This document shows positions 1 through 64,000 of a stretch of DNA of 64,000 nucleotides, piece by piece (position 1 is the first letter of the stretch; the number at the start of each line of letters is the position of its first letter). Position numbers and translations under genes: made by a program. Origin of the DNA: Kordia antarctica (GTDB taxonomy: Bacteria > Bacteroidota > Bacteroidia > Flavobacteriales > Flavobacteriaceae); assembly GCF_009901525.1 (NCBI RefSeq), contig NZ_CP019288.1, positions 2,199,501-2,263,500 of the forward strand, given 5' to 3'. The notes under the pieces were generated by a model. The model saw nothing but the letters and a program-made list of their open reading frames with translations, did not search any database and had not been told where the DNA came from.

Positions 1-6
1 TCAAAA

Positions 7-52
7 CCAACAACCAACAACCAACAACCAACAACCAACAACCAACAACCAA
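7..52. repeat. Heptamer tandem repeat (CCAACAA)n
   Basis: Seven copies of a 7-bp unit run up to the end of the glycosyltransferase gene and are followed by two AACTCAC units. The same words recur in shorter form around 18,770-18,800. This looks like slippage-generated simple sequence at a gene end. There are no unique spacers, so it is not a CRISPR array. Confidence 0.9.
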
Positions 53-69
53 CAACTCACAACTCACAA

Positions 70-1311
70 CTAAACTTTATTCTTAGCTTCAATCCACATT
101 GACATATACTTTGTACTATTTGCAGTGTGCAATCGCAACAAACTTCCCATAAAATTTTGTGTTCGGTGCGTTTCTAAATTTTTGATTGTGATCTGAATTT
201 TTTCTAAAAGCTGCCGCTGAAATATTTCTTTTTGATAACGTTTTGCGAGAATTTCAAAACCATTTTTTTGTGATTGTAACCAATGCCTTTTGTTTGTGTA
301 TAATTCCACAGCTTCGTTGACGAAGGTTTCTATATCGTCTGAAACAATTCCGTTCCAAGGTAGATTTCCATGCATTCCTTCTGCGCCAATTTTTGTGGTT
401 ACACAAGGCGTTCCGTTTTGCATTCCATCAATCAGTTTCCCTTTCAATCCTGCGCCAAAACGAATTGGAGCCAATAAAATTCGAGCATTCGAAATCACTT
501 CAGAAGCACTTTCTGCGCGACCTTTGACATAAAATTTTTCTTTCGGCTGATTCAACTGCAAACTATTTTCCTTTGCATACGAACCATATACGTGCATTTC
601 TATTTTGGGTAATTTTTTCCGTAAGATTGGCCAAATTTTGGTTTTTAAATACAACACCATATCACGATTTGGCGCATGCAAAAAGTTTCCGATTGTCACA
701 AAATGATGCCGTTCTTCAAAACTTGGTAATGTATCTATTTCTTGTTTTGAAACTGCTTCAAGCATAAACGGAATGTATAACAATAATGAAGCATCAATCT
801 TGAAATCGTTCACTAAAATATCAAGTTCAACTTCCGAAATCAATAACGAAATGTCACAACGTAAAATACTTGCAATTTCACGTTGCGCCAATTGATAGTT
901 TTTTAGCATATCAATATGAAAAACGTTTCCATCTTTTAATGCTTGATGCCGCGCTTTTCGCAAACTGTGTAAATCTTCTGTGTCTAAAATTCGCAAGGCA
1001 TTTGGGCAATTTTCAGAAACACGCCAACCAAATTGTTCTTCCATCATAAAACGATCAAACAGTACAATAGACGGATTGAGTTTTTTAATGTATTTATCAA
1101 AGCTTGAATCGTTAATCTTAATAGTTTTCGTAGCAATATCTAGCTGACGCAAGTCAAAAGCAAATTCACTTTTTGCGGCTGGACATGCAAACGTGACTTT
1201 CCAATCATTCGCTCGAAAGAGCTGTAATAATTGCAACATACGTGTTCCTGCCGCAGAAGAATTTGGTTCTGGCCACACATACCCAATCACTAAAACGTGT
1301 TGTTGTTTCAT
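70..1311 (-). CDS. Glycosyltransferase, GT4-like
   Basis: Probably transfers a sugar from a nucleotide-sugar donor to a cell-surface or exopolysaccharide acceptor in the cytoplasm; the substrate cannot be predicted. The N-terminal Rossmann-like half begins VLVIGYVWPEPNSSAAG. The C-terminal half has the GT-B donor-site pattern GNFLHAPNRD, then GAGLKGKLIDGMQNGTP and TTKIGAEGM near residues 290-320. An Asp stands where the second Glu of the EX7E motif is common. About 413 residues, normal for the family. I chose the second Met (1311) because it gives a 4-bp ATGA overlap with the upstream phosphodiesterase gene; a start at 1317 is also possible. It is last in a reverse-strand operon. Confidence 0.85.
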   Translation of the reverse strand: MKQQHVLVIGYVWPEPNSSAAGTRMLQLLQLFRANDWKVTFACPAAKSEFAFDLRQLDIATKTIKINDSSFDKYIKKLNPSIVLFDRFMMEEQFGWRVSENCPNALRILDTEDLHSLRKARHQALKDGNVFHIDMLKNYQLAQREIASILRCDISLLISEVELDILVNDFKIDASLLLYIPFMLEAVSKQEIDTLPSFEERHHFVTIGNFLHAPNRDMVLYLKTKIWPILRKKLPKIEMHVYGSYAKENSLQLNQPKEKFYVKGRAESASEVISNARILLAPIRFGAGLKGKLIDGMQNGTPCVTTKIGAEGMHGNLPWNGIVSDDIETFVNEAVELYTNKRHWLQSQKNGFEILAKRYQKEIFQRQLLEKIQITIKNLETHRTQNFMGSLLRLHTANSTKYMSMWIEAKNKV

Positions 1312-2114
1312 ATACATAAAGATTTCAACATATTAGGATAATCCGTGACAATTGCGTCCACGCCAATATCAAGTAAATATTGCATCTCCTTTTCTGAGTT
1401 TACCGTCCAAGGTATGATGCGAAACCCACATTCTTGATATTCTTTGGTGTTTTCTTCGTTGAGTAGTTTATAGTATGGACTTATTATTTGAGGTTTAAAA
1501 CTGAGTTGTTGTAATTTTTCAGCAATAGTTTCGTGTTTGTTTACCAACAAAGCAATGCGAATTTTAGGTGCTTGTTTTTTAATTTCTTCCAATATGCGAA
1601 TATCAAAAGCTTGTAAATTCACGCGCATTCCCAACTCATTATCCTTTAAAACTTCTACTACCAAACGAACAAATTGAGAAACATTTGGTGTATAAATTCC
1701 GTCGTATGCAGGCTCACTTTTGAATTCAATATTGTATTTAATCTGTTTGTTAGATCGTGCTTCTGCCATCGCAATCACTTCTGACAACAAAGGTTTGACA
1801 ACTTTTATATTTTTTTGTAAAGGAAATTTTGAATTCTTTTTTGATCCACAATCGTATTGACGAATGCTGTCGTAATTCATTTGATAGAGATTATACTTTT
1901 CTTCATCCTTTTTGGAAATTGAATTTCCTTGAAGGTCTAAAACAATTTCATGATTCATAAACGGTTCATGAGAAACGACTACTTTTTGATCTTTAGAAAC
2001 AGCAATATCCATTTCTAAAGTGTGAACGCCTAAATCAATCGCTTTTTCAAATCCTATGATTGAATTTTCAGGTAATAAACCTCTGCAACCGCGATGTCCT
2101 TGAATTTCTGTCAT
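1308..2114 (-). CDS. Glycerophosphodiester phosphodiesterase (GDPD family)
   Basis: Hydrolyses glycerophosphodiesters to glycerol-3-phosphate plus an alcohol. The GDPD TIM-barrel signature is complete: HRGCRGLLPEN at residues 7-17, the metal-binding LEMD at 33-36 and SHEP at 48-51. The barrel ends with PWTVNSEKEM and VDAIVTDYP. The 268-residue product has no signal peptide of its own, although relatives in this phylum are usually exported. A signal-peptide-like micro-ORF lies immediately upstream in another frame, so this gene may have lost its export signal by frameshift. It overlaps the downstream glycosyltransferase by a few bases, which implies co-translation. Confidence 0.9.
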   Translation of the reverse strand: MTEIQGHRGCRGLLPENSIIGFEKAIDLGVHTLEMDIAVSKDQKVVVSHEPFMNHEIVLDLQGNSISKKDEEKYNLYQMNYDSIRQYDCGSKKNSKFPLQKNIKVVKPLLSEVIAMAEARSNKQIKYNIEFKSEPAYDGIYTPNVSQFVRLVVEVLKDNELGMRVNLQAFDIRILEEIKKQAPKIRIALLVNKHETIAEKLQQLSFKPQIISPYYKLLNEENTKEYQECGFRIIPWTVNSEKEMQYLLDIGVDAIVTDYPNMLKSLCI

Positions 2115-2118
2115 TTTC

Positions 2119-2196
2119 TTATGATGTGCTTGAGGCGAGCATCCAACACAAGAAAAAGAATGCTACGAGTTGAAAAATTGTGTTTGAAAATTTCAT
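2119..2196 (-). CDS. Signal-peptide-like micro-ORF, possibly the detached N-terminus of the GDPD
   Basis: This 25-codon ORF encodes a lysine-containing start, a hydrophobic core (VAFFFLCWMLA) and then SSTS before a stop. It sits 7 bp after the sterol-desaturase stop and 4 bp before the GDPD start, in a different frame. Dropping one base would join it to the GDPD frame and give an exported or lipid-anchored enzyme. It could instead be a real short peptide used for translational coupling. Too short for homology-based judgement. Confidence 0.4.
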   Translation of the reverse strand: MKFSNTIFQLVAFFFLCWMLASSTS

Positions 2197-2203
2197 GGAA
2201 AAA

Positions 2204-3055
2204 TTATTCATCAGCATTGAATGTTGTTGGCGGACGATATTTGTTGAAAGGAATTTTGAGTAAACTTTTTAAGTTGGCATTTTCAGTTGCATCTGGATAC
2301 GTATCAACACCATAAACTAATGTTTTTGGATCTTTTACAGCGAATGTTCTAAAAATATGATCCCAAATTGAAAAGATATTTCCATAGTTTGTATCTGTAT
2401 ATGGCAACTGATGATGATGATGTACTTTATGCATATTTGGCGAAACAATTACGTAGCTAATCCACGTATCAACACTTTTTGGCAATACAATATTTGCATG
2501 ATTAAACTGCGATAAAACCACTGAAATTGATTGATACAACATAATAATTGCAACTGGCGCACCAACAATGAGTACACCAATTAGCGTGAAAACAAATCGG
2601 ATGACACTTTCGCCTGGATGATGTCTATTTGCAGTTGTTGTATCTACATGTGTGTCTGTGTGATGTACTAAGTGAAAGCGCCAAAATACAGGAACTTTGT
2701 GTTCAACATAATGTGCCAACCAAGCGCCAAAAAAGTCTAATAAAGCAACGCCAATTAATACAAACCACCAAGCTGACAAGTCTGGAAATTGAAGGTCAAT
2801 CCATTGTAAAAGCCCAAATTTATTAGCTATCGTCCATTCTGAAGCTTTAAAAAGTAAAAACGCCAATAAAAAATTGACAACAATCGTCGTCAACGTAAAA
2901 AAGATATTAATACCTGCGTGATGTATTTTTTTATAATTGAATCGAACTAAAGGAATCATATATTCAATGAGCCAAAAAAAGGCGATTCCGCCAACTAAAA
3001 TAACACTTCTGTGTGAAGAAGGAATCGATTCAAAATATGATAAAATAGTTTCCAA
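2204..3055 (-). CDS. Sterol desaturase / fatty acid hydroxylase family protein
   Basis: Integral membrane di-iron enzyme family that hydroxylates or desaturates lipids; the substrate is unknown. The histidine clusters of the family are present: H115-x3-H119, H128-x2-HH, and H209-x2-HH within a His-rich stretch. Hydrophobic segments lie near residues 17-36, 48-70, 95-113 and 152-182. The 283-residue length is normal. It is the first gene of the reverse-strand operon leading to the GDPD and glycosyltransferase genes, which suggests a shared role in membrane lipid or surface-glycan modification (inference). A TAnnTTTG -7 box lies 25 bp upstream of the start. Confidence 0.88.
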   Translation of the reverse strand: METILSYFESIPSSHRSVILVGGIAFFWLIEYMIPLVRFNYKKIHHAGINIFFTLTTIVVNFLLAFLLFKASEWTIANKFGLLQWIDLQFPDLSAWWFVLIGVALLDFFGAWLAHYVEHKVPVFWRFHLVHHTDTHVDTTTANRHHPGESVIRFVFTLIGVLIVGAPVAIIMLYQSISVVLSQFNHANIVLPKSVDTWISYVIVSPNMHKVHHHHQLPYTDTNYGNIFSIWDHIFRTFAVKDPKTLVYGVDTYPDATENANLKSLLKIPFNKYRPPTTFNADE

Positions 3056-3079
3056 AATAGTAAGATGTGATGGGTTTTA

Positions 3080-3087
3080 CAAAGTTA
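3080..3087 (-). promoter_or_regulatory. Candidate -7 box TAACTTTG for the desaturase operon
   Basis: Matches the Bacteroidota primary-sigma -7 consensus TAnnTTTG on the reverse strand, 25 bp upstream of the ATG. No clear -33 TTTG partner is seen. Confidence 0.45.
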
Positions 3088-3119
3088 TAAAGATACGTTT
3101 TTCTGAAAAGTATAAAAAA

Positions 3120-3626
3120 CTATCGTTTTGCTTTTTCCTCAAGTACACTTTTTAATTTTTCCATAATGTTATACGTTGCAGGACAAATGGAAATATTATT
3201 CATGGTAATTTCAGAAATCTTGTGGAATTTTTTTCGATTGGTATGCGGATATTCTCTACATGCTTTTGGGCGAATATCGTAAATCATACATTCATTGTCG
3301 GCTCCTAAAAAGTGACACGGCGCAGTTTGTAATACATGATGATTATCTTCATCAAAAAATAAAAATTGACTGATAAATTGATACTCTTTCATTTTAAAAT
3401 GCTTGGAAATTCGAGCAATATCAGCGTTTGTAAAGATCGGACTTGTCGTTTTGCAGCAATTTCCACAATCCAAACAATCCGTTTTTTCAAACTCTTCTTC
3501 ATGCAATTCCTGCATGATATAATCTAAGTTTTTAGGTGTTCTTTTTTTCAGCTTCGCGAAGAATTTTAGGTTCTCTTTTTCTGCATCTTTCGCCAGTTTT
3601 GGAAGCTCATTGATAAAATCCTGCAT
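3120..3626 (-). CDS. YkgJ family cysteine-cluster protein
   Basis: Small cytoplasmic protein of the putative zinc- or iron-chelating (UPF0153/YkgJ) family; biochemical role unknown. The cysteine signature is clear: CLDCGNCC near the middle, then CHFLGADNECMIYDIRPKAC and a later Cys near NISICPATYN. The N-terminal third is Lys/Glu-rich and probably helical. I chose the start at MQDFINELP (3626) because the 21 residues before it are Cys- and Tyr-rich and unlike family N-termini. That gives 168 residues, typical for the family. Monocistronic. Confidence 0.85.
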   Translation of the reverse strand: MQDFINELPKLAKDAEKENLKFFAKLKKRTPKNLDYIMQELHEEEFEKTDCLDCGNCCKTTSPIFTNADIARISKHFKMKEYQFISQFLFFDEDNHHVLQTAPCHFLGADNECMIYDIRPKACREYPHTNRKKFHKISEITMNNISICPATYNIMEKLKSVLEEKAKR

Positions 3627-3824
3627 GTGTGATTTCGTTTGCTGACAAAAATACATGATAATTTTTTGATTTGTTGGGTAACAAAACATTTAAAAGAGTA
3701 CTTACTTGTATAACATCAGAAAAACATACACTTATTTTCAGATGTGAAAAAATGAGAATGCTAGGTTTCTAAAGTTGGGGGATTTTAGGAATTTAGGTTA
3801 ATTATTTAGGTTATAGTTAACAAG

Positions 3825-3864
3825 AGCAACGCGGAATACTTTTGTAGGATGCGTTGCTTTTTTT
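3825..3864 (+). terminator. Orphan intrinsic terminator (AGCAACGC stem, T-tract)
   Basis: A perfect 8-bp stem (3825-3832 with 3851-3858) is followed by a run of seven T on the + strand. It lies between two divergent genes and upstream of the methyltransferase's own -7 box, so no annotated + strand gene feeds it. It may end a small RNA arising within 3690-3820. Confidence 0.65.
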
Positions 3865-3896
3865 ATGCCTTTTCGACAAAGTTCAATTACTTGATG

Positions 3897-3904
3897 TATT
3901 TTTG
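3897..3904 (+). promoter_or_regulatory. Candidate -7 box TATTTTTG for the methyltransferase gene
   Basis: Matches TAnnTTTG and lies 20 bp before the ATG at 3925, giving a very short 5' leader. It sits downstream of the orphan terminator. Confidence 0.5.
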
Positions 3905-3924
3905 CGATCTATTTTTAGAAACAG

Positions 3925-4629
3925 ATGAAGGATTTATTCGGGAAAGCAATTTTAGATTATCAACAAGGAAATTACACAGAAGATATCGTAACCTCAACGT
4001 CTATTTCTGAAGAAGATGCATTGCCAATTCCGTATTTATTTCGGTCATATGGCGAAATGCCCAAACTAGAACAAACAGCACTCAAATTATCCAAAGGCAA
4101 CGTTTTAGATGTCGGTTGCGGCGCAGGAAGTCACAGTTTATATTTACAAAATGAACGCAATTTAGAAGTTACTGCAATTGATGTTTCCGGAGCTGCAATT
4201 GAAGCTTGCAAACTTAGAGGAATTACAAATGCTGAACAAATTGATGTCATGGAATTTACAGGTCAGTTTGACACGATTCTTCTATTAATGAATGGCGCAG
4301 GAATGTGCGGAAAACTAAATCGGATTGGTAACTTTTTGAATCATCTTAAAACAATACTAACTGACAATGGACAAATCTTAGTAGATTCTTCCGATATCAT
4401 TTATATGTTTGATGAAGATGAAGATGGCGGAAAATGGATTCCTTCTGAAAACGATTATTACGGAGAATTACTATATAATGTAAGCTACAAAGGCGAACAT
4501 GAAGAACCTTTTAACTGGTTGTATATTGATTATAACACACTACAAAACGCCGCACATGCAAGCGGTTTAAAATGCGAACTCATCCTTGAAGGCGAACATT
4601 ATGATTATTTAGCGAAGTTATATAAATAG
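3925..4629 (+). CDS. Class I SAM-dependent methyltransferase
   Basis: Predicted small-molecule methyltransferase; substrate unknown. Motif I is VLDVGCGAGSHSLYLQ at residues 60-75, followed by the acidic loop of strand 2 (VTAIDVSGAAIEACK) and the strand-4 segment FDTILLLMNGAG. The C-terminal part has an acidic loop (FDEDEDGGKW) and a Trp/Tyr-rich tail that may shape the substrate pocket. The 234-residue length is normal. It stands alone with its own promoter and a strong terminator that contains its stop codon. Confidence 0.85.
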   Translation: MKDLFGKAILDYQQGNYTEDIVTSTSISEEDALPIPYLFRSYGEMPKLEQTALKLSKGNVLDVGCGAGSHSLYLQNERNLEVTAIDVSGAAIEACKLRGITNAEQIDVMEFTGQFDTILLLMNGAGMCGKLNRIGNFLNHLKTILTDNGQILVDSSDIIYMFDEDEDGGKWIPSENDYYGELLYNVSYKGEHEEPFNWLYIDYNTLQNAAHASGLKCELILEGEHYDYLAKLYK

Positions 4630-4668
4630 AAAAGTTCACTTCGAGAGCCTCAGTGAACTTTTCTATTT
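4624..4668. terminator. Bidirectional terminator
   Basis: A perfect 16-bp inverted repeat (4624-4639 with 4653-4668) with a 13-nt loop lies between convergent genes. It overlaps the methyltransferase stop codon. A- and T-rich arms allow use in both directions. Confidence 0.8.
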
Positions 4669-4726
4669 TGGTTAAAATAATTTCTAAATTAGAGTTCGCT
4701 GAGGCACTCGAAGCGAAGTCGAAATG

Positions 4727-5260
4727 CTAATTCAAACTATAGCCTTTTTCTAGTAATTTATTAAGGACACTTTTGTACAATTCGCCACTCCATTGCATGG
4801 AAATTTCACCTTCAATTTTTGCCAATCCATCTTTGCTTGCAATCATTTTTTGACCAGTTTCTGAATCGTAAAAATTCCCGATTTGTTGTCGTTGTACGTT
4901 TGTTAACTTAGAAGCATCTTTTTTCATTTGTTTTGCTGCCGCAGATTCATAAAAAACAGTCATATTTTTAATGTCGTTCAATGTAAAATATGCTTTGTAG
5001 GCAGAAACCAAAATTGATTTTACATCTTCTACTTGCTTCTTTTTATCGCTTTGCAATTCGCTCCAATCTGCTTCCGAAACTTTAGCGTCTTTAAAGTGTT
5101 TCTTCAACATTGTAAACATTGCATCAATAGCACCTTCGTATTGTTCTTGTGTTCCGTTAATCGTTAAATACTGTTTTACAGTTTCTACATACGGATCTGT
5201 TTGTGCAAAAGAAATTTGTGTACAAACTAAAAATAATACGGCAATCAATAAATTCTTCAT
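4727..5260 (-). CDS. Secreted DUF2059-type protein
   Basis: Periplasmic or secreted protein of unknown biochemical role. The start is set at MKNLLIAVLFLVC (5260), which gives a clean signal peptide ending near ISFAQ; the longer frame adds an implausible Cys/Tyr/Phe-rich extension. The mature part resembles DUF2059: a helical region with YLTINGTQEQYEGAIDAM, a middle segment ending in FTLNDIKNMTVFYESAAAKQM, and a tail about the stability of which nothing can be read. 177 residues, usual for the family. Convergent with the methyltransferase. Confidence 0.75.
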   Translation of the reverse strand: MKNLLIAVLFLVCTQISFAQTDPYVETVKQYLTINGTQEQYEGAIDAMFTMLKKHFKDAKVSEADWSELQSDKKKQVEDVKSILVSAYKAYFTLNDIKNMTVFYESAAAKQMKKDASKLTNVQRQQIGNFYDSETGQKMIASKDGLAKIEGEISMQWSGELYKSVLNKLLEKGYSLN

Positions 5261-5490
5261 AGTTATAAAATAAAACTGGTAGGCTTTACAAGAATACCTC
5301 TTTTCAAATACTATTCCAAAAAGCAAAGTAAAAATACTGTTTTATACTTTAATGTGTTAAAATGCTAAAAATTAAGTAAGAAATTAAACAATAACTTAGA
5401 CAAATTTAAAAAAAACGAGTATAAATGTTATTTTTTCATTAATTTTCCATAAAAATTACTATCATAATCAACAACCACAACCATTTTACT

Positions 5491-7836
5491 ATGAAAAACT
5501 TTACTTTAATTCTTCTGCTTGCCTTTATCTTTCAGGCAACAGCTCAAAACTCACAACGTCCTGTTCCTGAAAGTTGGAACATCGCTACGATTGAAAAAGT
5601 AGCTCCAATTGAATTTGAAAAACCAAATTTGGCTCCTTTACAGGCTGAAGATGCTGTTAATGATTTAAATAAATCAATTCCTTGGCGATTTGGATTTGAT
5701 CATTTTGTAGATTATGGTTTAGATAATGCAGGAAAATGGCATACATTACCAAATGGTGATCGTATTTGGAGAATCAACTTCGTTTCTCCTGGCGCATTAA
5801 CAATGAACTTAATTTTTGATCGTTACCATATTCCTGTCGGAGGAAAAGTATACATATATAATGATGATCGTTCTCAAATTTTAAATGTATTTACACATCA
5901 ACACAACAATCCTGAAGAAATTTTAGGAACTTGGATGGTAGACGGAAAAAGTATTTGGATTGAATATTTTGAGCCAAAAAAAGTAAGCGGACAAGCACGA
6001 TTAAATATTGGAAACGTTATTCACGGATACAGAACATTAAATTATCCGGACACAAATGCTAACAATCCTGAAGCATTAAACGATTCAGGAGCTTGTAATG
6101 TAGATGTAAACTGCGACATTACAGCAACTTCTTCTACAGCGAACGATATTAAAAATGATGTAAAAAAATCTGTTGGAATGATTGTTGTCGGCGGAAGTGG
6201 TAATTGTACAGGAGCTTTAGTAAATAATACAAATAATGACGGAACACCTTATTTCTTAACAGCAAATCACTGTTTAGGTGGTTCGGTTGCAGGTTGGGCA
6301 TTTCGTTTTAACTGGGCAAGTGATGAAACTGTAGCAGATTGCGCTACAAATGCTCCAAGTGTAGATAATTCTTTTATTCAAACAGCAAGTGGCGCTATTT
6401 TAAGAGCATCTAACTCTGAGTCAGATATGGCATTGGTTGAAATTACAGATGCAGCTTTCTTTGCAGCAAGTCCAGATGTAGTTTGGGCAGGTTGGAATCG
6501 TTCTACATCAGCTGTTCCTTCTTTAAATGTTGGAGTTCATCATCCAAGTGGAGACATTCAAAAAGTATGTGTCGATTTTCAAGGCGCAACACGATTTACA
6601 ACATCATTCAACGGAAATCCAACAACAGAAGTTTGGCGAATTGCTGACTGGGATTTAGGAGTTACAGAACCTGGATCATCTGGTTCGCCTTTATTTGATC
6701 AAGATGGATTAATTATTGGAGATTTATCTGGTGGATCAGCAGCATGTTCTGGTACAACTGACAATGGAGGTTTTGATATTTATGGACGTTTTGGCGTTTC
6801 TTGGGATTTTAGTGCTACAAATTCTGCGCAATTAAAATTCTGGTTAGATCCAGCAGGAACAAATCCAATTACATTACAACAATTTCCACCAACTCAAACC
6901 TTTAATTTTGATGCAGGTATTTCTGTTTTAAATATTCCAACTGATTTATGTGATGCAACTATCACTCCAACATTACGTCTTAAAAATGCTGGAAGTACAC
7001 AATTAACGAGTGCAACAATTGTATATCAATTAGATAGTGGCGCGCAAACCACCATTAACTGGACAGGAAGTTTAGCACAAGATGCAACAGAAGATATTCC
7101 ATTAGCTGCAATTGCGGTTTCTGGTGCTGGAGCACACTCATTCTCAGCTTCTGTGTCAAATCCAAGTGGAAACGCAGATCAATCGCCAACAAATGATAAC
7201 AACGTAAAAAACTTTACTATTCCTGTTAGCTTTGCAACAACAACAGTCAGAGTTATCATTACTCCTGATCGTTACGGAGGTGAAACAACGTGGATATTGG
7301 CAAGTTCAAATGGAACTGTCGTAGGAAGTGGCGGACCATATACAACAACAGGAACAAACGGTACACAACCTGATGAAATTACAGATGTAACTATTACAGC
7401 ATTTGGTGACTGTTATACATTTACATTAAATGATTCTTACGGAGATGGAATTTGCTGCTTATACGGAGCTGGAACTTATAGATTGGAAGATGGAGCTGCT
7501 AATATTTTAATCAATGGTAACGGAGATTTTGGAGGAGTATCAACAGACTTATTCAAAGTAACAGATCCAGCATTAAACGTAGACGAAAATGTATTGGCAA
7601 GTAATTTACGAATCTATCCAAATCCTTCTGCAGCTGATTTCACAGTTTCAATTAGTAAATTTTCGAATGTAGCATACGAAATTAGTAGTATTACAGGACA
7701 ACGTATTCAAACAGGAACATTTAGCAACGGAAACAATACGCTTTCTATGCGAAGTGAAGCTGCTGGTTTATACTTCATCAAAATTACAGATGTAGAAACA
7801 AATACTAGTGTGACTAAAAAGATTATCAAATACTAG
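5491..7836 (+). CDS. Secreted trypsin-like serine protease with type IX sorting domain
   Basis: Exported endopeptidase related to lysyl-endopeptidase-like serine proteases. A signal peptide spans residues 1-19. A propeptide-like region (about 20-200) is followed by a trypsin-fold domain with the triad visible as His260 (LTANHC), Asp312 (SDMAL) and Ser397 (GSSGSP). Next comes a CARDB-like beta domain near 475-575, then a domain with DSYGDGICCLYG near 640-670. The last 75 residues are a type A type IX secretion C-terminal domain: LRIYPNPS, then GLYFIKI and a basic ending. The product should therefore cross the outer membrane and be released or anchored. Monocistronic with a downstream terminator. 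Substrate specificity is not certain. Confidence 0.93.
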   Translation: MKNFTLILLLAFIFQATAQNSQRPVPESWNIATIEKVAPIEFEKPNLAPLQAEDAVNDLNKSIPWRFGFDHFVDYGLDNAGKWHTLPNGDRIWRINFVSPGALTMNLIFDRYHIPVGGKVYIYNDDRSQILNVFTHQHNNPEEILGTWMVDGKSIWIEYFEPKKVSGQARLNIGNVIHGYRTLNYPDTNANNPEALNDSGACNVDVNCDITATSSTANDIKNDVKKSVGMIVVGGSGNCTGALVNNTNNDGTPYFLTANHCLGGSVAGWAFRFNWASDETVADCATNAPSVDNSFIQTASGAILRASNSESDMALVEITDAAFFAASPDVVWAGWNRSTSAVPSLNVGVHHPSGDIQKVCVDFQGATRFTTSFNGNPTTEVWRIADWDLGVTEPGSSGSPLFDQDGLIIGDLSGGSAACSGTTDNGGFDIYGRFGVSWDFSATNSAQLKFWLDPAGTNPITLQQFPPTQTFNFDAGISVLNIPTDLCDATITPTLRLKNAGSTQLTSATIVYQLDSGAQTTINWTGSLAQDATEDIPLAAIAVSGAGAHSFSASVSNPSGNADQSPTNDNNVKNFTIPVSFATTTVRVIITPDRYGGETTWILASSNGTVVGSGGPYTTTGTNGTQPDEITDVTITAFGDCYTFTLNDSYGDGICCLYGAGTYRLEDGAANILINGNGDFGGVSTDLFKVTDPALNVDENVLASNLRIYPNPSAADFTVSISKFSNVAYEISSITGQRIQTGTFSNGNNTLSMRSEAAGLYFIKITDVETNTSVTKKIIKY

Positions 7837-7865
7837 AAATCATAGTATTTCTTTATAAAATAAAG

Positions 7866-7897
7866 CATCCGTTTTTCTGTTGAAAAGCGGATGTTTT
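7866..7897 (+). terminator. Intrinsic terminator after the protease gene
   Basis: CATCCG (7866-7871) pairs with CGGATG (7888-7893), extended by T-rich and A-rich flanks and followed by TTTT. Confidence 0.7.
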
Positions 7898-7998
7898 AGT
7901 TTACACTAATTTCTCCGTGAATAACTTTAGTAGAAATCTAATCGCAATTTTTTTAGACTTCACTAAAATCGCTTACTTTTAACCAAATTTTGGAATTC

Positions 7999-9513
7999 AT
8001 GAATAGCAAGGACAATTTTATTGATCATATTGACAAAGGATATGTAACAAAAGGTGATTACATTATTATGGGATCAGCTATGTATGAAGGCGAAACTGTG
8101 ACCGATGCATATGTAAAAATTCCTTTAAAAACATTAAATAGACATGGTTTAATTGCTGGTGCGACAGGAACTGGAAAAACCAAAACACTACAAATACTAG
8201 CTGAAAACTTATCTGACAAAGGAATTCCTGTATTATTGATGGATTTAAAAGGTGATTTAAGTGGAATTGCACAACCAAGTCCTGGACATCGAAAAATTGA
8301 CGAACGTCATGCAAAAATTGGTTTTCCGTTTGAAGCAAAAAACTTTCCTATTGAAATCCTTTCCTTATCCGATCAAGATGGTGTGCGTTTGCGCGCTACG
8401 GTTTCGGAATTTGGCCCTGTATTACTTTCTCGAATTTTAAACTTAAGTGAAACCCAATCTGGAATTGTTGCTGTTGTTTTTAAATATTGTGATGATAACA
8501 AAATGCCATTGCTCGATTTAAAAGATTTCAAAAAAGTATTGCAATATGCAACTGGCGAAGGAAAACAAGAATTTCAAGAAGCATACGGACGAATTTCTAC
8601 CGCTTCTACAGGTGCAATTTTGCGTAAAATTGTAGAATTAGAACAACAAGGTGCCGAATTATTTTTTGGCGAAACTTCTTTTGATGTAAACGATTTGACT
8701 CGTATTGACAAAGACGGACGCGGTTATATCAATATTATTCGTTTGACGGATATTCAAGATAAACCAAAATTATTCTCCACGTTTATGTTAAGCTTATTAG
8801 CAGAAATTTACGAGACGTTTCCTGAGCAAGGCGATAGCGGACGACCAGAATTGGTATTGTTTATTGACGAAGCGCATTTAATATTTAAAGAAGCTTCCAA
8901 AGCATTATTAAACCAAATAGAAAGCATTGTAAAATTAATTCGTTCCAAAGGAATCGGATTGTACTTTGTAACACAAAATCCAACCGATGTTCCAGAAGCA
9001 GTTTTGGGACAATTAGGTTTAAAAATACAACATGCATTGCGTGCGTTTACGGCAAAAGATAGAAAAGCAATCAAGTTGACCGCAGAAAATTATCCTGATT
9101 CAGAATATTACGATACTGCCGAAATTTTAACATCTTTAGGTATTGGAGAAGCATTAATTTCTGCGTTAGATGAAAAAGGAAGACCAACACCATTAGCCGC
9201 AACTATGTTACGCGCGCCAATGAGTAGAATGGACGTATTAACGCCTTCTGAATTGAAAGAAGTAATTGATAACTCGAAATTGGTTCGGAAATACAATGAA
9301 GACATTGATCGTGAAAGTGCGTACGAAATGCTAAACGAAAAGATTAAAAAAGCAGAGGCACTTCACGAAAAAGAAGAAGAATTCAAAACAAAAGAAAAAT
9401 CTTCCAGATCTTCTAGCAGACAAAGTACACGCCAAAATCCAATTATTAAAGTGATCACAAGTGCTTCATTTATAAGAAGCTTCTTTGGAATACTCAAGAA
9501 ATTTATCAAATAG
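7999..9513 (+). CDS. HerA-like ATPase (DUF853 family)
   Basis: Cytoplasmic P-loop ATPase of the HerA/FtsK-related DUF853 group; often called helicase HerA-like but of undefined cellular role. The Walker A motif is GATGTGKT at residues 54-61. Walker B is LVLFIDEAHLIF and a downstream sensor region reads GIGLYFVTQNPTDVP. The C-terminal 60 residues are a charged coiled-coil-like segment ending in a basic tail. The ATG at 7999 is preferred over an in-frame TTG three codons upstream. No nuclease partner such as NurA is adjacent, so the classical HerA-NurA pair is not supported here. 504 residues, normal. Confidence 0.88.
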   Translation: MNSKDNFIDHIDKGYVTKGDYIIMGSAMYEGETVTDAYVKIPLKTLNRHGLIAGATGTGKTKTLQILAENLSDKGIPVLLMDLKGDLSGIAQPSPGHRKIDERHAKIGFPFEAKNFPIEILSLSDQDGVRLRATVSEFGPVLLSRILNLSETQSGIVAVVFKYCDDNKMPLLDLKDFKKVLQYATGEGKQEFQEAYGRISTASTGAILRKIVELEQQGAELFFGETSFDVNDLTRIDKDGRGYINIIRLTDIQDKPKLFSTFMLSLLAEIYETFPEQGDSGRPELVLFIDEAHLIFKEASKALLNQIESIVKLIRSKGIGLYFVTQNPTDVPEAVLGQLGLKIQHALRAFTAKDRKAIKLTAENYPDSEYYDTAEILTSLGIGEALISALDEKGRPTPLAATMLRAPMSRMDVLTPSELKEVIDNSKLVRKYNEDIDRESAYEMLNEKIKKAEALHEKEEEFKTKEKSSRSSSRQSTRQNPIIKVITSASFIRSFFGILKKFIK

Positions 9514-9576
9514 TAAACAATAAAAAAAGTATAAAAAGGTTATCCTTTCAACATTAAATACATAAACTAAAATCGC

Positions 9577-10167
9577 GTGAAAAAGTTATTATTACTAAGT
9601 ATCAGTATCGTTTGTTTGGCAAGTTGTGCTAAAAAAGAAGATCCATTTTTGATTCAAAAAGATCAAATCGGAAAATTGTACCAAGACATTACTGTACAGC
9701 AATTAGATTCTGTTTTTGCCAATGATTCTTTGGTAAAACGCATTGGCGAAGGCGATTTTGTACAAGCTGGTGACGACAAGTATTTAATCTTTGAAAAAGG
9801 TGGAAAACAACTATTAACGTTGACACCAAGACAGCAACATGATGAAAATGAAAAGATTAAAACGATTCAAATTCACGATCCGCGTTTTAAAACAGACAAA
9901 GGTCTTACGCTAAAAAGTACGTTTAAGGATATTCGTGAAAATTATAAAATCAAACACATTCACAATACATTCAGAAACATTTTAGTTACGGTGGATGGAA
10001 ACGAATATTTTACGATTGACAAAAAAGAATTGCCAGAAGATTTACGCTACGATATCAACTTAAATATTGAAGCACTTCAAATTCCTGATGCGGCAAAAAT
10101 TAAATATTTTATGATCAATTGGGAACATCCTGAAACTCCTAAAACCGATTCAAAAGATGTCCAATAA
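9577..10167 (+). CDS. Hypothetical lipoprotein
   Basis: I do not recognise a family. The GTG start gives a lipoprotein signal (MKKLLLLSISIVCLASC) with the acylated Cys at about residue 18, followed by a charged linker. The remaining 175 residues are soluble and alternate beta-type segments such as DDKYLIFEKGGKQLLTL and NILVTVDGNEYFTI, suggesting a small beta-rich periplasmic domain. It overlaps the next gene, a cupin, by 11 bp, so the two are probably co-translated. Confidence 0.75.
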   Translation: MKKLLLLSISIVCLASCAKKEDPFLIQKDQIGKLYQDITVQQLDSVFANDSLVKRIGEGDFVQAGDDKYLIFEKGGKQLLTLTPRQQHDENEKIKTIQIHDPRFKTDKGLTLKSTFKDIRENYKIKHIHNTFRNILVTVDGNEYFTIDKKELPEDLRYDINLNIEALQIPDAAKIKYFMINWEHPETPKTDSKDVQ

Positions 10168-10525
10168 AAAATATCACGTTCAAAAAAAACCATTTGTCGT
10201 TCCAACAACTGATGGAAAACTCATTGAAGAACATTTTGGAAATGCTACGGATGGAAATTCTGACGTAAGTGTTGCACACATGATTGCGCCGCCAAAATGG
10301 AGCGAACCGTTTCAAACTCCTAAATTTGATGAATTTACATATATCATCAAAGGAAAAAAACAATTTATCATTGATGATGAAATCATTATTTTAAAAGCTG
10401 GACAATCGATCAAAATTGAAAAAAATACGCGTGTACAATATTCCAATCCGTTTGACGAAGCTTGTGAATATTTAGCCGTTTGTTTGCCAGCATTCGCTAT
10501 GGATTTGGTAAACAGAGAAGAATAA
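10157..10525 (+). CDS. Small cupin-domain protein
   Basis: Single-domain cupin of 122 residues; a cytoplasmic beta-barrel that could bind a metal or small ligand. The barrel is suggested by IIKGKKQFIIDDEIIIL, the turn KAGQSIKIEKNTRVQYSN and the closing strand CEYLAVCLPAF. The canonical metal-binding histidines of cupin motif 1 are mostly absent (an Asp/Glu-containing EFTYIIKG is seen), so catalytic activity is uncertain. It begins inside the end of the lipoprotein gene (11-bp overlap). Confidence 0.78.
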   Translation: MSNKKYHVQKKPFVVPTTDGKLIEEHFGNATDGNSDVSVAHMIAPPKWSEPFQTPKFDEFTYIIKGKKQFIIDDEIIILKAGQSIKIEKNTRVQYSNPFDEACEYLAVCLPAFAMDLVNREE

Positions 10526-10886
10526 TACCTGTTATCACTTAAAATGCACCTAATAATTTGTTTCTATTGCGCCCATACTTCGACTAGGCTCAGTACATGT
10601 ATTTCAATATAAAATAAAACCGTAACGATGCTATGCATTGATTTTCTAATTCATCTGGACACACTATAATTAAAATTATTTTAGGCTCCTTTTAAATAAT
10701 AATTGGTGTAATAAAAAGGTTATTTAGAAAATGATTTTGAAACGTCATTCTGAATTTTCACATTGAATTTATCGAAGTGTATTTCAGAATCTCAGCGTTG
10801 CAATCTCAATGATTATGTAAAACTGAATCAAGTTCAGTTTTACATAACTTTCTAAATAACCTTTTCCCCTTTTTATAATACCAAAA
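10526..10886. other. Intergenic region with a palindromic element
   Basis: No gene is seen between the convergent cupin and DOMON-like genes. The left half contains a short copy of the 'cttcgactaggctcag' repeat family near 10,577. The right half is occupied by the MITE-like element at 10714-10865. Confidence 0.6.
10714..10865. repeat. MITE-like element with 17-bp terminal inverted repeats
   Basis: AAAAGGTTATTTAGAAA (10714-10730) is the exact reverse complement of 10849-10865. A second perfect hairpin of 14 bp lies inside at 10814-10827 with 10833-10846. No ORF is present. This is consistent with a miniature non-autonomous element or a long folded terminator for the convergent genes. Confidence 0.6.
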
Positions 10887-12356
10887 TTACGGTTTAATAA
10901 TCGTTACATATCTGTACGTTCCGTTCTTTCCAATATACCCATATCCATTCGTAGTTCGTGCTCTTGCGTATACATTAAACGAATGCGCGCACGTTACTTT
11001 TGGATTAAAGTTTCCTATAATATGATGACTTCCTTGCCAGTTTGCAGGCATTGTTGCAGGATCGTACTTTTTATATACAATATTCTCTGAATCACCTTCG
11101 CCCCAACGTGCTGTTAAGCTATAATCCAATAAATTTCCTTCGGTATCAAAAGCTTCTACATCAATGACTAGTACATCTTTATTATTTTGAAGATTTACAA
11201 TGCCACAAGCGCCAATTTCTGCATTTTTATACTTCACAGAATTGATACTTACTTCCGGAACATTATTGTCAATATACATAGTTAACACTTGCTCTGGAGC
11301 TGTTGCGCCAACTTCTGTTCCTGCGTTGTTATAGAATTTTACTTTAAATTGATGCAATCCTGTATTTAATTTTGTTGAATTGAATTGAAACAATAAATCA
11401 TCAATAGAATAATCGACGCCTGCGCTTGGCATTTTATAAAAATTACTTGCATCTGGCGAAGAAGCTTCCAATATATAATCGGAACCATTCCATTTATAAT
11501 TGTACCAAGAAGTTACAAACTCTGAGAATGATCCCGAAGTTCCTGCTCTATGGAATACTTTGTACTTTCTTGCGCCTACTCTTGGCAATTGATCCATTTT
11601 TGTGCGATTTCCAATTACGTTTAGCAATCCGCCAAAAGCAGCATTTCTAGCATAAATAAAATAGTTAGAAGCTGTTGTTGCGCGTCCTGTTGCAGCATTA
11701 ATTTTTGTGGTTGGAATTAATCCGACACTTCCCATAACTGGTCCTAAATCAGCGGTTGAAATAGATGGTTTTCTAGAGAAATACAACGTGTGTAATTTGG
11801 AAAAGTCTCTGAAAAAATTTGTTGGTGTGTCATAATTTAGATTTGGAGTGTTTGAATGCACTCTGAAACCAAACTTTGTATACGAACTAAACCACCACCA
11901 TAATAAGTTGATCTTTAAATCGGTCAATCTAAATTTGAATTTCCAGATTCTGTGTGGCGTTGAAGAATTTGGAGAAGTCCCGAATGTACTTTTACATTCT
12001 GACTTTTGTACTTCATTCAACAAACCTGTCCATCTTCCTGCGCCTTTATAATATTGTCTTCCCATTTTATTAGGATTGCCAGGATAGTTTCCATAATTCA
12101 CATCATAATTTGGTGTAATGGCTCTATTTCGATTTCTATCGAAGGTAAACCAAAAATAATCGCCTGTTCCTGGATCGTTATGTGTGTCTTTTACAACATC
12201 CAACACTACATATAAATATTTCGCGTCATTTTTGGCAAGCATGAATCCGCCATCGAATTTCATCTTGTTGTCTTGTGCGCCTGACCAAACAGCATCTTCT
12301 AATTGATCGTCTAATGAAATGGGCGTTCCTGCCCAACTTGATTTAATTGTTCCCAT
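10887..12356 (-). CDS. DOMON/CBM9-like beta-rich protein without signal peptide
   Basis: Unrecognised as a named family. Residues 1-200 resemble a DOMON or CBM9-like sandwich: DDQLEDAVWSGA, then KYLYVVLDVVKDTHND and YFWFTFDRNRN, a pattern seen in carbohydrate- or heme-binding domains. Residues 200-490 look like beta-sandwich repeats with NTGLHQFKVKFYNNAGTE and DVEAFDTEGNLLD. The fold suggests an extracellular protein, yet the N-terminus (MGTIKSSWAGTPISL) has no signal peptide and an in-frame stop lies seven codons upstream, so the start is firm. It may stay in the cytoplasm or leave by another route. Monocistronic. Confidence 0.6.
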   Translation of the reverse strand: MGTIKSSWAGTPISLDDQLEDAVWSGAQDNKMKFDGGFMLAKNDAKYLYVVLDVVKDTHNDPGTGDYFWFTFDRNRNRAITPNYDVNYGNYPGNPNKMGRQYYKGAGRWTGLLNEVQKSECKSTFGTSPNSSTPHRIWKFKFRLTDLKINLLWWWFSSYTKFGFRVHSNTPNLNYDTPTNFFRDFSKLHTLYFSRKPSISTADLGPVMGSVGLIPTTKINAATGRATTASNYFIYARNAAFGGLLNVIGNRTKMDQLPRVGARKYKVFHRAGTSGSFSEFVTSWYNYKWNGSDYILEASSPDASNFYKMPSAGVDYSIDDLLFQFNSTKLNTGLHQFKVKFYNNAGTEVGATAPEQVLTMYIDNNVPEVSINSVKYKNAEIGACGIVNLQNNKDVLVIDVEAFDTEGNLLDYSLTARWGEGDSENIVYKKYDPATMPANWQGSHHIIGNFNPKVTCAHSFNVYARARTTNGYGYIGKNGTYRYVTIIKP

Positions 12357-12395
12357 AATTTTTTCTGGTTTTTAGGTTATACTTATTTTATGGAA

Positions 12396-12403
12396 CAAAA
12401 TTA
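12396..12403 (-). promoter_or_regulatory. Candidate -7 box TAATTTTG for the DOMON-like gene
   Basis: Reverse-strand match to TAnnTTTG, 40 bp upstream of the ATG. Confidence 0.4.
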
Positions 12404-12814
12404 CTGTAACCTAACTACCTGTGTAATAGTAGAAAAACTAATTTTACATAGGAAAAAGACTATTTTTTAGTATGGTTTTTAAATCAACTAAAAGTTAATT
12501 CAAGCCTATTCTCGATACAATTTTATTTATTTCGATAGCTCCGCTCGATATAAAAAAATCACTGGAATTGACATTTTTGAATATAGTTACGTCCGTGTAG
12601 GCAGAAATTTTGGGAGAATTTTGTATCGAAACCAAATAATATTCAATAAAAAAATAGAAAGTATTCCTGATTTTCGACGAATTCTAGTTTATCACTAACG
12701 AATTCTAAAAGCACTCCGAAAAAGCCTCCAATTGCCACTACATTTGAAATGTAATTAAGAAACAAAATCATCTTAATCACAATAAAAAGATACAAACTTT
12801 AAAACAAACATCAA

Positions 12815-13030
12815 ATGTGGTACGATATAACAGCAACAAAAATGATTCAAAAATATTTGAATATCTATTCGCAAATTAAACTGCAGTTTGATGGCGAAGG
12901 AAACGTAAACACAGTTGCTTTGTTTCAAGAAGGCAAATGGATTTCGAGCCCGACATTGGCAAAACGAATGCGCTTACAACATATTTCATTACCAATACGG
13001 CAAAAAGCATCTATTACATTAAAAAGATAA
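12815..13030 (+). CDS. Possible small protein of 71 residues
   Basis: Uncertain ORF beginning MWYDITATKMIQKYLNIYSQ and ending with a basic tail (ASITLKR). It lies in a 0.9-kb gap, directly before the folded element at 13043-13174, on the same strand as the downstream lipoprotein. The composition is compatible with a real soluble peptide (charged and hydrophobic residues alternate in QIKLQFDGEGNVNTVALFQ). No family is recognised. It could also be a gene remnant. Confidence 0.3.
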   Translation: MWYDITATKMIQKYLNIYSQIKLQFDGEGNVNTVALFQEGKWISSPTLAKRMRLQHISLPIRQKASITLKR

Positions 13031-13042
13031 AGGTTGGTTGGG

Positions 13043-13174
13043 AAGAATCAGCTTGAATACTTTTGACGGCTGTCAGAAGCTACGATTGTAAACTATTGAA
13101 GAGTGGGTTTTCAAATGCAATAACAATCGTGATTTCAATCAAAAAGTGGATTGACCTTATTCAAGCTGATTTTT
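13043..13174 (+). ncRNA. Candidate structured RNA or folded DNA element (closed multi-branch)
   Basis: A closing stem of 17 pairs with one G-T pair (13043-13059 with 13158-13174, 14 pairs perfect) encloses three successive hairpins. These are 13060-13079 (8 bp, GGCT loop), 13082-13130 (8 bp plus an inner 5-bp helix at 13096-13100/13110-13114), and 13135-13154 (6 bp). It lies between the small ORF and a lipoprotein gene whose ATG is 80 bp further on, so a 5' leader role is possible. No known RNA family was recognised. Its strand is assumed from its neighbours. Confidence 0.45.
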
Positions 13175-13254
13175 ATACTGCTAGAATTAAAGGATTGAAA
13201 AATTGAATTATTAAAAGATTAAAAAAATAACACAACATTAAAAATTACAACACT

Positions 13255-14301
13255 ATGAAAACAAAAGCATTAAAAATGGCAACATTCATGGGAATCATAT
13301 TAACATTAGTATTCGCATGTTCAAAAGAAAGTTCAAACGATTTAGCTGAAATAACCGCAAGCGAAGCAACCGCTTCCAAACAAGCCGTTGTATTCATCGC
13401 AGGATATGACAAAGGTTCTAGCACGTATTATAAAGACGCCAAAAAGCACTTTCAAGAGTTGAGTTATACAATTATAGACGACGCATTTTCGCTTCAAGAA
13501 ATTATTTCTTGGTTAAATAAAAATCATAACGAACAAGATTATAGCGAAATTCACATTGTAAATAAAGGAAATTCTAAAAAAGGACTTTCGTTAGAAACTA
13601 CAATTCACGGCGAGTTACTTTCGCAAGAAACGTTATTAAATTGCTTAAAAGAAAACAAACTTCCAACACTAGAAAATGTATTGGCAGCAGACAGCAAATT
13701 GGTATTTCATACATCTGAATTAGGCAAAAATAAAAATTTATTACAAGTTTTAAAGCAAACATTTACGGCAAACTATCAGCCAAAAGTATTTGCAACGCAA
13801 CATGCAACCGTTTTTAACGGACAGTTTCAAAAGCACTTCTTAGCGAAAGTTTTTTACGGATATTATCCAACAGCACAATCTCCTGGAAATGTAGATTTAT
13901 CAAAGCAATTTATCAACAAATATCCTTTGGAAGACATTCATTGGTTAGACGCAATCAGAACAAAAGAAGAAGGCGAACCTGGAGAAGCATTCGCGTATAA
14001 ATTCAACATTCCAATTCGTTGGGAAATCCAATTCTCAGACGACGATGAAATTCCTTCTTTGGCTGACGGAAACGAAATTATGGATTGGATTGACGATAAC
14101 GAAGCTTATAAAAATATAATTACTGACATGGGAATCTCTGTAGAAAAATTCAGATGGAAAGCTGTAAAAGTTGGGCAAAAAGTAATCATCAAAGGAAAAA
14201 CAACGGCGGTTTGTATCTTAAAACCAATGATGCAACGTAACAATCCGTTATCATATGTTCGAACAGAATTTGACAATCAACGGTATTATACACAGCTTTG
14301 A
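13255..14301 (+). CDS. Lipoprotein with a caspase/DUF4347-like N-terminal pattern
   Basis: No family is recognised with confidence. A lipoprotein signal ends at Cys22 (LVFACS). The segment from about residue 43 reads AVVFIAGYDKG, then IISWLNKN, IHIVNKGN, LETTIHGELLSQETLL and KLVFHTSELGKN. This order of strands and turns resembles the CHAT/gingipain/DUF4347 group, in which a His sits in a 'gHG' turn and a Cys or other residue follows the last strand. Both catalytic positions look replaced here (Asn and Thr/Ser), so an inactive or divergent domain is inferred. The C-terminal half (WEIQFSDDDEIPSL) is of unknown fold. A terminator follows. Confidence 0.65.
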   Translation: MKTKALKMATFMGIILTLVFACSKESSNDLAEITASEATASKQAVVFIAGYDKGSSTYYKDAKKHFQELSYTIIDDAFSLQEIISWLNKNHNEQDYSEIHIVNKGNSKKGLSLETTIHGELLSQETLLNCLKENKLPTLENVLAADSKLVFHTSELGKNKNLLQVLKQTFTANYQPKVFATQHATVFNGQFQKHFLAKVFYGYYPTAQSPGNVDLSKQFINKYPLEDIHWLDAIRTKEEGEPGEAFAYKFNIPIRWEIQFSDDDEIPSLADGNEIMDWIDDNEAYKNIITDMGISVEKFRWKAVKVGQKVIIKGKTTAVCILKPMMQRNNPLSYVRTEFDNQRYYTQL

Positions 14302-14757
14302 TTGATGTGACAATTTGTTGATTTGAAAATGTGTCAATTTGAAAATGATGTTTCTTTGAACCTTTACAAACTATAAAAGCAATCTGTAATTGTAACCTGC
14401 AGATTGCTTCTCTTTATTCACTCTAAAATTAATTTGAAGATTTGGAAATGTGTTAATTTGAAAATTACTTTTATTTGAACCTTTACGTAAAATTAAGATG
14501 TTCCAAACGTCACTTCGAGTGATTTTCTGTCATATTGAGCGCAGTCGAAATAGACAAAAAATAGTATCGAGAAGTGCTTAACACCTACGAATTGTTTCTT
14601 TATCTAAAACGACTTGCGCAAAGTGAAGTCAGAGTAAACGATCTTAAATCATATAACAAACAATACTGATGTTGCGTGTAGCGCATAATTTTCAAATCGG
14701 CAAATTTTCAAATTAGCACATTGAATTACTTATCAAAAAAATAAACCAATTTTAACC
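14302..14757. other. Repeat-bearing spacer
   Basis: No gene is seen. Besides the terminator it holds two diverged copies of a unit of about 40 bp reading 'tgt(c/t)aatttgaaaat' to 'tgaacctttac' (near 14,328-14,367 and 14,450-14,486). It also holds a degenerate member of the TCGAG/TATCGAGA palindrome family at about 14,508-14,575. Confidence 0.55.
14377..14409 (+). terminator. Intrinsic terminator after the lipoprotein gene
   Basis: A perfect 10-bp stem AAGCAATCTG (14377-14386) with 14400-14409, then TCTCTTTATT. Confidence 0.65.
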
Positions 14758-14765
14758 TATATTTG
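14758..14765 (+). promoter_or_regulatory. Candidate -7 box TATATTTG for the SH3-domain gene
   Basis: Ends only 4 bp before the ATG at 14770, so transcription from it would start at or within the start codon. Either the mRNA is leaderless or the match is fortuitous. Confidence 0.35.
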
Positions 14766-14769
14766 TCTT

Positions 14770-15609
14770 ATGTTCACTTTAAAACTCAATACCATTTCGC
14801 TTCTCATGTGCTTCTTCTTTTGCACACTAAGTCATGCGCAAAAAGATACTACATACATTGACCAAAACTTCAAGGTTAATGAAACGTATTCGTTATTTGG
14901 CGACAATGTAAAGTTAAGAGCTGAACCAAATACTACTTCGGAAGTTGTTACGTTGGTACGAATTGGCGACACGATTACCATTCTTAAAAAAACGGACGAA
15001 TTTCTTCAAGATGCAACTTCAAAATCAGCTTGGTATGAAGTAGACTTTCAAGGAAATAAAGGTTTTATTGCTGGAAAATTTATTGCAAATACACATAAAA
15101 AAAGTGGAAATCAACAGTTTTATTTTCGCTTCGAATCAGATGATGAACAGGGAAAATTACACATCCGAATTGTTCATAATACAAAGACAAAAGCGTATAC
15201 AGAAGCTACGTTAAAACTTTTAGACGAAAATATTGGCGTGAGTTTTGAAGAACATCACGATTTAAAAAACGTGCTTAGAATTCTAAAAGTTAACTATTTT
15301 GGCGATTCTTGCGGAGCAGAAAGCGGCAAAACAGTATTATTTTTGGACACTAACTATAAATTAATTAAAGTAGCAGATTTATCTTCAATTGGCGACGGCG
15401 GTGTGTATTCTTTATCAGAAACATTCACCTATAAAACTGATGAAAATAACGGACAACCAATAATTCTATTTACAAAAGAAGAAGAGGAACAAGTTGACGA
15501 AGAAAAACGTTGGTTTGAAACGAAAAAAATAACCAGAATTTACGAATGGAATGGCTCAAAATTAGTTCCTGAATTTTCGAAAGAATTTAAAAAAAGAATA
15601 GAAAACTAA
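14770..15609 (+). CDS. Secreted SH3-domain protein
   Basis: Exported protein with a bacterial SH3 (SH3b) domain that commonly binds peptidoglycan or other cell-envelope ligands. A signal peptide covers about residues 1-23 (LLMCFFFCTLSHAQ). The SH3b domain spans about 38-95, seen as NVKLRAEPNTTSEVVTLV, GDTITILKKTDEF, WYEVDFQGNKGFIAGKF. The C-terminal 170 residues form an unassigned beta-rich domain that includes FGDSCGAESGKTVLFLDTNY. It is followed after 79 bp by the sensor kinase on the same strand; whether they are co-transcribed is unclear because a palindromic repeat lies between them. Confidence 0.78.
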   Translation: MFTLKLNTISLLMCFFFCTLSHAQKDTTYIDQNFKVNETYSLFGDNVKLRAEPNTTSEVVTLVRIGDTITILKKTDEFLQDATSKSAWYEVDFQGNKGFIAGKFIANTHKKSGNQQFYFRFESDDEQGKLHIRIVHNTKTKAYTEATLKLLDENIGVSFEEHHDLKNVLRILKVNYFGDSCGAESGKTVLFLDTNYKLIKVADLSSIGDGGVYSLSETFTYKTDENNGQPIILFTKEEEEQVDEEKRWFETKKITRIYEWNGSKLVPEFSKEFKKRIEN

Positions 15610-15610
15610 A

Positions 15611-15654
15611 ACGTCAATTCGAGTGATTTTTGAAAAAAATTGTATCGAGAATAG
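15611..15654. repeat. Half-copy of the TCGAG/TATCGAGA dispersed repeat
   Basis: Reads as CGTCAATTCGAGTGATTTTT, a short AT stretch, then TTGTATCGAGAATA. It matches the left half of the long element at 20811-21008 and similar segments at 19716-19766, 41493-41552 and 41664-41723. Confidence 0.7.
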
Positions 15655-15688
15655 TATTTTCCTATTCTTTCAAAATAGTATAAAGTAT

Positions 15689-18600
15689 ATGAAGTTAAAT
15701 TGCCAAACATATCTCCTACTCGCTTTTTTAGTGTTTGGAACTTGGTTTTCAAACGCGCAAAACAATCAGTTACGCGCGTATACGTTAAAAGATGGTTTGC
15801 CACAATCACAAGTAAATGCTATTGTTCAAGACGATTTAGGCTATTTATGGATTGGAACGCAAGGCGGCGGAATTGCTCGTTTTGACGGGATTTCCTTTAA
15901 AATATGGAATGAAAAAAACGGGTTGGGTTCTAACTACATTCAAACATTGCAGTTTCAAAAAGATGCACTATTTATTGGAACGCGTCAAGGACTTTCGGTT
16001 CGAACCAAAAACACATTCAACAATTACACAACGCCGCGCGTATATCATATAGAAACGACAACGAATGCAACATATTTAGCTACTCGAAAAGGAATTTACA
16101 CCTATACTTCTGTTGATGGAACAAAACCTTTGGATTGCAATGCCATCATTAATAACACGCAGATTAACGATATTTTATTTGATGGAACTTCTTTCTGGAT
16201 TGCTTCCCAAAGAGGTTTGTGGAAAACAAATCTCTTAGAGAATACTGGAACATTTATAAAAATTTTAGATGGCGATTTTAAATCGTTAGTCAAGTACAAA
16301 GAAAAAGTAGTTGCGGCGAGTTTTACAGACGGAGTTTATTTGTTTGAAGGTGGAAAAGAAAATTTTCAAATCATTTCAGAAGTAAAACAAATTAATACGA
16401 TCAATTTAATTCATTCGGAAGAATTGTGGATTAACACTACAAATGCAGGAATTAAACGGATTAATCTGACTGATAATTTAGCCGAAAAATCAATTACAAA
16501 ACAAAACGGTTTATCCGTCGACAACATTCGTGAAGTCTATAAAGATCGTCAAAATAATATTTGGATTGGTTCGTCGGGTGGCGGATTGTTTAAATCTGAA
16601 AAGAACAATTTTAGACATTACACAAAAAATAATGGCTTAACTGCAAACCGAATTTATGCCGTTCATCATTTGGAAAATACATTGTGGCTTTCTACGTCTA
16701 AATCTGGTTTAATGACGATTGATTCTACAGGAATTCATCAAGAAAAAGCAACAAGCGACTATTTGAACGTAAAAGTTAGAACCTTAACCAATGATAAAGA
16801 AGGTAGAATTTGGGCAGGAACTGAAAACAAAGGAATTTATATTTATCAAAAAAAGATTCGCGATACAATTGTCTATGATAGCACTTTGGTGGATGAAATT
16901 ACGTATGAAAAACGGCAAATTGAAGACATATATACCGCAACAATTACCACAGAAAACGGTTTGCCTTCCAATTGGATTCGGGCTATAAAAATTTACGGTT
17001 CACAAATTTGGGTTGCTACGTATGCAGAAGGGATTTTTCGTTTTCAATACGATCATGAGAGTAAAAAAATATACAATCTTAAAACATTTGACAGCGAACA
17101 AGGTATTAAAGATTTAGCTATTCGCGATCTCGCTCGCGATGAAACTGGTCGTGTTTGGTATTCCACAAGCAAAGGTCATTTAGGCTATATAAAAGATAAT
17201 AAAGTCACGCATTTAGAACCAAAAGATGTCATTGGAAGTGAAGTAACGATTGGTACAATCCGTTTTCACAATTACGATATGTATCTTGGTACATTTGGCA
17301 AAGGAATTTGGTATTCAACCTTATCTAAAGATTTGGAATTTAAACAATTACAAGGAGAAAAAGATTTGTATTCCGACAATATTTATCAACTTATTTTTGA
17401 CGATAACGGAATGCTTTGGGCAGGAAGCGAACGCGGCGTAGATCAAATTTCTTTAGATAAGAAAAATGAAATCATCGATGTAACTCATTATGGGGAAAAT
17501 GATGGTTTTTTAGGAATTGAAACCTGTCACAACGCAACTACTAAAGATAGTGAAGGAAATTTATGGTTTGGAACTATTTACGGACTTACAAAATATGCGC
17601 CCTCAACCTCAGAACAACAACTTTCGAAACCTAAATTACACTTTGAGAATATAGAAGTTGCATATAAAAGCTTAGATTCGATTGACTTACGCGATTGGAC
17701 AAATTCTAAAAAACGGTTACAACTTTCGGCAGATAAAAACAACATGGCATTTCAGTTTCGTTCAGTCGATTTGGACAATCCTGAAGCAATTGTGTATCGC
17801 TATAAATTTGACGAAGATAACTGGAGTCCGTGGACGAAAGAAAATAAAATCACATTTGGCGGTTTGGATTATGGCGATCATACATTTTTGGCGCAATCAC
17901 GGAATAAAGATTGGCTCGAAAGTGATCCGATTGATTTTAAATTTCACATCATTCAACCATTCTACAAAAAAACGTGGGTTCGCAATGTGTTTTGGACAAT
18001 TCTTGGTTTGATTGCTATCGCGATAGTTTTCTTATATATAAAACGCGTAAAGTCTAAAAACCGTGCCATTCGTGAACGTTTGCAACTCGAAAATCATTTG
18101 CTTTCGCTGGAACAAAAAGCATTGCGTTTGCAGATGAATCCGCATTTTATTTTCAATGTCTTGAACGGAATTAAAGGCATGAGCCGAAACGATATTACAA
18201 AAATGGATACAACCATTAATACGTTTGCTGTGTTGCTTCGGGAAACCTTGACAAATTCTAGAAAAGACACTATTACGCTTGCGCAAGAAATTAAAACCTT
18301 GAAAAACTATGTGGAAGTTGAACGTTTGATGGCGAGCAAAGATTTTGCGTATGAAATAGAATTGGATTCTGAGTTAGATCCGGAAGAAGTATTAATTCCG
18401 CCAATGTTGATTCAACCGTTTGTGGAAAATGCAATTAGACATGGAATTATGCCGTTGCAACGACCTGGCGAATTGAAAGTTCATTTTGCAACAGACAACC
18501 ACTTTTTGTACGCAACAATTACAGACAACGGAATCGGGATTCATCAATCACAAGAAAATAAACCAAAGACAGATCATCAATCAATGGCATTGCAAGTTAC

Positions 18601-18724
18601 CAAAGAACGAATAGAATCGTTGGCTGGTCGCAACACGTTGAAAATTGAAGAGATTTCCAAAAAAGATGCTACCTTAGCAGGGACGAAAATTTCGTTTAAG
18701 ATTCCGCTGGAAACGGAATTCTAA
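15689..18724 (+). CDS. Two-component propeller sensor histidine kinase (LytS/PF06580 type)
   Basis: Membrane sensor kinase. The start at 15689 (MKLNCQTYLLL) gives a signal peptide ending near FSNAQ; the longer frame begins 22 residues earlier without one. The periplasmic part consists of repeated two-component propeller units such as GLPQSQVNAIVQDDLGYLWI and NIWIGSSGGGLFK, followed by a Y_Y_Y domain near residues 670-755. One transmembrane helix lies near 767-785. The cytoplasmic part has the PF06580 phosphoacceptor region MNPHFIFNVL (His near 818) and an ATP-binding N-box FVENAIRHG. 1011 residues, usual for these hybrids, but with no fused DNA-binding domain. The response regulator follows 116 bp downstream. 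Confidence 0.92.
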   Translation: MKLNCQTYLLLAFLVFGTWFSNAQNNQLRAYTLKDGLPQSQVNAIVQDDLGYLWIGTQGGGIARFDGISFKIWNEKNGLGSNYIQTLQFQKDALFIGTRQGLSVRTKNTFNNYTTPRVYHIETTTNATYLATRKGIYTYTSVDGTKPLDCNAIINNTQINDILFDGTSFWIASQRGLWKTNLLENTGTFIKILDGDFKSLVKYKEKVVAASFTDGVYLFEGGKENFQIISEVKQINTINLIHSEELWINTTNAGIKRINLTDNLAEKSITKQNGLSVDNIREVYKDRQNNIWIGSSGGGLFKSEKNNFRHYTKNNGLTANRIYAVHHLENTLWLSTSKSGLMTIDSTGIHQEKATSDYLNVKVRTLTNDKEGRIWAGTENKGIYIYQKKIRDTIVYDSTLVDEITYEKRQIEDIYTATITTENGLPSNWIRAIKIYGSQIWVATYAEGIFRFQYDHESKKIYNLKTFDSEQGIKDLAIRDLARDETGRVWYSTSKGHLGYIKDNKVTHLEPKDVIGSEVTIGTIRFHNYDMYLGTFGKGIWYSTLSKDLEFKQLQGEKDLYSDNIYQLIFDDNGMLWAGSERGVDQISLDKKNEIIDVTHYGENDGFLGIETCHNATTKDSEGNLWFGTIYGLTKYAPSTSEQQLSKPKLHFENIEVAYKSLDSIDLRDWTNSKKRLQLSADKNNMAFQFRSVDLDNPEAIVYRYKFDEDNWSPWTKENKITFGGLDYGDHTFLAQSRNKDWLESDPIDFKFHIIQPFYKKTWVRNVFWTILGLIAIAIVFLYIKRVKSKNRAIRERLQLENHLLSLEQKALRLQMNPHFIFNVLNGIKGMSRNDITKMDTTINTFAVLLRETLTNSRKDTITLAQEIKTLKNYVEVERLMASKDFAYEIELDSELDPEEVLIPPMLIQPFVENAIRHGIMPLQRPGELKVHFATDNHFLYATITDNGIGIHQSQENKPKTDHQSMALQVTKERIESLAGRNTLKIEEISKKDATLAGTKISFKIPLETEF

Positions 18725-18840
18725 ATGTTAAATGCTGAATTTTAAATTTTAAATGTAAAAGAGTTAAACTCACAACCAACAACCAACAACTGACAACCGA
18801 AAACACAAAACTGATAACCAACAACAAACAACTAAAAAAA

Positions 18841-19593
18841 ATGCTCACTACTATTATTGTTGACGATATTCCTTCCGCTTTACAAATGTTAAAAGGCGAT
18901 ATTGAACGTTTACATCCTGAATTGAATATTATTGGAACTGCTTCAAGTGTCGTAGAAACGGCAAAACTCTTGCGCAAGCAACAACCTGATATTTTGTTTT
19001 TAGATATTATGCTCGGCGATGGTTCTGGTTTTGATGTGTTGGAAATTTTTCCAGATTTGACTTCCAAGATCATCTTTGTAACCGCAAGTGACGAATTCGC
19101 TATTCGAGCATTCAAATTTGCTGCAATTGATTATGTATTGAAACCGTATGCTGAAGAAGAACTTTCGTTGGCAATTAATAAAGCTAAAAGTCAGATTCAT
19201 CCGAATAAAGAACGATTGGATATTTTGAAAGATACGTTAGCTGCGCCAAATTCTAAACCAAATAAAATTTCACTTCATACCTTAGATAAAATTATTATTG
19301 TGAGTCTGGATGAAATTATTCGTTGCGAATCGGATAGTAATAATACCATTTTCTATTTGCTAGACGGACAGAAGATTTTCGTGACCAAAACGCTGAAATA
19401 TTTCTCAGATATGTTGAGCAATTACCAGTTTTTACGCGTACATCAAAGTCATTTGGTCAATCTGCAATTTATAAAAGCATTCATAAAAACGGATGGCGGT
19501 TATTTGTTATTAAAAGATAAAAGTACCGTTCCTGTTTCGGTTCGCAAAAAAGTGGAAGTGATGGAAGTTTTGAGTAGTATTCATCGGAAATAA
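18841..19593 (+). CDS. LytTR-family response regulator
   Basis: Cytoplasmic DNA-binding response regulator, almost certainly the partner of the upstream kinase. The receiver domain (residues 1-120) has the acidic pair Asp8-Asp9, the phosphoacceptor Asp55 in DILFLDIMLGDG, the Thr/Ser switch in IIFVTASDEFA and the Lys in DYVLKPY. The C-terminal LytTR domain (about 140-245) shows ISLHTLDKIIIVSLDEIIR, then FLRVHQSHLVNLQFIKAF and VPVSVRKK. 250 residues is typical. The targets are unknown; the GLPGLI/TonB-receptor pair downstream is a plausible but unproven candidate. Confidence 0.93.
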   Translation: MLTTIIVDDIPSALQMLKGDIERLHPELNIIGTASSVVETAKLLRKQQPDILFLDIMLGDGSGFDVLEIFPDLTSKIIFVTASDEFAIRAFKFAAIDYVLKPYAEEELSLAINKAKSQIHPNKERLDILKDTLAAPNSKPNKISLHTLDKIIIVSLDEIIRCESDSNNTIFYLLDGQKIFVTKTLKYFSDMLSNYQFLRVHQSHLVNLQFIKAFIKTDGGYLLLKDKSTVPVSVRKKVEVMEVLSSIHRK

Positions 19594-19924
19594 CTTCGAC
19601 TCCGCTCAGCTACCGTTGCGTACATTGAGCATAGTCGAAATGCAGATTTTTGGATTGTTAGATTTGTTAGACATTAAACTTAGTCGAAATGTGGACTTGT
19701 TAGATTTTTACAGAATGTCAATTCGAGTAATTTTCGAAGTGAAACGAGGAAATTGTATCGAGAATCATTTGATATACAAAGCTGTTCTCTGAAAAGGTTA
19801 AGTAATTCGTTGACAAAACTGCAAACTGAGACTGAGACTGAAAACTGTCAACTAAAACTAAGCGTTTACACATAAATTACTGTTAATTTTTTAAGAAATA
19901 AAACAATAATGTTTAGCATTTAAT
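19594..19924. other. Repeat-bearing spacer
   Basis: No gene is seen. It contains a 'cttcgactccgctcagc' to 'gagcatagtcgaaatg' inverted pair (about 19,603-19,642) and a TCGAG/TATCGAGA half-repeat at 19716-19766. Confidence 0.55.
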
Positions 19925-19932
19925 TATATTTG
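19925..19932 (+). promoter_or_regulatory. Candidate -7 box TATATTTG for the GLPGLI gene
   Basis: Matches TAnnTTTG, 29 bp before the ATG. Confidence 0.45.
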
Positions 19933-19961
19933 TTAAACAAAATTAATTTTAACTACAAATC

Positions 19962-20804
19962 ATGAAATTATTTCTCTTCAAATCTATCTCGATTGTTTTC
20001 TTATTACTGTTTTCATCCAAGCCAACTGTCCAAGAATTTCAAGGTCAGGCGTTCTACTTTTCAAAATCCAAAATGGAATTAGGAAATTGGGGAGCAAGAT
20101 TAAGCGAAGCGCAGAAAAAAGATGTTGCAGCACGTTTGAAGAATCGATTGGAAAAAACATATGTATTAGATTTCAATAAAACTGAATCTGTATTCAATGA
20201 AGAAGATAAGTTAGATGCCATTTCGGGCGCAACAGATTCTTGGGGAAATAATTTTTCAAGAGGCGAACAATATAAAAATGTCAAAGAAAATAAGTTAGTG
20301 CAGACACAAGAATTTTATGGAAAGAAGTTTTTAGTTAAAGATAAATTACAAACCATTGAATGGAAAATGGGCAAAGAAACCAAGCAAATAGGACAATACA
20401 CGTGTTTTAAAGCAACAGCTTCTATACCTTCAAGCGATTTGGCTTGGTATAATTTTTCTTGGGGAGATTTGCAAAGAGCTTCAAGTACCGATAAAAAAGC
20501 AGATGGTACAACTGTTGAAATTACAGAACCTGAAATAAATATGACAGAAGTTGAAGCTTGGTATACGCCGCAAATTCCAGTAAGTCATGGACCAGCCGAA
20601 TATTGGGGACTTCCAGGATTAATTTTAGAAGTAAGCGCAGATAATACGACAATGTTGTGTTCTAAAATTGTATTGAATTCTGGTGAAAATGTTAAGATTG
20701 AAGCACCAAATAAAGGAAAAGAAATTACAAAAAGTGACTATCAAGCAACGATTCAGAAAAAAATGCTTGAAATGAGAAATAACCGAGGAAGAAGAAGAGG
20801 ATAA
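19962..20804 (+). CDS. GLPGLI family protein
   Basis: Secreted protein of a Bacteroidota-specific family of unknown function. A signal peptide spans about residues 1-24. The diagnostic motif appears as EYWGLPGLILEVSADNTT near residues 213-230, preceded by VEAWYTPQIPVSHGP. The C-terminus is basic (RNNRGRRRG). 280 residues, typical. Genes of this family are often followed, as here, by a carboxypeptidase-regulatory-like outer-membrane receptor gene; here the two are separated by 292 bp that contain a MITE-like element. The pair is likely functionally linked (inference from context and recurrent gene order). Confidence 0.93.
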   Translation: MKLFLFKSISIVFLLLFSSKPTVQEFQGQAFYFSKSKMELGNWGARLSEAQKKDVAARLKNRLEKTYVLDFNKTESVFNEEDKLDAISGATDSWGNNFSRGEQYKNVKENKLVQTQEFYGKKFLVKDKLQTIEWKMGKETKQIGQYTCFKATASIPSSDLAWYNFSWGDLQRASSTDKKADGTTVEITEPEINMTEVEAWYTPQIPVSHGPAEYWGLPGLILEVSADNTTMLCSKIVLNSGENVKIEAPNKGKEITKSDYQATIQKKMLEMRNNRGRRRG

Positions 20805-20810
20805 ACACTG

Positions 20811-21008
20811 GTTGTGCATTTTGATAAAATTCGTCAATTCGAGTGAATTTTACGATTGAAAATGAGTGAAATTTGTATCGAGAATAGAATTTTTTGCACC
20901 AAGTAGGTTCTCGATGTTTCGACCAAGCTCAACACAAGTACGATTTTTCGTGCCTCAAAATCACTCGAACTGACGTTTCATTATACTTTTGAATTCAAAA
21001 TGCACAAC
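20811..21008. repeat. MITE-like palindromic element, copy 1
   Basis: 198 bp bounded by GTTGTGCATTTTGA and its exact reverse complement. Just inside lie the inverted arms CGTCAATTCGAGTGAATTTT and AAAATCACTCGAACTGACG. It starts 6 bp after the GLPGLI stop codon. It is highly similar to 31097-31271 and encodes no protein. Confidence 0.75.
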
Positions 21009-21096
21009 GGGTAATAAGTTTTTAATTTTATATTAAACTTTTACCTTAATATATAGTCTAAGTCAAAATGATCTTCAAAACTAACCAAAATCACCA

Positions 21097-23805
21097 ATGA
21101 AAAAAATACTTTGTATTTTCCTATTCCTTGCAGCGAACTGCACTTTTGCTCAAATTAAACTTGAAGGAGTTGTTAAAGATAGCCTGAATAAACCTTTGGA
21201 ATTGGCAAACGTAATCGCCATAAATAAAGAAACTGGCACGTTAGAATCGTATAGTATTACCGATGCGCTCGGAAAGTACAAGTTAGCGTTGAGCAAAAAT
21301 AGCACCTACAAAATGCAGGTAAGTTATATTGGTTTAAAGAATTTAGAGCAAACGCTGTCCACAAAAGAAGTTGATATTGCAAAAGATTTTGTAATGAAAG
21401 AAGGCAATACGTTAGATGCCGTAAAGCTTACCTACGAAATGCCCGTTACTGTTAGAGGAGATACGCTAATTTACAATGCGGATTCTTTTAAAAATGGTAC
21501 AGAACGAAAGCTAGAAGATGTCCTTGAAAAATTGCCAGGTGTAGAAATTAATGAAGATGGACAGATTGAAGTTGAAGGAAAAGTTGTCACGAAATTAATG
21601 GTAAACGGCAAAGATTTCTTTGATGGAGATACCAAATTAGCAACCAAGAACATTCCGTCGAAAGCCGTAGACAAAATAGAAGTATTGCGTAATTATTCTG
21701 AAGTTAGTCAACTGAGAAGTGTTTCAAACAATCAAGATAATGTTGCCATCAACATCAAACTAAAAGAAGGAAAAGAGAATTTCTGGTTTGGAAATATCAC
21801 TGCCGGATCAGGCGCCTCACCAGACAATGAATTGTATCTGTTTCAACCCAAATTATTTTATTACAGTCCAAAATACAGCATTAATTTTATTGGAGATTTG
21901 AATAATATAGGAGAATTAGCCTTGTCACGAAGAGATATTAGAAACTTTGGTGGTGGTTTTAGAGCTCCAAGTAGAAGTAGCGGAACCAATATTAATCTTG
22001 GAGATAATAGTTTGAATTTTTTAACAAGTCAGCAAAATGCTTTAGAAATTGAAAACAAATTGGCTACAGGAAACTTTAGTTATTCTCCAAATGAGGCATT
22101 GGATTTTAGTGGATTCCTTATTTACAATAGCAGTCGTATTCTTTCTAAACAAACAAGTTTTGTACAATATACAGATCCTGAATTGGGAATTCCTGATGAG
22201 GCAACGGAACAAAGAAGTAGAGAACGTTCTGATCAAGTACTTTTGAAACTTAGTACTTCTTACCAACCGAATGTTAATAATCAGCTCGATTATGATGTAT
22301 TGGGACGCATTTCAAACGACAGACAAAATCAAAGTGTTTTTTCTTCAGTAATTGGAAGCACAAATCAACTCGATGAAGTAACGCCGTTTAGCATCAATCA
22401 AAATATAAATTATTATTATACAATTAATGAAACAAATATTTTAGCATTTGAAGCACAGCATTTGTTTAAAAACGAAGATCCTTTTTACAATGCCACTTTG
22501 GGCAATGAACAAAATGGTGCTTTTGATACTACTGCGGAAGCGTTAGGTTTGGATACTTCTGTAGAGAATTATAATTTGAATCAGAACCGACAAATTAAAT
22601 CCAATCAATTGGATGCAAAGTTGGATTACTACAATATTTTAAATGCAAAGAGTAATATCAATATTACACTTGGAACTATTTTGAGTCGCCAAGAATTTAA
22701 TTCCAATCTTTTTCAGTTTTTAGGTCCTGGATTAACATTGAATCCAACACCAACATTTAATGATGGACGCGCAACCAACGATACTGAATACAATTTTAGT
22801 GATATATATTTAGGAGTTCATTACCGATTGAAAAGTGGAAAGTTCACCTTTACACCTGGTTTTTCAGTACATGCCTACGGAAACAATAACAGTCAGTTTG
22901 GAGAAACGTATAAAGATAATTTCTTTAGAGTTTTACCAGATTTTGAAACACGCATTCAATTTAAAAAGAGTGAAGCCTTAACGTTGCGATATAATATGCA
23001 AAATCAGTTTACAGATGTAACACGATTGGCAGAAGGTGTGGTGATGAATAATTTTAATAGCTATCAATTTGGGGAACCTAATTTACAGAACGCGTTGTCG
23101 CACAATGTAAGTTTGGTGTATACGAGTTTTAATTTGTTTAATTATACCAATGTATTTGCAAGAGCATCTTATTCAAGTAATATTGATCAGATACGTGGTT
23201 TGACAAATTTTGAAAATGTGATTCGAACGAGTACGTTTTTCAACTCTAATTTTGCTGATGAAAACGTCAATGTTTTTGGACGCGTACAACGCACGTTTGG
23301 AAAGATTCGCGGAAGCTTAAACGCTCGTTTTAATTATAGTAAAATAAATCAGTTTATTCAAGGACAACAATCGTTGAATGAAGGCTATACACAAACGTAT
23401 ACGCCAGAAGTTCGGACGAATTATAAGGAAGCTCCAAATGTGAGTTTGAGTTACAGATATAGTGTAACGAATAATACGCAAGGAAGTCGTAAGACAAAGT
23501 TTGTCACGACAGCTCCATCAATTGATTTTGATGCGTATATCTTGAAAAGATTGACGTTCCGTACCGATTACACGTATACCAATCAAGATTTAGGAGATGG
23601 TGAATCGCAATCGTTTCAAACGTGGAATGCGTCACTCGCCTACCGAAAAGACAAAGATGCCAAATGGGAATATGAAATTAAAGCGACGAATATTTTAGAT
23701 ATTAGCTCGCAAGTACGAAACAGTGCCAATAATTTATCGGTGTTCACTTCTGAGACGTTTATTCAACCGAGATTTGTTACTTTTAGGTTTGTTTATAGTT
23801 TGTAG
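21097..23805 (+). CDS. TonB-dependent-receptor-like outer-membrane protein
   Basis: Large outer-membrane beta-barrel. A signal peptide spans residues 1-19 (ending TFAQ). A carboxypeptidase-regulatory-like domain covers about 20-105 (LANVIAINKETGTLESYSIT, then DALGKYKLAL). The plug-like region reads VEINEDGQIEVEGK, LMVNGKDFFDGDTKLA and VDKIEVLRNY. The rest alternates beta strands and ends in an aromatic residue-rich strand (FIQPRFVTFRFVYSL), as expected for barrel closure. 902 residues is normal for the family that accompanies GLPGLI proteins. The ligand is unknown. A strong terminator follows. Confidence 0.9.
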   Translation: MKKILCIFLFLAANCTFAQIKLEGVVKDSLNKPLELANVIAINKETGTLESYSITDALGKYKLALSKNSTYKMQVSYIGLKNLEQTLSTKEVDIAKDFVMKEGNTLDAVKLTYEMPVTVRGDTLIYNADSFKNGTERKLEDVLEKLPGVEINEDGQIEVEGKVVTKLMVNGKDFFDGDTKLATKNIPSKAVDKIEVLRNYSEVSQLRSVSNNQDNVAINIKLKEGKENFWFGNITAGSGASPDNELYLFQPKLFYYSPKYSINFIGDLNNIGELALSRRDIRNFGGGFRAPSRSSGTNINLGDNSLNFLTSQQNALEIENKLATGNFSYSPNEALDFSGFLIYNSSRILSKQTSFVQYTDPELGIPDEATEQRSRERSDQVLLKLSTSYQPNVNNQLDYDVLGRISNDRQNQSVFSSVIGSTNQLDEVTPFSINQNINYYYTINETNILAFEAQHLFKNEDPFYNATLGNEQNGAFDTTAEALGLDTSVENYNLNQNRQIKSNQLDAKLDYYNILNAKSNINITLGTILSRQEFNSNLFQFLGPGLTLNPTPTFNDGRATNDTEYNFSDIYLGVHYRLKSGKFTFTPGFSVHAYGNNNSQFGETYKDNFFRVLPDFETRIQFKKSEALTLRYNMQNQFTDVTRLAEGVVMNNFNSYQFGEPNLQNALSHNVSLVYTSFNLFNYTNVFARASYSSNIDQIRGLTNFENVIRTSTFFNSNFADENVNVFGRVQRTFGKIRGSLNARFNYSKINQFIQGQQSLNEGYTQTYTPEVRTNYKEAPNVSLSYRYSVTNNTQGSRKTKFVTTAPSIDFDAYILKRLTFRTDYTYTNQDLGDGESQSFQTWNASLAYRKDKDAKWEYEIKATNILDISSQVRNSANNLSVFTSETFIQPRFVTFRFVYSL

Positions 23806-23825
23806 TATAAGAGATATATAATTGT

Positions 23826-23867
23826 AAAAGCCGAACGACATTTGTTAAATGTTGTTTGGCTTTTTTT
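23826..23867 (+). terminator. Intrinsic terminator after the receptor gene
   Basis: AAAGCCGAACGACATTT pairs with the near-perfect complement ending GGCTTT around a GTTA loop, followed by a run of T. Confidence 0.85.
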
Positions 23868-23890
23868 ATGTTGTTGGTATTTTATTTTCT

Positions 23891-24625
23891 TTATAGACTT
23901 GTGCAACGGTTACCATTGTTAGCCACTGGCTTTTTTCGTACTGTTTTTATTTCAATGCATATTCTATTTTGTAAAACTATAGGTGCTTTAGGATACTTAC
24001 CTAATGATATATCTTTTAGAACAGGTAAATATGTTCCAGGATATATATCAATATTCAATCCCTTATTAGCTAGCACACAAAAAACACTAATTTCTTCTAA
24101 AATAAATTCAATAGAATTTCTTACTGCTGTCTTAAATTCTATACCAGATAATTTATTGTTATTTTCTAATCTTTTTATAAAAATTTTTGCTGTTGTTAGT
24201 ATTGAGGATTCAAAGTCTTTATTTGAATTGTAAAACTCAATTATCTGTTTGTTATAAACTTCATACTCATTATACTCGAAAAAATCTTTCCAACGTGTTA
24301 TCTTAAAAAAATTTGAATTGCCTTGTATTAAAGATTCTAAAACATCAATTATATCATTTCCCAACTTTTGAGTATCTGTAACAAGATTTTTATTTGCATC
24401 TGATTTAATTATTTCTAGATTATGACGATACAAATAATCAGCTACTAATATTGTACATTTTGAAAAATTATTTTTTATAAATTTTAATAAGGCTATTATT
24501 TTATCTTTATTCTGATAAAAATCATTATTTATGCTAACTGCAATATAACAATTACCCTTGTTTTTTAAAGTGTCAATTTCGTGGTTCGGTGTTATATTTA
24601 GAACCTTTATTTTTCTTTCAACCAT
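23891..24625 (-). CDS. tRNA-dependent cyclodipeptide synthase, XYP-like
   Basis: Predicted cytoplasmic enzyme that joins two aminoacyl groups from aminoacyl-tRNAs into a cyclic dipeptide. Aligned by eye to AlbC, the fold markers fall in order. The nucleophile loop AVSINNDFY has Ser31 (AlbC Ser37) and Asn34 (AlbC Asn40). Strand ILVADYLYRHNL follows, then FFKITRWKDFFE. Helix SIEFILEEISVF has Glu178 (AlbC Glu182) but Phe174 where AlbC has Tyr178. Segment NIDIYPG has Tyr195-Pro196, the Tyr-Pro pair of the XYP subfamily. 244 residues is normal. The last dozen residues run into a flanking repeat and may not be native. ATG overlaps the stop of the upstream gene (TAATG). Products cannot be predicted. 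Confidence 0.82.
   Translation of the reverse strand: MVERKIKVLNITPNHEIDTLKNKGNCYIAVSINNDFYQNKDKIIALLKFIKNNFSKCTILVADYLYRHNLEIIKSDANKNLVTDTQKLGNDIIDVLESLIQGNSNFFKITRWKDFFEYNEYEVYNKQIIEFYNSNKDFESSILTTAKIFIKRLENNNKLSGIEFKTAVRNSIEFILEEISVFCVLANKGLNIDIYPGTYLPVLKDISLGKYPKAPIVLQNRICIEIKTVRKKPVANNGNRCTSL
23899..23910. repeat. 12-bp direct repeat at the left edge of the cyclodipeptide-synthase insert
   Basis: TTGTGCAACGGT occurs here, inside the last codons of the synthase gene, and again in the same orientation at 27472-27483 beyond the HEPN gene. The two copies bracket 3.57 kb of unusually A+T-rich sequence. Confidence 0.55.
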
Positions 24626-25035
24626 TACACAGTTTTATCGTCAATATTTCTAGCTAGAAAATGACATCCTAGTGTAAAAAGTATATTAAAAACTGCTGCA
24701 GTAATGATATATTTTGAGTAAGAATAATTCAAATCAGCTTTTGCTTCTTCCGGCGTTGATGTCAAAATCAAATATATTGTTGAACAAATTACAAAAATTG
24801 AGATGATTGTAGTCAGTTTAAGTAATAGGTTTATAAAGGCAGTTTCATAATGGTATTGTCTAGATATTGAATAATTCTTTGGAACATCTAAAAATTCTTT
24901 AAAGTTTACAGGATTGTTGGATGTGTCAATTGCTTTATTTAGAACAATTTCTTTAGACCTGCTTATTGGCTTAATAAGATACATTGCTGTAGAGGAAGAA
25001 ACAGCAATTACACAAGAAAATAGTAATTCAAACAT
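24625..25035 (-). CDS. Small membrane protein coupled to the symporter and cyclodipeptide synthase
   Basis: Unrecognised 136-residue protein with three hydrophobic segments: about 1-20 (LLFSCVIAVSSSTAMYLI), 66-92 (FINLLLKLTTIISIFVIC) and 107-127 (YIITAAVFNILFTLGCHF). A polar cytoplasmic or periplasmic loop with several Lys and Asp residues joins the first two. It starts 1 bp after the symporter stop and its own stop overlaps the synthase start, so the three genes form one translational unit. It could be an accessory subunit of the symporter or a membrane anchor for the synthase (inference only). Confidence 0.7.
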   Translation of the reverse strand: MFELLFSCVIAVSSSTAMYLIKPISRSKEIVLNKAIDTSNNPVNFKEFLDVPKNYSISRQYHYETAFINLLLKLTTIISIFVICSTIYLILTSTPEEAKADLNYSYSKYIITAAVFNILFTLGCHFLARNIDDKTV

Positions 25036-25036
25036 A

Positions 25037-26500
25037 TTATTGTGTTTTAAGGTTTTTAAATTTTAGACCTATTATTAATCCAAATGTAGTTAGTGTCATA
25101 CCAATTGGCGTTGAAAGTTGCGACCATAATTGATTGCTTTCCTCTACTGCTTTGAAAGTTGCATACACAATTATAAACCAAGCTATTAAAATAGAAATAG
25201 AAATTATCCAATTACCAGTTGGCTTCAATGATATAGGGTCATCTTTAAGATGCCAAAGTGAATAAATGATTAATGGCGCTATGATACCAAGTTGACCAAA
25301 AACATTATAGATTAATGGTAAAAACCATTCACCAACATTTGCTTGTGCAACTGAAAAAACTGCAGCAAGTGAAAGCATAATTATAAATGAAATGATTGTT
25401 ATATAGAGTTTTAGTTTTTTTACTTCTAATTTTTCCAAACTTTTCTTAAAAGTATTTGTGTCGGCTAAAGATGTTGTTAATGCAATTAATGCTGTATCAG
25501 CAGTTGAAAATAAAGCACTTCCAAATCCAATAACTATAAGCGGATATAAAACTAATTCAGAAATCCCACCAGAACTTTTTATTGCATCAAGAAAAGAACC
25601 TAAATCTCCAAAATACATTCCCTTACCAGAGAGTATGGCAAATGCAATGACAGGCACGAACCAAATGATTGAAAATTTTAAGATATGAGATCTAAAACCT
25701 TTCCAAACTTCCTCTCCAGAAGTACATGCAGCAACTCTCTGCCAAGAGGATAATTGGGTAAATGGAAGAGAAACATTAATGATTAAAATCCAAAAGCAAA
25801 AAACTAAAGTATTTTGCCATTCTGCATCGAACGAAAAGAACTTACTGAATTCAAAATTAGGACCATTTTCAGATTGAAACAATATGCTAAATAATAAAAC
25901 AGCTATTACTGAAACTAACATTAACATCAGTTGCCAACCATCTGTTTGCATAACTGCTTTTAGCCCACCAATCCGCACATAATAGATTACTATTAATCCA
26001 ACAACAATAAATGATATCACACCGTAGTAAGGTGTAAACGAACTGAAGAAGTAACCGAATATTATGGAACCAACGTATAATTCAATGAATAAAATAATAA
26101 GAAAACTTGTTATAGTCAATGCTGTTATAATTCTTGCATTAACTTTGCTTCTAATCGTATAAAACCATAGGTCAGACACAGTTCTCACATCTTCTTTTAT
26201 TACATCTTTGTCTCTAACATATCTAACAAACAGGTATTGACCAAGTAAATAAGTCAATCCACACCAAAGTAAGGTTAATCCATAAAATTTAGCATTAGTT
26301 AGAAAGAATAACATGACAGTAGCAAGCGAAGAACTTGCTGCTACAAATGAGCTTCCATATTGTTTGCTTGATATTGATTTGTCAGCCATAGTATAGCCTA
26401 TTAGAGAGAACTTTGAAGTTTTTGCTCTAGACGCAAGTAAAATAAAAATTAAGGACGAAATACTCAATCCTATTAGTGCAGTAATGTCAGATATGTTCAT
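25037..26500 (-). CDS. Sodium:solute symporter (SSS) family transporter
   Basis: Inner-membrane secondary transporter, probably Na+-coupled. About 12-13 hydrophobic helices are visible over 487 residues. Family features include the early unwound-helix segment YGSSFVAASSSLATVMLFF near residues 48-66, the WQLMLMLVSV region, LPFTQLSSWQRVAACTS near 250-266, and the segment GFGSALFSTADTALIALTTS near 325-345, which carries the Ser/Thr-rich Na+-site region. The substrate is not predictable; amino acids, peptides or the cyclodipeptide itself are options. It is first in the tight three-gene operon. Members usually import, so export of the product would be unusual. Confidence 0.88.
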   Translation of the reverse strand: MNISDITALIGLSISSLIFILLASRAKTSKFSLIGYTMADKSISSKQYGSSFVAASSSLATVMLFFLTNAKFYGLTLLWCGLTYLLGQYLFVRYVRDKDVIKEDVRTVSDLWFYTIRSKVNARIITALTITSFLIILFIELYVGSIIFGYFFSSFTPYYGVISFIVVGLIVIYYVRIGGLKAVMQTDGWQLMLMLVSVIAVLLFSILFQSENGPNFEFSKFFSFDAEWQNTLVFCFWILIINVSLPFTQLSSWQRVAACTSGEEVWKGFRSHILKFSIIWFVPVIAFAILSGKGMYFGDLGSFLDAIKSSGGISELVLYPLIVIGFGSALFSTADTALIALTTSLADTNTFKKSLEKLEVKKLKLYITIISFIIMLSLAAVFSVAQANVGEWFLPLIYNVFGQLGIIAPLIIYSLWHLKDDPISLKPTGNWIISISILIAWFIIVYATFKAVEESNQLWSQLSTPIGMTLTTFGLIIGLKFKNLKTQ

Positions 26501-26679
26501 AACTTTATGGTTAGTTAATGTTTTTCTTCAGCTTGTGGCCAACGTGTTTGTGTAAAAAAAATTACGGTTTTGTCAGCGAGGAATTTCCGAAGGAAATTCA
26601 GAATTTGGCAAAAATGCAACTGCCTTTGTTTAAGCACTAATTTAGCAATTTTTTTTATACTGTGTTGAGCACAGTAATT
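26501..26679. other. Spacer with small palindromes between symporter and HEPN genes
   Basis: Contains a perfect hairpin GAATTTCC/GGAAATTC at 26581-26599 and TACTGTG/CACAGTA at 26658-26676, next to the HEPN stop codon. The segment 'cttgtggccaacgtgtttgtgt' near 26,532 resembles the flank of the 12-bp repeat copies in style. I read it as a junction between accessory gene units, not as a gene. Confidence 0.4.
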
Positions 26680-27450
26680 TTAACGATGCTTTTCGATTAT
26701 CATATAATTCGTAATTACGTGTTTATCAATTTCCTTTGCTAAATTGTATAAGAATTCATTCCCTTTTAACGCTTTATCTAATGAATAACTTAAGGTTTTT
26801 CCGTGTGCAATTTTATTTCTGTCGTCTCGATAACTATGAAACTTATCTTTATGTTCAGTACTTAAATTATATGTCAATAAATCAGTAATTAAATTTGGAA
26901 TATCCGCACTTTTCCATCTGTTTTTATTTTTTATCATTTGTTTCAGACCGTAAAGGGCTAATTTTTGTGATGGCCAAACTATAGGTTTGTCTTTAATAAT
27001 ATTCGTAAATTTTATATATCTGTCTTTGTCTTTTTTAACATATTCTTTTCTTAATCGATGTAGGTTTTTTTTGTCTTCTAATTCTAAATTTCCGTTTTGT
27101 GCAACTTTGGTTTCTATGAAAGCTAAATACTCTTCTTTTCCGCCGTGGAATTCAATTATTTCATCTATTAGAGAGAAAAAATATGATTCAAAAAAGGAAA
27201 AATTTGAAAGTAAGATGTTTGCTCCCAAAACAGTTTTATATTTATCTAAATTTTCTTTCTCCGTCGAATAAGGAATTGTTGAATTTCTAAATTCAGAGTT
27301 TTCTACCAAGTGAGTACTCGAATCAGTATCGTTTTGTTGGAATGCATATTCTAATTGTGGAACAGCTGTACAGACTAAAACAGAAAAATTCAGAGTTGAT
27401 TGAGAGTGTTCTTTCAATATTAGGAATGCATTTGACCTTCTTATATTCAT
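26680..27450 (-). CDS. HEPN-domain protein
   Basis: Probable alpha-helical HEPN-fold protein, a group rich in RNases linked to defence and toxin systems. The C-terminal half carries the HEPN RX4H motif as R211-NKIA-H216 within YRDDRNKIAHGKTLS, preceded by a long helical region (FSFFESYFFSLIDEIIEF). The 256-residue length fits the RiboL-PSP-HEPN-like or MAE_28990-like groups. No nucleotidyltransferase antitoxin is adjacent, so a toxin-antitoxin pair is not supported. It lies 179 bp upstream of the symporter operon on the same strand within the same A+T-rich insert. Confidence 0.72.
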   Translation of the reverse strand: MNIRRSNAFLILKEHSQSTLNFSVLVCTAVPQLEYAFQQNDTDSSTHLVENSEFRNSTIPYSTEKENLDKYKTVLGANILLSNFSFFESYFFSLIDEIIEFHGGKEEYLAFIETKVAQNGNLELEDKKNLHRLRKEYVKKDKDRYIKFTNIIKDKPIVWPSQKLALYGLKQMIKNKNRWKSADIPNLITDLLTYNLSTEHKDKFHSYRDDRNKIAHGKTLSYSLDKALKGNEFLYNLAKEIDKHVITNYMIIEKHR

Positions 27451-27471
27451 TTTAAGTTCTGATTTTTTTTA

Positions 27472-27483
27472 TTGTGCAACGGT
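27472..27483. repeat. 12-bp direct repeat at the right edge of the insert
   Basis: Second copy of TTGTGCAACGGT, just upstream of the HEPN start. It is followed by an ATGCTCT/AGAGCAT inverted pair (27492-27498 with 27522-27528). Confidence 0.5.
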
Positions 27484-27995
27484 CAGGGATTATGCTCTGT
27501 GGATGCGCAGCATACACGTAAAGAGCATTTACTGTGGATCAATTGTGTATATTCTTAGTTGTGTGTCCGTTTCACAAGTTAAGCAAAAGATTTAATAAAT
27601 ATACTATAAGTTAGTTGATGCATAGCCATTCTCTGACCGTTGTGAGTCATTGAGTGTTACAGGATAACAGAACTTTTAAGTTACTTTTATCCGATTGTTC
27701 TATTTTTTGCAAAACAACATCTGATGGAGCGAAATAGCCACACAATCTGCCTTGTTCTAATTTTTTTCTCAACTTCCTTAAATTAAGTAGCTGTCAAGAC
27801 ATTATTAGTTGGAATTACGCTTCATGCTTTATATCACCTCCGACAGATTCATTATATAACAAGCACTATTTTTACAAAAATTTCTCTTATTCTTGATAAA
27901 TATAAGACAATAACTACAACCATACAATGTGGTTTCCCGTAATCCATATAAAAAAGATAGAAAAACGTGCAAATCACTCTACCAAATACCGCAAC
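27484..27995. other. Gene-free spacer of about 500 bp
   Basis: No convincing ORF, RNA gene or terminator is visible. It is A+T-rich, begins with the palindromic flank of the 12-bp repeat, and may be scar sequence from past insertions. Confidence 0.45.
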
Positions 27996-29114
27996 TTAAA
28001 ACTTCCGAGTAATCAATTTCGGAGCTTTCTTCGGAGTTTCAGAAATAATTTCGAAGTCAATAACACCCAATAATAAATCTTCTTCTGTGGTGACGACTTC
28101 AACTTTCCAAAGTCCGTCAATTACATTTTCTTTGTAGGTGTAGCCTCGAAAACCATTATCGCGTCCGCCAACAATTTCATAGGTTATTTCGTCCGTAACT
28201 TGCCATGTTGCTGTTGCAGGATCAAAATAATTCCATCGATGCGAAACCGCTTTGTTTAAATCCGTCGGAGCAAAAATAGAAGAGAATACATATACACGTT
28301 CATTAGGATTGTGAAAGAATTTTATTTTGTGATCTCGCCAAAATATATACCATTCATCCGATTCATACGTCACCACATACTCATTGTTTTCTTTCGTAAT
28401 ATTATGCGCTACCATTCCTTTATCTAACGCCAACGGAACTGGTGGAATCATGTTAAAATAATACAACACATTGATAAATAGATACATGGAAAGAATGATT
28501 CCTAGAAGCTTAGGCAGCTTAACTTCCGATTTCGTACTCGGACTAGAAAAGTAAATGAATAGGATTAGTAAAATTGTCATAACAGTACTTATGATTCCTG
28601 AAATTATAAAAATAGTAGTATTTATTTCCTTCAAAATCACTGGAATCATAAAAGCAAAGAATGTAAAACTGATGAAGTAATACACACTAAACTGAAGATA
28701 TTTATTAGAAATTCTTTTCTTTAAAAACTCATTCGCTATTAAAAGCAACACTAGAATTGCAAAGAAAGTACCCGTTTTAGATAATGAAACACTTCTAGAA
28801 AAGTAAATAACATACGCGCTAGAAAGTCCTCCAAAAAAGAATTGAATGGCTAATGGGAAATACTCTTCATATTTTTCTAAAAAGGTGTTTTCCCACTTGT
28901 TATCATCCGCTAAATTAAATAGGTATAATGTAATTGTTAGCAATGTCATGTGTGACGTTAACATCACTAAATCGTAGACTCTATCAATTCTGCCGAGCGT
29001 TAAAGAATCAAAAATAAAACCTCCAATAAAGAATATAATTGGCGCATACTTTTCATGCTTTCTGATAAAATTTCGAAAGGCACTATTTCTAAATTTGACT
29101 AATGTTCTTTTCAT
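27996..29114 (-). CDS. DUF2914 membrane protein
   Basis: Inner-membrane protein of unknown function. About seven hydrophobic segments occupy residues 20-225 (for example YAPIIFFIGGFIFDSLTL and YLQFSVYYFISFTFFAFM). The C-terminal soluble region is a DUF2914 domain, recognised by VYVFSSIFAP, VSHRWNYFDP, GGRDNGFRGYTYKENV and GLWKVEVVT before LGVIDFEI. I set the start at MKRTLVKFRNS (29114), since the upstream 50 residues of the open frame are a Ser/Phe-rich stretch unlike a protein start. 372 residues. It is preceded by the TPR-protein gene on the same strand. Confidence 0.8.
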   Translation of the reverse strand: MKRTLVKFRNSAFRNFIRKHEKYAPIIFFIGGFIFDSLTLGRIDRVYDLVMLTSHMTLLTITLYLFNLADDNKWENTFLEKYEEYFPLAIQFFFGGLSSAYVIYFSRSVSLSKTGTFFAILVLLLIANEFLKKRISNKYLQFSVYYFISFTFFAFMIPVILKEINTTIFIISGIISTVMTILLILFIYFSSPSTKSEVKLPKLLGIILSMYLFINVLYYFNMIPPVPLALDKGMVAHNITKENNEYVVTYESDEWYIFWRDHKIKFFHNPNERVYVFSSIFAPTDLNKAVSHRWNYFDPATATWQVTDEITYEIVGGRDNGFRGYTYKENVIDGLWKVEVVTTEEDLLLGVIDFEIISETPKKAPKLITRKF

Positions 29115-29271
29115 ACTTGAGGATTGATCGCTAAATATAGTCGTTACTAAAAACTTAAGTGAACTCATTAACGATAATGATGAGCTGAAAAATGAAGCTT
29201 CCCGTAATTCACTAAAAAAGGTGGAAAAAACACAAATATTCTTCTCAAAATAACAGCAAAACAAACGTTCT

Positions 29272-31074
29272 TTACTTCTGTCCTTTTGCTTTTATACAGT
29301 TATTTAATAATTGTGCATCTACTGTGATACCAAGTTCTTTTGCAGCAAGTAAATCCAAACAATAGTCTGGCTCGGCTAACATTTGTTTTATTTGCCCGCG
29401 AATGTAAAAAGCAAAACCAAGTGTATTGTCTATTTCAATGGCAGTATTACAGTCGGATAGCGCAGCTAGTAAAGTGGATTCCGATTTTTTAAATGACGAT
29501 GTAGTCGGAGAGTTCCAACGAATACTTAACGGTTGTGTATTGAAATTTCCATAAATAGAAAACGACCTAAATTTTATTTTCTCAACGGAACTCACCTTTG
29601 CAATTGCCCGATTTACATACGCCAAAGGGTAGTTTTTATTAATTTTTATACTTTCATTAAAGTCATTTATGGCACGTTTATAGTCCTTTTTTGTTACATA
29701 AATATAACCTCGCATGTTGAAATATGCTTCTTTATTGAATCCATCTATACTAGGTGCTACCGTTATTCCTTTATTGATTTCAGTGAATGCTTCATTAAAT
29801 CGACCTAAATTAATGTTGCATTCTGAAATACTTAAATATATGGTGGCTAATGAACCATTGTAATAACTTGTAATTTTGTCGCTTGATGCACCAGAAAACC
29901 TTGGATTAATTTTTATTTCAGCTTTTATTTTTTCTTTATTTTTTAATGATACGCTGTAACATGCAAGTGCTTTTTCAAATTCATTTAAAATCAAATACGT
30001 ATTTCCTTTAAATGATAGCATCATTGCATCATCCGGAAATTTTTTAAGTCCAATAGCATATATATCAAGTGCTTTTTGATATTCTCTTTTGTTATAATAC
30101 CCAACACCTCTTTGATAGTAATAACTAGGTTTTGAAGAATTGCAAATGTCTTGAATAGCACCATTTATTTGTGTTATGAATGCTTCGTCGTTGATTGTAC
30201 CATCTTCAATAAATGATTTTAACGTTGAATAGTCAGCACATGAAGCGTCAAGATCTTCTAACTCGTAATATATCAAAGCTCTGTTTATATAAGATGCATA
30301 ATCATTTTTATCTACAGAAATAGCTTTTGAGTAATCGTTTATTGCTTTTTGGTATTCTTGCAACGCATAAAATATTGCCGCTCTTCCTATATATGATGCG
30401 GATTGACTACTATCAATTTCAATTGCTTTGTTGATATCTTTTAAAGCTTCTTTAACTCTTCTTTGATTTAAATAAACACTAGATCTATGAAAATACGGAT
30501 AATAGTTTTTGGGAGCTAAAGTTATTGCTTTTGTTAAATCGGAAATAGCTGATGATGGATATCCAGAATTTGAGTTGTAAAGTCCACGCATTATATAACT
30601 ATCTGGATTGTTGGGATCAATTTTTATTGCTTTGTTATGATCGCTTAATGCGCCAAATTTATCACCAAGCATTTCTTTTAACTTTCCTCTGTAAGAATAA
30701 AGCAACGCCTCATTTGAGTCTGTCTGTACTGCTGTATCAAAATAATCAAGTGCTTTTTTGTTGTCGCCTCTTAAAGAATAAATTCTGCCAATATTCAGAT
30801 AACAACGAGCACATTTTGGATTAACCTTCAACGCTTCCAGATAGTATTTTTCACCAAGATCGAGATTGTTTTTTACAATATGAGCATACCCAAGTGCACG
30901 AAGTACGTTTTCATTTTTTGGATATTTCTTTAGTTCCGTCTCAAAATAGTGTACCAATTCATCTTTCTGTCCTATATTTAATAAGGAATCACTAATTTTT
31001 TGATACGCTTCTTTGGATTGCCCAAAAGTAAATGTCACAAAGAACATTACTACTATTGTTATTATTATTTTCAT
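29272..31074 (-). CDS. Secreted tetratricopeptide repeat protein
   Basis: Exported helical-repeat scaffold. A signal peptide covers residues 1-19 (MFFVTFTFGQ). At least ten TPR units follow in two blocks, about 20-290 and 320-590, with canonical pieces such as ALGYAHIVKNNLDLGEKYY and AYVNRAIAKV. Between the blocks is a short linker. Partner proteins cannot be inferred. The downstream DUF2914 gene starts 158 bp away on the same strand and may be co-transcribed. A MITE-like element sits just upstream of the start. Confidence 0.88.
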   Translation of the reverse strand: MKIIITIVVMFFVTFTFGQSKEAYQKISDSLLNIGQKDELVHYFETELKKYPKNENVLRALGYAHIVKNNLDLGEKYYLEALKVNPKCARCYLNIGRIYSLRGDNKKALDYFDTAVQTDSNEALLYSYRGKLKEMLGDKFGALSDHNKAIKIDPNNPDSYIMRGLYNSNSGYPSSAISDLTKAITLAPKNYYPYFHRSSVYLNQRRVKEALKDINKAIEIDSSQSASYIGRAAIFYALQEYQKAINDYSKAISVDKNDYASYINRALIYYELEDLDASCADYSTLKSFIEDGTINDEAFITQINGAIQDICNSSKPSYYYQRGVGYYNKREYQKALDIYAIGLKKFPDDAMMLSFKGNTYLILNEFEKALACYSVSLKNKEKIKAEIKINPRFSGASSDKITSYYNGSLATIYLSISECNINLGRFNEAFTEINKGITVAPSIDGFNKEAYFNMRGYIYVTKKDYKRAINDFNESIKINKNYPLAYVNRAIAKVSSVEKIKFRSFSIYGNFNTQPLSIRWNSPTTSSFKKSESTLLAALSDCNTAIEIDNTLGFAFYIRGQIKQMLAEPDYCLDLLAAKELGITVDAQLLNNCIKAKGQK

Positions 31075-31096
31075 AAGATTATACTAATATATACCC

Positions 31097-31271
31097 GTTG
31101 TGCATTTTGATAAAATTCGTCAATTCGAGTGAATTTTACGATTGAAAATGAGTAAAATTTGTATCGAGAATAGAATTTCTTACACTAAAGCAGGTACTCG
31201 ATACAATTTTTCGTGCCTCAAAATCACTCGAACTGACGCTTCATAATACTTTTGAATTCAAAATGCACAAC
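31097..31271. repeat. MITE-like palindromic element, copy 2
   Basis: 175 bp with the same GTTGTGCATTTTGA termini and the same inner arms as copy 1 at 20811-21008. The first 80 bp are almost identical between copies; the centre is shorter here. It lies 23 bp upstream of the TPR gene. Confidence 0.75.
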
Positions 31272-31442
31272 TGGTTAATATATGCATTTACGAAACTTAC
31301 ATTTCCTATTCGTTTATTTCTCATTAAATATAATACAAACATCACAGCTATACAATGAAGTTTTCAGTAATTAAAACTAAAGAATAAACAGTCTATCAAA
31401 AACCTCCGCTGCTTTTGTACATTTCCTGCGGTGCTTTTGATC

Positions 31443-31462
31443 AAAACCTAAGCAGGTTTTTT
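31443..31462 (-). terminator. Short terminator hairpin
   Basis: AAAACCT (31443-31449) with AGGTTTT (31454-31460) and a 4-nt loop, T-rich on both strands. It lies beyond the degenerate SRPBCC fragment and could end transcripts of the small secreted protein gene. Confidence 0.45.
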
Positions 31463-31515
31463 AGTTAAGAAAAAGTTGAAAATTATCGTGTCATAAACGA
31501 CTGTATATCAATCGT

Positions 31516-31690
31516 TTATTTAAAAATTGAAGTAGTCGCTCTTTTTATAAAATAATTCCAATTACCAACGTAGCTTTCACGTTTAAATTTGAGAATGTCG
31601 TCGGGAAAATTTTCCACACTTTTGTAATTATCGCGAATTGTGTTCCATTGTTGAGTGGCTTTAATTCACTTAACAAACAGACGCATTTTG
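31516..31690 (-). pseudogene. Degenerate C-terminal fragment of an SRPBCC gene (fragment A)
   Basis: Translating the reverse strand gives NFPDDILKFKRESY, then NWNYFIKRATTSIFK and a stop. This aligns with FPDDIPEFKRESCIGGWNYF at the end of the intact SRPBCC protein. No start or N-terminal half is present. It is the more diverged of the two fragments. Confidence 0.65.
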
Positions 31691-31708
31691 TATATATAGG
31701 CTATTGGC

Positions 31709-32164
31709 TCACATTTTTATTTTCATTATTTTTTTTAGAAACTCATTTAAATTAGAAATAGCAATTAGTTCATCTTCGGAAGCGACATTTAAGATTAATG
31801 GTTGTCTGTTAACTATTCCATATACTATGATACGGTTCCAATTTTTTGGGTTTTTGTAGGTAAATTTATAACCCTTCAACGTAGCGCCAAATGAGATTAC
31901 TTCGATCTGTTCTTTAGAATTAGCTTTCTTGCCGAATTTTTTGATTAATTGTTCTGGAATAGTTTTTAGCTTTTCTTTATTTAGATGTATCCATTGAACT
32001 GAAATTCCATTACACTTTAAAAGTTCGAATTTTGATTTGGCTATACAGTTCTTTGGAACCTCAATCTCAATATTTGCATAATCTAACGTTTTAATTTCTT
32101 GGTTAGATTGAGAAAAGCTGATGTTAATAAATAAAAGGCTGAAAATTAAAAGAAGTTTTTTCAT
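31709..32164 (-). CDS. Small secreted protein of unknown function
   Basis: A signal peptide spans residues 1-19 (LLFINISFSQ). The mature 130 residues are Lys-rich with ANIEIEVPKNCIAKSKFELL, the segment EVISFGATLKGYKFTYK and a C-terminal helix. Two Cys near residues 39 and 50 could form a disulfide. No family is recognised. Its start codon lies 2 bp beyond the stop of SRPBCC fragment B, and fragment A follows its stop, so it is wedged between two broken copies of a neighbouring gene. This suggests the locus arose by duplication of a two-gene unit (inference). Confidence 0.7.
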   Translation of the reverse strand: MKKLLLIFSLLFINISFSQSNQEIKTLDYANIEIEVPKNCIAKSKFELLKCNGISVQWIHLNKEKLKTIPEQLIKKFGKKANSKEQIEVISFGATLKGYKFTYKNPKNWNRIIVYGIVNRQPLILNVASEDELIAISNLNEFLKKIMKIKM

Positions 32165-32166
32165 AA

Positions 32167-32350
32167 TTAAGTTTTTATTCTATCAAGATAAGCAACCAAA
32201 CGCTCTTTCACAAAATAATTCCAACCGCCAATACAACTTTCACGCTTGAATTCGGGAATATCGTCGGGGAAATTTTCAATAACTTTTGTGGTTAATGTAA
32301 GTTGTGTTTTGTTGTTGTGCGACTTCAATTCAAACGTTACATACGAATCG
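32167..32350 (-). pseudogene. Truncated C-terminal copy of the SRPBCC gene (fragment B)
   Basis: The reverse strand encodes a C-terminus ending FVKERLVAYLDRIKT. Its positions 32282-32350 are identical over 69 bp to 32683-32751 of the intact gene, and 32212-32268 is nearly identical with the same 401-bp offset. Similarity stops abruptly at 32350, where unrelated repeat-like sequence begins, so the N-terminal two thirds are lost. Confidence 0.85.
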
Positions 32351-32570
32351 ACTTTCCTTAATTTTTCAACTTTTCATGTTCTTTTCTTTGCTTGCCCAAA
32401 GAAAATGAACCAAAAGAAAAGGCACTTTTATGAGGAATTTTTAGTTCTTTTCTGAAAGAACTAAAACCGAAATGAAAACACTAAATTTTTTCCAAGGCTT
32501 CAAAAATTCTTAACGTGTTTTCATTTCTATTCTGCATAAAAGTTAGCTATCGAGTTATATTAATAACCTT

Positions 32571-33011
32571 TTATTTTGTTTTAAGTAAGAAACCGTATAA
32601 CCGTTCCTTTATAAAATAATTCCAACCGCCAATACAACTTTCACGCTTGAATTCGGGAATATCATCGGGAAAATCTTCTACTACTTTTGTGGTTAATGTA
32701 AGTTGTGTTTTGTTGTTGTGCGACTTCAATTCAAACGTTACATACGAATCGCCTTTACAATTTTCGTATTTCCAATTGTAGACTATTTTTTGTTTTGGAA
32801 TGACTTCTGTTAGTGTCCAAACATGTAAAAAATCGCGTGAAGGTGCTTTTACATTGAATTTTGTTTGAAAACCTACTTCTGCTTCAAAAGCTGGAATGTT
32901 ATCAAAAAACCATTGGCGCATTTGAGTTACTTCTGTAATGGCGTTCCAAACAGTTTCAACAGATTGTTCAAATATTTGTGTGACAATAATTGGCGGTTCG
33001 GAGGTTTTCAT
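32571..33011 (-). CDS. SRPBCC (AHSA1-like) protein
   Basis: Small ligand-binding helix-grip protein of the START/AHSA1 group; ligand unknown. The N-terminal signature is TQIFEQSVETVWNAITEV, followed by QMRQWFFDNIP. A central sheet includes VWTLTEVIPKQKIVYNW and SYVTFELKSHNNKTQLTL. The C-terminal helix is GGWNYFIKERLYGFL. 146 residues is normal. Two partial copies lie downstream on the same strand. Confidence 0.9.
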   Translation of the reverse strand: MKTSEPPIIVTQIFEQSVETVWNAITEVTQMRQWFFDNIPAFEAEVGFQTKFNVKAPSRDFLHVWTLTEVIPKQKIVYNWKYENCKGDSYVTFELKSHNNKTQLTLTTKVVEDFPDDIPEFKRESCIGGWNYFIKERLYGFLLKTK

Positions 33012-33381
33012 ACTACTTGAATTTTGATTAAAGATACTTATTATTTGGCAGTATTTTGATGCTTACAATTGTCGTTGGTTCAAGTGTCGAGTTGAAAACT
33101 CAATGTATCGAGAACGCTTTCTAGCTCAAATTGATTCTCGATACAATTTTTAAATATGTACTTCGTCATTTTTAAAAATTAATCGAATTGACGTACTAAA
33201 TGCAGTTAGCAAAAACAAAAAAAGCAACTTCTTTCAAAGTTGCTTTTCGTTATATAATATGTAAAGGTTGCTTTTAGACCGAGCCTAGAGTATATAAGCG
33301 ACGAATGAAAGCGGTGGAGTTTCAAAAGCATTCGTACATAAAATCTAAAGGCAGGATGAGACTTTGTGTTTGCATGGTTTA
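33012..33381. other. Spacer with palindrome family member and terminator
   Basis: No gene is seen. About 33,094-33,195 carries a member of the TATCGAGA/TCTCGATA palindrome family. The terminator of the upstream lipoprotein gene lies at 33220-33247. Confidence 0.5.
33220..33247 (-). terminator. Intrinsic terminator of the Cys-rich lipoprotein gene
   Basis: A perfect 11-bp stem AAAAGCAACTT (33220-33230) with 33237-33247 and a 6-nt loop; T-rich on the reverse strand. Confidence 0.8.
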
Positions 33382-34182
33382 TTATGGATAAAATGCTGCA
33401 TAAATTTCGCATATTTCAGCGCATCCGCCATCTTCATCTGTGCATTTTAAAATACCCGCACTGGCAGATAGTGTATCATAATAACTTTCTTGCCATAGCA
33501 ACTCTCCTTCTCCATCATAACAGTCAACTTGAAAAGTTCTTCCACTTTTCATATTATTTTTTTGACTTGTTTCTATGAAAGAAAGTTCTTTTAGCTTGTA
33601 AGTATCTTTGTTACGAGAAATAGTAAAAGTTACTCCTTTATTGTTGGCAGTGCTTGTTTTAACTACTTCATCTAAAATTGCTAGTATTTGCTGTATTGGC
33701 TTGTTATTTTTCGCAACACTACTTTCAGTAATTGAAGGTGTATAGGTTATTTTTGCGTTGCAAACAGTTGCACATCCTCCATTTTCTAAGCAATCCCATG
33801 TTGCTTGCCCTGCACAACCTGCACTTTCCCCACATTCGGTAACGGTAGTATCTCCGTCTCCCCAAGTACATGTAACCGTATAATTATCGCCAGGAGATTT
33901 ACTGTTATTTTTTAATCCTGTTGCAAAAGCAAGTACTTTTGTTGAATTTTCAATGAGTTCAAAGTGTTCTTTGTAGTCTTGTCCTTTGTAATTTTTCATC
34001 TCAAACACAACGATCTTACCTTTGGCATCACCTACTTTTTTCATGTCTTGAAGAATCTTTTCAATCGTTGCCTCTTGAATATTATTAGAATTTGTTTCTT
34101 CGGTGTCTGAGCAGGCTACTGTAAGCACAAGTAAACATACTAAATACATAATTTTGAAATGCTGGTTGATAGTTTTTTTCAT
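33382..34182 (-). CDS. Cysteine-rich lipoprotein
   Basis: No known family. A lipoprotein signal ends at Cys24 (LLVLTVACSDTEE). The mature part has two cysteine-rich stretches: ECGESAGCAGQATWDC with GGCATVC near residues 117-143, and LKCTDEDGGCAEICEIYA at the C-terminus. The Gly-Gly-Cys-Ala pattern repeats in both, suggesting two related disulfide-linked modules. The first follows a DGDTTVTE turn. It is likely anchored in the outer membrane. Monocistronic, with a terminator downstream. Confidence 0.7.
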   Translation of the reverse strand: MKKTINQHFKIMYLVCLLVLTVACSDTEETNSNNIQEATIEKILQDMKKVGDAKGKIVVFEMKNYKGQDYKEHFELIENSTKVLAFATGLKNNSKSPGDNYTVTCTWGDGDTTVTECGESAGCAGQATWDCLENGGCATVCNAKITYTPSITESSVAKNNKPIQQILAILDEVVKTSTANNKGVTFTISRNKDTYKLKELSFIETSQKNNMKSGRTFQVDCYDGEGELLWQESYYDTLSASAGILKCTDEDGGCAEICEIYAAFYP

Positions 34183-34579
34183 GTTAATTGGTTTAATGGT
34201 TTCACATAACTTTAACGCACTTCAGAGGAAATCTTTCAACAAGATACGAATTTTCTGTAAAATACAGTAACTCTAGACGATGTAATTGCATTTAGTATCC
34301 TTTTTAAAATACTTATAATCAGCTAATTGTACCGCCATAAAGTCTGACTAAAGATTACTACGCTTTTAGATTCAAGAGTGTAGACTATAGATTATCAGAA
34401 TATTATATATTTTTATGGATGAAAAGCTCTTTTTTTATAAAAAAGATAATTCCTCCTAATGTGCTATTTTCATTATGTTGTCTTATAATTAATTTATATT
34501 GACAAAAATAACCCCATAAGTAATATAAAACTTACGGGTAACCGTAAATACATAATATTATTTAAAATAATTCATAAAA
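34183..34579. other. Gene-free upstream region
   Basis: No ORF or RNA gene is visible. It is strongly A+T-rich and presumably holds the promoter of the Cys-rich lipoprotein gene, though no TAnnTTTG match was found. Confidence 0.4.
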
Positions 34580-34605
34580 AAAGCGACCTTTTTCAAGATC
34601 GCTTT
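34580..34605 (-). terminator. Intrinsic terminator of folD
   Basis: AAAGCGA (34580-34586) with TCGCTTT (34599-34605); the reverse strand continues with a T-run. Confidence 0.75.
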
Positions 34606-34627
34606 AGTATATAATATATAAGTTGTA

Positions 34628-35518
34628 TTACTTTCTGTTTGCCATAATATGACGTTCTCTAGCGAGTAACGTATTTTTTAATAACATAGCAATTGTCATA
34701 GGTCCAACACCACCTGGCACTGGCGTAATGTGACTTGCCTTTTTACTTACGTTTTCGAAATCTACATCACCTGTAATCACATAACCTCGTTTTGCATTCT
34801 CATCTGGAACACGCGTAATTCCTACATCAATGATAACTGCGTCATCTTTTACCATTTCCGCTTTTAAGAAATTTGGTTGCCCTAAAGCCGTGATGATAAT
34901 GTCAGCCTGACAGGTAATTTGTGTAATGTTTTTAGTGTGACTGTGCGTTAATGTTACGGTAGAGTTTCCAGGAAATCCGCGTCTTCCCATCAAAATACTC
35001 ATAGGTCTTCCAACAATATGACTTCTTCCAATAACAACGGTATGTTTTCCTTTGGTTTCTACATCATAACGTTCTAATAGTTCTAGAATTCCAAAAGGTG
35101 TTGCAGGAATAAACGTAGACATATCTAGCGCCATTTTCCCGAAGTTTTCTGGATGAAATCCGTCCACATCTTTGTCTGGATTCACTGCCATTAATACTTT
35201 TTGCGTATTAATTTGTTCTGGCAAAGGCAATTGAATAATGAATCCGTCAATATCATCATTTTCATTCAATTCATGAATCTTTTTCAATAATTCAAGTTCT
35301 GAAGTTGTATTAGACATACGAACCATTGTAGATTCAAATCCGACACGTTCGCACGAGCGCACTTTACTTCCTACATACGTTAAACTTGCGCCATCGTCAC
35401 CTACCAAAACTGCTGCCAAATGCGGAACTTTTTCTCCGCGATCTTTCATTTTCTGAACCTCAGCGGCTATTTCGTCCTTTATTTCATTGGATACTTTTTT
35501 TCCGTCTAATATAATCAT
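34628..35518 (-). CDS. folD: Methylenetetrahydrofolate dehydrogenase/cyclohydrolase
   Basis: Bifunctional cytosolic enzyme of one-carbon metabolism: oxidises 5,10-methylene-THF to methenyl-THF and hydrolyses it to 10-formyl-THF. Hallmarks include YVGSKVRSCERVG with the catalytic Lys near residue 52, GFIIQLPLPEQ, KDVDGFHPEN, the cofactor loop VVIGRSHIVGRPM and the ending TPVGGVGPMT-type signature, present here as PGGVGPMTIAMLL. 296 residues is standard. It follows ffh on the same strand across 143 bp, a gene order I recall as common in this family of bacteria. Confidence 0.97.
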   Translation of the reverse strand: MIILDGKKVSNEIKDEIAAEVQKMKDRGEKVPHLAAVLVGDDGASLTYVGSKVRSCERVGFESTMVRMSNTTSELELLKKIHELNENDDIDGFIIQLPLPEQINTQKVLMAVNPDKDVDGFHPENFGKMALDMSTFIPATPFGILELLERYDVETKGKHTVVIGRSHIVGRPMSILMGRRGFPGNSTVTLTHSHTKNITQITCQADIIITALGQPNFLKAEMVKDDAVIIDVGITRVPDENAKRGYVITGDVDFENVSKKASHITPVPGGVGPMTIAMLLKNTLLARERHIMANRK

Positions 35519-35661
35519 GTGTAGTTGTGTGTTGAATTGATTGAAAAATTAAAAGACTGAAGGATTGATGGATTGAAATATAGTTTTACATTTAAAATTC
35601 AACATTTAAAATTTAAAATTTCCAAAACCCAAGACCTAAAACCCAAAGACCCAAAAGCAGA

Positions 35662-36993
35662 TTACCCGCCCATTCCTTTCATCATCTGCATTAGCTTTCT
35701 TCCGCCGCCGCCTTGCATCATTTTCATCATCTTGCTCATTTGGTCAAACTGCTTTAATAATTGATTCATTTCTTGAACCGAACGCCCTGCTCCTTTTGCA
35801 ATACGTTTTTTACGACTTGCATTAATCGTAGTTGGTTTTGAACGTTCATCAGGAGTCATGGAATGAATTAGTGCTTCAATATGTTTAAAAGCATCATCTT
35901 CAATTTCCATACCTTTCATTGCTTTTGAAGCTCCAGGAATCATGCCGACTAAGTCTTTCATGTTCCCCATTTTCTTCACTTGCTGTATTTGCTTTAAGAA
36001 ATCATCAAAACCAAACTGATTCTTTGCAATCTTCTTTTGTAATTTTCTAGCTTCTTCTTCATCAAACTGCTCTTGTGCTCTTTCTACTAACGACACCACA
36101 TCTCCCATTCCAAGAATACGATCTGCCATACGCGAAGGATAGAAAACATCAATTGCTTCCATCTTTTCACCTGTACCAATAAACTTAATTGGTTTGTTTA
36201 CTACGGATTTAATCGAAATCGCAGCTCCACCACGTGTATCACCATCTAATTTCGTCAAGATAACTCCGTCAAAATTCAAAATATCATTAAAAGCTTTTGC
36301 AGTATTCACCGCATCTTGTCCAGTCATAGAATCCACCACAAAAAGTGTTTCCTGTGGCTCAATTGCTTTATGAATATTTGCTATTTCGGTCATCATGGCT
36401 TCATCAACTGCCAAACGACCTGCGGTATCTATAATAACTACATTATGTCCGTTTTCTTTGGCAAATGCAACACCTGCTTCTGCAATAGCAACCGGATCTG
36501 TATTTCCTTTATCCGAAAACACATCCACTTTTATCTGCTCACCTACAATATGTAACTGATCTATCGCTGCTGGACGATATACATCACAGGCAACTAATAA
36601 AGGTTTCTTTGTTTTCTTTGTTTTTAAGTAATTGGCAAGCTTTCCAGAAAACGTCGTTTTACCCGAACCTTGCAAACCAGACATCAAAATAATCGATGGT
36701 TTCCCCGACAAGTTAATTCCTGCCGCGTCGCCGCCCATTAATTCGGTTAACTCGTCTTTCACGAGTTTTACCATCAATTGTCCTGGTTGTAATGTCGTTA
36801 ATACGTTTTGTCCTAAAGCTTTTTCCTTTACAGTATTTGTAAAATCTTTGGCGATTTTGAAGTTTACATCGGCGTCAAGCAATGCTCTTCGCACTTCTTT
36901 TAATGTTTCAGCAACATTTACTTCCGTTATACTTCCATGACCTTTCAGTACATGCAACGCTTTATCTAGCTTTTCACTTAAATTATTAAACAT
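35662..36993 (-). CDS. ffh: Signal recognition particle protein Ffh
   Basis: GTPase that binds signal peptides and 4.5S RNA to deliver nascent membrane proteins. An N domain (residues 1-85) precedes the G domain, with G1 GLQGSGKTTF, G2-like DVYRPAAIDQL, G3 DTAGR and G4 TKLDGD. The C-terminal M domain is methionine-rich, ending in SKMMKMMQGGG and a Gly-rich tail, as needed for signal-peptide and RNA binding. 443 residues is standard. A TATCTTCG -7 box lies 26 bp upstream. Confidence 0.97.
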   Translation of the reverse strand: MFNNLSEKLDKALHVLKGHGSITEVNVAETLKEVRRALLDADVNFKIAKDFTNTVKEKALGQNVLTTLQPGQLMVKLVKDELTELMGGDAAGINLSGKPSIILMSGLQGSGKTTFSGKLANYLKTKKTKKPLLVACDVYRPAAIDQLHIVGEQIKVDVFSDKGNTDPVAIAEAGVAFAKENGHNVVIIDTAGRLAVDEAMMTEIANIHKAIEPQETLFVVDSMTGQDAVNTAKAFNDILNFDGVILTKLDGDTRGGAAISIKSVVNKPIKFIGTGEKMEAIDVFYPSRMADRILGMGDVVSLVERAQEQFDEEEARKLQKKIAKNQFGFDDFLKQIQQVKKMGNMKDLVGMIPGASKAMKGMEIEDDAFKHIEALIHSMTPDERSKPTTINASRKKRIAKGAGRSVQEMNQLLKQFDQMSKMMKMMQGGGGRKLMQMMKGMGG

Positions 36994-37018
36994 ACGACGT
37001 ATTCTTTTTTAGAAGTTG

Positions 37019-37026
37019 CGAAGATA
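37019..37026 (-). promoter_or_regulatory. Candidate -7 box TATCTTCG for ffh
   Basis: Reverse-strand TAnnTTCG variant, 26 bp before the ATG. The same octamer precedes the tricorn-like gene. Confidence 0.45.
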
Positions 37027-37060
37027 CGAGAAACTTCTAAATTTTGAAAGTATAAAATCA

Positions 37061-37888
37061 CTCGTTTTTAGTTGTGAGTTGTGAGTTGTCGGTTATGAGT
37101 TATAGTCGCTTTGCTCCTTTGTTGTGGATTTGTTGTTCGGTGGTTTGTCAATTTGTTGATTTGGCGTTTTAATCAACTTCTAAAATCTAAAATCAGCACT
37201 CGTTAATCGTTAATTGGTGTTTGGTATTAGGTCGCTCCGCTTTTGAGTCTTGGGTTTTTCGATATTCAAAATTCAGTATTCAATATTCACTATTCACTAA
37301 CTTCTCAAATCTAAAATCAACATTCGTTAATCGTTAATTCTTTTTATTATTAGGTCGCTCCGCTTTTGGGTTCTGGGTTTTTCGATATTCGAAATTCAGT
37401 ATTCGATATTCAGTATTCAATAACTTCTCAAATCAAAAATCAACATTCGTCAATCGTCAATCGTTAATTCGGTGTTCTTTATTCTATACTCTTTGTTCTA
37501 TGTTCTATCTTCTTTTAAAAAATCAAAAATCAACATTCGTTAATCGTCAATCGTTAATCATTTTTTGGGCGTTACCACCTTAACACTTCCGCTTCGCTCA
37601 GTGTACGGCGGTCAGGCTAACCGCTATATCTTTTTTAAAAAATAGTCATTGCGAGAATCTTCCAAAAAATTAATAGCAAACTGTGCTTTATACAAACAGA
37701 TTACTTCGTCGTTCCTCCTCGTAATGACGAGTTCAAAATTTAAAAAAGGATGTCGCTCCTATCCTTAACGCGAAATAGTAATATAATATCAATGAAGCAA
37801 TTACAAAGTATACTGAGGTACTCGAAGCATACAAAATTGTACAATTCATAAATATCTCATACATTTAAAGTCTTAAAACTGTATTCCT
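37061..37888. repeat. Repeat-rich intergenic region
   Basis: No gene is seen in about 830 bp. From about 37,175 to 37,545 it consists of three and a half degenerate tandem units of about 123 bp. Each starts with 'aacttct(c)aaatc', contains 'attcgttaatcgttaatt' and 'taggtcgctccgctttt', and ends with runs of 'attcagtattca' words. A member of the CATTACGAGGAAG repeat family lies at 37697-37729. Confidence 0.8.
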
Positions 37889-38554
37889 ATGATTATTTTT
37901 AATGGCGAAGCAATTGTTGTAACCTTGCTTGCCGCACTATTTACACTTCCATTTTTTGGATTTTACCAATATGACTACATGAGCGAAGATATGTTTGCCG
38001 TTTGCATGAGTTGGATGGTTTTGCTAACTTCTCTAATATGTAGAGGATTAGGTGTTGTAGGACGTTTGTTCTTTCTTCCGATGTGGTTATTGAGCATTCC
38101 AGCGCCTTTTGTAGTTACCTATATTTCATACGGTTGGACAGGAATTGGAGCGACCTTCGGAATTTTTATAGGCTTAGTCGCTTTTCTAATAGGACTTTCC
38201 TATAGAAGTGAAAAAAGACGCCTCAGAAATCTTCAAACAGAAACCATTACATTTCCGTATAAAGAAGCCGATGCCGAAGCGTATTGGTTAGCCGTTAAAA
38301 GCAAGTTTTTCTCGCCAACATTCACCAAAATGACACCAGAAATTGCGCGTTTTAATGTCAATGTTGCAGAGAATTTGCAAGCCACAAAAGCCGAATTGAA
38401 TACGTTAGATGCGTATATACAATCTATGCGAAATGCAGGAACAACACATTCAAAAATAGATCCGACAGTTGAGAAAAATCTCATGAAAGAAATTGATCAA
38501 CATATTGAACTCATTCAACAGCGAAAAAAATTCAATCAAAAAATTGCGGTGTAG
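37889..38554 (+). CDS. Hypothetical membrane protein
   Basis: No family is recognised. Three to four hydrophobic segments occupy residues 5-26 (VVTLLAALFTLPFFGFYQY), 35-52, 55-80 and 88-106 (GIGATFGIFIGLVAFLIGL). The C-terminal half is soluble, helical and charged (LNTLDAYIQSMRNAG and IDQHIELIQQRKKFNQ), probably a cytoplasmic coiled-coil region. 221 residues. It stands alone between two repeat-bearing spacers. Confidence 0.7.
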   Translation: MIIFNGEAIVVTLLAALFTLPFFGFYQYDYMSEDMFAVCMSWMVLLTSLICRGLGVVGRLFFLPMWLLSIPAPFVVTYISYGWTGIGATFGIFIGLVAFLIGLSYRSEKRRLRNLQTETITFPYKEADAEAYWLAVKSKFFSPTFTKMTPEIARFNVNVAENLQATKAELNTLDAYIQSMRNAGTTHSKIDPTVEKNLMKEIDQHIELIQQRKKFNQKIAV

Positions 38555-38600
38555 TTAATAGGTATATTTTTAAATTCACAGGAATCCGTTTACAAAACAA

Positions 38601-38634
38601 CAGATTACTTCGTCATACTTTCCTCGTAATGACG
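38601..38634. repeat. Member of the CATTACGAGGAAG dispersed repeat family
   Basis: Reads CAGATTACTTCGTC and TCCTCGTAATGACG. Close relatives lie at 37697-37729 (same orientation) and 45100-45132 (inverted). All three are in intergenic sequence. Confidence 0.7.
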
Positions 38635-38691
38635 TTTCAAAAATTAAATCAATGAATTCATTTTGCAGACTATTCAACATTGAGTTTCACT

Positions 38692-38728
38692 AAAAAAAGC
38701 TGCCTAAATTCTACAAAAGGCAACTTTT
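38692..38728 (-). terminator. Intrinsic terminator of the LamG lipoprotein gene
   Basis: AAAAGCTGCC pairs with GGCAACTTTT with one mismatch around a 14-nt loop; T-rich on the reverse strand. Confidence 0.6.
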
Positions 38729-38769
38729 AAACTAAACTAAGTCACTAAACTAACTTAATTAAACACTAA

Positions 38770-40779
38770 TTATAAACAAATGTTGCAATCTGCTTCTAAC
38801 GTAAATAACGTGGAAACTTCATTCGGATTTAATGCAACTTTGTAAACTCTTATATCATCTAAATGACCTTGAAAACCATTTCCTAATATGTAATTTGTCA
38901 ACGATGAATTTCCAATGTCAATTGTAGAATTTACATCTTCATTTCGTTGGATGCCATCTCGGTATAAACGTACCGTATTATTTGTATCAACCGTAAGTAC
39001 TAAATGATGCCAATTGGTGGTGTCGGTTGGTAAATTGGTGTCCATATTCCAAGGATCGTCCCATAAACCATATCCAGAATTTGCGTCACTAAATACGGGC
39101 GTATTCAAATCAAAAACACTGAGTTGAAAACCTTCGCTTATGACTGCTCCTTTTTGGAATAGAATTTCATAATTAGTAGGATCTGTGTTTTGCATTTTAA
39201 ACCAAAGACTTACCGAAAACGCGTCGCCTTGCACAATTTGGTTTGCTGTTGTCACAGGAATTTCTATAGTTTCATTTCCGCTAAAAGCGATGGCGCACGT
39301 TGCATTTCCTGCTCTGTCTGAAACATAATTGTAATTTCCTGAAGCTTCCCAATTGCTTACCAAATCTTTAGTTTCGTTTGCAAATGGCAGGTATAAAATT
39401 AAGTCATTTGTTAAAATCGTTGTGTTTGTACAGCAATCTTCTACGGTAATTATGATTGTATATACTTCATACATTCCGTTTACATCTTCAATTCGTAGAT
39501 ATAGGGTTTCTTGCGGAAATGTATTTGTGTATGCTGTTGGAATTAGTGCAAATATGTTTGCATTCGCGTCAGCTTCTGTTTGATGAAAAGAGAAATTGTA
39601 TGGCTGCGTACATGTTATGTTTGCAATGAATAATTCTTCCAAATTCATTTCTACAAATCCATCAAACGGATTGTCTTCATCACAAATGGTGGTTTCTATG
39701 TTTTCAAAACATTCAAATGGCGTTGTGTTTTCACACGATTTCTGCAACGTTACTTCTTGATTTCCGCTATGTAATTGCAATTCGTTTTCGCTACATTCAT
39801 CAATAATCCACGAACCGTTCAATGTTGTAATATTTGCACTTACATTGCTAATGTTTAACACCAAATTTCCTTGCGATATTGCTACTTCCCAATTTCCTTC
39901 AAATATGTTACTACTTGAAGGTTCGATTGAGAATGTGAAAGAACCATCTGCATTGAAGTAAAATTCATATTCTAATTGCGTGTTTCCGTCCAAATTGGTA
40001 ATTCGCCAAAAACAATCTGCCAAATTTGCGGTTACTTGTGTTTGAGTACAATCTGCATCGTTGTAATTGTTGTCATCGTCTTCATCGCAGGTATTATCTG
40101 CAGCAGCGATTGCCGCTTCTAATGCTGAATTATTATTTACAGAAATGGTAGTTCCGTCAGCAGTTTGAAGATTTATTGGATAGTTTATACTCGCCACAAC
40201 TCCGCTAGAAAGTGTTGCTAAAAAGGTATATAATTGTTGATCGTGTGTAATGTTTACTGTTTCAATGACTTCAAAATTTACATTAAAAATTGCAATGCTA
40301 AACGGATATTGAAAGTCAATACATTCAATGTCAATATCTGGCTGATTTGGGCCTGAACAATTCGAAATTTGCGAAAGTAATGCTGCTTCATTTTCAATCG
40401 TAATTTCCGTATAATCACTTAAAATAATTGTAATTGGATATGTAATTGCAACCGTTTCATCCGTTGATTGATTTAATAATTCAAGAATTGTAGCGTAATC
40501 GTTTGTGCTATTTACAACAATTGTTGTTCCGTTAACTGAAACTGTCACAGGCAAATCGACCAAGAAACAATTTGAATTGTCAATGATGTTATCCAAAGAA
40601 CCATCAAGCAATGTCATGCGCTCCATTAATTGCGGCAACGCTGTGTTTGCCACCAAAGTAGCTGCTGGATTTGATTCTGAAATTTCTACATTTTCTTCTT
40701 GACAAGAATTGAAGCAGAGACATATCGCGAGAAGCGAAAAAAGGGTTTTTATGAATTTTATAGGAGCGATTCCATTCAT
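38770..40779 (-). CDS. LamG-domain surface lipoprotein
   Basis: Probable outer-membrane-anchored adhesin or glycan-binding protein. The lipoprotein signal ends at Cys26 (CLCFNSCQEEN). Residues 40-240 contain two similar domains with VTVSVNGTTIVVNSTNDYA and a matching INLQTADGTTISVNNNSALEAA, each around an NC(F/S) pair. A lipocalin-like or META-like segment (CFWRITNLDGNTQLEYEF) follows near 255-350. The C-terminal 200 residues form a LamG jellyroll: LILYLPFANETKDLV, GDAFSVSLWFKM, NWHHLVLTVDTNNTVRLYRD and GHLDDIRVYKVAL. It is divergent from the ECF sigma gene. 669 residues. Confidence 0.82.
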   Translation of the reverse strand: MNGIAPIKFIKTLFSLLAICLCFNSCQEENVEISESNPAATLVANTALPQLMERMTLLDGSLDNIIDNSNCFLVDLPVTVSVNGTTIVVNSTNDYATILELLNQSTDETVAITYPITIILSDYTEITIENEAALLSQISNCSGPNQPDIDIECIDFQYPFSIAIFNVNFEVIETVNITHDQQLYTFLATLSSGVVASINYPINLQTADGTTISVNNNSALEAAIAAADNTCDEDDDNNYNDADCTQTQVTANLADCFWRITNLDGNTQLEYEFYFNADGSFTFSIEPSSSNIFEGNWEVAISQGNLVLNISNVSANITTLNGSWIIDECSENELQLHSGNQEVTLQKSCENTTPFECFENIETTICDEDNPFDGFVEMNLEELFIANITCTQPYNFSFHQTEADANANIFALIPTAYTNTFPQETLYLRIEDVNGMYEVYTIIITVEDCCTNTTILTNDLILYLPFANETKDLVSNWEASGNYNYVSDRAGNATCAIAFSGNETIEIPVTTANQIVQGDAFSVSLWFKMQNTDPTNYEILFQKGAVISEGFQLSVFDLNTPVFSDANSGYGLWDDPWNMDTNLPTDTTNWHHLVLTVDTNNTVRLYRDGIQRNEDVNSTIDIGNSSLTNYILGNGFQGHLDDIRVYKVALNPNEVSTLFTLEADCNICL

Positions 40780-40907
40780 ATATTCATGAGGTTTACATAG
40801 TCTAGTTTTCTAGTATGCTATTATTAAAACAACTTCGAAGGCAAAATTCCCACCTATATAATTAAAAAATTTATGTTTACTTTTAGTCCATAATTTAACT
40901 AGCATTT

Positions 40908-41423
40908 ATGCCAAAACCATTGCAAGATAACATTTGTAACGAATTGATGTTTTCTAAAATTTTCAAGAAACATTACCAAAGTTTGTATTCGTATTTGTAT
41001 TACAAGTTTGGCGATTATTTGAATCCAGAAGATAAAGCACAAGAAGCGTTTACGAAATTATGGCAAAATTGCGGAAAAGTTACGCCTGCAAAAGCCAAAA
41101 GCTATGTGTTTACGATAGGTAATAATATGATGCTGAATGAAGTGAAACATCATAAAGTCGTTTTACAACATCGAAAAATAAAACCAAGATCGCATACCAA
41201 CGAGAATCCTGAGTTTTTAATGCAAGAACAAGAGTATTTGCAAAAATTACAACGTGCTATTGGAAATTTGACAGAATCTGAACGTGTAGCTTTTTTGATG
41301 AATCGTGTGGAAGGAAAAAAACATAAAGAGATTGCCGCGTTGCTAGATATTTCTACGAAAGCTGTGGAAAAACGTATTTATCGTGCGCTGAGCAAGTTGC
41401 GGGAAGAGATAAATGAGTTATGA
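40908..41423 (+). CDS. ECF-type RNA polymerase sigma factor (FecI-like)
   Basis: Directs RNA polymerase to a small regulon, probably including the TonB receptor downstream. Region 2 spans about residues 14-85 (YYKFGDYLNPEDKAQEAFTK and KAKSYVFTIGNNMMLNEVKH). Region 4 spans about 110-165 (LTESERVAFLMNRVEGKKHK and EIAALLDISTKAVEKRIYRA). 171 residues, standard. The anti-sigma FecR gene normally follows immediately, but here it is 463 bp away behind repeats. Confidence 0.93.
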   Translation: MPKPLQDNICNELMFSKIFKKHYQSLYSYLYYKFGDYLNPEDKAQEAFTKLWQNCGKVTPAKAKSYVFTIGNNMMLNEVKHHKVVLQHRKIKPRSHTNENPEFLMQEQEYLQKLQRAIGNLTESERVAFLMNRVEGKKHKEIAALLDISTKAVEKRIYRALSKLREEINEL

Positions 41424-41463
41424 GTTTGTTAGTTTGTTAGTTTGTTAGTTTGTTAGTTTGTTA
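41424..41463. repeat. Octamer tandem repeat (GTTTGTTA)5
   Basis: Five exact 8-bp copies begin at the base after the sigma-factor stop codon. Confidence 0.9.
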
Positions 41464-41492
41464 GTAAAATAAATTTTTCATCGATAACTAAT

Positions 41493-41552
41493 CGTCTTTT
41501 CGAGTAATTTTTGAAATGAAATGAAGAAAATTGTATCGAGAAATACTTTAAA
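41493..41552. repeat. 60-bp direct repeat, copy 1
   Basis: Identical to 41664-41723 over 60 bp, from CGTCTTTTCGAGTAATTTTT to AAATACTTTAAA. It is a member of the TCGAG/TATCGAGA family. Confidence 0.9.
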
Positions 41553-41663
41553 CTCAAAATGTAAAACTCAAAATGTAAAATGTAAAAGTTTTAGCTTGTT
41601 TGTGTGATACTGAATCAAGTTCAGTATGATGTAATTACAAATAAGAATCTAAAATTTATAAAA

Positions 41664-41723
41664 CGTCTTTTCGAGTAATTTTTGAAATGAAATGAAGAAA
41701 ATTGTATCGAGAAATACTTTAAA
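41664..41723. repeat. 60-bp direct repeat, copy 2
   Basis: Second exact copy, 171 bp downstream of copy 1. Here the opposite arm is also present (TCTCGATACTAATTTG to CACTCGATCAGACG, to about 41,775), which makes a complete palindrome between the sigma and FecR genes. Confidence 0.9.
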
Positions 41724-41886
41724 ACTCAAAGCAGATCTCGATACTAATTTGTTTCACAAATTCACTCGATCAGACGATTAGCTTATAAATTTAAAAATAT
41801 TTTCAATTTAAAATTCAGCATTTATAATTTAAAATTTCTATAGGGGAATTTAAGATACAAAGTTGTTATATAGATAAGTACCAATT

Positions 41887-42783
41887 ATGAAACGAGAAGA
41901 ATTACTACAAAAATGGCTAGATCACGCGTTGACGCCTCAAGAGTTGGAAGCTTTTAAACAGCTTGACGATTATGAGGAATTAACGAAGTTAGATAACGCC
42001 TTACAGCATTTTAAAGCACCAGAAACAAATGTTGAAGCTGCTTACAATACTGTTCAATTTAATAGAAAAGATACATCAAAACCTACTTCATGGTTAAAGC
42101 CATTGCTAAGAATTGCCGCAATTTTAGTGATTGGTTTTGGCGCATATATGTACACAACATTGCCCAATACAATTACAGTTAATACGCTTGTTGCGAATAA
42201 AACTTCACTAGAATTACCTGATACTTCAGCTGTTACCTTAAATGCGGTATCGAGTTTGTCATTTGATAAAGATTTGTGGAGCGAAAAACGCGAAGTCAAT
42301 TTAGACGGAGAAGCATATTTTAAAGTAGCCAAAGGTGCTGCGTTTCGTGTGATTACCGATGACGGAATTGTAACCGTTTTGGGAACACAATTTAATGTAA
42401 AACAACGTGATAATTTATTTGAAGTTTTCTGCTATGAAGGTTCAGTAAAAGTAAGTTACAACAAAGAAAATATTGTTTTAACGCCTGGAGAACGCTATTT
42501 GATACTTGATGGGAAACAAATTCGCAATGAAAAAGAAATGCTAAAAGAACCATCATGGATTAGAGATGAAAGTTCTTTTAAAAGTTTACCTTTACGAGAA
42601 GTCATTCAAGAGCTTGAACGACAGTATGATGTAACGGTTGACGCCAGTAAAGTAGATACTTCTCAGATTTTTACAGGAAGTTTTACACATACCAATATTG
42701 ATTTGGCATTGAAATCAATTACGTTGCCGTCACAGTTGAAATATCAAAAGAAACAAAACTCGATTATTCTAAAACGTGACTAA
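41887..42783 (+). CDS. FecR family anti-sigma factor
   Basis: Single-span inner-membrane protein that relays receptor occupancy to the ECF sigma factor. The cytoplasmic N-terminus (residues 1-68) holds LLQKWLDHALTPQELEAFKQ. The transmembrane helix is about 70-86 (LRIAAILVIGFGAYMYT). The periplasmic FecR domain starts near 95 with LPDTSAVTLNAVSSLSFDKD, then VNLDGEAYFKV and VLGTQFNVK. A C-terminal DUF4974-like region contains SFKSLPLREVIQELERQYDV. 298 residues. It overlaps the receptor gene by 8 bp. Confidence 0.95.
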   Translation: MKREELLQKWLDHALTPQELEAFKQLDDYEELTKLDNALQHFKAPETNVEAAYNTVQFNRKDTSKPTSWLKPLLRIAAILVIGFGAYMYTTLPNTITVNTLVANKTSLELPDTSAVTLNAVSSLSFDKDLWSEKREVNLDGEAYFKVAKGAAFRVITDDGIVTVLGTQFNVKQRDNLFEVFCYEGSVKVSYNKENIVLTPGERYLILDGKQIRNEKEMLKEPSWIRDESSFKSLPLREVIQELERQYDVTVDASKVDTSQIFTGSFTHTNIDLALKSITLPSQLKYQKKQNSIILKRD

Positions 42784-45085
42784 AAAACGCGTACTCACTT
42801 TTTTCACTTTTCTTTGCTTCTTTCTTAGTTTTCAATGTGTTACTTCACAAGAAAATCAGGAGAATAAAATTTTACTGTCTAAATTATTACCTAAAATACA
42901 GAAAAAATACGATGTTGTTTTCTCCTATGTAGATACTGTTTTAAAGAATGTTTTAGTCACTCCACAAATCAATAATGCTGTTTCGCTTGAAACTTTATTA
43001 GATGGTTTTGAATTAGAAACGAATCTTCGGTTTACCTTAATTAATGGACGTTATATTGCCATTACTGTTTTTATTGATCAGATTCAAGAATTGGACGAAA
43101 TTTATTTGACAGAATATATTGCTTCAGGAATTTCCATGAATAGAAACGGGCAAATTACCGTGAAACCTAAAAATTTCGGCATTTTACCTGGCGTTACCGA
43201 ACCTGATGTTTTACTGACGATTCAAGCCTTACCAGGAATTTCAAGTAGTAACGAAACTGTTTCAAATATTAATATTCGTGGCGGAACAAATGATCAGAAT
43301 ATTTTATTGTGGGACGATATTAAAATGTATCAATCTGGACACTTTTTCGGGTTGATTTCTGCATTTAATCCGTATTTCTTAAATAAAGTAATTGTCACTA
43401 AAAACGGAACAAGTGCTAAATTTGGCGATGGTGTTTCTGGAATGATTCAAATGCAACTAGATCATCATCCTAACGATTCTTTAGTCGCTGGCGCGGGATT
43501 AAACTTGATTCATGCAGATGGTTTTGCCAAAATTCAACTCAACAAAAAGATGGAAATACAAGTTTCGGCGCGTCGTTCCATTACCGATTTAGTCGAAACG
43601 CCAACCTACGCAATTTATTTTGATCGTATTTTTCAAGATTCAGATATTACCAATAACAATCAAGAAACGAACAATACAACAACTACAAATAGAGATTTCT
43701 ATTTCTATGATATGAGTACGAAATTCATCTATGATATTTCTAAAACAGATAATATACAGTTTAGTTTTTTGAATATTTTTAATGATTTGAGTTATACGGA
43801 AGAAGCTACGTTAAATAATCAACGAAAAGCTGTGAATAGTGGAATTACACAACGAAATTTGGCTGCTGGTTTGACGTATAATCGAGAATGGTCGCCAGCA
43901 TTTTCTACACAAGTGCAATTGTATCTTTCGAATTATAATTTAGAAGCGACAAATTTTGATATTACCAATAATCAACGGTTATTTCAAGAGAATGATCTCG
44001 CGGATAGCGCATTTAAATTTCATACAAAGTATCGTATTAATGAAAATTTCACGATTCAGAATGGGTATCAGTTTTCTGAGATTGGAATTACCAATATTCA
44101 AGATGTGAGCAATCCACAATTTCGTAGTAATCGTAAAGATGTGATGCGAAATCATGCTGTATATTCTGAATTGAATTATGTTTCAGATAGTTACCGAACG
44201 ATGTTGAATTTTGGAATTAGAGCAAATCAATATGGAAAGATTGATGAATTTCGCTTTGAACCACGTTTGAATTTTAGACAGCAATTTTCTAATTATTTTA
44301 GTGTGTTGGTTTTGGGCGAATATAAAAGTCAAGCCATATCTCAAGTAATTGATTTACAGAATGATTTTTTAGGAATTGAAAAACGTCGTTGGACACTTGC
44401 TAACGGAACTTCTGTTCCATTGATTGAAAGCAAACAGGTTTCTATTGGCGCGCAATACACGAAGAATAATTTGTTGATTAGCGCAGAAGTGTACATCAAG
44501 AAAGTTGACGGAATTACCACGCGAAGTCAAGGTTTTCAGAATCAGTTTCAATTTGTGAATGCTGTTGGAAGTTATACTGCACAAGGAATTGACTTGTTGT
44601 TTAATAAGAAATGGCACGATTTTAATACGTGGTTGAGTTATTCATTTAGTAAAAATGACTACGATTTTATGTCGTTGAATAATGGCGAAATGTTTCCGAA
44701 TAATTTAGATATTACACATAATTTAACGCTTGGCGGAACGTATTCTTGGAAAGCTTTTGAATTTTCTTTAGGAACGTATTATCGCACAGGAAAACCAACA
44801 ACTACGCTTGGTTCGCCAACAGTTGTGAATGGAACTATTAATTACAATTCGCCAAATGCTGAGAATTTAGATGATTATTTTAGAACTGATTTTTCAGCCA
44901 CGTATCGTTTGACACTTTCCAAAAAGAAGAACATCAATTCAAAAATTGGACTTTCTGTTTGGAATGTTTTTGATCAGCAAAATATCTTAAACGAATATTA
45001 TAATTTAGATAATACGGTGATTTCTGAAATACAGAATCAGTCGTTAGGCATTACACCGAATTTGAGTTTTCGTGTGGAATTTTAA
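42776..45085 (+). CDS. TonB-dependent receptor with N-terminal signalling domain
   Basis: Outer-membrane active transporter of the FecA-like, sigma-regulated type; ligand unknown. GTG start inside the end of fecR. A signal peptide spans about residues 1-24. A secretin/TonB short N-terminal domain covers about 30-100 (LLPKIQKKYDVVFSYVDTVL, LLDGFELETNLRFTL), then a TonB-box/plug region: PDVLLTIQALPGISSSNET and NINIRGGTNDQNILLWDD. The barrel extends to the C-terminal aromatic strand PNLSFRVEF. No carboxypeptidase-regulatory-like domain is seen. 769 residues. The overlap with fecR implies translational coupling and strongly ties the three genes into one system. Confidence 0.92.
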   Translation: MTKKRVLTFFTFLCFFLSFQCVTSQENQENKILLSKLLPKIQKKYDVVFSYVDTVLKNVLVTPQINNAVSLETLLDGFELETNLRFTLINGRYIAITVFIDQIQELDEIYLTEYIASGISMNRNGQITVKPKNFGILPGVTEPDVLLTIQALPGISSSNETVSNINIRGGTNDQNILLWDDIKMYQSGHFFGLISAFNPYFLNKVIVTKNGTSAKFGDGVSGMIQMQLDHHPNDSLVAGAGLNLIHADGFAKIQLNKKMEIQVSARRSITDLVETPTYAIYFDRIFQDSDITNNNQETNNTTTTNRDFYFYDMSTKFIYDISKTDNIQFSFLNIFNDLSYTEEATLNNQRKAVNSGITQRNLAAGLTYNREWSPAFSTQVQLYLSNYNLEATNFDITNNQRLFQENDLADSAFKFHTKYRINENFTIQNGYQFSEIGITNIQDVSNPQFRSNRKDVMRNHAVYSELNYVSDSYRTMLNFGIRANQYGKIDEFRFEPRLNFRQQFSNYFSVLVLGEYKSQAISQVIDLQNDFLGIEKRRWTLANGTSVPLIESKQVSIGAQYTKNNLLISAEVYIKKVDGITTRSQGFQNQFQFVNAVGSYTAQGIDLLFNKKWHDFNTWLSYSFSKNDYDFMSLNNGEMFPNNLDITHNLTLGGTYSWKAFEFSLGTYYRTGKPTTTLGSPTVVNGTINYNSPNAENLDDYFRTDFSATYRLTLSKKKNINSKIGLSVWNVFDQQNILNEYYNLDNTVISEIQNQSLGITPNLSFRVEF

Positions 45086-45099
45086 AGTTACTCTTGAAA

Positions 45100-45132
45100 C
45101 GTCATTACGAGGAAGTATGACGAAGTAATCTG
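45100..45132. repeat. Member of the CATTACGAGGAAG dispersed repeat family (inverted)
   Basis: CGTCATTACGAGGAAGTATG then ACGAAGTAATCTG, between convergent genes. The same words appear inverted at 38601-38634. Confidence 0.7.
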
Positions 45133-45234
45133 CTACTCGAGAAGCAGATTGCCACAAGTTTTTTCAAAACTTTCGCAAAGACGTAATCATAAAAATATAG
45201 TAAAATTAAAAACACAAGAAAGCACTTCTCAATT

Positions 45235-48200
45235 TTATCGTTTTTCTAATTTTTTAAGTATAATTTCAATTGCTTTATCCAATTGTGGATTTTCATTTTC
45301 TAAACGCTCTTTAAAGTTTTCGCCAACATATACATCTGGCGTAACTCCATGAGTTTCTAAATTTTTCCCATCCAACGTATAACAGCCCCAAGTTGGTAAT
45401 CGATATGAAGAACCATCAACTAAAGAATTACTGGTTGTAAAAACAATCCATCGATACGTTTCTGTTCCTACAATGGTTCCCATTCCTAGTTCCTTAAAGC
45501 CCGCTGCTGTCATTTCTGCATCAGATAAAGATTGTTCATTTATTAGTAAAACGATAGGTTTATCGCCATAACTAAAATTAGATTGACTCGTTAATTTCCC
45601 TTCTCTGTATTTCCAGTTTAAATATTTTTTTTGACGCAAGAAATTCAATACTGCATCATGTACATTTCCTCCAGTATTATAACGTAGATCTAAAATTAAA
45701 CCGTCTTTGTAAGCTTCTTCACTAACTAAATCATGATAAAATTTGGTTAATTCGCTACCAGACATATTTTTCATATGAACATACGCAACCTTATTGTTCG
45801 TCTTTTTATCAACATACGCTTGATTTTGGTCTTGCCATTCATCATAAACTAAATCTTTAACAGCCCAGAAATTTGCTAGATGCACATTCACACTAAACTC
45901 TTTTCCGTCTCTACTAAATGTCAAACTCATTTCTGACTTGAATTTAGGATTCGTAAAATAGTGCTCTCTATTAGATTTTGTATCAACACTATTTCCATTT
46001 ACAGCAACCAGTTTATCTCCTTTTCTAAGGTCTTTCCCTTTTACATCCGTTGGTCCTTCAGAAACGATTCTTTCTATTACAAACGGATTGTTATTATTAA
46101 AAACAATTCCTGTTTCTAATGTCTGAGTGCCATAATAAGTTTGCTCTTCTTTACCATTTGATCTAAACCCAAAGTGAGACGTATTTAACTCACCAAGCAT
46201 ATCGTTAAAAATTAATCTTAAATTACCTCTACTAGAAACATAAGGCAAATATGCAGCATAATCATCTCTTAGTTTTTGCCAGTTTTCTCCATGAAAATTC
46301 TCATCATAAAAATTCTCTTCCATTCCAGCCCAAGCTTCATAATACATTTGGTTAAATTCATCTGATAATGATTTATTAAAACTATAATCAATTGCAATTG
46401 GTTTTAACTTATTAGTGCCTAAATTCACGGTATTTATAATTCCTTTAGATAAGATATAGTGTTTTTTATCTACAGTAATAAATTGATAACCAAACATAGG
46501 CGTATCATTTAATTTAACCGTTTTATTATCTTCAAAAGGTTCTAAAGTAGTTTTCCATAGCTTACTTTTTCCTTGATCGTGATTCGATATATATAAAATA
46601 TGTGTTTTGTTTCCGTCATTTATAACCGTGATATTGCGTTGATTACCAAATCTTGGACTAATCGCTGTTAACCTATCCATCAACCCTTTTTCGTTGATAG
46701 TAACAATGACTTTTTCTTTTACTTTCTCCTTTTCATCTTCTTTATCTTCTTTGTCTTCTTTGTCCTTTTTATCTTTCTTCTCTTCTTCTTTAAAAAGTTC
46801 GTTTACTTTATCTATTTTAAAAGGTTTTTCATATTTATCTAAAGCCATTTGATATACTTTAGATTTCCCATTTCCTCCACTAGGAAATCTTGGCACTGTC
46901 CTTTCGGAAGAGAAATAAATATATTTTCCATCAGAAGACCAAGCTGGTTCAGATTCTGAAACTTTAGTATTGGTTAAGTTTTTTGTTTGCTTTGTAGTTA
47001 AGTTATGCACGAAAATATCTGCTTCAAAATCTCTGTAAGCAGTGTATAAAATATAGTTTCCATCTGGAGAAAAATAAGGGTCAGCATTATAGATTCCCCA
47101 CAATTCATCTTTCACGATCAATTCACTTTTATATGTTTTTAAGTCGATTGTATAGATTTCGTTTCTACCTCTTAAATACACACCTTTAGTTTTGTCTATA
47201 TTTAGCGTAATTTGTCTGTTATTGCTCTTATTTTTTGTGAGTTGATTTGTTGTTGACGTTCCATCTGCTTTGGTTACAAACCAATTGTAATATCCTTTAT
47301 CAGACCTTGAAAAAACTACTGAATTATTATCGCTTAGCCATTTCACTTCTTTCACAGCTTCTAAAGGATTTGTTTGTATTTCTTTTACAAACTTTCCTTT
47401 TACATCAGAAATAAATAATTTTCCTCTAGATATAAACGCCATTTTTTTACCATCTGAAGAAATATCGAAAAATGTAATGTTCCCTTTTACATCATACGAT
47501 TGTTCTTTGTTGATTGTTGAATTTCTATTGATATTGAAATTCAGTTTTTTGGTAGAATTTTTAGCAACATCATATACAAATAATTGATATTCTTTTCTAA
47601 AAACTACTTTTTCACCATTTGCAGAAACCTTTGGCCACATAATTGACGTAGAAAAACTTGTCAACCTTTTCTTTTCCCCATTTTGGAATGTGTACAGATT
47701 ATATTCTCCATTATGCTGATCTGATTTAAAGTAAATAGTACCTGATTTATCTATCGTTGTTCCAAAATCTTTTCCTCTATAAGATGTATGTTTTGTATAT
47801 TTTTTTGATTTTAAATTGTATGATTTTATATCTGGATTGTAATCTCCTTTGTATCTTTTTCTATGCGCAAAACGTGAGCTTTCCCAAGATTCATTAAAAT
47901 AAATATCATTTGTTTTTGGGTGTTCTACAACATTATGAATCGTATTGAAATAGTGATTGAAAGTTCTTTTTGGAGTTCCTCCATTAATATTCACTGTATA
48001 ATTTGTCACAGAATTATATCTGCCAGATGTGAAATTGATCGTTTTACTATCCCAATTCCAAGAAGAAACCATATCGCCACTTTGATGAAATGTAAGTTGT
48101 GTAATTTCCCCACCTTTTAAAGGCATTACATACACATCATAATTTCCGAATTGATTACTAGAGAACGCCAACCATTTACCATCTGGTGAAACACTTGGGT

Positions 48201-48414
48201 TCGTTTCTGATCCGTCCATAGCAGTCAATCTAAAAGCATCTCCACCACTTGAAGAAACTTTCCACAAATCGCCTTCAAAACTAAAAATAACATCATTTGC
48301 GTCAGGCGTTAATGTTGGTTTTAAAGTAAAATGAACAGCATCAAAATTTTTCTGTTGCGCATTCACAAAGGATACTATTATAAAGACGAAAAAGATACAG
48401 ATTTTTTTATACAT
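45235..48414 (-). CDS. Tricorn-like S41 peptidase
   Basis: Exported peptidase related to tricorn core proteases. A signal peptide spans residues 1-19. PD40-type beta-propeller repeats occupy about 25-520 (KPTLTPDANDVIFSFEGDLW, NPSVSPDGKWLAFSS, PYFSPDGNYILYTAYRD). A very acidic-basic linker near 548-580 is made of Lys-Asp-Lys-Glu-Asp repeats. A PDZ-like domain near 750-840 contains LRKGDKLVAVNGNSVD. The S41 domain has NEQSLSDAEMTAAGFKELGM with the nucleophile Ser near residue 964. 1059 residues, normal for the family. Monocistronic, with a candidate -7 box 112 bp upstream. Confidence 0.93.
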   Translation of the reverse strand: MYKKICIFFVFIIVSFVNAQQKNFDAVHFTLKPTLTPDANDVIFSFEGDLWKVSSSGGDAFRLTAMDGSETNPSVSPDGKWLAFSSNQFGNYDVYVMPLKGGEITQLTFHQSGDMVSSWNWDSKTINFTSGRYNSVTNYTVNINGGTPKRTFNHYFNTIHNVVEHPKTNDIYFNESWESSRFAHRKRYKGDYNPDIKSYNLKSKKYTKHTSYRGKDFGTTIDKSGTIYFKSDQHNGEYNLYTFQNGEKKRLTSFSTSIMWPKVSANGEKVVFRKEYQLFVYDVAKNSTKKLNFNINRNSTINKEQSYDVKGNITFFDISSDGKKMAFISRGKLFISDVKGKFVKEIQTNPLEAVKEVKWLSDNNSVVFSRSDKGYYNWFVTKADGTSTTNQLTKNKSNNRQITLNIDKTKGVYLRGRNEIYTIDLKTYKSELIVKDELWGIYNADPYFSPDGNYILYTAYRDFEADIFVHNLTTKQTKNLTNTKVSESEPAWSSDGKYIYFSSERTVPRFPSGGNGKSKVYQMALDKYEKPFKIDKVNELFKEEEKKDKKDKEDKEDKEDEKEKVKEKVIVTINEKGLMDRLTAISPRFGNQRNITVINDGNKTHILYISNHDQGKSKLWKTTLEPFEDNKTVKLNDTPMFGYQFITVDKKHYILSKGIINTVNLGTNKLKPIAIDYSFNKSLSDEFNQMYYEAWAGMEENFYDENFHGENWQKLRDDYAAYLPYVSSRGNLRLIFNDMLGELNTSHFGFRSNGKEEQTYYGTQTLETGIVFNNNNPFVIERIVSEGPTDVKGKDLRKGDKLVAVNGNSVDTKSNREHYFTNPKFKSEMSLTFSRDGKEFSVNVHLANFWAVKDLVYDEWQDQNQAYVDKKTNNKVAYVHMKNMSGSELTKFYHDLVSEEAYKDGLILDLRYNTGGNVHDAVLNFLRQKKYLNWKYREGKLTSQSNFSYGDKPIVLLINEQSLSDAEMTAAGFKELGMGTIVGTETYRWIVFTTSNSLVDGSSYRLPTWGCYTLDGKNLETHGVTPDVYVGENFKERLENENPQLDKAIEIILKKLEKR

Positions 48415-48715
48415 GGTTAAAAGGTATATTATTTTTATTCAAAATAGAACATTGATTATAATTACTGTAAGCATCGAAATAGCGCTAAAAAGCTATAATT
48501 CAATCCCGAAAACAACGAAGATATAAACTTAAATTTTATTTTAAAGACGAACATATTAAGTTTTATCATTCTTAACTTGATTCAGTATTAATTCAGAATC
48601 ACATTACTACAAGTTCATGATTATGTGACCCTGAATCAAGTTCAGGGTGACGTAAAAAAGAAATATCAAAAATAGTAAGATCCTGAAACAAGTTCAGGAT
48701 GATTTTCTTCGAAAA
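48415..48715. other. Repeat-bearing spacer
   Basis: No gene. It contains several short palindromes of the form CTGAATCAAGTTCAG (for example 48,632-48,649) and a variant CCTGAAACAAGTTCAGG near 48,681, which form hairpins after the argS stop codon. Confidence 0.55.
48526..48533 (-). promoter_or_regulatory. Candidate -7 box TATCTTCG for the tricorn-like gene
   Basis: Same octamer as upstream of ffh, 112 bp before the ATG, which would imply a long 5' leader. Confidence 0.35.
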
Positions 48716-50812
48716 TCACATTCGCTCAGGAACTTCAATTCCTAACAACGTAAACGCTGATTTGATCGTGTCTCCTACTTTTTTGGATAGTTGCACTCTG
48801 AATACTTTTTTCGCTTCGTCTTCTTCTCCTAAAATGTAAATATTTTGGAAGAATGAATTGTAGAGTTTTACCAAATCGTATGTGTAGTTTGCAATTACTG
48901 CAGGACTTTGATTGTTTGCCGCTAATTCTACAGCCGCAGGATATCCTTGCAATTGTTTTACAATTTCTTTTTCGCGAATATCAATCTCAATTCCTGTGAT
49001 TTCTGCTGAATAATCAAAGTCAGCCTTTCGTAAAATTGACTGAATTCGCGCGTATGTATATTGAATGAAAGGACCTGTATTTCCTGCAAAGTCAATCGAT
49101 TCTTTCGGATCAAATAAGATTCGTTTTTTTGGATCTACTTTTAGAATGAAATATTTTAATGCGCCCATTCCAATGATTTTGTACAACGCTTCTTTTTCTT
49201 CATCGGAATAACCTTCTAACTTGCCTAATTCTTCTGAGATTTCTTTCGCAGTTGTTGCCATTTCAGTCATTAGTTCATCTGCATCAACGACAGTTCCTTC
49301 ACGGCTTTTCATTTTTCCGCTTGGTAAATCTACCATTCCGTACGATAAATGCGCTAAGTTTTTAGACCATTCGAATCCGAGTTTTTTCAAGATTAAGAAT
49401 AATACTGAAAAGTGATAATCTTGCTCGTTTCCAACGGTGTAAATCATTCCGCCAATGTCTGGATAATCTTTTACACGCTGAATTGCCGTTCCGATATCTT
49501 GCGTCATATACACCGCAGTTCCGTCTGAACGTAAAACTATTTTTTCGTCTAAACCATCTTCCGTTAAATCACACCAAACTGAACCATCTTCTTTTGCATA
49601 GAAAACACCTTTTTCAATTCCTTGTTGTACTACATCTTTTCCTAAAAGATACGTATCACTTTCATAGTATAACGCATCAAAATCAACACCTAAGTTTTTA
49701 TAGGTAGTTGCAAAACCATCATAAACCCATTGGTTCATCTTCTTCCAAAGTGCAACGACTTCTTCATCGCCAGCTTCCCAATCACGCAACATTTGTTGTG
49801 CTGCATTCATAATTTCGGTCGTGTCTCTTGCTATTTTAGAAATCTTTCTAGATTCTTCGGAAATTTTACCTTCCAAATCCGTAACACGCTTTACAAGTTT
49901 ATCAAACTGTTTTGTTTTCTTTTTAGTCGCTTCTTCTGCTGCTTCTGCAGTATTGTCTAATATAGATTTTGAAATACTAGAAATTAACATGTTGTTGTCA
50001 ATTACAGTTTCCAGTTGTATTTCAAATTCATTACCTAATTGTGCAATTGATGTATAATCTAACTTTTCAAGTTCCTCTTTTTTCTTTGTACCCAATGTTT
50101 CTATCAATGCATTATGCGCATTGATTTGAGCTTCTAAAGCTGTTGGAGGATCTATGATATTATTTATATAATTTTCAAAAATTGGTCTTGCCTCTTCACG
50201 TAATTTCATTTCGAACAATACGTAATATTTCCCAACCAATTTATCACCTTTTTCATCAACCGTTGGCGTTTCTCCGTTTCCGAAACGTTCCCAAGCCAAC
50301 ATCGATTTGCAGATGTGAATTCCACGATCATTAATGATTTGTGTTTTGTATACTTTTTTTCCAGAAGCTTTGATAATTTCCGAAACACTATATCCTAATA
50401 AGTTGTTACGAACGTGTCCTAAATGCAATGGTTTGTTCGTGTTTGGTGAGGAATATTCAACCATTACCGCAGATTCTCCTGCCGTTGGAGTTGTATGACC
50501 AAACGTATCATTTTTGACAATATTCGCGAAGAAATTTAAATAGAAAGAATCATCTATCACTAGATTTAAAAAACCTTTTACAACGTTGAAACTGCTTATT
50601 TCTGAAACATGTTCTAGTAAATAGTTTCCTAATTCTTCTCCAAGTTGCGCCGGATTCATCTTTTTAACGCGGAGCATCGGAAATACCACAACTGTAATAT
50701 CACCTTCAAAATCCTTTCTTGTAGCTTGAAATTCTACAGTATCTAATGTAGCGCTGTACAAGGTTTGAAATGCTTCTTTGATTTTTTCCGTTAAGGCTTC
50801 TTGAATATTCAT
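48716..50812 (-). CDS. argS: Arginyl-tRNA synthetase with a large insertion
   Basis: Class I aminoacyl-tRNA synthetase that charges tRNA-Arg. An N-terminal Add-1 domain (residues 1-105) precedes the catalytic domain with HIGH-type HLGHVRNN at 130-137 and, in place of KMSKS, GKMKSREGT. The C-terminal anticodon-binding domain ends AFTLLGIEVPERM. The product has 698 residues, whereas family members I know from this phylum are about 590. The extra 100 or so residues fall between GKYYV (194) and AQQMLRDWEAGDE (338), are Lys/Glu-rich and look like a coiled coil. The frame is intact, so this is an insertion, not an assembly error signature. A TATCTTTG box lies upstream. Confidence 0.95.
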   Translation of the reverse strand: MNIQEALTEKIKEAFQTLYSATLDTVEFQATRKDFEGDITVVVFPMLRVKKMNPAQLGEELGNYLLEHVSEISSFNVVKGFLNLVIDDSFYLNFFANIVKNDTFGHTTPTAGESAVMVEYSSPNTNKPLHLGHVRNNLLGYSVSEIIKASGKKVYKTQIINDRGIHICKSMLAWERFGNGETPTVDEKGDKLVGKYYVLFEMKLREEARPIFENYINNIIDPPTALEAQINAHNALIETLGTKKKEELEKLDYTSIAQLGNEFEIQLETVIDNNMLISSISKSILDNTAEAAEEATKKKTKQFDKLVKRVTDLEGKISEESRKISKIARDTTEIMNAAQQMLRDWEAGDEEVVALWKKMNQWVYDGFATTYKNLGVDFDALYYESDTYLLGKDVVQQGIEKGVFYAKEDGSVWCDLTEDGLDEKIVLRSDGTAVYMTQDIGTAIQRVKDYPDIGGMIYTVGNEQDYHFSVLFLILKKLGFEWSKNLAHLSYGMVDLPSGKMKSREGTVVDADELMTEMATTAKEISEELGKLEGYSDEEKEALYKIIGMGALKYFILKVDPKKRILFDPKESIDFAGNTGPFIQYTYARIQSILRKADFDYSAEITGIEIDIREKEIVKQLQGYPAAVELAANNQSPAVIANYTYDLVKLYNSFFQNIYILGEEDEAKKVFRVQLSKKVGDTIKSAFTLLGIEVPERM

Positions 50813-50832
50813 TACTCCTAAAATTTGAGGTG

Positions 50833-50840
50833 CAAAGATA
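50833..50840 (-). promoter_or_regulatory. Candidate -7 box TATCTTTG for argS
   Basis: Reverse-strand match to TAnnTTTG, 20 bp before the ATG. Confidence 0.5.
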
Positions 50841-51187
50841 TTAATTATTGGGTATGTTTAACGAAAGTTGTTGTAGATAATTATTTTAAACCAGTATTGC
50901 CCAATTATAGATATGAGACCGCTTACTTCGACTTTGCTCAGCACAAGTCGCTGTTAGATTATAGAATAAAGACTTGATACTTACTATTTGATAATCAGTC
51001 GTGATTTTAAACAGTTTTGAAAAAATTATTTTTATGGGTTTTAATTTGATCATTAAGCAGCTTTAATTTTTCAAATTGATCTTTTGAGATTGGATTCTTT
51101 AAAATTTTATGGCTTCAAAAATTCTTAACGAAAAATAAATACTACACTGCGGAAAAAGAAACCGTTACTTGCAATGTTAATTTCGTT
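50841..51187. other. Gene-free spacer between argS and the Rrf2 gene
   Basis: No ORF is convincing. It contains the 20-bp word GGCTTCAAAAATTCTTAACG at about 51,110-51,129, which also occurs at about 32,500-32,519 beside SRPBCC fragment B, and a 'cttcgactttgctcagcac' repeat word near 50,926. Confidence 0.5.
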
Positions 51188-51601
51188 TTATAAACTCGTG
51201 AGATCTTCTAGAGTTTTGTTCTCTAAAACGGCGAGCATGTTATCGCGTACTTCTAACATTAAATGATGCAATCCGCATTTGGTTTCGTCCACGCAATCAT
51301 CACACTTTTCATAGAAATTTAAACTTACACATGGAAGCAAGGCAATTGGCCCTTCTAAGATTCGAATGAGTGAAGCTACTTTGATTTCATTTGGCATTTT
51401 GATTAAGTAATAACCGCCACCTTTTCCTTTTTTGGAACCGAGAAAACCATTGTTTTTTAGTTGGAGTAAAATTGCTTCTAAGAATTTTTTAGAAATTTTT
51501 TCTTCTGTAGCAATTTCTGAGATTAACACAGGTGAGTCGCCGCCTTTTCGCGCTATGTAACTTAATGCCTTTAATCCGTATTTTGTTTTTTTAGAAAGCA
51601 T
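51188..51601 (-). CDS. Rrf2 family transcriptional regulator
   Basis: Winged-helix repressor of the Rrf2/IscR/CymR family. The N-terminus MLSKKTKYGLKALSYIARKG and the recognition helix SKKFLEAILLQLKNNGFLGS are typical, followed by the wing KGKGGGYYLIKMP. Cysteines 91, 100, 103 and 109 (LPCVSLNFYEKC, DDCVDETKC) could ligate an iron-sulfur cluster or zinc. 137 residues. The target genes are unknown. It has no co-directional partner close by. Confidence 0.93.
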   Translation of the reverse strand: MLSKKTKYGLKALSYIARKGGDSPVLISEIATEEKISKKFLEAILLQLKNNGFLGSKKGKGGGYYLIKMPNEIKVASLIRILEGPIALLPCVSLNFYEKCDDCVDETKCGLHHLMLEVRDNMLAVLENKTLEDLTSL

Positions 51602-51777
51602 GTGAATGATTTTCAGATAATGATAACGTTTCGAGGCATTTCAATCTTGTGTATAAAAGTAAATGGTTGTTTGTTAAAAACAAAAATATTTGATGATTAT
51701 CTACTATTTTGATGATTTTGGTAGTGAATCGTCATAATTTAACACTTTTAAACGCCTTTGCTAATTGTATACTTAAT

Positions 51778-52344
51778 TTACGAATTTTCAATATCTTCTT
51801 TGCCTTCTTCTATTTTTTCTTCATCGTCTTCTGTGTATAACATGTCATGATCTTCTCCTAGTCCGATGATGGAAATAATGTTTGTAACAGCTGTATACAG
51901 CATCAAAATTACTGTAATCATCATTCCACTAATAATAGACGTAAATATGAGAGTAAGCCAATAAATACTATTGAACCAACTTGTTGGCACTTGATCAGAT
52001 TCCATAATTGGCATGTTAAAAAATTGAAAAAGTATTAACGCCGAAATAAAGAGAATTACATCAAACTTTGCAATGTTTAATACTTGTTTGTAATGTTTCT
52101 TTTTTAACGTATTGTCAGATCCTGAACTTACACTTATTAACGTAAGTAACAATGCTAAAATTGTCGCTGATGCTAGTACAATTGTATTACACAACATATT
52201 CAATCCAGAAAGTTGACCTTCTAATAATTGCTTGGCTTCATATCCTGAGACGTTTCCCATGAGAAATACACCAATTCCAGTAAAGGAAGTTGCAATAATT
52301 CCTCCTAATAAAGCGATTTTATGTGTTTTAAAAAATTCGATCAT
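51778..52344 (-). CDS. Hypothetical membrane protein
   Basis: Four hydrophobic helices over 188 residues: about 9-31 (IALLGGIIATSFTGIGVFLM), 47-70 (NMLCNTIVLASATILALLLT), 93-113 (FDVILFISALILFQFF) and 125-158 (WLTLIFTSIISGMMITVILM). A highly acidic cytoplasmic tail follows (TEDDEEKIEEGKEDIE). The start MIEFFKTHK at 52344 is preferred because a TATATTTG box lies 28 bp upstream of it. No family is recognised. Confidence 0.7.
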   Translation of the reverse strand: MIEFFKTHKIALLGGIIATSFTGIGVFLMGNVSGYEAKQLLEGQLSGLNMLCNTIVLASATILALLLTLISVSSGSDNTLKKKHYKQVLNIAKFDVILFISALILFQFFNMPIMESDQVPTSWFNSIYWLTLIFTSIISGMMITVILMLYTAVTNIISIIGLGEDHDMLYTEDDEEKIEEGKEDIENS

Positions 52345-52371
52345 GATGTGATAGTCTTTGTAAAGTTTCAA

Positions 52372-52379
52372 CAAATATA
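52372..52379 (-). promoter_or_regulatory. Candidate -7 box TATATTTG for the membrane-protein gene
   Basis: Reverse-strand match to TAnnTTTG; it overlaps the alternative upstream ATG at 52374 and so supports the downstream start. Confidence 0.45.
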
Positions 52380-52508
52380 ATTTTGGAAATCCGATTTTGA
52401 TATTGCATACGATTTTATAATTAGCTCAAATACTATTTTAAGCATGTTTGTCTCAAATACAATACCACAAAACACGTAACATTCTCATACTGTGTGGTTT
52501 TATTTTAG

Positions 52509-52516
52509 TATTTTTG
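52509..52516 (+). promoter_or_regulatory. Candidate -7 box TATTTTTG for the 482-residue secreted-protein gene
   Basis: TAnnTTTG match 36 bp before the ATG at 52552. Confidence 0.45.
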
Positions 52517-52551
52517 CCATCGATTATAGTATAAATCTATTAATACATTAC

Positions 52552-54000
52552 ATGAAAAAAATCGTTTTTATATTGCTTTTACTACCAGTATTGGCAATAA
52601 GTCAGAAAATAAAGATTAAGAAAAATAAGATTCTTTTTGATAAGAAAGAAGTTGCCATTTTTGAAGATGGAGACGAAAGAAACAAGTATACGTTTAAGTA
52701 TTTGTCAGGCGAAAAAGCATTTGATGCAGCCTACAAAGCCATTTCGGTTTCAGCTATCCAAGATCATCAATATGTAGAAATGACTTCTGCGGATGGAAAG
52801 AAAACGGAGATTCCATATGAAATTTTACAAACATCATTTAGTTCAAAGAAAATTATTATTCGGTTGTTAAGTCAGAAGTATAATATGATTGATGCTAACG
52901 GAATTAATAAAGAAGCTGTTGCTGCCTTTTTTGCTGAAGAACGTGAATCTATTAGCGAAAAATATATGCAAGCTGCTGCCGCTGCGAAGTTAGAAGCTGA
53001 TGAGCGTAAACAAACTGTTGGACGTTACAAACCGTATGTAAAACCTAACGGAACGATTACTTTTGGAGGTTCGCAAGGAACAAAAATTGTTGGAAAAGTA
53101 TATTATTCAGCTTCTGAGAAAGCATACGCTATTACTGATTTGGATGGAATTAAAGTCGCTACTGCGGAAGAATCTCGCAAAATGGGTTCTACAGCTGCGG
53201 TTGTAAAAACATATACTGATGAAACGTTTGAGTTTGACGAAGGTTCTAAAACCATGTTTACAGGTCGTTTTTCAAGAACTTTTGGACAGTTATTTGTAGA
53301 AAGTATGGTTGGGCGCGGATATGTTTTTGGGCGTCAAGCGAAGAAACAGAAGAGTGAATTACACAAAGAAAAAGTAAAGATTGCGAAGGAAAATAGCGTG
53401 AATTTATACGGCGTTTCTGGAAGTGTAACAGATAAGAAAGGAAAGAAATACGATGGAACTGTGTATGTAGTTTTTGAGAAATTAGAACTTGAACCTGGAC
53501 AACAAGTTGCTGGTTTACATGATATGAATTCTATTGATAATTTCGGGAAAGATATTAGTATTCGCTATGAAAATGATAAAGGAAGAACACGTATTAAGAA
53601 GTTTTCTGCGAAAGATGGAATTTCGTTTACAGCAATGGATGAAGGTGTTGAAAAGACATTTCACGGAATGAAAACGAAAGGAAATGCATTGAAGAAATTA
53701 TCAAATGCTACGAATTTCGGATTTAATAATTCGTATTTCTACGAAGAGATTTACGAAGAAAATGGACATATGCTTTTGGTAAAACCTGGAGAAGAAGGAA
53801 CATATGTTATTAAAGTGAAAGACGAGAAATCTGGTTTTATGATTGATGATCGTAACAACGAAAAGATTTCAAAAGCTTTAGCAAAGTATTTAGGAAAGTG
53901 CAAACAAGTTGCGAGCGATTTGAAAGCTGGCGAATTTGATGTAAACAATGAAGAAAACTTGAAGCAAATTATTCAAGAATATAATGATTGTGGAAAGTGA
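52552..54000 (+). CDS. Secreted protein of unknown function
   Basis: A signal peptide covers about residues 1-18 (IVFILLLLPVLAISQ). The start at 52552 is chosen over an upstream ATG at 52492 that lies before the candidate promoter. The mature 460 residues hold an alanine-rich helical segment near 130-150 and two similar beta segments: TITFGGSQGTKIVGKVYYSA near 165, and NLYGVSGSVTDKKGKKYDGT near 285. These may be repeats of one fold. The C-terminus is helical with two Cys. No family is recognised. A strong terminator follows. Confidence 0.7.
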   Translation: MKKIVFILLLLPVLAISQKIKIKKNKILFDKKEVAIFEDGDERNKYTFKYLSGEKAFDAAYKAISVSAIQDHQYVEMTSADGKKTEIPYEILQTSFSSKKIIIRLLSQKYNMIDANGINKEAVAAFFAEERESISEKYMQAAAAAKLEADERKQTVGRYKPYVKPNGTITFGGSQGTKIVGKVYYSASEKAYAITDLDGIKVATAEESRKMGSTAAVVKTYTDETFEFDEGSKTMFTGRFSRTFGQLFVESMVGRGYVFGRQAKKQKSELHKEKVKIAKENSVNLYGVSGSVTDKKGKKYDGTVYVVFEKLELEPGQQVAGLHDMNSIDNFGKDISIRYENDKGRTRIKKFSAKDGISFTAMDEGVEKTFHGMKTKGNALKKLSNATNFGFNNSYFYEEIYEENGHMLLVKPGEEGTYVIKVKDEKSGFMIDDRNNEKISKALAKYLGKCKQVASDLKAGEFDVNNEENLKQIIQEYNDCGK

Positions 54001-54059
54001 TTTTTTGATTGAAAGATTGAAAAATTAAAAGATTGAAAAACTCAATAATTGAGAAATAT

Positions 54060-54095
54060 AAAAGCCTAAGAAATAATTTTCTTAGGCTTTTTTCA
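54060..54095 (+). terminator. Strong intrinsic terminator
   Basis: AAAAGCCTAAGAAA pairs with the exact complement around a 3-5-nt loop, then a T-run. It serves the secreted-protein gene and is symmetrical enough to work in reverse. Confidence 0.9.
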
Positions 54096-54217
54096 TTTCG
54101 ACTAGTTCCATGTGTTTTGTTTCGTCAAGCTCAGAATGACGTTGAAAGCATCCTATTTTGACTCCGATCAATGTACTTTTGTTAATGTTTTCAAGTACGT
54201 TGAGCGGAGTCGAAACG

Positions 54218-55153
54218 TTATTTTTTCGGTAAGAAAACCTCAGCCATCATACAACGTGCGCTTCCGCCGCCGCAAGTTTCGATGGTTTCTAACGAACTTG
54301 ATAGTATTTTGCAATGCTTTTCAATCGCTTTTATTTGACTTTCAGTTAATGATTTGTATGCTGCCGCACTCATGATTAGAAAAAGCTCATCGTTTGTTCC
54401 TTTTACTTGCAACATGTTTCCAGCAAAGCTAGTTACTTGTTCTTCCGTGATAATAATGAGTTCTTTTCCATCTTCTTTGAGATGTTTTTTTACGTTTTTA
54501 CGTTCTTTTTTATCATCAATACATTCTAAACAAATGACTGCAAATGTTTCTGCCAAACACATCATTACATTCGTATGATAGATTGCTTTTCGTTCGCCAT
54601 CAACAGTTTGATTCGCCGTAAAAACTATTGGTGTATATTCAAAATCTTCACAGAATTCTATGAATAATTCTTCATCAGCTCTTGGCGATAATGCACAATA
54701 GGCTTTTCTGTTTACTCTGTCTAACGCAATACTTCCTGTTCCTTCTAAGAAAACTTCTTCATCTTCAGCAGCTGTGTAATCGATAACATTTTCAATTACA
54801 AAACCTTGTTTTTCTAGTTCAACTAAAATATCTTCTCTGCGTTCGTGACGACGATTTTCAGCAAACATTGGATATAAACCTACGTTTCCGTTTTCGTGAA
54901 ACGAAATCCAATTATTTGGAAATATTGAATCTGGTGTATCTGGTTCTTCTCTATCTTGAATGACGATGACATGTACGCCAATTCCTTTTAGTTTTTCTAC
55001 ATACGCGTCAAATTCTCGTTGTGCTTTTATCTGAACTGTTTCTGGCATTACACCATCTAGTTCTTCTTGGTAATAGTTATTTACCGCCGTTTGTTCGTTC
55101 ATGCGAAACGCAATCGGACGAACCATAAGTATGGCATTAGTCGTTTGTTGCAT
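54218..55153 (-). CDS. ctlX: Citrulline utilisation hydrolase, CtlX-type
   Basis: Member of the guanidino-group-modifying (pentein) superfamily, assigned to CtlX. Visible marks are MVRPIAFRMNEQTAVNN at the start, IFPNNWISFHENGNVGLYP, a catalytic His in AIYHTNVMMCLAETFAVICL, and the C-terminal catalytic Cys in GGGSARCMMAEVFLP. 311 residues is standard. A DDAH-like gene of the same fold superfamily lies two genes upstream on the same strand, so the pair probably handles arginine- or citrulline-related compounds. Confidence 0.92.
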   Translation of the reverse strand: MQQTTNAILMVRPIAFRMNEQTAVNNYYQEELDGVMPETVQIKAQREFDAYVEKLKGIGVHVIVIQDREEPDTPDSIFPNNWISFHENGNVGLYPMFAENRRHERREDILVELEKQGFVIENVIDYTAAEDEEVFLEGTGSIALDRVNRKAYCALSPRADEELFIEFCEDFEYTPIVFTANQTVDGERKAIYHTNVMMCLAETFAVICLECIDDKKERKNVKKHLKEDGKELIIITEEQVTSFAGNMLQVKGTNDELFLIMSAAAYKSLTESQIKAIEKHCKILSSSLETIETCGGGSARCMMAEVFLPKK

Positions 55154-55252
55154 TGTTAATTTTTGTTAGTGCTTTTTAAAGTCCTAAAACTACGTAAAAA
55201 CTAAGATAGTTTGTTATAATTTTTGAAAAGGATTTTTCGATTTTCATCGAAT

Positions 55253-56065
55253 TTATAATTGATACGTAAAACCTAGATGATACGCAAATCCTTTAAATAC
55301 ATTTCTTCCAGAAATCACATATGATGGCGCTACATAGATTCCTGATTTTTTAGAGAGCGAAAAGTGATATGTTCCGCCAATTTTATGATAGTTTGCTCCA
55401 AGACGTCTAAAATCTTGAGGTCTTGGTGTTCCTCGATAATCTATTCCGCCAAAAGCATATTGAAAGTCATACCAAAAATCAAAATAACTTTTCGAACTTG
55501 CTTTTCCGAGTCTGATTGTCACAGGAAGACTATTAGGAACTGGCGCAAATTTATAAGAGAATCCACTTTGTAGATTTATAAACCAGCCAGATTGTTTTTG
55601 ATAATGTAGTAATGCGCGGAAATCTAAGATTTTAGCTTGCTGTCCTAAATCATTTAAACCTCCAATGTTATAATCAGTTAAATTAAAGGAAAATCCAGTT
55701 GCTAAAGAAAGTTCCAATTTATCTTTTTTCCATTCCTTTTGCAATAGTTTATATTTTAGAAAAAACTGTGCATCTTGAAATCCATTTTCTTTATTGCTTG
55801 ATAAATAAGGTATGGAAGCTTGTATATTTAGTCGATTATTTATTCCATAGATTCCAAATAATGAAACACTGTACAGGCTTCTGCTTAAGTCGCTTTTTTC
55901 TCTTCCTATGAAGTAATTTTTAGAGTCTTCAAATCCTAAACCAACAACGACTATTGCATCTCCTTTTTCACTGTAAAATCCACTAATAGGACCTTGAGCA
56001 ATTCCATTGTAAGAATTACAGAAAATAAGTAGTAAGCTACTAATTTTTAAAAAATATTTCCACAT
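55253..56065 (-). CDS. Outer-membrane beta-barrel-like protein
   Basis: A signal peptide spans about residues 1-23 (SLLLIFCNSYNGIAQ). The rest alternates hydrophobic and polar residues with aromatic girdle residues (SLFGIYGINNRLNIQASIPY, FFLKYKLL, LSLATGFSFNLTDY, WFINLQSGFSYKFAP). It ends in a short aromatic strand (YHLGFTYQL), so a small barrel of 8-12 strands is likely. 270 residues. It lies between ctlX and the DDAH-like gene on the same strand, and could transport their substrates (inference). Confidence 0.65.
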   Translation of the reverse strand: MWKYFLKISSLLLIFCNSYNGIAQGPISGFYSEKGDAIVVVGLGFEDSKNYFIGREKSDLSRSLYSVSLFGIYGINNRLNIQASIPYLSSNKENGFQDAQFFLKYKLLQKEWKKDKLELSLATGFSFNLTDYNIGGLNDLGQQAKILDFRALLHYQKQSGWFINLQSGFSYKFAPVPNSLPVTIRLGKASSKSYFDFWYDFQYAFGGIDYRGTPRPQDFRRLGANYHKIGGTYHFSLSKKSGIYVAPSYVISGRNVFKGFAYHLGFTYQL

Positions 56066-56109
56066 AGACTGTTTTTTATATGTTAGTCTGCGGATTTAAA
56101 GAAAACTTA

Positions 56110-57024
56110 CTATTCTCTGATTAATGGCATTGTACTACAACGTAATAATCCTTCTTGCTTAGCAATTTGTGAATACGGAACTTTCTCAACCGTAAAACCT
56201 TGTGCTTCTAGCCATGTGTTTAAGCGTGTAAAGTTTTGTTCTGAAATGACAACTGTTGGCGAAATCGAGAATATGTTACTATTCATATTATACATTTCGT
56301 CTTTCGTGATTTCGAAAATGTTTTCTTTCCCAAATAAATCAACCAACCATTCGTATTCTTCTTCTATTAGGAATCCGTTTTTGTGTAAGATTGCTTTGTT
56401 TTTTCCAACAGGTTGAAAACAACAATCTAGGTGTAATGCATTTTCTTTTGGTTCTGTATTTGATTTACGAAGTTCGAATGATTTTACTGTTTTGTCTGGA
56501 AATAATTCTTGCAATGCAATGACAGCATCTATATTTGTACGTGCAGTAATGTAGTCTGAATAGTCTTCGCCTGAATAAGTTCCGACAAAAATATAATCGC
56601 CATGAGGCATTACATCGCCACCTTCTACATGAACTTCTTCTGGCAACGTAATTATATTTTCAGGATTGATTTGATTGATTACATGTTGAATTGCTTCTAT
56701 TTCGCGATCACGATCTGGTAATATGTTAGATGTGATAAATTTATCTTCTATGACAAAAGCGATATCTCTTGAGAATATTTGATTGTAATCTTTGATGATT
56801 TTCGGACGAAATACTTTGACATTGTGTTTTTCAAAGATTGCAGCAACAGCTTCCATTTCGGGAATCATATCTTTTTCTAACGGATATGTTCCTGCCAACA
56901 CATGTAGTTTTGATTTTGGATCGTAACAGTCTTCAGCTTTTGGAATAGGTCCGCAACTTTCCGCTGTTCCTAAAACAACTGCCCGTAATTGAGAAGTTTC
57001 ATCGTTTATGTATAGTTCTAACAT
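56110..57024 (-). CDS. Dimethylarginine dimethylaminohydrolase-like / amidinotransferase family protein
   Basis: Pentein-fold enzyme acting on a guanidino or ureido compound. Motifs include FSRDIAFVIEDKFITSN near residues 90-106, the acidic site VHVEGGDVMPHGDYIFVG, a catalytic His in ENALHLDCCFQPVG, and the catalytic Cys in GLLRCSTMPLIRE at the C-terminus. 304 residues. Family members include arginine deiminases and amidinotransferases; the exact reaction cannot be told from sequence. It is followed by the barrel protein and ctlX. Confidence 0.88.
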   Translation of the reverse strand: MLELYINDETSQLRAVVLGTAESCGPIPKAEDCYDPKSKLHVLAGTYPLEKDMIPEMEAVAAIFEKHNVKVFRPKIIKDYNQIFSRDIAFVIEDKFITSNILPDRDREIEAIQHVINQINPENIITLPEEVHVEGGDVMPHGDYIFVGTYSGEDYSDYITARTNIDAVIALQELFPDKTVKSFELRKSNTEPKENALHLDCCFQPVGKNKAILHKNGFLIEEEYEWLVDLFGKENIFEITKDEMYNMNSNIFSISPTVVISEQNFTRLNTWLEAQGFTVEKVPYSQIAKQEGLLRCSTMPLIRE

Positions 57025-57044
57025 GCAATTCGGGTATATAGTAA

Positions 57045-57078
57045 AAAAGCTTCATAACGTTGAGTCTATGAAGCTTTT
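57045..57078 (-). terminator. Intrinsic terminator of gltA
   Basis: A perfect 12-bp stem AAAAGCTTCATA (57045-57056) with 57067-57078; T-tract on the reverse strand. Confidence 0.85.
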
Positions 57079-57095
57079 CAATTTTGTTTTAAGTA

Positions 57096-58385
57096 TTATC
57101 TGTCAGAGATTTTAGAAAATTCTCTGTGATTTTCTCCTATGTAAACTTGGCGTGGACGACCAATTGGTTCTTTGCGCAAACGCATTTCTCTCCATTGTGC
57201 AATCCATCCAGGTAAACGTCCTAAAGCGAACATTACTGTAAACATTTCTGTTGGAATTCCCATTCCTCTGTAAATGATTCCAGAGTAGAAATCCACGTTT
57301 GGATATAGTTTTCTGTCTACAAAGTATGAGTCTTCTAACGCTTCTTTTTCTAATCCTTTTGCAATGTCTAAGATTGGATCTTCTACTCCTAAGTCAGCTA
57401 ATACTTCATCGGCTGCTTTTTTGATAATGGTTGCTCTTGGATCAAAGTTTTTGTAAACTCTGTGTCCGAATCCCATTAAACGGAAAGAATCACTTTTATC
57501 TTTTGCTTTCGCCATGTATTTTTTAGTGTCTCCACCATCTTCACGAATTCCTTCTAACATTTCCAATACGGCTTGGTTTGCACCTCCGTGTAATGGTCCC
57601 CAAAGTGCTGAGATTCCAGCAGCAAGTGAAGCAAATAATCCAGCGTGAGACGAACCTACCATACGAACTGTAGATGTTGAACAGTTTTGCTCGTGATCTG
57701 CATGTAAGATTAGTAATTTGTCTAATGCATTTACAACTATTGGATTTAGTTTGTATTCTTCATGCGGCTTCTTGAACATCATTTGCAATATGTTTTCTAC
57801 ATATCCTAATGATGAATTTCCATAATCTAATGGTAAGCCTTGTTTTTTACGCATTGCCCAAGCTACTAATACAGGGAATTTTCCAAGTATTTTTACGATG
57901 GCATTATACATTTCTTCTTCCGAATCAACATTTACTGATGATGGATTGAACGCTGTTAATGCGCTAGTTAGTGAAGCCAACACGCCCATTGGATGTGCTG
58001 TTTTTGGAAACGCGTCTATTATTTTTTTGATATCATCATCAACAATAGATTGCGCTTTGATGTCTTTATGGAATTTTGCCAGTTGCTTTGAAGTTGGCAA
58101 TTCTCCAAAGATTAATAAGTAAGCAACCTCTAAAAAGTCTGCTTTTTCAGCTAAGTCTTCAATAGCATATCCTCTGTAACGGAGAATACCTTTTTCTCCA
58201 TCTAAAAATGTAATCGCACTTTCACAAGAACCTGTATTTTTATATCCAGGATCAATGGTAATAACTCCATTTGTTGATCCTCTTAAATTTTTGATGTCAA
58301 TAGCGATTTCATTTTCTGTACCTTCAATTACAGGGAACTCATATTTCTCACCATTGATTTCTAACTTAGCTATTTTCTCTGACAT
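57096..58385 (-). CDS. gltA: Citrate synthase
   Basis: Condenses acetyl-CoA and oxaloacetate in the first step of the TCA cycle. The catalytic residues are visible in HADHEQNCSTSTVRMVGSSH, GPLHGGANQAVLEML and MGFGHRVYKNFDPRA. The N-terminal segment shows the beta-rich extension of type II enzymes (KLEINGEKYEFPVIEG). 429 residues is standard. A 14-bp word, TTTCGTAAATTAGC on the reverse strand, lies 34 bp upstream of the start and recurs before eno. Confidence 0.97.
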   Translation of the reverse strand: MSEKIAKLEINGEKYEFPVIEGTENEIAIDIKNLRGSTNGVITIDPGYKNTGSCESAITFLDGEKGILRYRGYAIEDLAEKADFLEVAYLLIFGELPTSKQLAKFHKDIKAQSIVDDDIKKIIDAFPKTAHPMGVLASLTSALTAFNPSSVNVDSEEEMYNAIVKILGKFPVLVAWAMRKKQGLPLDYGNSSLGYVENILQMMFKKPHEEYKLNPIVVNALDKLLILHADHEQNCSTSTVRMVGSSHAGLFASLAAGISALWGPLHGGANQAVLEMLEGIREDGGDTKKYMAKAKDKSDSFRLMGFGHRVYKNFDPRATIIKKAADEVLADLGVEDPILDIAKGLEKEALEDSYFVDRKLYPNVDFYSGIIYRGMGIPTEMFTVMFALGRLPGWIAQWREMRLRKEPIGRPRQVYIGENHREFSKISDR

Positions 58386-58418
58386 ATTTTTATAGAATTT
58401 TTATTTTTTGTTTCAATT

Positions 58419-58432
58419 GCTAATTTACGAAA
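58419..58432 (-). promoter_or_regulatory. 14-bp promoter-region word shared with eno
   Basis: Reverse-strand TTTCGTAAATTAGC, identical at 61805-61818 upstream of eno and at a similar distance from the start codon. The left part resembles a TTCG-type -7 box, so it may be a promoter plus transcription start region. Confidence 0.4.
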
Positions 58433-58508
58433 TATGTAGCGATTTATGAATAGACTTGACAAAGGATTTTATAATTGAGATATTGCTAAAATCTATGGCA
58501 ATTAAAAA

Positions 58509-58535
58509 GCGATTCGTATGAATTTGACAATCGCT
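58509..58535 (-). terminator. Intrinsic terminator of the DUF350 gene
   Basis: AGCGATT (58509-58515) with AATCGCT (58529-58535), followed by TTTTT on the reverse strand. Confidence 0.65.
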
Positions 58536-58576
58536 CATTGCGTTAAAGTATTATAAAACAATCCTATTATACTGAT

Positions 58577-59095
58577 TTATGTGTATTCTAAAACCGTTGG
58601 TTGTGGCAAGAAGAGTTCGATTAAGAATACGAGACTGTCTCTAGAAATCATCGTGATTGTGATTAGAATTGTTGTGAGTAAAATCGCGACAGCTAAATTA
58701 TTCTTTTTTAATTCTGCAACTTCATCCACATGCTTTGTTAATGATTTTGCCAACATAAAAGAACTGAAGTGAATTAATCCGGCTAACAAGAATCCTGCAA
58801 ATAGTGATAGCGACGAATATTTTAAGATTTCAACGAATAGGTTTTCTTTCGCATGAATTTTCAACATTTCTATCGCACTGATGATTGACGGAATGATTCC
58901 GCTGAGCAAATATCCTGTACTAAAGATGATTCCTGAAAAGAAGATACTTAATGCCAAATTGGAGTCATTTAGATTTTCTTCTTTTAGCTTAAATATTCTG
59001 ATCAATATTTTATACGAAATAAAGAATATGATAATGGCAAGTACTATTGATAGTACCATTTGACTTAATGCTAGATAGAATATGTCTGTTTTCAT
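58577..59095 (-). CDS. DUF350 family membrane protein
   Basis: Integral membrane protein with five hydrophobic helices over 172 residues: about 8-30, 45-72, 88-110, 113-120 and 132-165. The DUF350 pattern appears in NLNDSNLALSIFFSGIIFST and again in LKKNNLAVAILLTTILITIT, consistent with two tandem repeats of the domain. Function unknown. It starts 12 bp after the stop of the transglutaminase-like membrane-protein gene, so the two are co-transcribed; such small membrane proteins often accompany transglutaminase-like genes (inference). Confidence 0.72.
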   Translation of the reverse strand: MKTDIFYLALSQMVLSIVLAIIIFFISYKILIRIFKLKEENLNDSNLALSIFFSGIIFSTGYLLSGIIPSIISAIEMLKIHAKENLFVEILKYSSLSLFAGFLLAGLIHFSSFMLAKSLTKHVDEVAELKKNNLAVAILLTTILITITMISRDSLVFLIELFLPQPTVLEYT

Positions 59096-59107
59096 AAGAT
59101 TGTTTTT

Positions 59108-60151
59108 TTAGTTGACTAATACAAAATCCCAATATTGTAAGCTTGAAACGTCTTTTGGTAAATATCCAATTGGACATCCTTTTGCAGTAGTTTCTACGAA
59201 ATAATATTTTTTTCTGTTGTGTGTTTTATATTTTCCTCGTGCTGGCAAGTTGATTCCTAACACAGAGTGTTTGTATTGATCGCTGTTTAAAATGGCTACA
59301 TCATAGTTGAATTTTGCCAAGAGTACAAATAGTAATACAGTTCGTGAATCGCAATCACCTTTGAGGTTTGTACCAAATTCTGCGGGCGCAAATATTCCGA
59401 GTCGCACATTTCCGACACATGGATAATCTTCGTTTCCGTCGCACGGCGTTGATTTTATATAATTGTATTGTATGTTTTGAATGCTTGTGATGATGAATTC
59501 GGCAAACTTTTTACGACCCATTTTTTTGTCTTGCTGAATTTTACTGAACGACGTATATAAGTGTTCTAACAATGGCTTATCATGATCTGCCATGTGTTTG
59601 TAAAATTTTCCCCAAGTGAAGTCGCGTGTATATGTGTAACCTTCTCGATTTACTTTCGATTTTTGCACGCTGTTTTCGGCAATTTTGAAGTTCATTCGAT
59701 ACCAATCGCCATCAAAATCTTTCCAATATTGCTTATTAATGATGTATCTGATAACTTCGTCGCCTTCCGTAGTTGTAATGATTTCTGTTTTGGATGATTC
59801 GTCGTCGGTAACAGTTGTTTCTTCTTTTTCATATCCTGCATTTTTCATCAGAATCGTCATGATAACAGAGAATAGTACTAATACAGCAATGGTTCGCAAT
59901 ACGTCGAAAAATACGCTTTTGAAAGCATCTTTGTTGGATACAGATTTTCGTACTACTTTTTTCCAGAGATATCTTAATATAAAAAAACCGCTGACAGCCA
60001 CTACTAATAGCGATATACCTTCAATTTTGACTTCACTACCTAAGAAAATTAGAATGATTAGTAAAAAACCTGTAGCAATAAGCGCCAAACAACCCGAAAA
60101 GAATCGTTGAAAGGCAACTACACAACCATGTGGTTTTTTTTGTTCTATCAT
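59108..60151 (-). CDS. Membrane-anchored transglutaminase-like protein
   Basis: Inner-membrane protein with a cysteine-protease-like extracytoplasmic domain. Hydrophobic helices lie near residues 18-38, 46-64 and 86-102. The C-terminal domain has the catalytic triad order of transglutaminase folds: Cys267 in LKGDCDSRTVLLFVLL, His295 in YKHSVLGINLP and Glu320 in YYFVETTAKGCPIGYLP. Before it, two more Cys (CDGNEDYPC) could be structural. 347 residues. The substrate is unknown. It shares an operon with the DUF350 gene. Confidence 0.78.
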   Translation of the reverse strand: MIEQKKPHGCVVAFQRFFSGCLALIATGFLLIILIFLGSEVKIEGISLLVVAVSGFFILRYLWKKVVRKSVSNKDAFKSVFFDVLRTIAVLVLFSVIMTILMKNAGYEKEETTVTDDESSKTEIITTTEGDEVIRYIINKQYWKDFDGDWYRMNFKIAENSVQKSKVNREGYTYTRDFTWGKFYKHMADHDKPLLEHLYTSFSKIQQDKKMGRKKFAEFIITSIQNIQYNYIKSTPCDGNEDYPCVGNVRLGIFAPAEFGTNLKGDCDSRTVLLFVLLAKFNYDVAILNSDQYKHSVLGINLPARGKYKTHNRKKYYFVETTAKGCPIGYLPKDVSSLQYWDFVLVN

Positions 60152-60433
60152 GTGATAAAGATACTATCTTTTTTGAATTCTAAAAATACGCAGAGTTGCT
60201 GATTTTTTTAGGTGTTGTTTTAGTCGCTTTGCTTCTTTTCGTTTTTTGTTAATTTGCCTGCACTGAGCGAAGTCGAAGTGTTGATTTGTTGATTCGTTGA
60301 TTTGTGTATTGGAGTGTTTGGAGTATTTACCTCTGACGTGACGAATTTTCTAAGTCCATAAACTAATAAACTCTTCAACTTATAAACTTTTGTGGGTTTT
60401 GGGTTTTGGGTTTTGGGTTTTGGGTTTAACAAA
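60152..60433. other. Spacer with low-complexity text and a G-rich tract
   Basis: No gene. It contains the repeat word 'gcactgagcgaagtcgaagtg' (near 60,260), 'tgttgatttgttgattcgttgatttg' text, and the G-tract at 60394-60424. Confidence 0.5.
60394..60424 (+). repeat. (GGGTTTT)n tract with G-quadruplex potential
   Basis: Five GGG runs at an exact 7-bp period (60394, 60401, 60408, 60415, 60422) separated by TTTT loops. It satisfies the usual G3-N1-7 quadruplex pattern on the + strand and lies 10 bp beyond the eno terminator. Confidence 0.9.
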
Positions 60434-60463
60434 AAAACGAGTTCCTTTGCAGAAACTCGTTTT
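60434..60463 (-). terminator. Intrinsic terminator of eno
   Basis: A perfect 10-bp stem AAAACGAGTT (60434-60443) with 60454-60463 and a T-tract on the reverse strand. Confidence 0.85.
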
Positions 60464-60487
60464 GAATATGTTCTAATTTAAAATGTA

Positions 60488-61818
<1,331 letters not shown>

Positions 61819-61929
61819 CTAACGCTAGTTTTATGTGATTGCACATTGCTTTTACGGATATGTTAGCAATGCGCTATTTTTTCTTCTTTTTAGAGAATGC
61901 GAAAACGTTTTCCCTAGTATATAATGCAA

Positions 61930-62580
61930 CTATTTTTTACTGAATAGCACAATATTTTCTGTTGATTTGAACGCGTACGATAATGGTTTGTTCATAAATG
62001 ACTTTTCAGCATCATAATCTACCAAGGCAGTTGCATTTGGAACTTCTAACTTCCATGAATTAGAAGTTGTCAGTTTCCCTGGAGTAATCATTGCTACTTG
62101 TCCATAGGATTCTGAAATGTCAATCGCAATGGTTGCTTTTCCATTGTTTGCCGCTTCTTGTGCTTTTTGTAATACTTCTTGATCGTTTGCGTTTCCTAGT
62201 TTCGTCCAGGCATCAGATTTTGAAATTGTTGGATAAATGCTATCATACATCACATGTTCACCTTTCGCATCATTAAAATCTGAGATTTGATAAAACTCCG
62301 AAATCATTTTTGTTATGTTGCTTCGGCAATCATTTCTGTCAGCTGAATTTGCTTTGCAATTTTTGAAATATGCAATGGTAATTGATAAGAATTGTTCTTG
62401 AGCCAAAGTCAAATCTTCAGTAGTGACAACAATATTCGCTTCCGCTTTTTCAGCTTCCGTTGTTGCTTCTTGCGTTGTCGTAGTTTTTTCTGTTTCCGTT
62501 AATGGCGTTGAAGGTTTTGTTTCTTCTTTGCAAGAAACCACAAATGCAAACGCTATTAGTAAGGTGATGATTTTATACAT
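61930..62580 (-). CDS. Hypothetical lipoprotein
   Basis: The start at 62580 gives MYKIITLLIAFAFVVSCKEE, a clear lipoprotein signal with Cys17; the frame is open 12 codons further upstream without a reason to use them. A Thr/Glu-rich linker (residues 20-50) leads to a domain of about 165 residues with LTLAQEQFLSITIAYFKNCK, a Cys pair (FKNCKANSADRNDC) and KLTTSNSWKLEVPNATALVD. No family is recognised. It lies between eno and carA on the same strand. Confidence 0.72.
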   Translation of the reverse strand: MYKIITLLIAFAFVVSCKEETKPSTPLTETEKTTTTQEATTEAEKAEANIVVTTEDLTLAQEQFLSITIAYFKNCKANSADRNDCRSNITKMISEFYQISDFNDAKGEHVMYDSIYPTISKSDAWTKLGNANDQEVLQKAQEAANNGKATIAIDISESYGQVAMITPGKLTTSNSWKLEVPNATALVDYDAEKSFMNKPLSYAFKSTENIVLFSKK

Positions 62581-62650
62581 TTTTGTGTTGGTTTTATGTG
62601 TTATACTATTTATCACTTGAATTTACTATAAAAGAAAACAACAAATGGTA

Positions 62651-63763
62651 CTAAACCGTTTTTACTTTTTGAATATTCGCGATAAATTCATCAAATAAAT
62701 ATTCTCCGTCATGTGGCCCTGGACTTGCTTCTGGATGGTATTGTACCGAGAAACAGTTTTTGTTTTTTATACGAATTCCAGCAACGGTATTATCATTTAA
62801 GTGTGTATGCGTGATTTCCACATCAGCATTTGCTTCCGTTTCTTCTCTGTTGATAGCAAACCCATGATTTTGCGATGTGATTTCGCCTTTTCCTGTCAAT
62901 ATATTTTTTACTGGATGATTGATTCCTCGGTGTCCGTTGTGCATTTTGTACGTTGAAATTCCGTTTGCCAACGCAATTACTTGATGTCCTAAACAGATTC
63001 CAAATAATGGTAAATCGCGCTTTATGATTTCTTTAGCTAGTGCAATTGCATCCTGCAACGGTTCTGGATCGCCTGGTCCGTTTGATAAGAAATATCCATC
63101 AGGATTCCACGCGTTCATTTCTTCAAACGTTGCATTGTATGGAAATACTTTGATACACGCATCTCGCTTTGCAAGGTTTCTGAGAATGTTCTTTTTTATT
63201 CCGATATCAAGTGCGGCAATTTTGTGAGTAGCATTTTCGTCTCCGTATATATAAGGTTCTTTGGTTGATACTTTTGACGCTAATTCTAGTCCTGCCATAC
63301 TTGGCACTTTTGCTAGTTTCGCTTTTAGTTCGGCTATGTTGTCTACTTCCGTAGAAATAACAGCATTCATTGCTCCATTGTCTCTAATGTAGCTTACTAA
63401 TCCGCGTGTATCAACATCCGATATTGCAAATAGGTTGTATTTTTCTAAGAATTCTTTTAGTGAACTATCTGCGGCATCTCTCGAGTAATCGTAACTAAAA
63501 TTTTTACAGATTAAACCTGCAATTTTCACGCTGTCAGATTCCATTTCGTCAGTAGCTGTTCCGTAGTTTCCAATGTGTACATTTGCGGTAACCATTAATT
63601 GTCCATAGTATGACGGATCTGTGAAGATTTCTTGATATCCTGTCATTCCTGTGTTGAAGCAGACTTCTCCGAAAGCAGTTCCTGATTCTCCAATTGCTTT
63701 TCCGTGAAAGATAGTTCCATCTTCAAGAAGTAATATTGCCTTTTGTCGAGTTTGGTATTTCAT
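62651..63763 (-). CDS. carA: Carbamoyl-phosphate synthase small subunit
   Basis: Glutaminase subunit that supplies ammonia to CarB for arginine and pyrimidine synthesis. The N-terminal domain has FHGKAIGESGTAFGEVCFNT and GMTGYQEIFTDPSY. The class I amidotransferase domain has YFLSNGPGDPEPL, the nucleophile Cys in LFGICLGHQVIALAN, and the His-Glu pair in SVQYHPEASPGPHD. 370 residues is standard. The large subunit gene is not in the window. It is followed by a lipoprotein, eno and gltA on the same strand, a housekeeping cluster I recall from related genomes. Confidence 0.97.
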   Translation of the reverse strand: MKYQTRQKAILLLEDGTIFHGKAIGESGTAFGEVCFNTGMTGYQEIFTDPSYYGQLMVTANVHIGNYGTATDEMESDSVKIAGLICKNFSYDYSRDAADSSLKEFLEKYNLFAISDVDTRGLVSYIRDNGAMNAVISTEVDNIAELKAKLAKVPSMAGLELASKVSTKEPYIYGDENATHKIAALDIGIKKNILRNLAKRDACIKVFPYNATFEEMNAWNPDGYFLSNGPGDPEPLQDAIALAKEIIKRDLPLFGICLGHQVIALANGISTYKMHNGHRGINHPVKNILTGKGEITSQNHGFAINREETEANADVEITHTHLNDNTVAGIRIKNKNCFSVQYHPEASPGPHDGEYLFDEFIANIQKVKTV

Positions 63764-63801
63764 ATCTAGCTATACAATTTAGTTGTGTGTTTTTGTATGA
63801 A

Positions 63802-64000
63802 TTAGTTGTTATGCTGTATTGTTACTATGGTGTTGTTGTGTACTTTTCCTGAAATTTTATAGCCTAAAGAAAGAATGTTATTTTTAAACCATTCATTTTC
63901 TAAGATATCATTGTGCGATAGTATTTCAAGTATTAAGATCGGTTTGCACCTTTTGATTGTATTGATTGCGCCTTTTAATGCTGGTATTTCAAATCCTTCT
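63802..64000 (-). CDS. C-terminal part of an FkbM-type methyltransferase (partial)
   Basis: The reverse strand is open from the window edge to a stop at 63802. It encodes EGFEIPALKGAINTIKRCK and PILILEILSHNDILENE, which match the terminal part of FkbM-family SAM-dependent methyltransferases (the '(V)EG.E..aLkGa..ti...kP.l..Ei' pattern). The N-terminal part with the SAM-binding core is outside the window. It ends 38 bp before carA on the same strand. Confidence 0.7.
   Translation of the reverse strand, partial: EGFEIPALKGAINTIKRCKPILILEILSHNDILENEWFKNNILSLGYKISGKVHNNTIVTIQHNN

Follow-up and report, generated by a model that had tools for sequence, protein, structure and literature searches.

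Organisation of the locus

The window analysed here, a 64,000-nucleotide stretch of the genome of the marine bacterium Kordia antarctica (contig NZ_CP019288.1, positions 2,199,501 to 2,263,500), contains three consecutive minus-strand genes encoding a sodium:solute symporter (SSS) family protein, a small membrane protein and a homolog of the cyclodipeptide synthases (CDPS) (Table 1). As stated in a preliminary description of this sequence, the symporter and small-protein reading frames are separated by one base, and the small-protein and CDPS frames overlap at a TAATG stop/start junction. A CDPS cluster is already listed in the genome paper of K. antarctica IMCC3317T. The GC content of the symporter gene is 31.6%, compared with 24.8% for the CDPS gene, the lowest value among 42 chosen open reading frames of the window (z -3.2).

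Among the 20 flanking main reading frames (window positions 10.9-45.1 kb) we recognised none for a P450, 2OG oxygenase, methyltransferase or cyclodipeptide oxidase; 19 of them were scanned with Pfam and one, the TPR protein at 29272-31074, with NCBIfam only. This agrees with the earlier view that classical tailoring chemistry is not part of the system. The nearest two-component genes seen (15623-19593) are on the opposite strand, with two other genes in between.

Table 1. Features of the K. antarctica locus (positions within the window).
Feature	Position	Strand	Remarks
K. antarctica-specific stretch	23806..27995	.	4.19 kb; Kordia locus comparison
CDPS-family protein, XYP-type	23891..24625	-	244 aa; Phe174 at AlbC Tyr178 position; 24.8% GC
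attC R''/L''-like cassette end	23898..23923	-	GGCTAACAATGGT; overlaps last CDPS codons
Small membrane protein, family not recognised	24625..25035	-	136 aa; three hydrophobic stretches
Divergent sodium:solute symporter (SSS/SLC5) family protein	25037..26500	-	487 aa; A329-x-x-S332-T333 at Na2-like position
attC R'-like cassette start	26528..26545	-	ACGTTGGCCACAAGCTGA; upstream of symporter gene
HEPN_RiboL-PSP domain protein, neighbour	26680..27450	-	256 aa; left out of the three-gene unit

A CDPS homolog with an exchanged catalytic residue

On the combined evidence of sequence and predicted structure, the 244-residue protein can be firmly assigned to the CDPS family, with an XYP-type signature. 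The match to PF16715 anticipated in the preliminary description is found (25.1 bits, E 1.7e-5), yet lies below the cut-off of 27, and TIGR04539 narrowly misses its cut-off of 45 (44.7 bits, E 1.1e-11). A phmmer search of the PDB retrieves the CDPS 9j61 with an E value of 4.5e-23 and 5ocd with 2.1e-16, and a profile of 33 relatives, built without the Kordia protein, scores it at 104 bits, compared with a top score of 6 bits for 200 shuffled controls. The AF2 model (pLDDT 86) has the HUP, class I aminoacyl-tRNA synthetase-like fold of the CDPSs. Its top Foldseek match is again 9j61 (E 4.8e-17, TM 0.80/0.91), followed by 5ocd, 5mlq and AlbC itself (4q24, 8.7e-9), and among the best 50 matches ranks 1-44 are solved CDPSs, after which aminoacyl-tRNA synthetases appear. 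The proposed likeness to AlbC is thus borne out by the model. The alignment, described earlier as covering the whole length, holds for residues ~4-230 and not for the C-terminus, where residues 237-244 have a pLDDT below 50; the last CDPS codons fall inside a junction sequence of which further copies occur in the genome.

Ser31, Asn34, Glu178 and Tyr195-Pro196 were correctly placed in the preliminary description. Ser31 corresponds to the catalytic serine S37 of AlbC and is conserved in 33 of 33 relatives, whereas Glu178 occupies the position of the conserved E182. Asn34, Tyr195 and Pro196 form the X40-Y202-P203 signature of the X-Y-P subfamily, as defined in portions of PMC5935735 and PMC13062777, and the P1 residue Trp112 is also retained. 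Three of the four catalytic residues are therefore present; the fourth, AlbC Tyr178, is replaced by Phe174, at a position that is Tyr in all 33 aligned relatives, an exchange on which the preliminary description is silent. Sections of PMC5935735 report that the Y178F exchange in AlbC impairs formation of the aminoacyl-enzyme, and that in simulations the ester can flip. In view of this Tyr to Phe exchange at a catalytic position, cyclodipeptide formation by the Kordia protein is not to be taken for granted, and we refer to it as a CDPS-family homolog of XYP type rather than as a proven active CDPS.

The closest match in both sequence and structure, 9j61, is a CDPS of Streptomyces sapporonensis. 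The two proteins are 26% identical, have N-Y-P at positions 40/202/203 in common and group together with support of 100/99 in a 21-row tree, although both the long branches and the program's own warning allow that such a join may be false. They differ at the Y178 position, where 9j61 carries Tyr, and in the specificity pocket: the P1 code of 9j61 (FGLGCIFM) resembles the cLI/cLL enzymes tabulated in PMC5816076, whereas that of the Kordia protein is YALAWVFD. Neither this code nor its P2 code, FRLNGYL, matches an entry in the portion of the PMC5816076 table used here, with a mapping of pocket positions that is checked by 9j61 only, through its cLI/cLL-like P1.

The symporter and the small membrane protein

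The 487-residue protein is, judged by sequence comparison, a divergent member of the SSS family. It scores 22.0 bits against SSF (PF00474; cut-off 22.8), matches PutP (20.1 bits) and the SSS superfamily model (20.4 bits) weakly in NCBIfam, and when searched alone against the PDB has a best match of E 0.6. A profile of the Kordia symporter and two relatives matches 5nv9 over positions 15-455 and also NIS, SMVT and SMCT1, and two SSF-positive relatives, L006 (66.6 bits) and L012 (48.7), show 27 and 26% in alignment to the Kordia protein. The Na2 site on TM8 has the form A-x-x-S-[ST], with residue roles as in SiaT; in an alignment made via profile A8 and read by hand, A329, S332 and T333 stand opposite A339, S342 and S343 of 5nv9. 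A crude hydropathy count gives 10 stretches, compared with the about 13 TM helices of the LeuT-type fold. Proteins of this family are normally importers, with amino-acid importers among them, so export of a product fits poorly.

No relative of the small protein was detected, and Pfam and NCBIfam gave no recognised family; a match to Pfam MatE (E 0.0015) is below the cut-off, and the single-sequence model is poor (pLDDT 58). ActP-type symporters encoded with DUF485 proteins, as described in part of PMC5715377, offer a parallel, in that the SSS gene shares its operon with a small membrane protein of unassigned function, but the Kordia protein has no Pfam match to DUF485 and is a 136-residue protein with three hydrophobic stretches, encoded downstream of the SSS gene.

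A species-variable locus with attC-like ends

Comparison of Kordia genomes reveals that the locus varies between species. The trio is present in none of nine aligned loci, and in two other Kordia genomes gaps of 176 and 355 bp separate the convergent genes on either side of the 4.19-kb stretch. The motifs at the two ends of the trio resemble the R' and R'' boxes of attC sites, each being one base off the consensus. With up to two mismatches the 5' motif occurs at five sites in three of the 11 Kordia genomes, and with up to three mismatches the 3' motif occurs at three sites in the K. antarctica genome (controls, 0 in both cases); end motifs thus recur as in an integron cassette, on a reading that rests on short motifs. 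On the CDPS side the attC-like box is interrupted by an insertion sequence (IS) scar; here GGCTAACAATGGT is fused to ~22 bases matching one terminus of an IS whose DDE transposase has 520-521 aa. The sequence GTTGCACAAG at the CDPS end was considered as part of an R' box and rejected, because comparison of IS copies identifies it as the IS end. Predicted folding is unexceptional at the junction between the HEPN and symporter genes (z -1.0), and on the CDPS side much of the stronger signal (z -3.9) comes from the facing gene's terminator hairpin. The candidate for an integron integrase, a 389-aa tyrosine recombinase encoded ~550 kb away, scores 124 bits against part of TIGR02249 (cut-off 265), and 14 of 14 control genomes also give a match. 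Taken together, the species-variable locus, the attC-like end motifs and the IS scar suggest a single integron-like cassette.

The same three-gene order was sought in other genomes and seen in no other locus. In a comparison of 102 loci, whose flanks did not exceed 6 kb and some of which were shorter, 37 loci other than the Kordia one match the CDPS, none of them with a match to the symporter or the small protein. The CDPS was searched for in 395 genomes at the level of the order, PF16715 in 395 at the level of the phylum and profile A6 in 373 at the level of the family; these samples share genomes and are not independent, and K. antarctica itself gave the only full match. The order-level search also gave two partial CDPS matches, at E 3.5e-4 and 9e-4, within frames of 583 and 588 aa, which were set aside as chance. 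At E <=0.001 the symporter has matches in 9 of 395 order-level and 12 of 374 phylum-level genomes, in each case including K. antarctica, the others being weak, and in one of 11 genomes of the genus, again K. antarctica. Plasmids yielded no match to any of the three proteins and phages none to the CDPS; three scans of viral contigs were likewise without a CDPS, and a fourth found one distant example. A scan of genome contigs recovered 34 CDPS loci, all of them distant (best E 1e-19), using patterns from an alignment that lacked the 9j61 sequence. Since such patterns could miss the 9j61 clade, failure to find the trio counts for little, and since the searched data lack close relatives of each of the three proteins, it does not refute a three-gene unit.

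Relationship to known CDPS gene neighbourhoods

Genes found near CDPSs were reviewed in 2014 by Giessen and Marahiel. Transporters of the sodium solute symporter, ABC and MFS classes are listed there (PMC4159871), and section 2.1 places CDPS and sodium solute symporter genes near each other as in Kordia, counts one Bacteroidetes CDPS and gives no symporter detail, small membrane protein or cassette. All five CDPS-adjacent transporters scanned in relatives belong to the MFS, which adjoins the CDPS in loci of Xenorhabdus, Photorhabdus, Streptomyces and Nocardia. The original suggestion that a transporter partner is unusual is consequently weakened: the pairing is already known and is less novel than first claimed. 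What is new is the setting of the trio, in a locus that varies across Kordia and has attC-like ends and an IS scar. The bicyclomycin (bcm) clusters described in PMC5930311 resemble the Kordia operon in having a CDPS (BcmA) with a transporter gene (the MFS protein BcmT), and are scattered by horizontal transfer, with MFS genes recruited independently. They include a P450 and five 2OG dioxygenases, in contrast to Kordia, where the transporter is an SSS protein and tailoring genes are not recognised.

Possible functions of the three-gene unit

The best reading of the locus, to which we give roughly an even chance, is a portable module that makes and moves a cyclodipeptide, its three genes being one horizontally acquired, probably integron-like cassette that combines a CDPS with transport of the cyclodipeptide or a precursor. 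The XYP-type enzyme would most likely still use Ser31 to join two amino acids carried by aminoacyl-tRNAs into a cyclodipeptide; with Phe174 in place of the usual Tyr, the reaction is perhaps slow. The SSS-type Na+-coupled transporter, with the small membrane protein as putative partner, would carry either this product or an amino-acid precursor through the inner membrane. The cyclodipeptide pathway with a Na+-coupled partner envisaged at the outset stands as regards CDPS fold, XYP signature and SSS kinship, with product formation less assured given Phe174.

The most serious competitor, though an unlikely one, is that the Tyr to Phe exchange has abolished or strongly lowered synthesis, so that the gene is decaying or its protein now serves in tRNA binding or acyl transfer, yielding for example a non-cyclising dipeptidyl or aminoacyl product. 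The behaviour of AlbC Y178F points this way, as do the invariance of Tyr among the relatives, the divergence and long branch of the protein, the lowest GC content among the chosen frames and the C-terminal codons lying within junction sequence. Against this, the reading frame is intact, the fold is well predicted, the operon layout remains tight and Ser31, Glu178, Tyr195, Pro196 and Trp112 are all retained; decay would probably hit the serine or the frame equally readily. It is somewhat less probable again that the symporter and its small subunit merely happen to precede the CDPS gene among acquired cargo. Such chance association would accord with the variability of the locus, the differing GC contents and the lack of co-occurrence among the 102 loci, but the one-base and TAATG junctions link all three genes, attC-like ends enclose them, and the pairing of CDPS and transporter recurs both in PMC4159871 and in relatives' loci.

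Two further proposals appear improbable to a similar degree. In one, the symporter imports an amino acid that the CDPS uses as aminoacyl-tRNA, consistent with the weak PutP and SSS superfamily matches and with the importer character of the family; this pairing is, however, seen in no relative, and the bacterium would make or import amino acids anyway. In the other, a cyclodipeptide leaves the cell by export or leakage, after which the symporter and its partner re-import or sense it. The signalling idea of the preliminary description does have precedents, in PAS-histidine kinases that adjoin CDPS genes in four relatives' loci, in PAS domains recorded near CDPSs (PMC5767969, in part) and in CrbS, an SLC5 domain fused to a kinase according to PMC5715377, but the Kordia operon is without a kinase, regulator or receptor, and the two-component genes noted above lie beyond two genes on the opposite strand.

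An extension of the make-and-move reading, which we offer as speculation with little expectation of its being correct, is that a self-contained mobile cassette of three genes takes the making of a cyclodipeptide, together with dedicated Na+-coupled transport, from one host to another. Its CDPS would naturally dispense with the step-one Tyr, and the unassigned pocket code of this enzyme (P1 YALAWVFD; position 200 is Asp) would specify a product that falls outside the specificity groups known so far and perhaps contains a polar or basic residue. PMC5767969 notes that little is understood of what cyclodipeptides do for their producers. A minimal operon without recognised tailoring genes, and with a transporter and small partner attached, would make the action and destination of a bare cyclodipeptide directly testable, and the Phe that occurs naturally at the Y178 position would tell if the accepted mechanism of step one holds universally. 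Carriage of a CDPS operon as a multigene cassette could also account for the appearance of isolated CDPS genes in Bacteroidota.

PADLOC gave no matches among the five proteins spanning 23891-29264, so that a role in defence is without support apart from the neighbouring HEPN_RiboL-PSP gene, which is perhaps a separate cassette.

Identification of the cyclodipeptide synthase homologue

Three minus-strand open reading frames with a 1-base gap and a TAATG overlap had been described at this locus, and the window sequence (G000:C1:2199501-2263500, within the single 5,500,985-base contig of Kordia antarctica) bears out this arrangement. The last protein of the trio is a homologue of the cyclodipeptide synthases (CDPS). 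It scores slightly below cut-off against both PF16715 (25.1 bits) and TIGR04539 (44.7 bits), and phmmer matches it to the PDB entries 9j61 (E 4.5e-23) and 5ocd (E 2.1e-16). A profile of 33 relatives from which the Kordia protein was left out scores it at 104 bits, compared with 6 bits for the top of 200 shuffles, and finds no other match at E up to 10 among 64 window ORFs of at least 80 aa. The AlphaFold2 model (20-row alignment, pLDDT 86) is closest to 9j61 from Streptomyces sapporonensis (E 4.8e-17), followed in order by Fluoribacter, Nocardia and Rickettsiella enzymes and then AlbC (8.7e-9), with aminoacyl-tRNA synthetases entering the list from rank 45. The match of the predicted structure to solved CDPSs upholds the family assignment in the preliminary description. 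The available text of the K. antarctica IMCC3317T genome paper reports an antiSMASH CDPS cluster in one sentence (PMC7477175); because the CDPS protein and PF16715 each have a single match in the genome, this cluster is very probably the present locus, and the presence of the gene is therefore already in print.

Features of the locus and of related loci (window positions unless a locus is named)
Feature	Position	Strand	Product or remark
Symporter	25037-26500	-	487 aa
Small membrane protein	24625-25035	-	136 aa
CDPS	23891-24625	-	244 aa
HEPN_RiboL-PSP domain gene	26680-27450	-	GC 28.4% (low)
Outer-membrane gene	21097-23805
K. antarctica-specific insert	23806-27995		4.19 kb
Variable segment	23806-34600		Kordia loci L066-L074
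Anchor	34628-35518
Anchor	35662-36993
Repeats	20801-21012 and 31087-31275		~10.3 kb apart
CDPS and histidine kinase	L014:3887-6527		sponge-symbiont plasmid
CDPS and histidine kinase	L016:1410-5690		viral-collection contig
Tyrosine recombinase	L088:6400-7569 (G000:C1:1668399-1669568)		389 aa

Active site and substrate pockets

Ser31, Asn34, Glu178 and Tyr195-Pro196, as placed in the preliminary description, align with AlbC S37, N40, E182, Y202 and the XYP proline (residue roles and numbering from the available text of PMC5935735 and PMC13062777). At the position of AlbC Y178, the remaining catalytic residue of four, the Kordia protein has Phe174; Tyr stands there in 33/33 aligned relatives (36 phmmer hits minus the fragment L015 and the 592-aa frames L046 and L049) and in 9j61. 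Aminoacyl-enzyme formation is described as substantially impaired in AlbC Y178F (PMC5935735, available text); the Kordia CDPS may still function despite Phe174. Mapping of the pocket positions of PMC5816076 gives the codes YALAWVFD (P1) and FRLNGYL (P2), and none of the codes listed there is identical. Identical mapping of 9j61 gives a P1 of FGLGCIFM, close to the published FGLGCVFM and FGLGCIFF of cLI/cLL producers, on our interpretation of which row belongs to which enzyme (PMC5816076). The Asp at position 200 is unusual; Glu is present there in 19 of the 33 relatives, and the only one of the listed codes with a terminal Glu is associated with Tyr in both pockets (PMC5816076).

The symporter and the small membrane protein

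The 487-aa protein is, on sequence comparison, a divergent member of the sodium:solute symporter (SSS) family. It scores 22.0 bits against Pfam SSF (cut-off 22.8), and alone its best PDB match is a sodium/iodide cotransporter at E 0.6, but it shares 27% and 26% identity with proteins from the loci L006 and L012, which score 66.6 and 48.7 bits against SSF. A joint profile of the three, dominated by L006 and L012, aligns with 5nv9 over 15-455 and likewise matches NIS, SMVT and SMCT1. In alignments read by hand, A329, S332 and T333 fall on A339, S342 and S343 of 5nv9, which form the Na2 site of SiaT.

A rough count gives the 136-aa protein three hydrophobic stretches. It reached the cut-off of no Pfam family, matched nothing in NCBIfam at E 1 and had no convincing counterpart in the PDB. 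Small membrane proteins are known to accompany other SSS transporters; one example is actP, with which a DUF485 protein is described as invariably sharing an operon (PMC5715377, available text). By analogy, the likeliest role of the 136-aa protein would therefore be that of a partner subunit.

Genomic neighbourhood of CDPS genes

In keeping with the preliminary description, no classical tailoring gene was recognised near the trio: the 20 other main ORFs scanned between 10887 and 45085 (the TPR protein by NCBIfam only) showed no sign of a P450, a 2OG oxygenase, a methyltransferase or a cyclodipeptide oxidase. A novel type of tailoring enzyme is possible, because five of these 20 match no Pfam family. 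The same three-gene order was not found in the other CDPS loci compared: a single profile scan of genome contigs yielded 34 such loci, and neither in these nor in L014-L016 (37 loci, with flanks of up to 6 kb, or of 3-5 kb in the case of L014-L016, and several contigs shorter still) were homologues of the symporter or the small protein found. All five CDPS-adjacent transporters scanned (L032, L036, L037, L038 and L048) are MFS proteins; among the subset of neighbours scanned, 2OG oxygenases come before the CDPS in L032, L038 and L041, and PAS-domain sensor kinases adjoin it in L014, L016, L017 and L018. In L014 and L016 the adjoining membrane histidine kinase carries PQ-loop repeat and PAS domains, making a candidate cyclodipeptide sensing pair. 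MFS efflux proteins and the membrane-protein domain DUF202 are recurrent CDPS neighbours in the available text of PMC5767969.

The trio is, in our view, a genuine CDPS-family operon that was gained by horizontal transfer and includes an SSS-type transporter. It is a variation on a known pairing and less novel than the preliminary description held: sodium solute symporters near CDPS genes are already listed (PMC4159871, section 2.1). Phe174 and the cassette-like ends add to its interest. Literature on cyclodipeptide synthases with symporters or with integrons, as far as its text was available, gave no account of the present trio.

A variable locus with cassette-like ends

The outer-membrane gene (82-91% identity) and the anchors 34628-35518 and 35662-36993 are conserved in nine other Kordia genomes, with differing cargo between that gene and the anchors; the comparison leaves out a tenth, G750, in which the first anchor is represented only by a 53% paralogue. 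In none of the nine does the locus contain any gene of the trio or the HEPN gene, and in two of them the genes flanking the insert lie 176 and 355 bases apart. The CDPS gene has the lowest GC (24.8%, z -3.2) of 42 window ORFs, chosen from 52 of at least 100 aa. The HEPN_RiboL-PSP gene just upstream of the operon may be an acquired cassette in its own right. Two repeats, one of 102 bases (92% identical) and one of 74 bases (95%), occur on either side of the variable segment. Among eight cargo proteins, seven from other species and one from the window, one matched a Pfam family (TPR repeats).

The motif ACGTTGGCCACAAGCTGA on the 5' side of the symporter occurs at five places in three of 11 Kordia genomes and at none in the reversed control. 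By eye, the other four places resemble the R' end of integron attC sites. In the Kordia genome G743, one site has an integrase-like frame of 432 aa ~4.6 kb away. The CDPS end carries GGCTAACAATGGT, an R''-like box complementary to the symporter-side R' with one wobble, followed by ~22 bases matching the end of an insertion sequence (IS) with a 520-521-aa DDE transposase. A similar box is found on one side of 5/5 copies of this IS in three fetched stretches (L088, L092 and L093), a chosen sample, selected by box motif or by integrase. This IS, whose transposase has the domains DUF772/DDE_Tnp_1_6, seems to use attC-like boxes (CAACACCGGT or CTAACAATGGT) as insertion sites.

Taken together, the variable locus, the low GC of the CDPS gene, the recurring end motifs and the IS end suggest that the trio is a single multigene cassette and that an IS subsequently struck its attC. 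This stays a proposal, since both end boxes differ by one base from the R'/R'' consensus and the HEPN-symporter junction shows no exceptional folding (z -1.0). Elsewhere in the K. antarctica genome, the L088 tyrosine recombinase part-matches the integron integrase model TIGR02249 and is followed downstream by attC-like boxes broken by IS copies, a possible chromosomal integron of Kordia.
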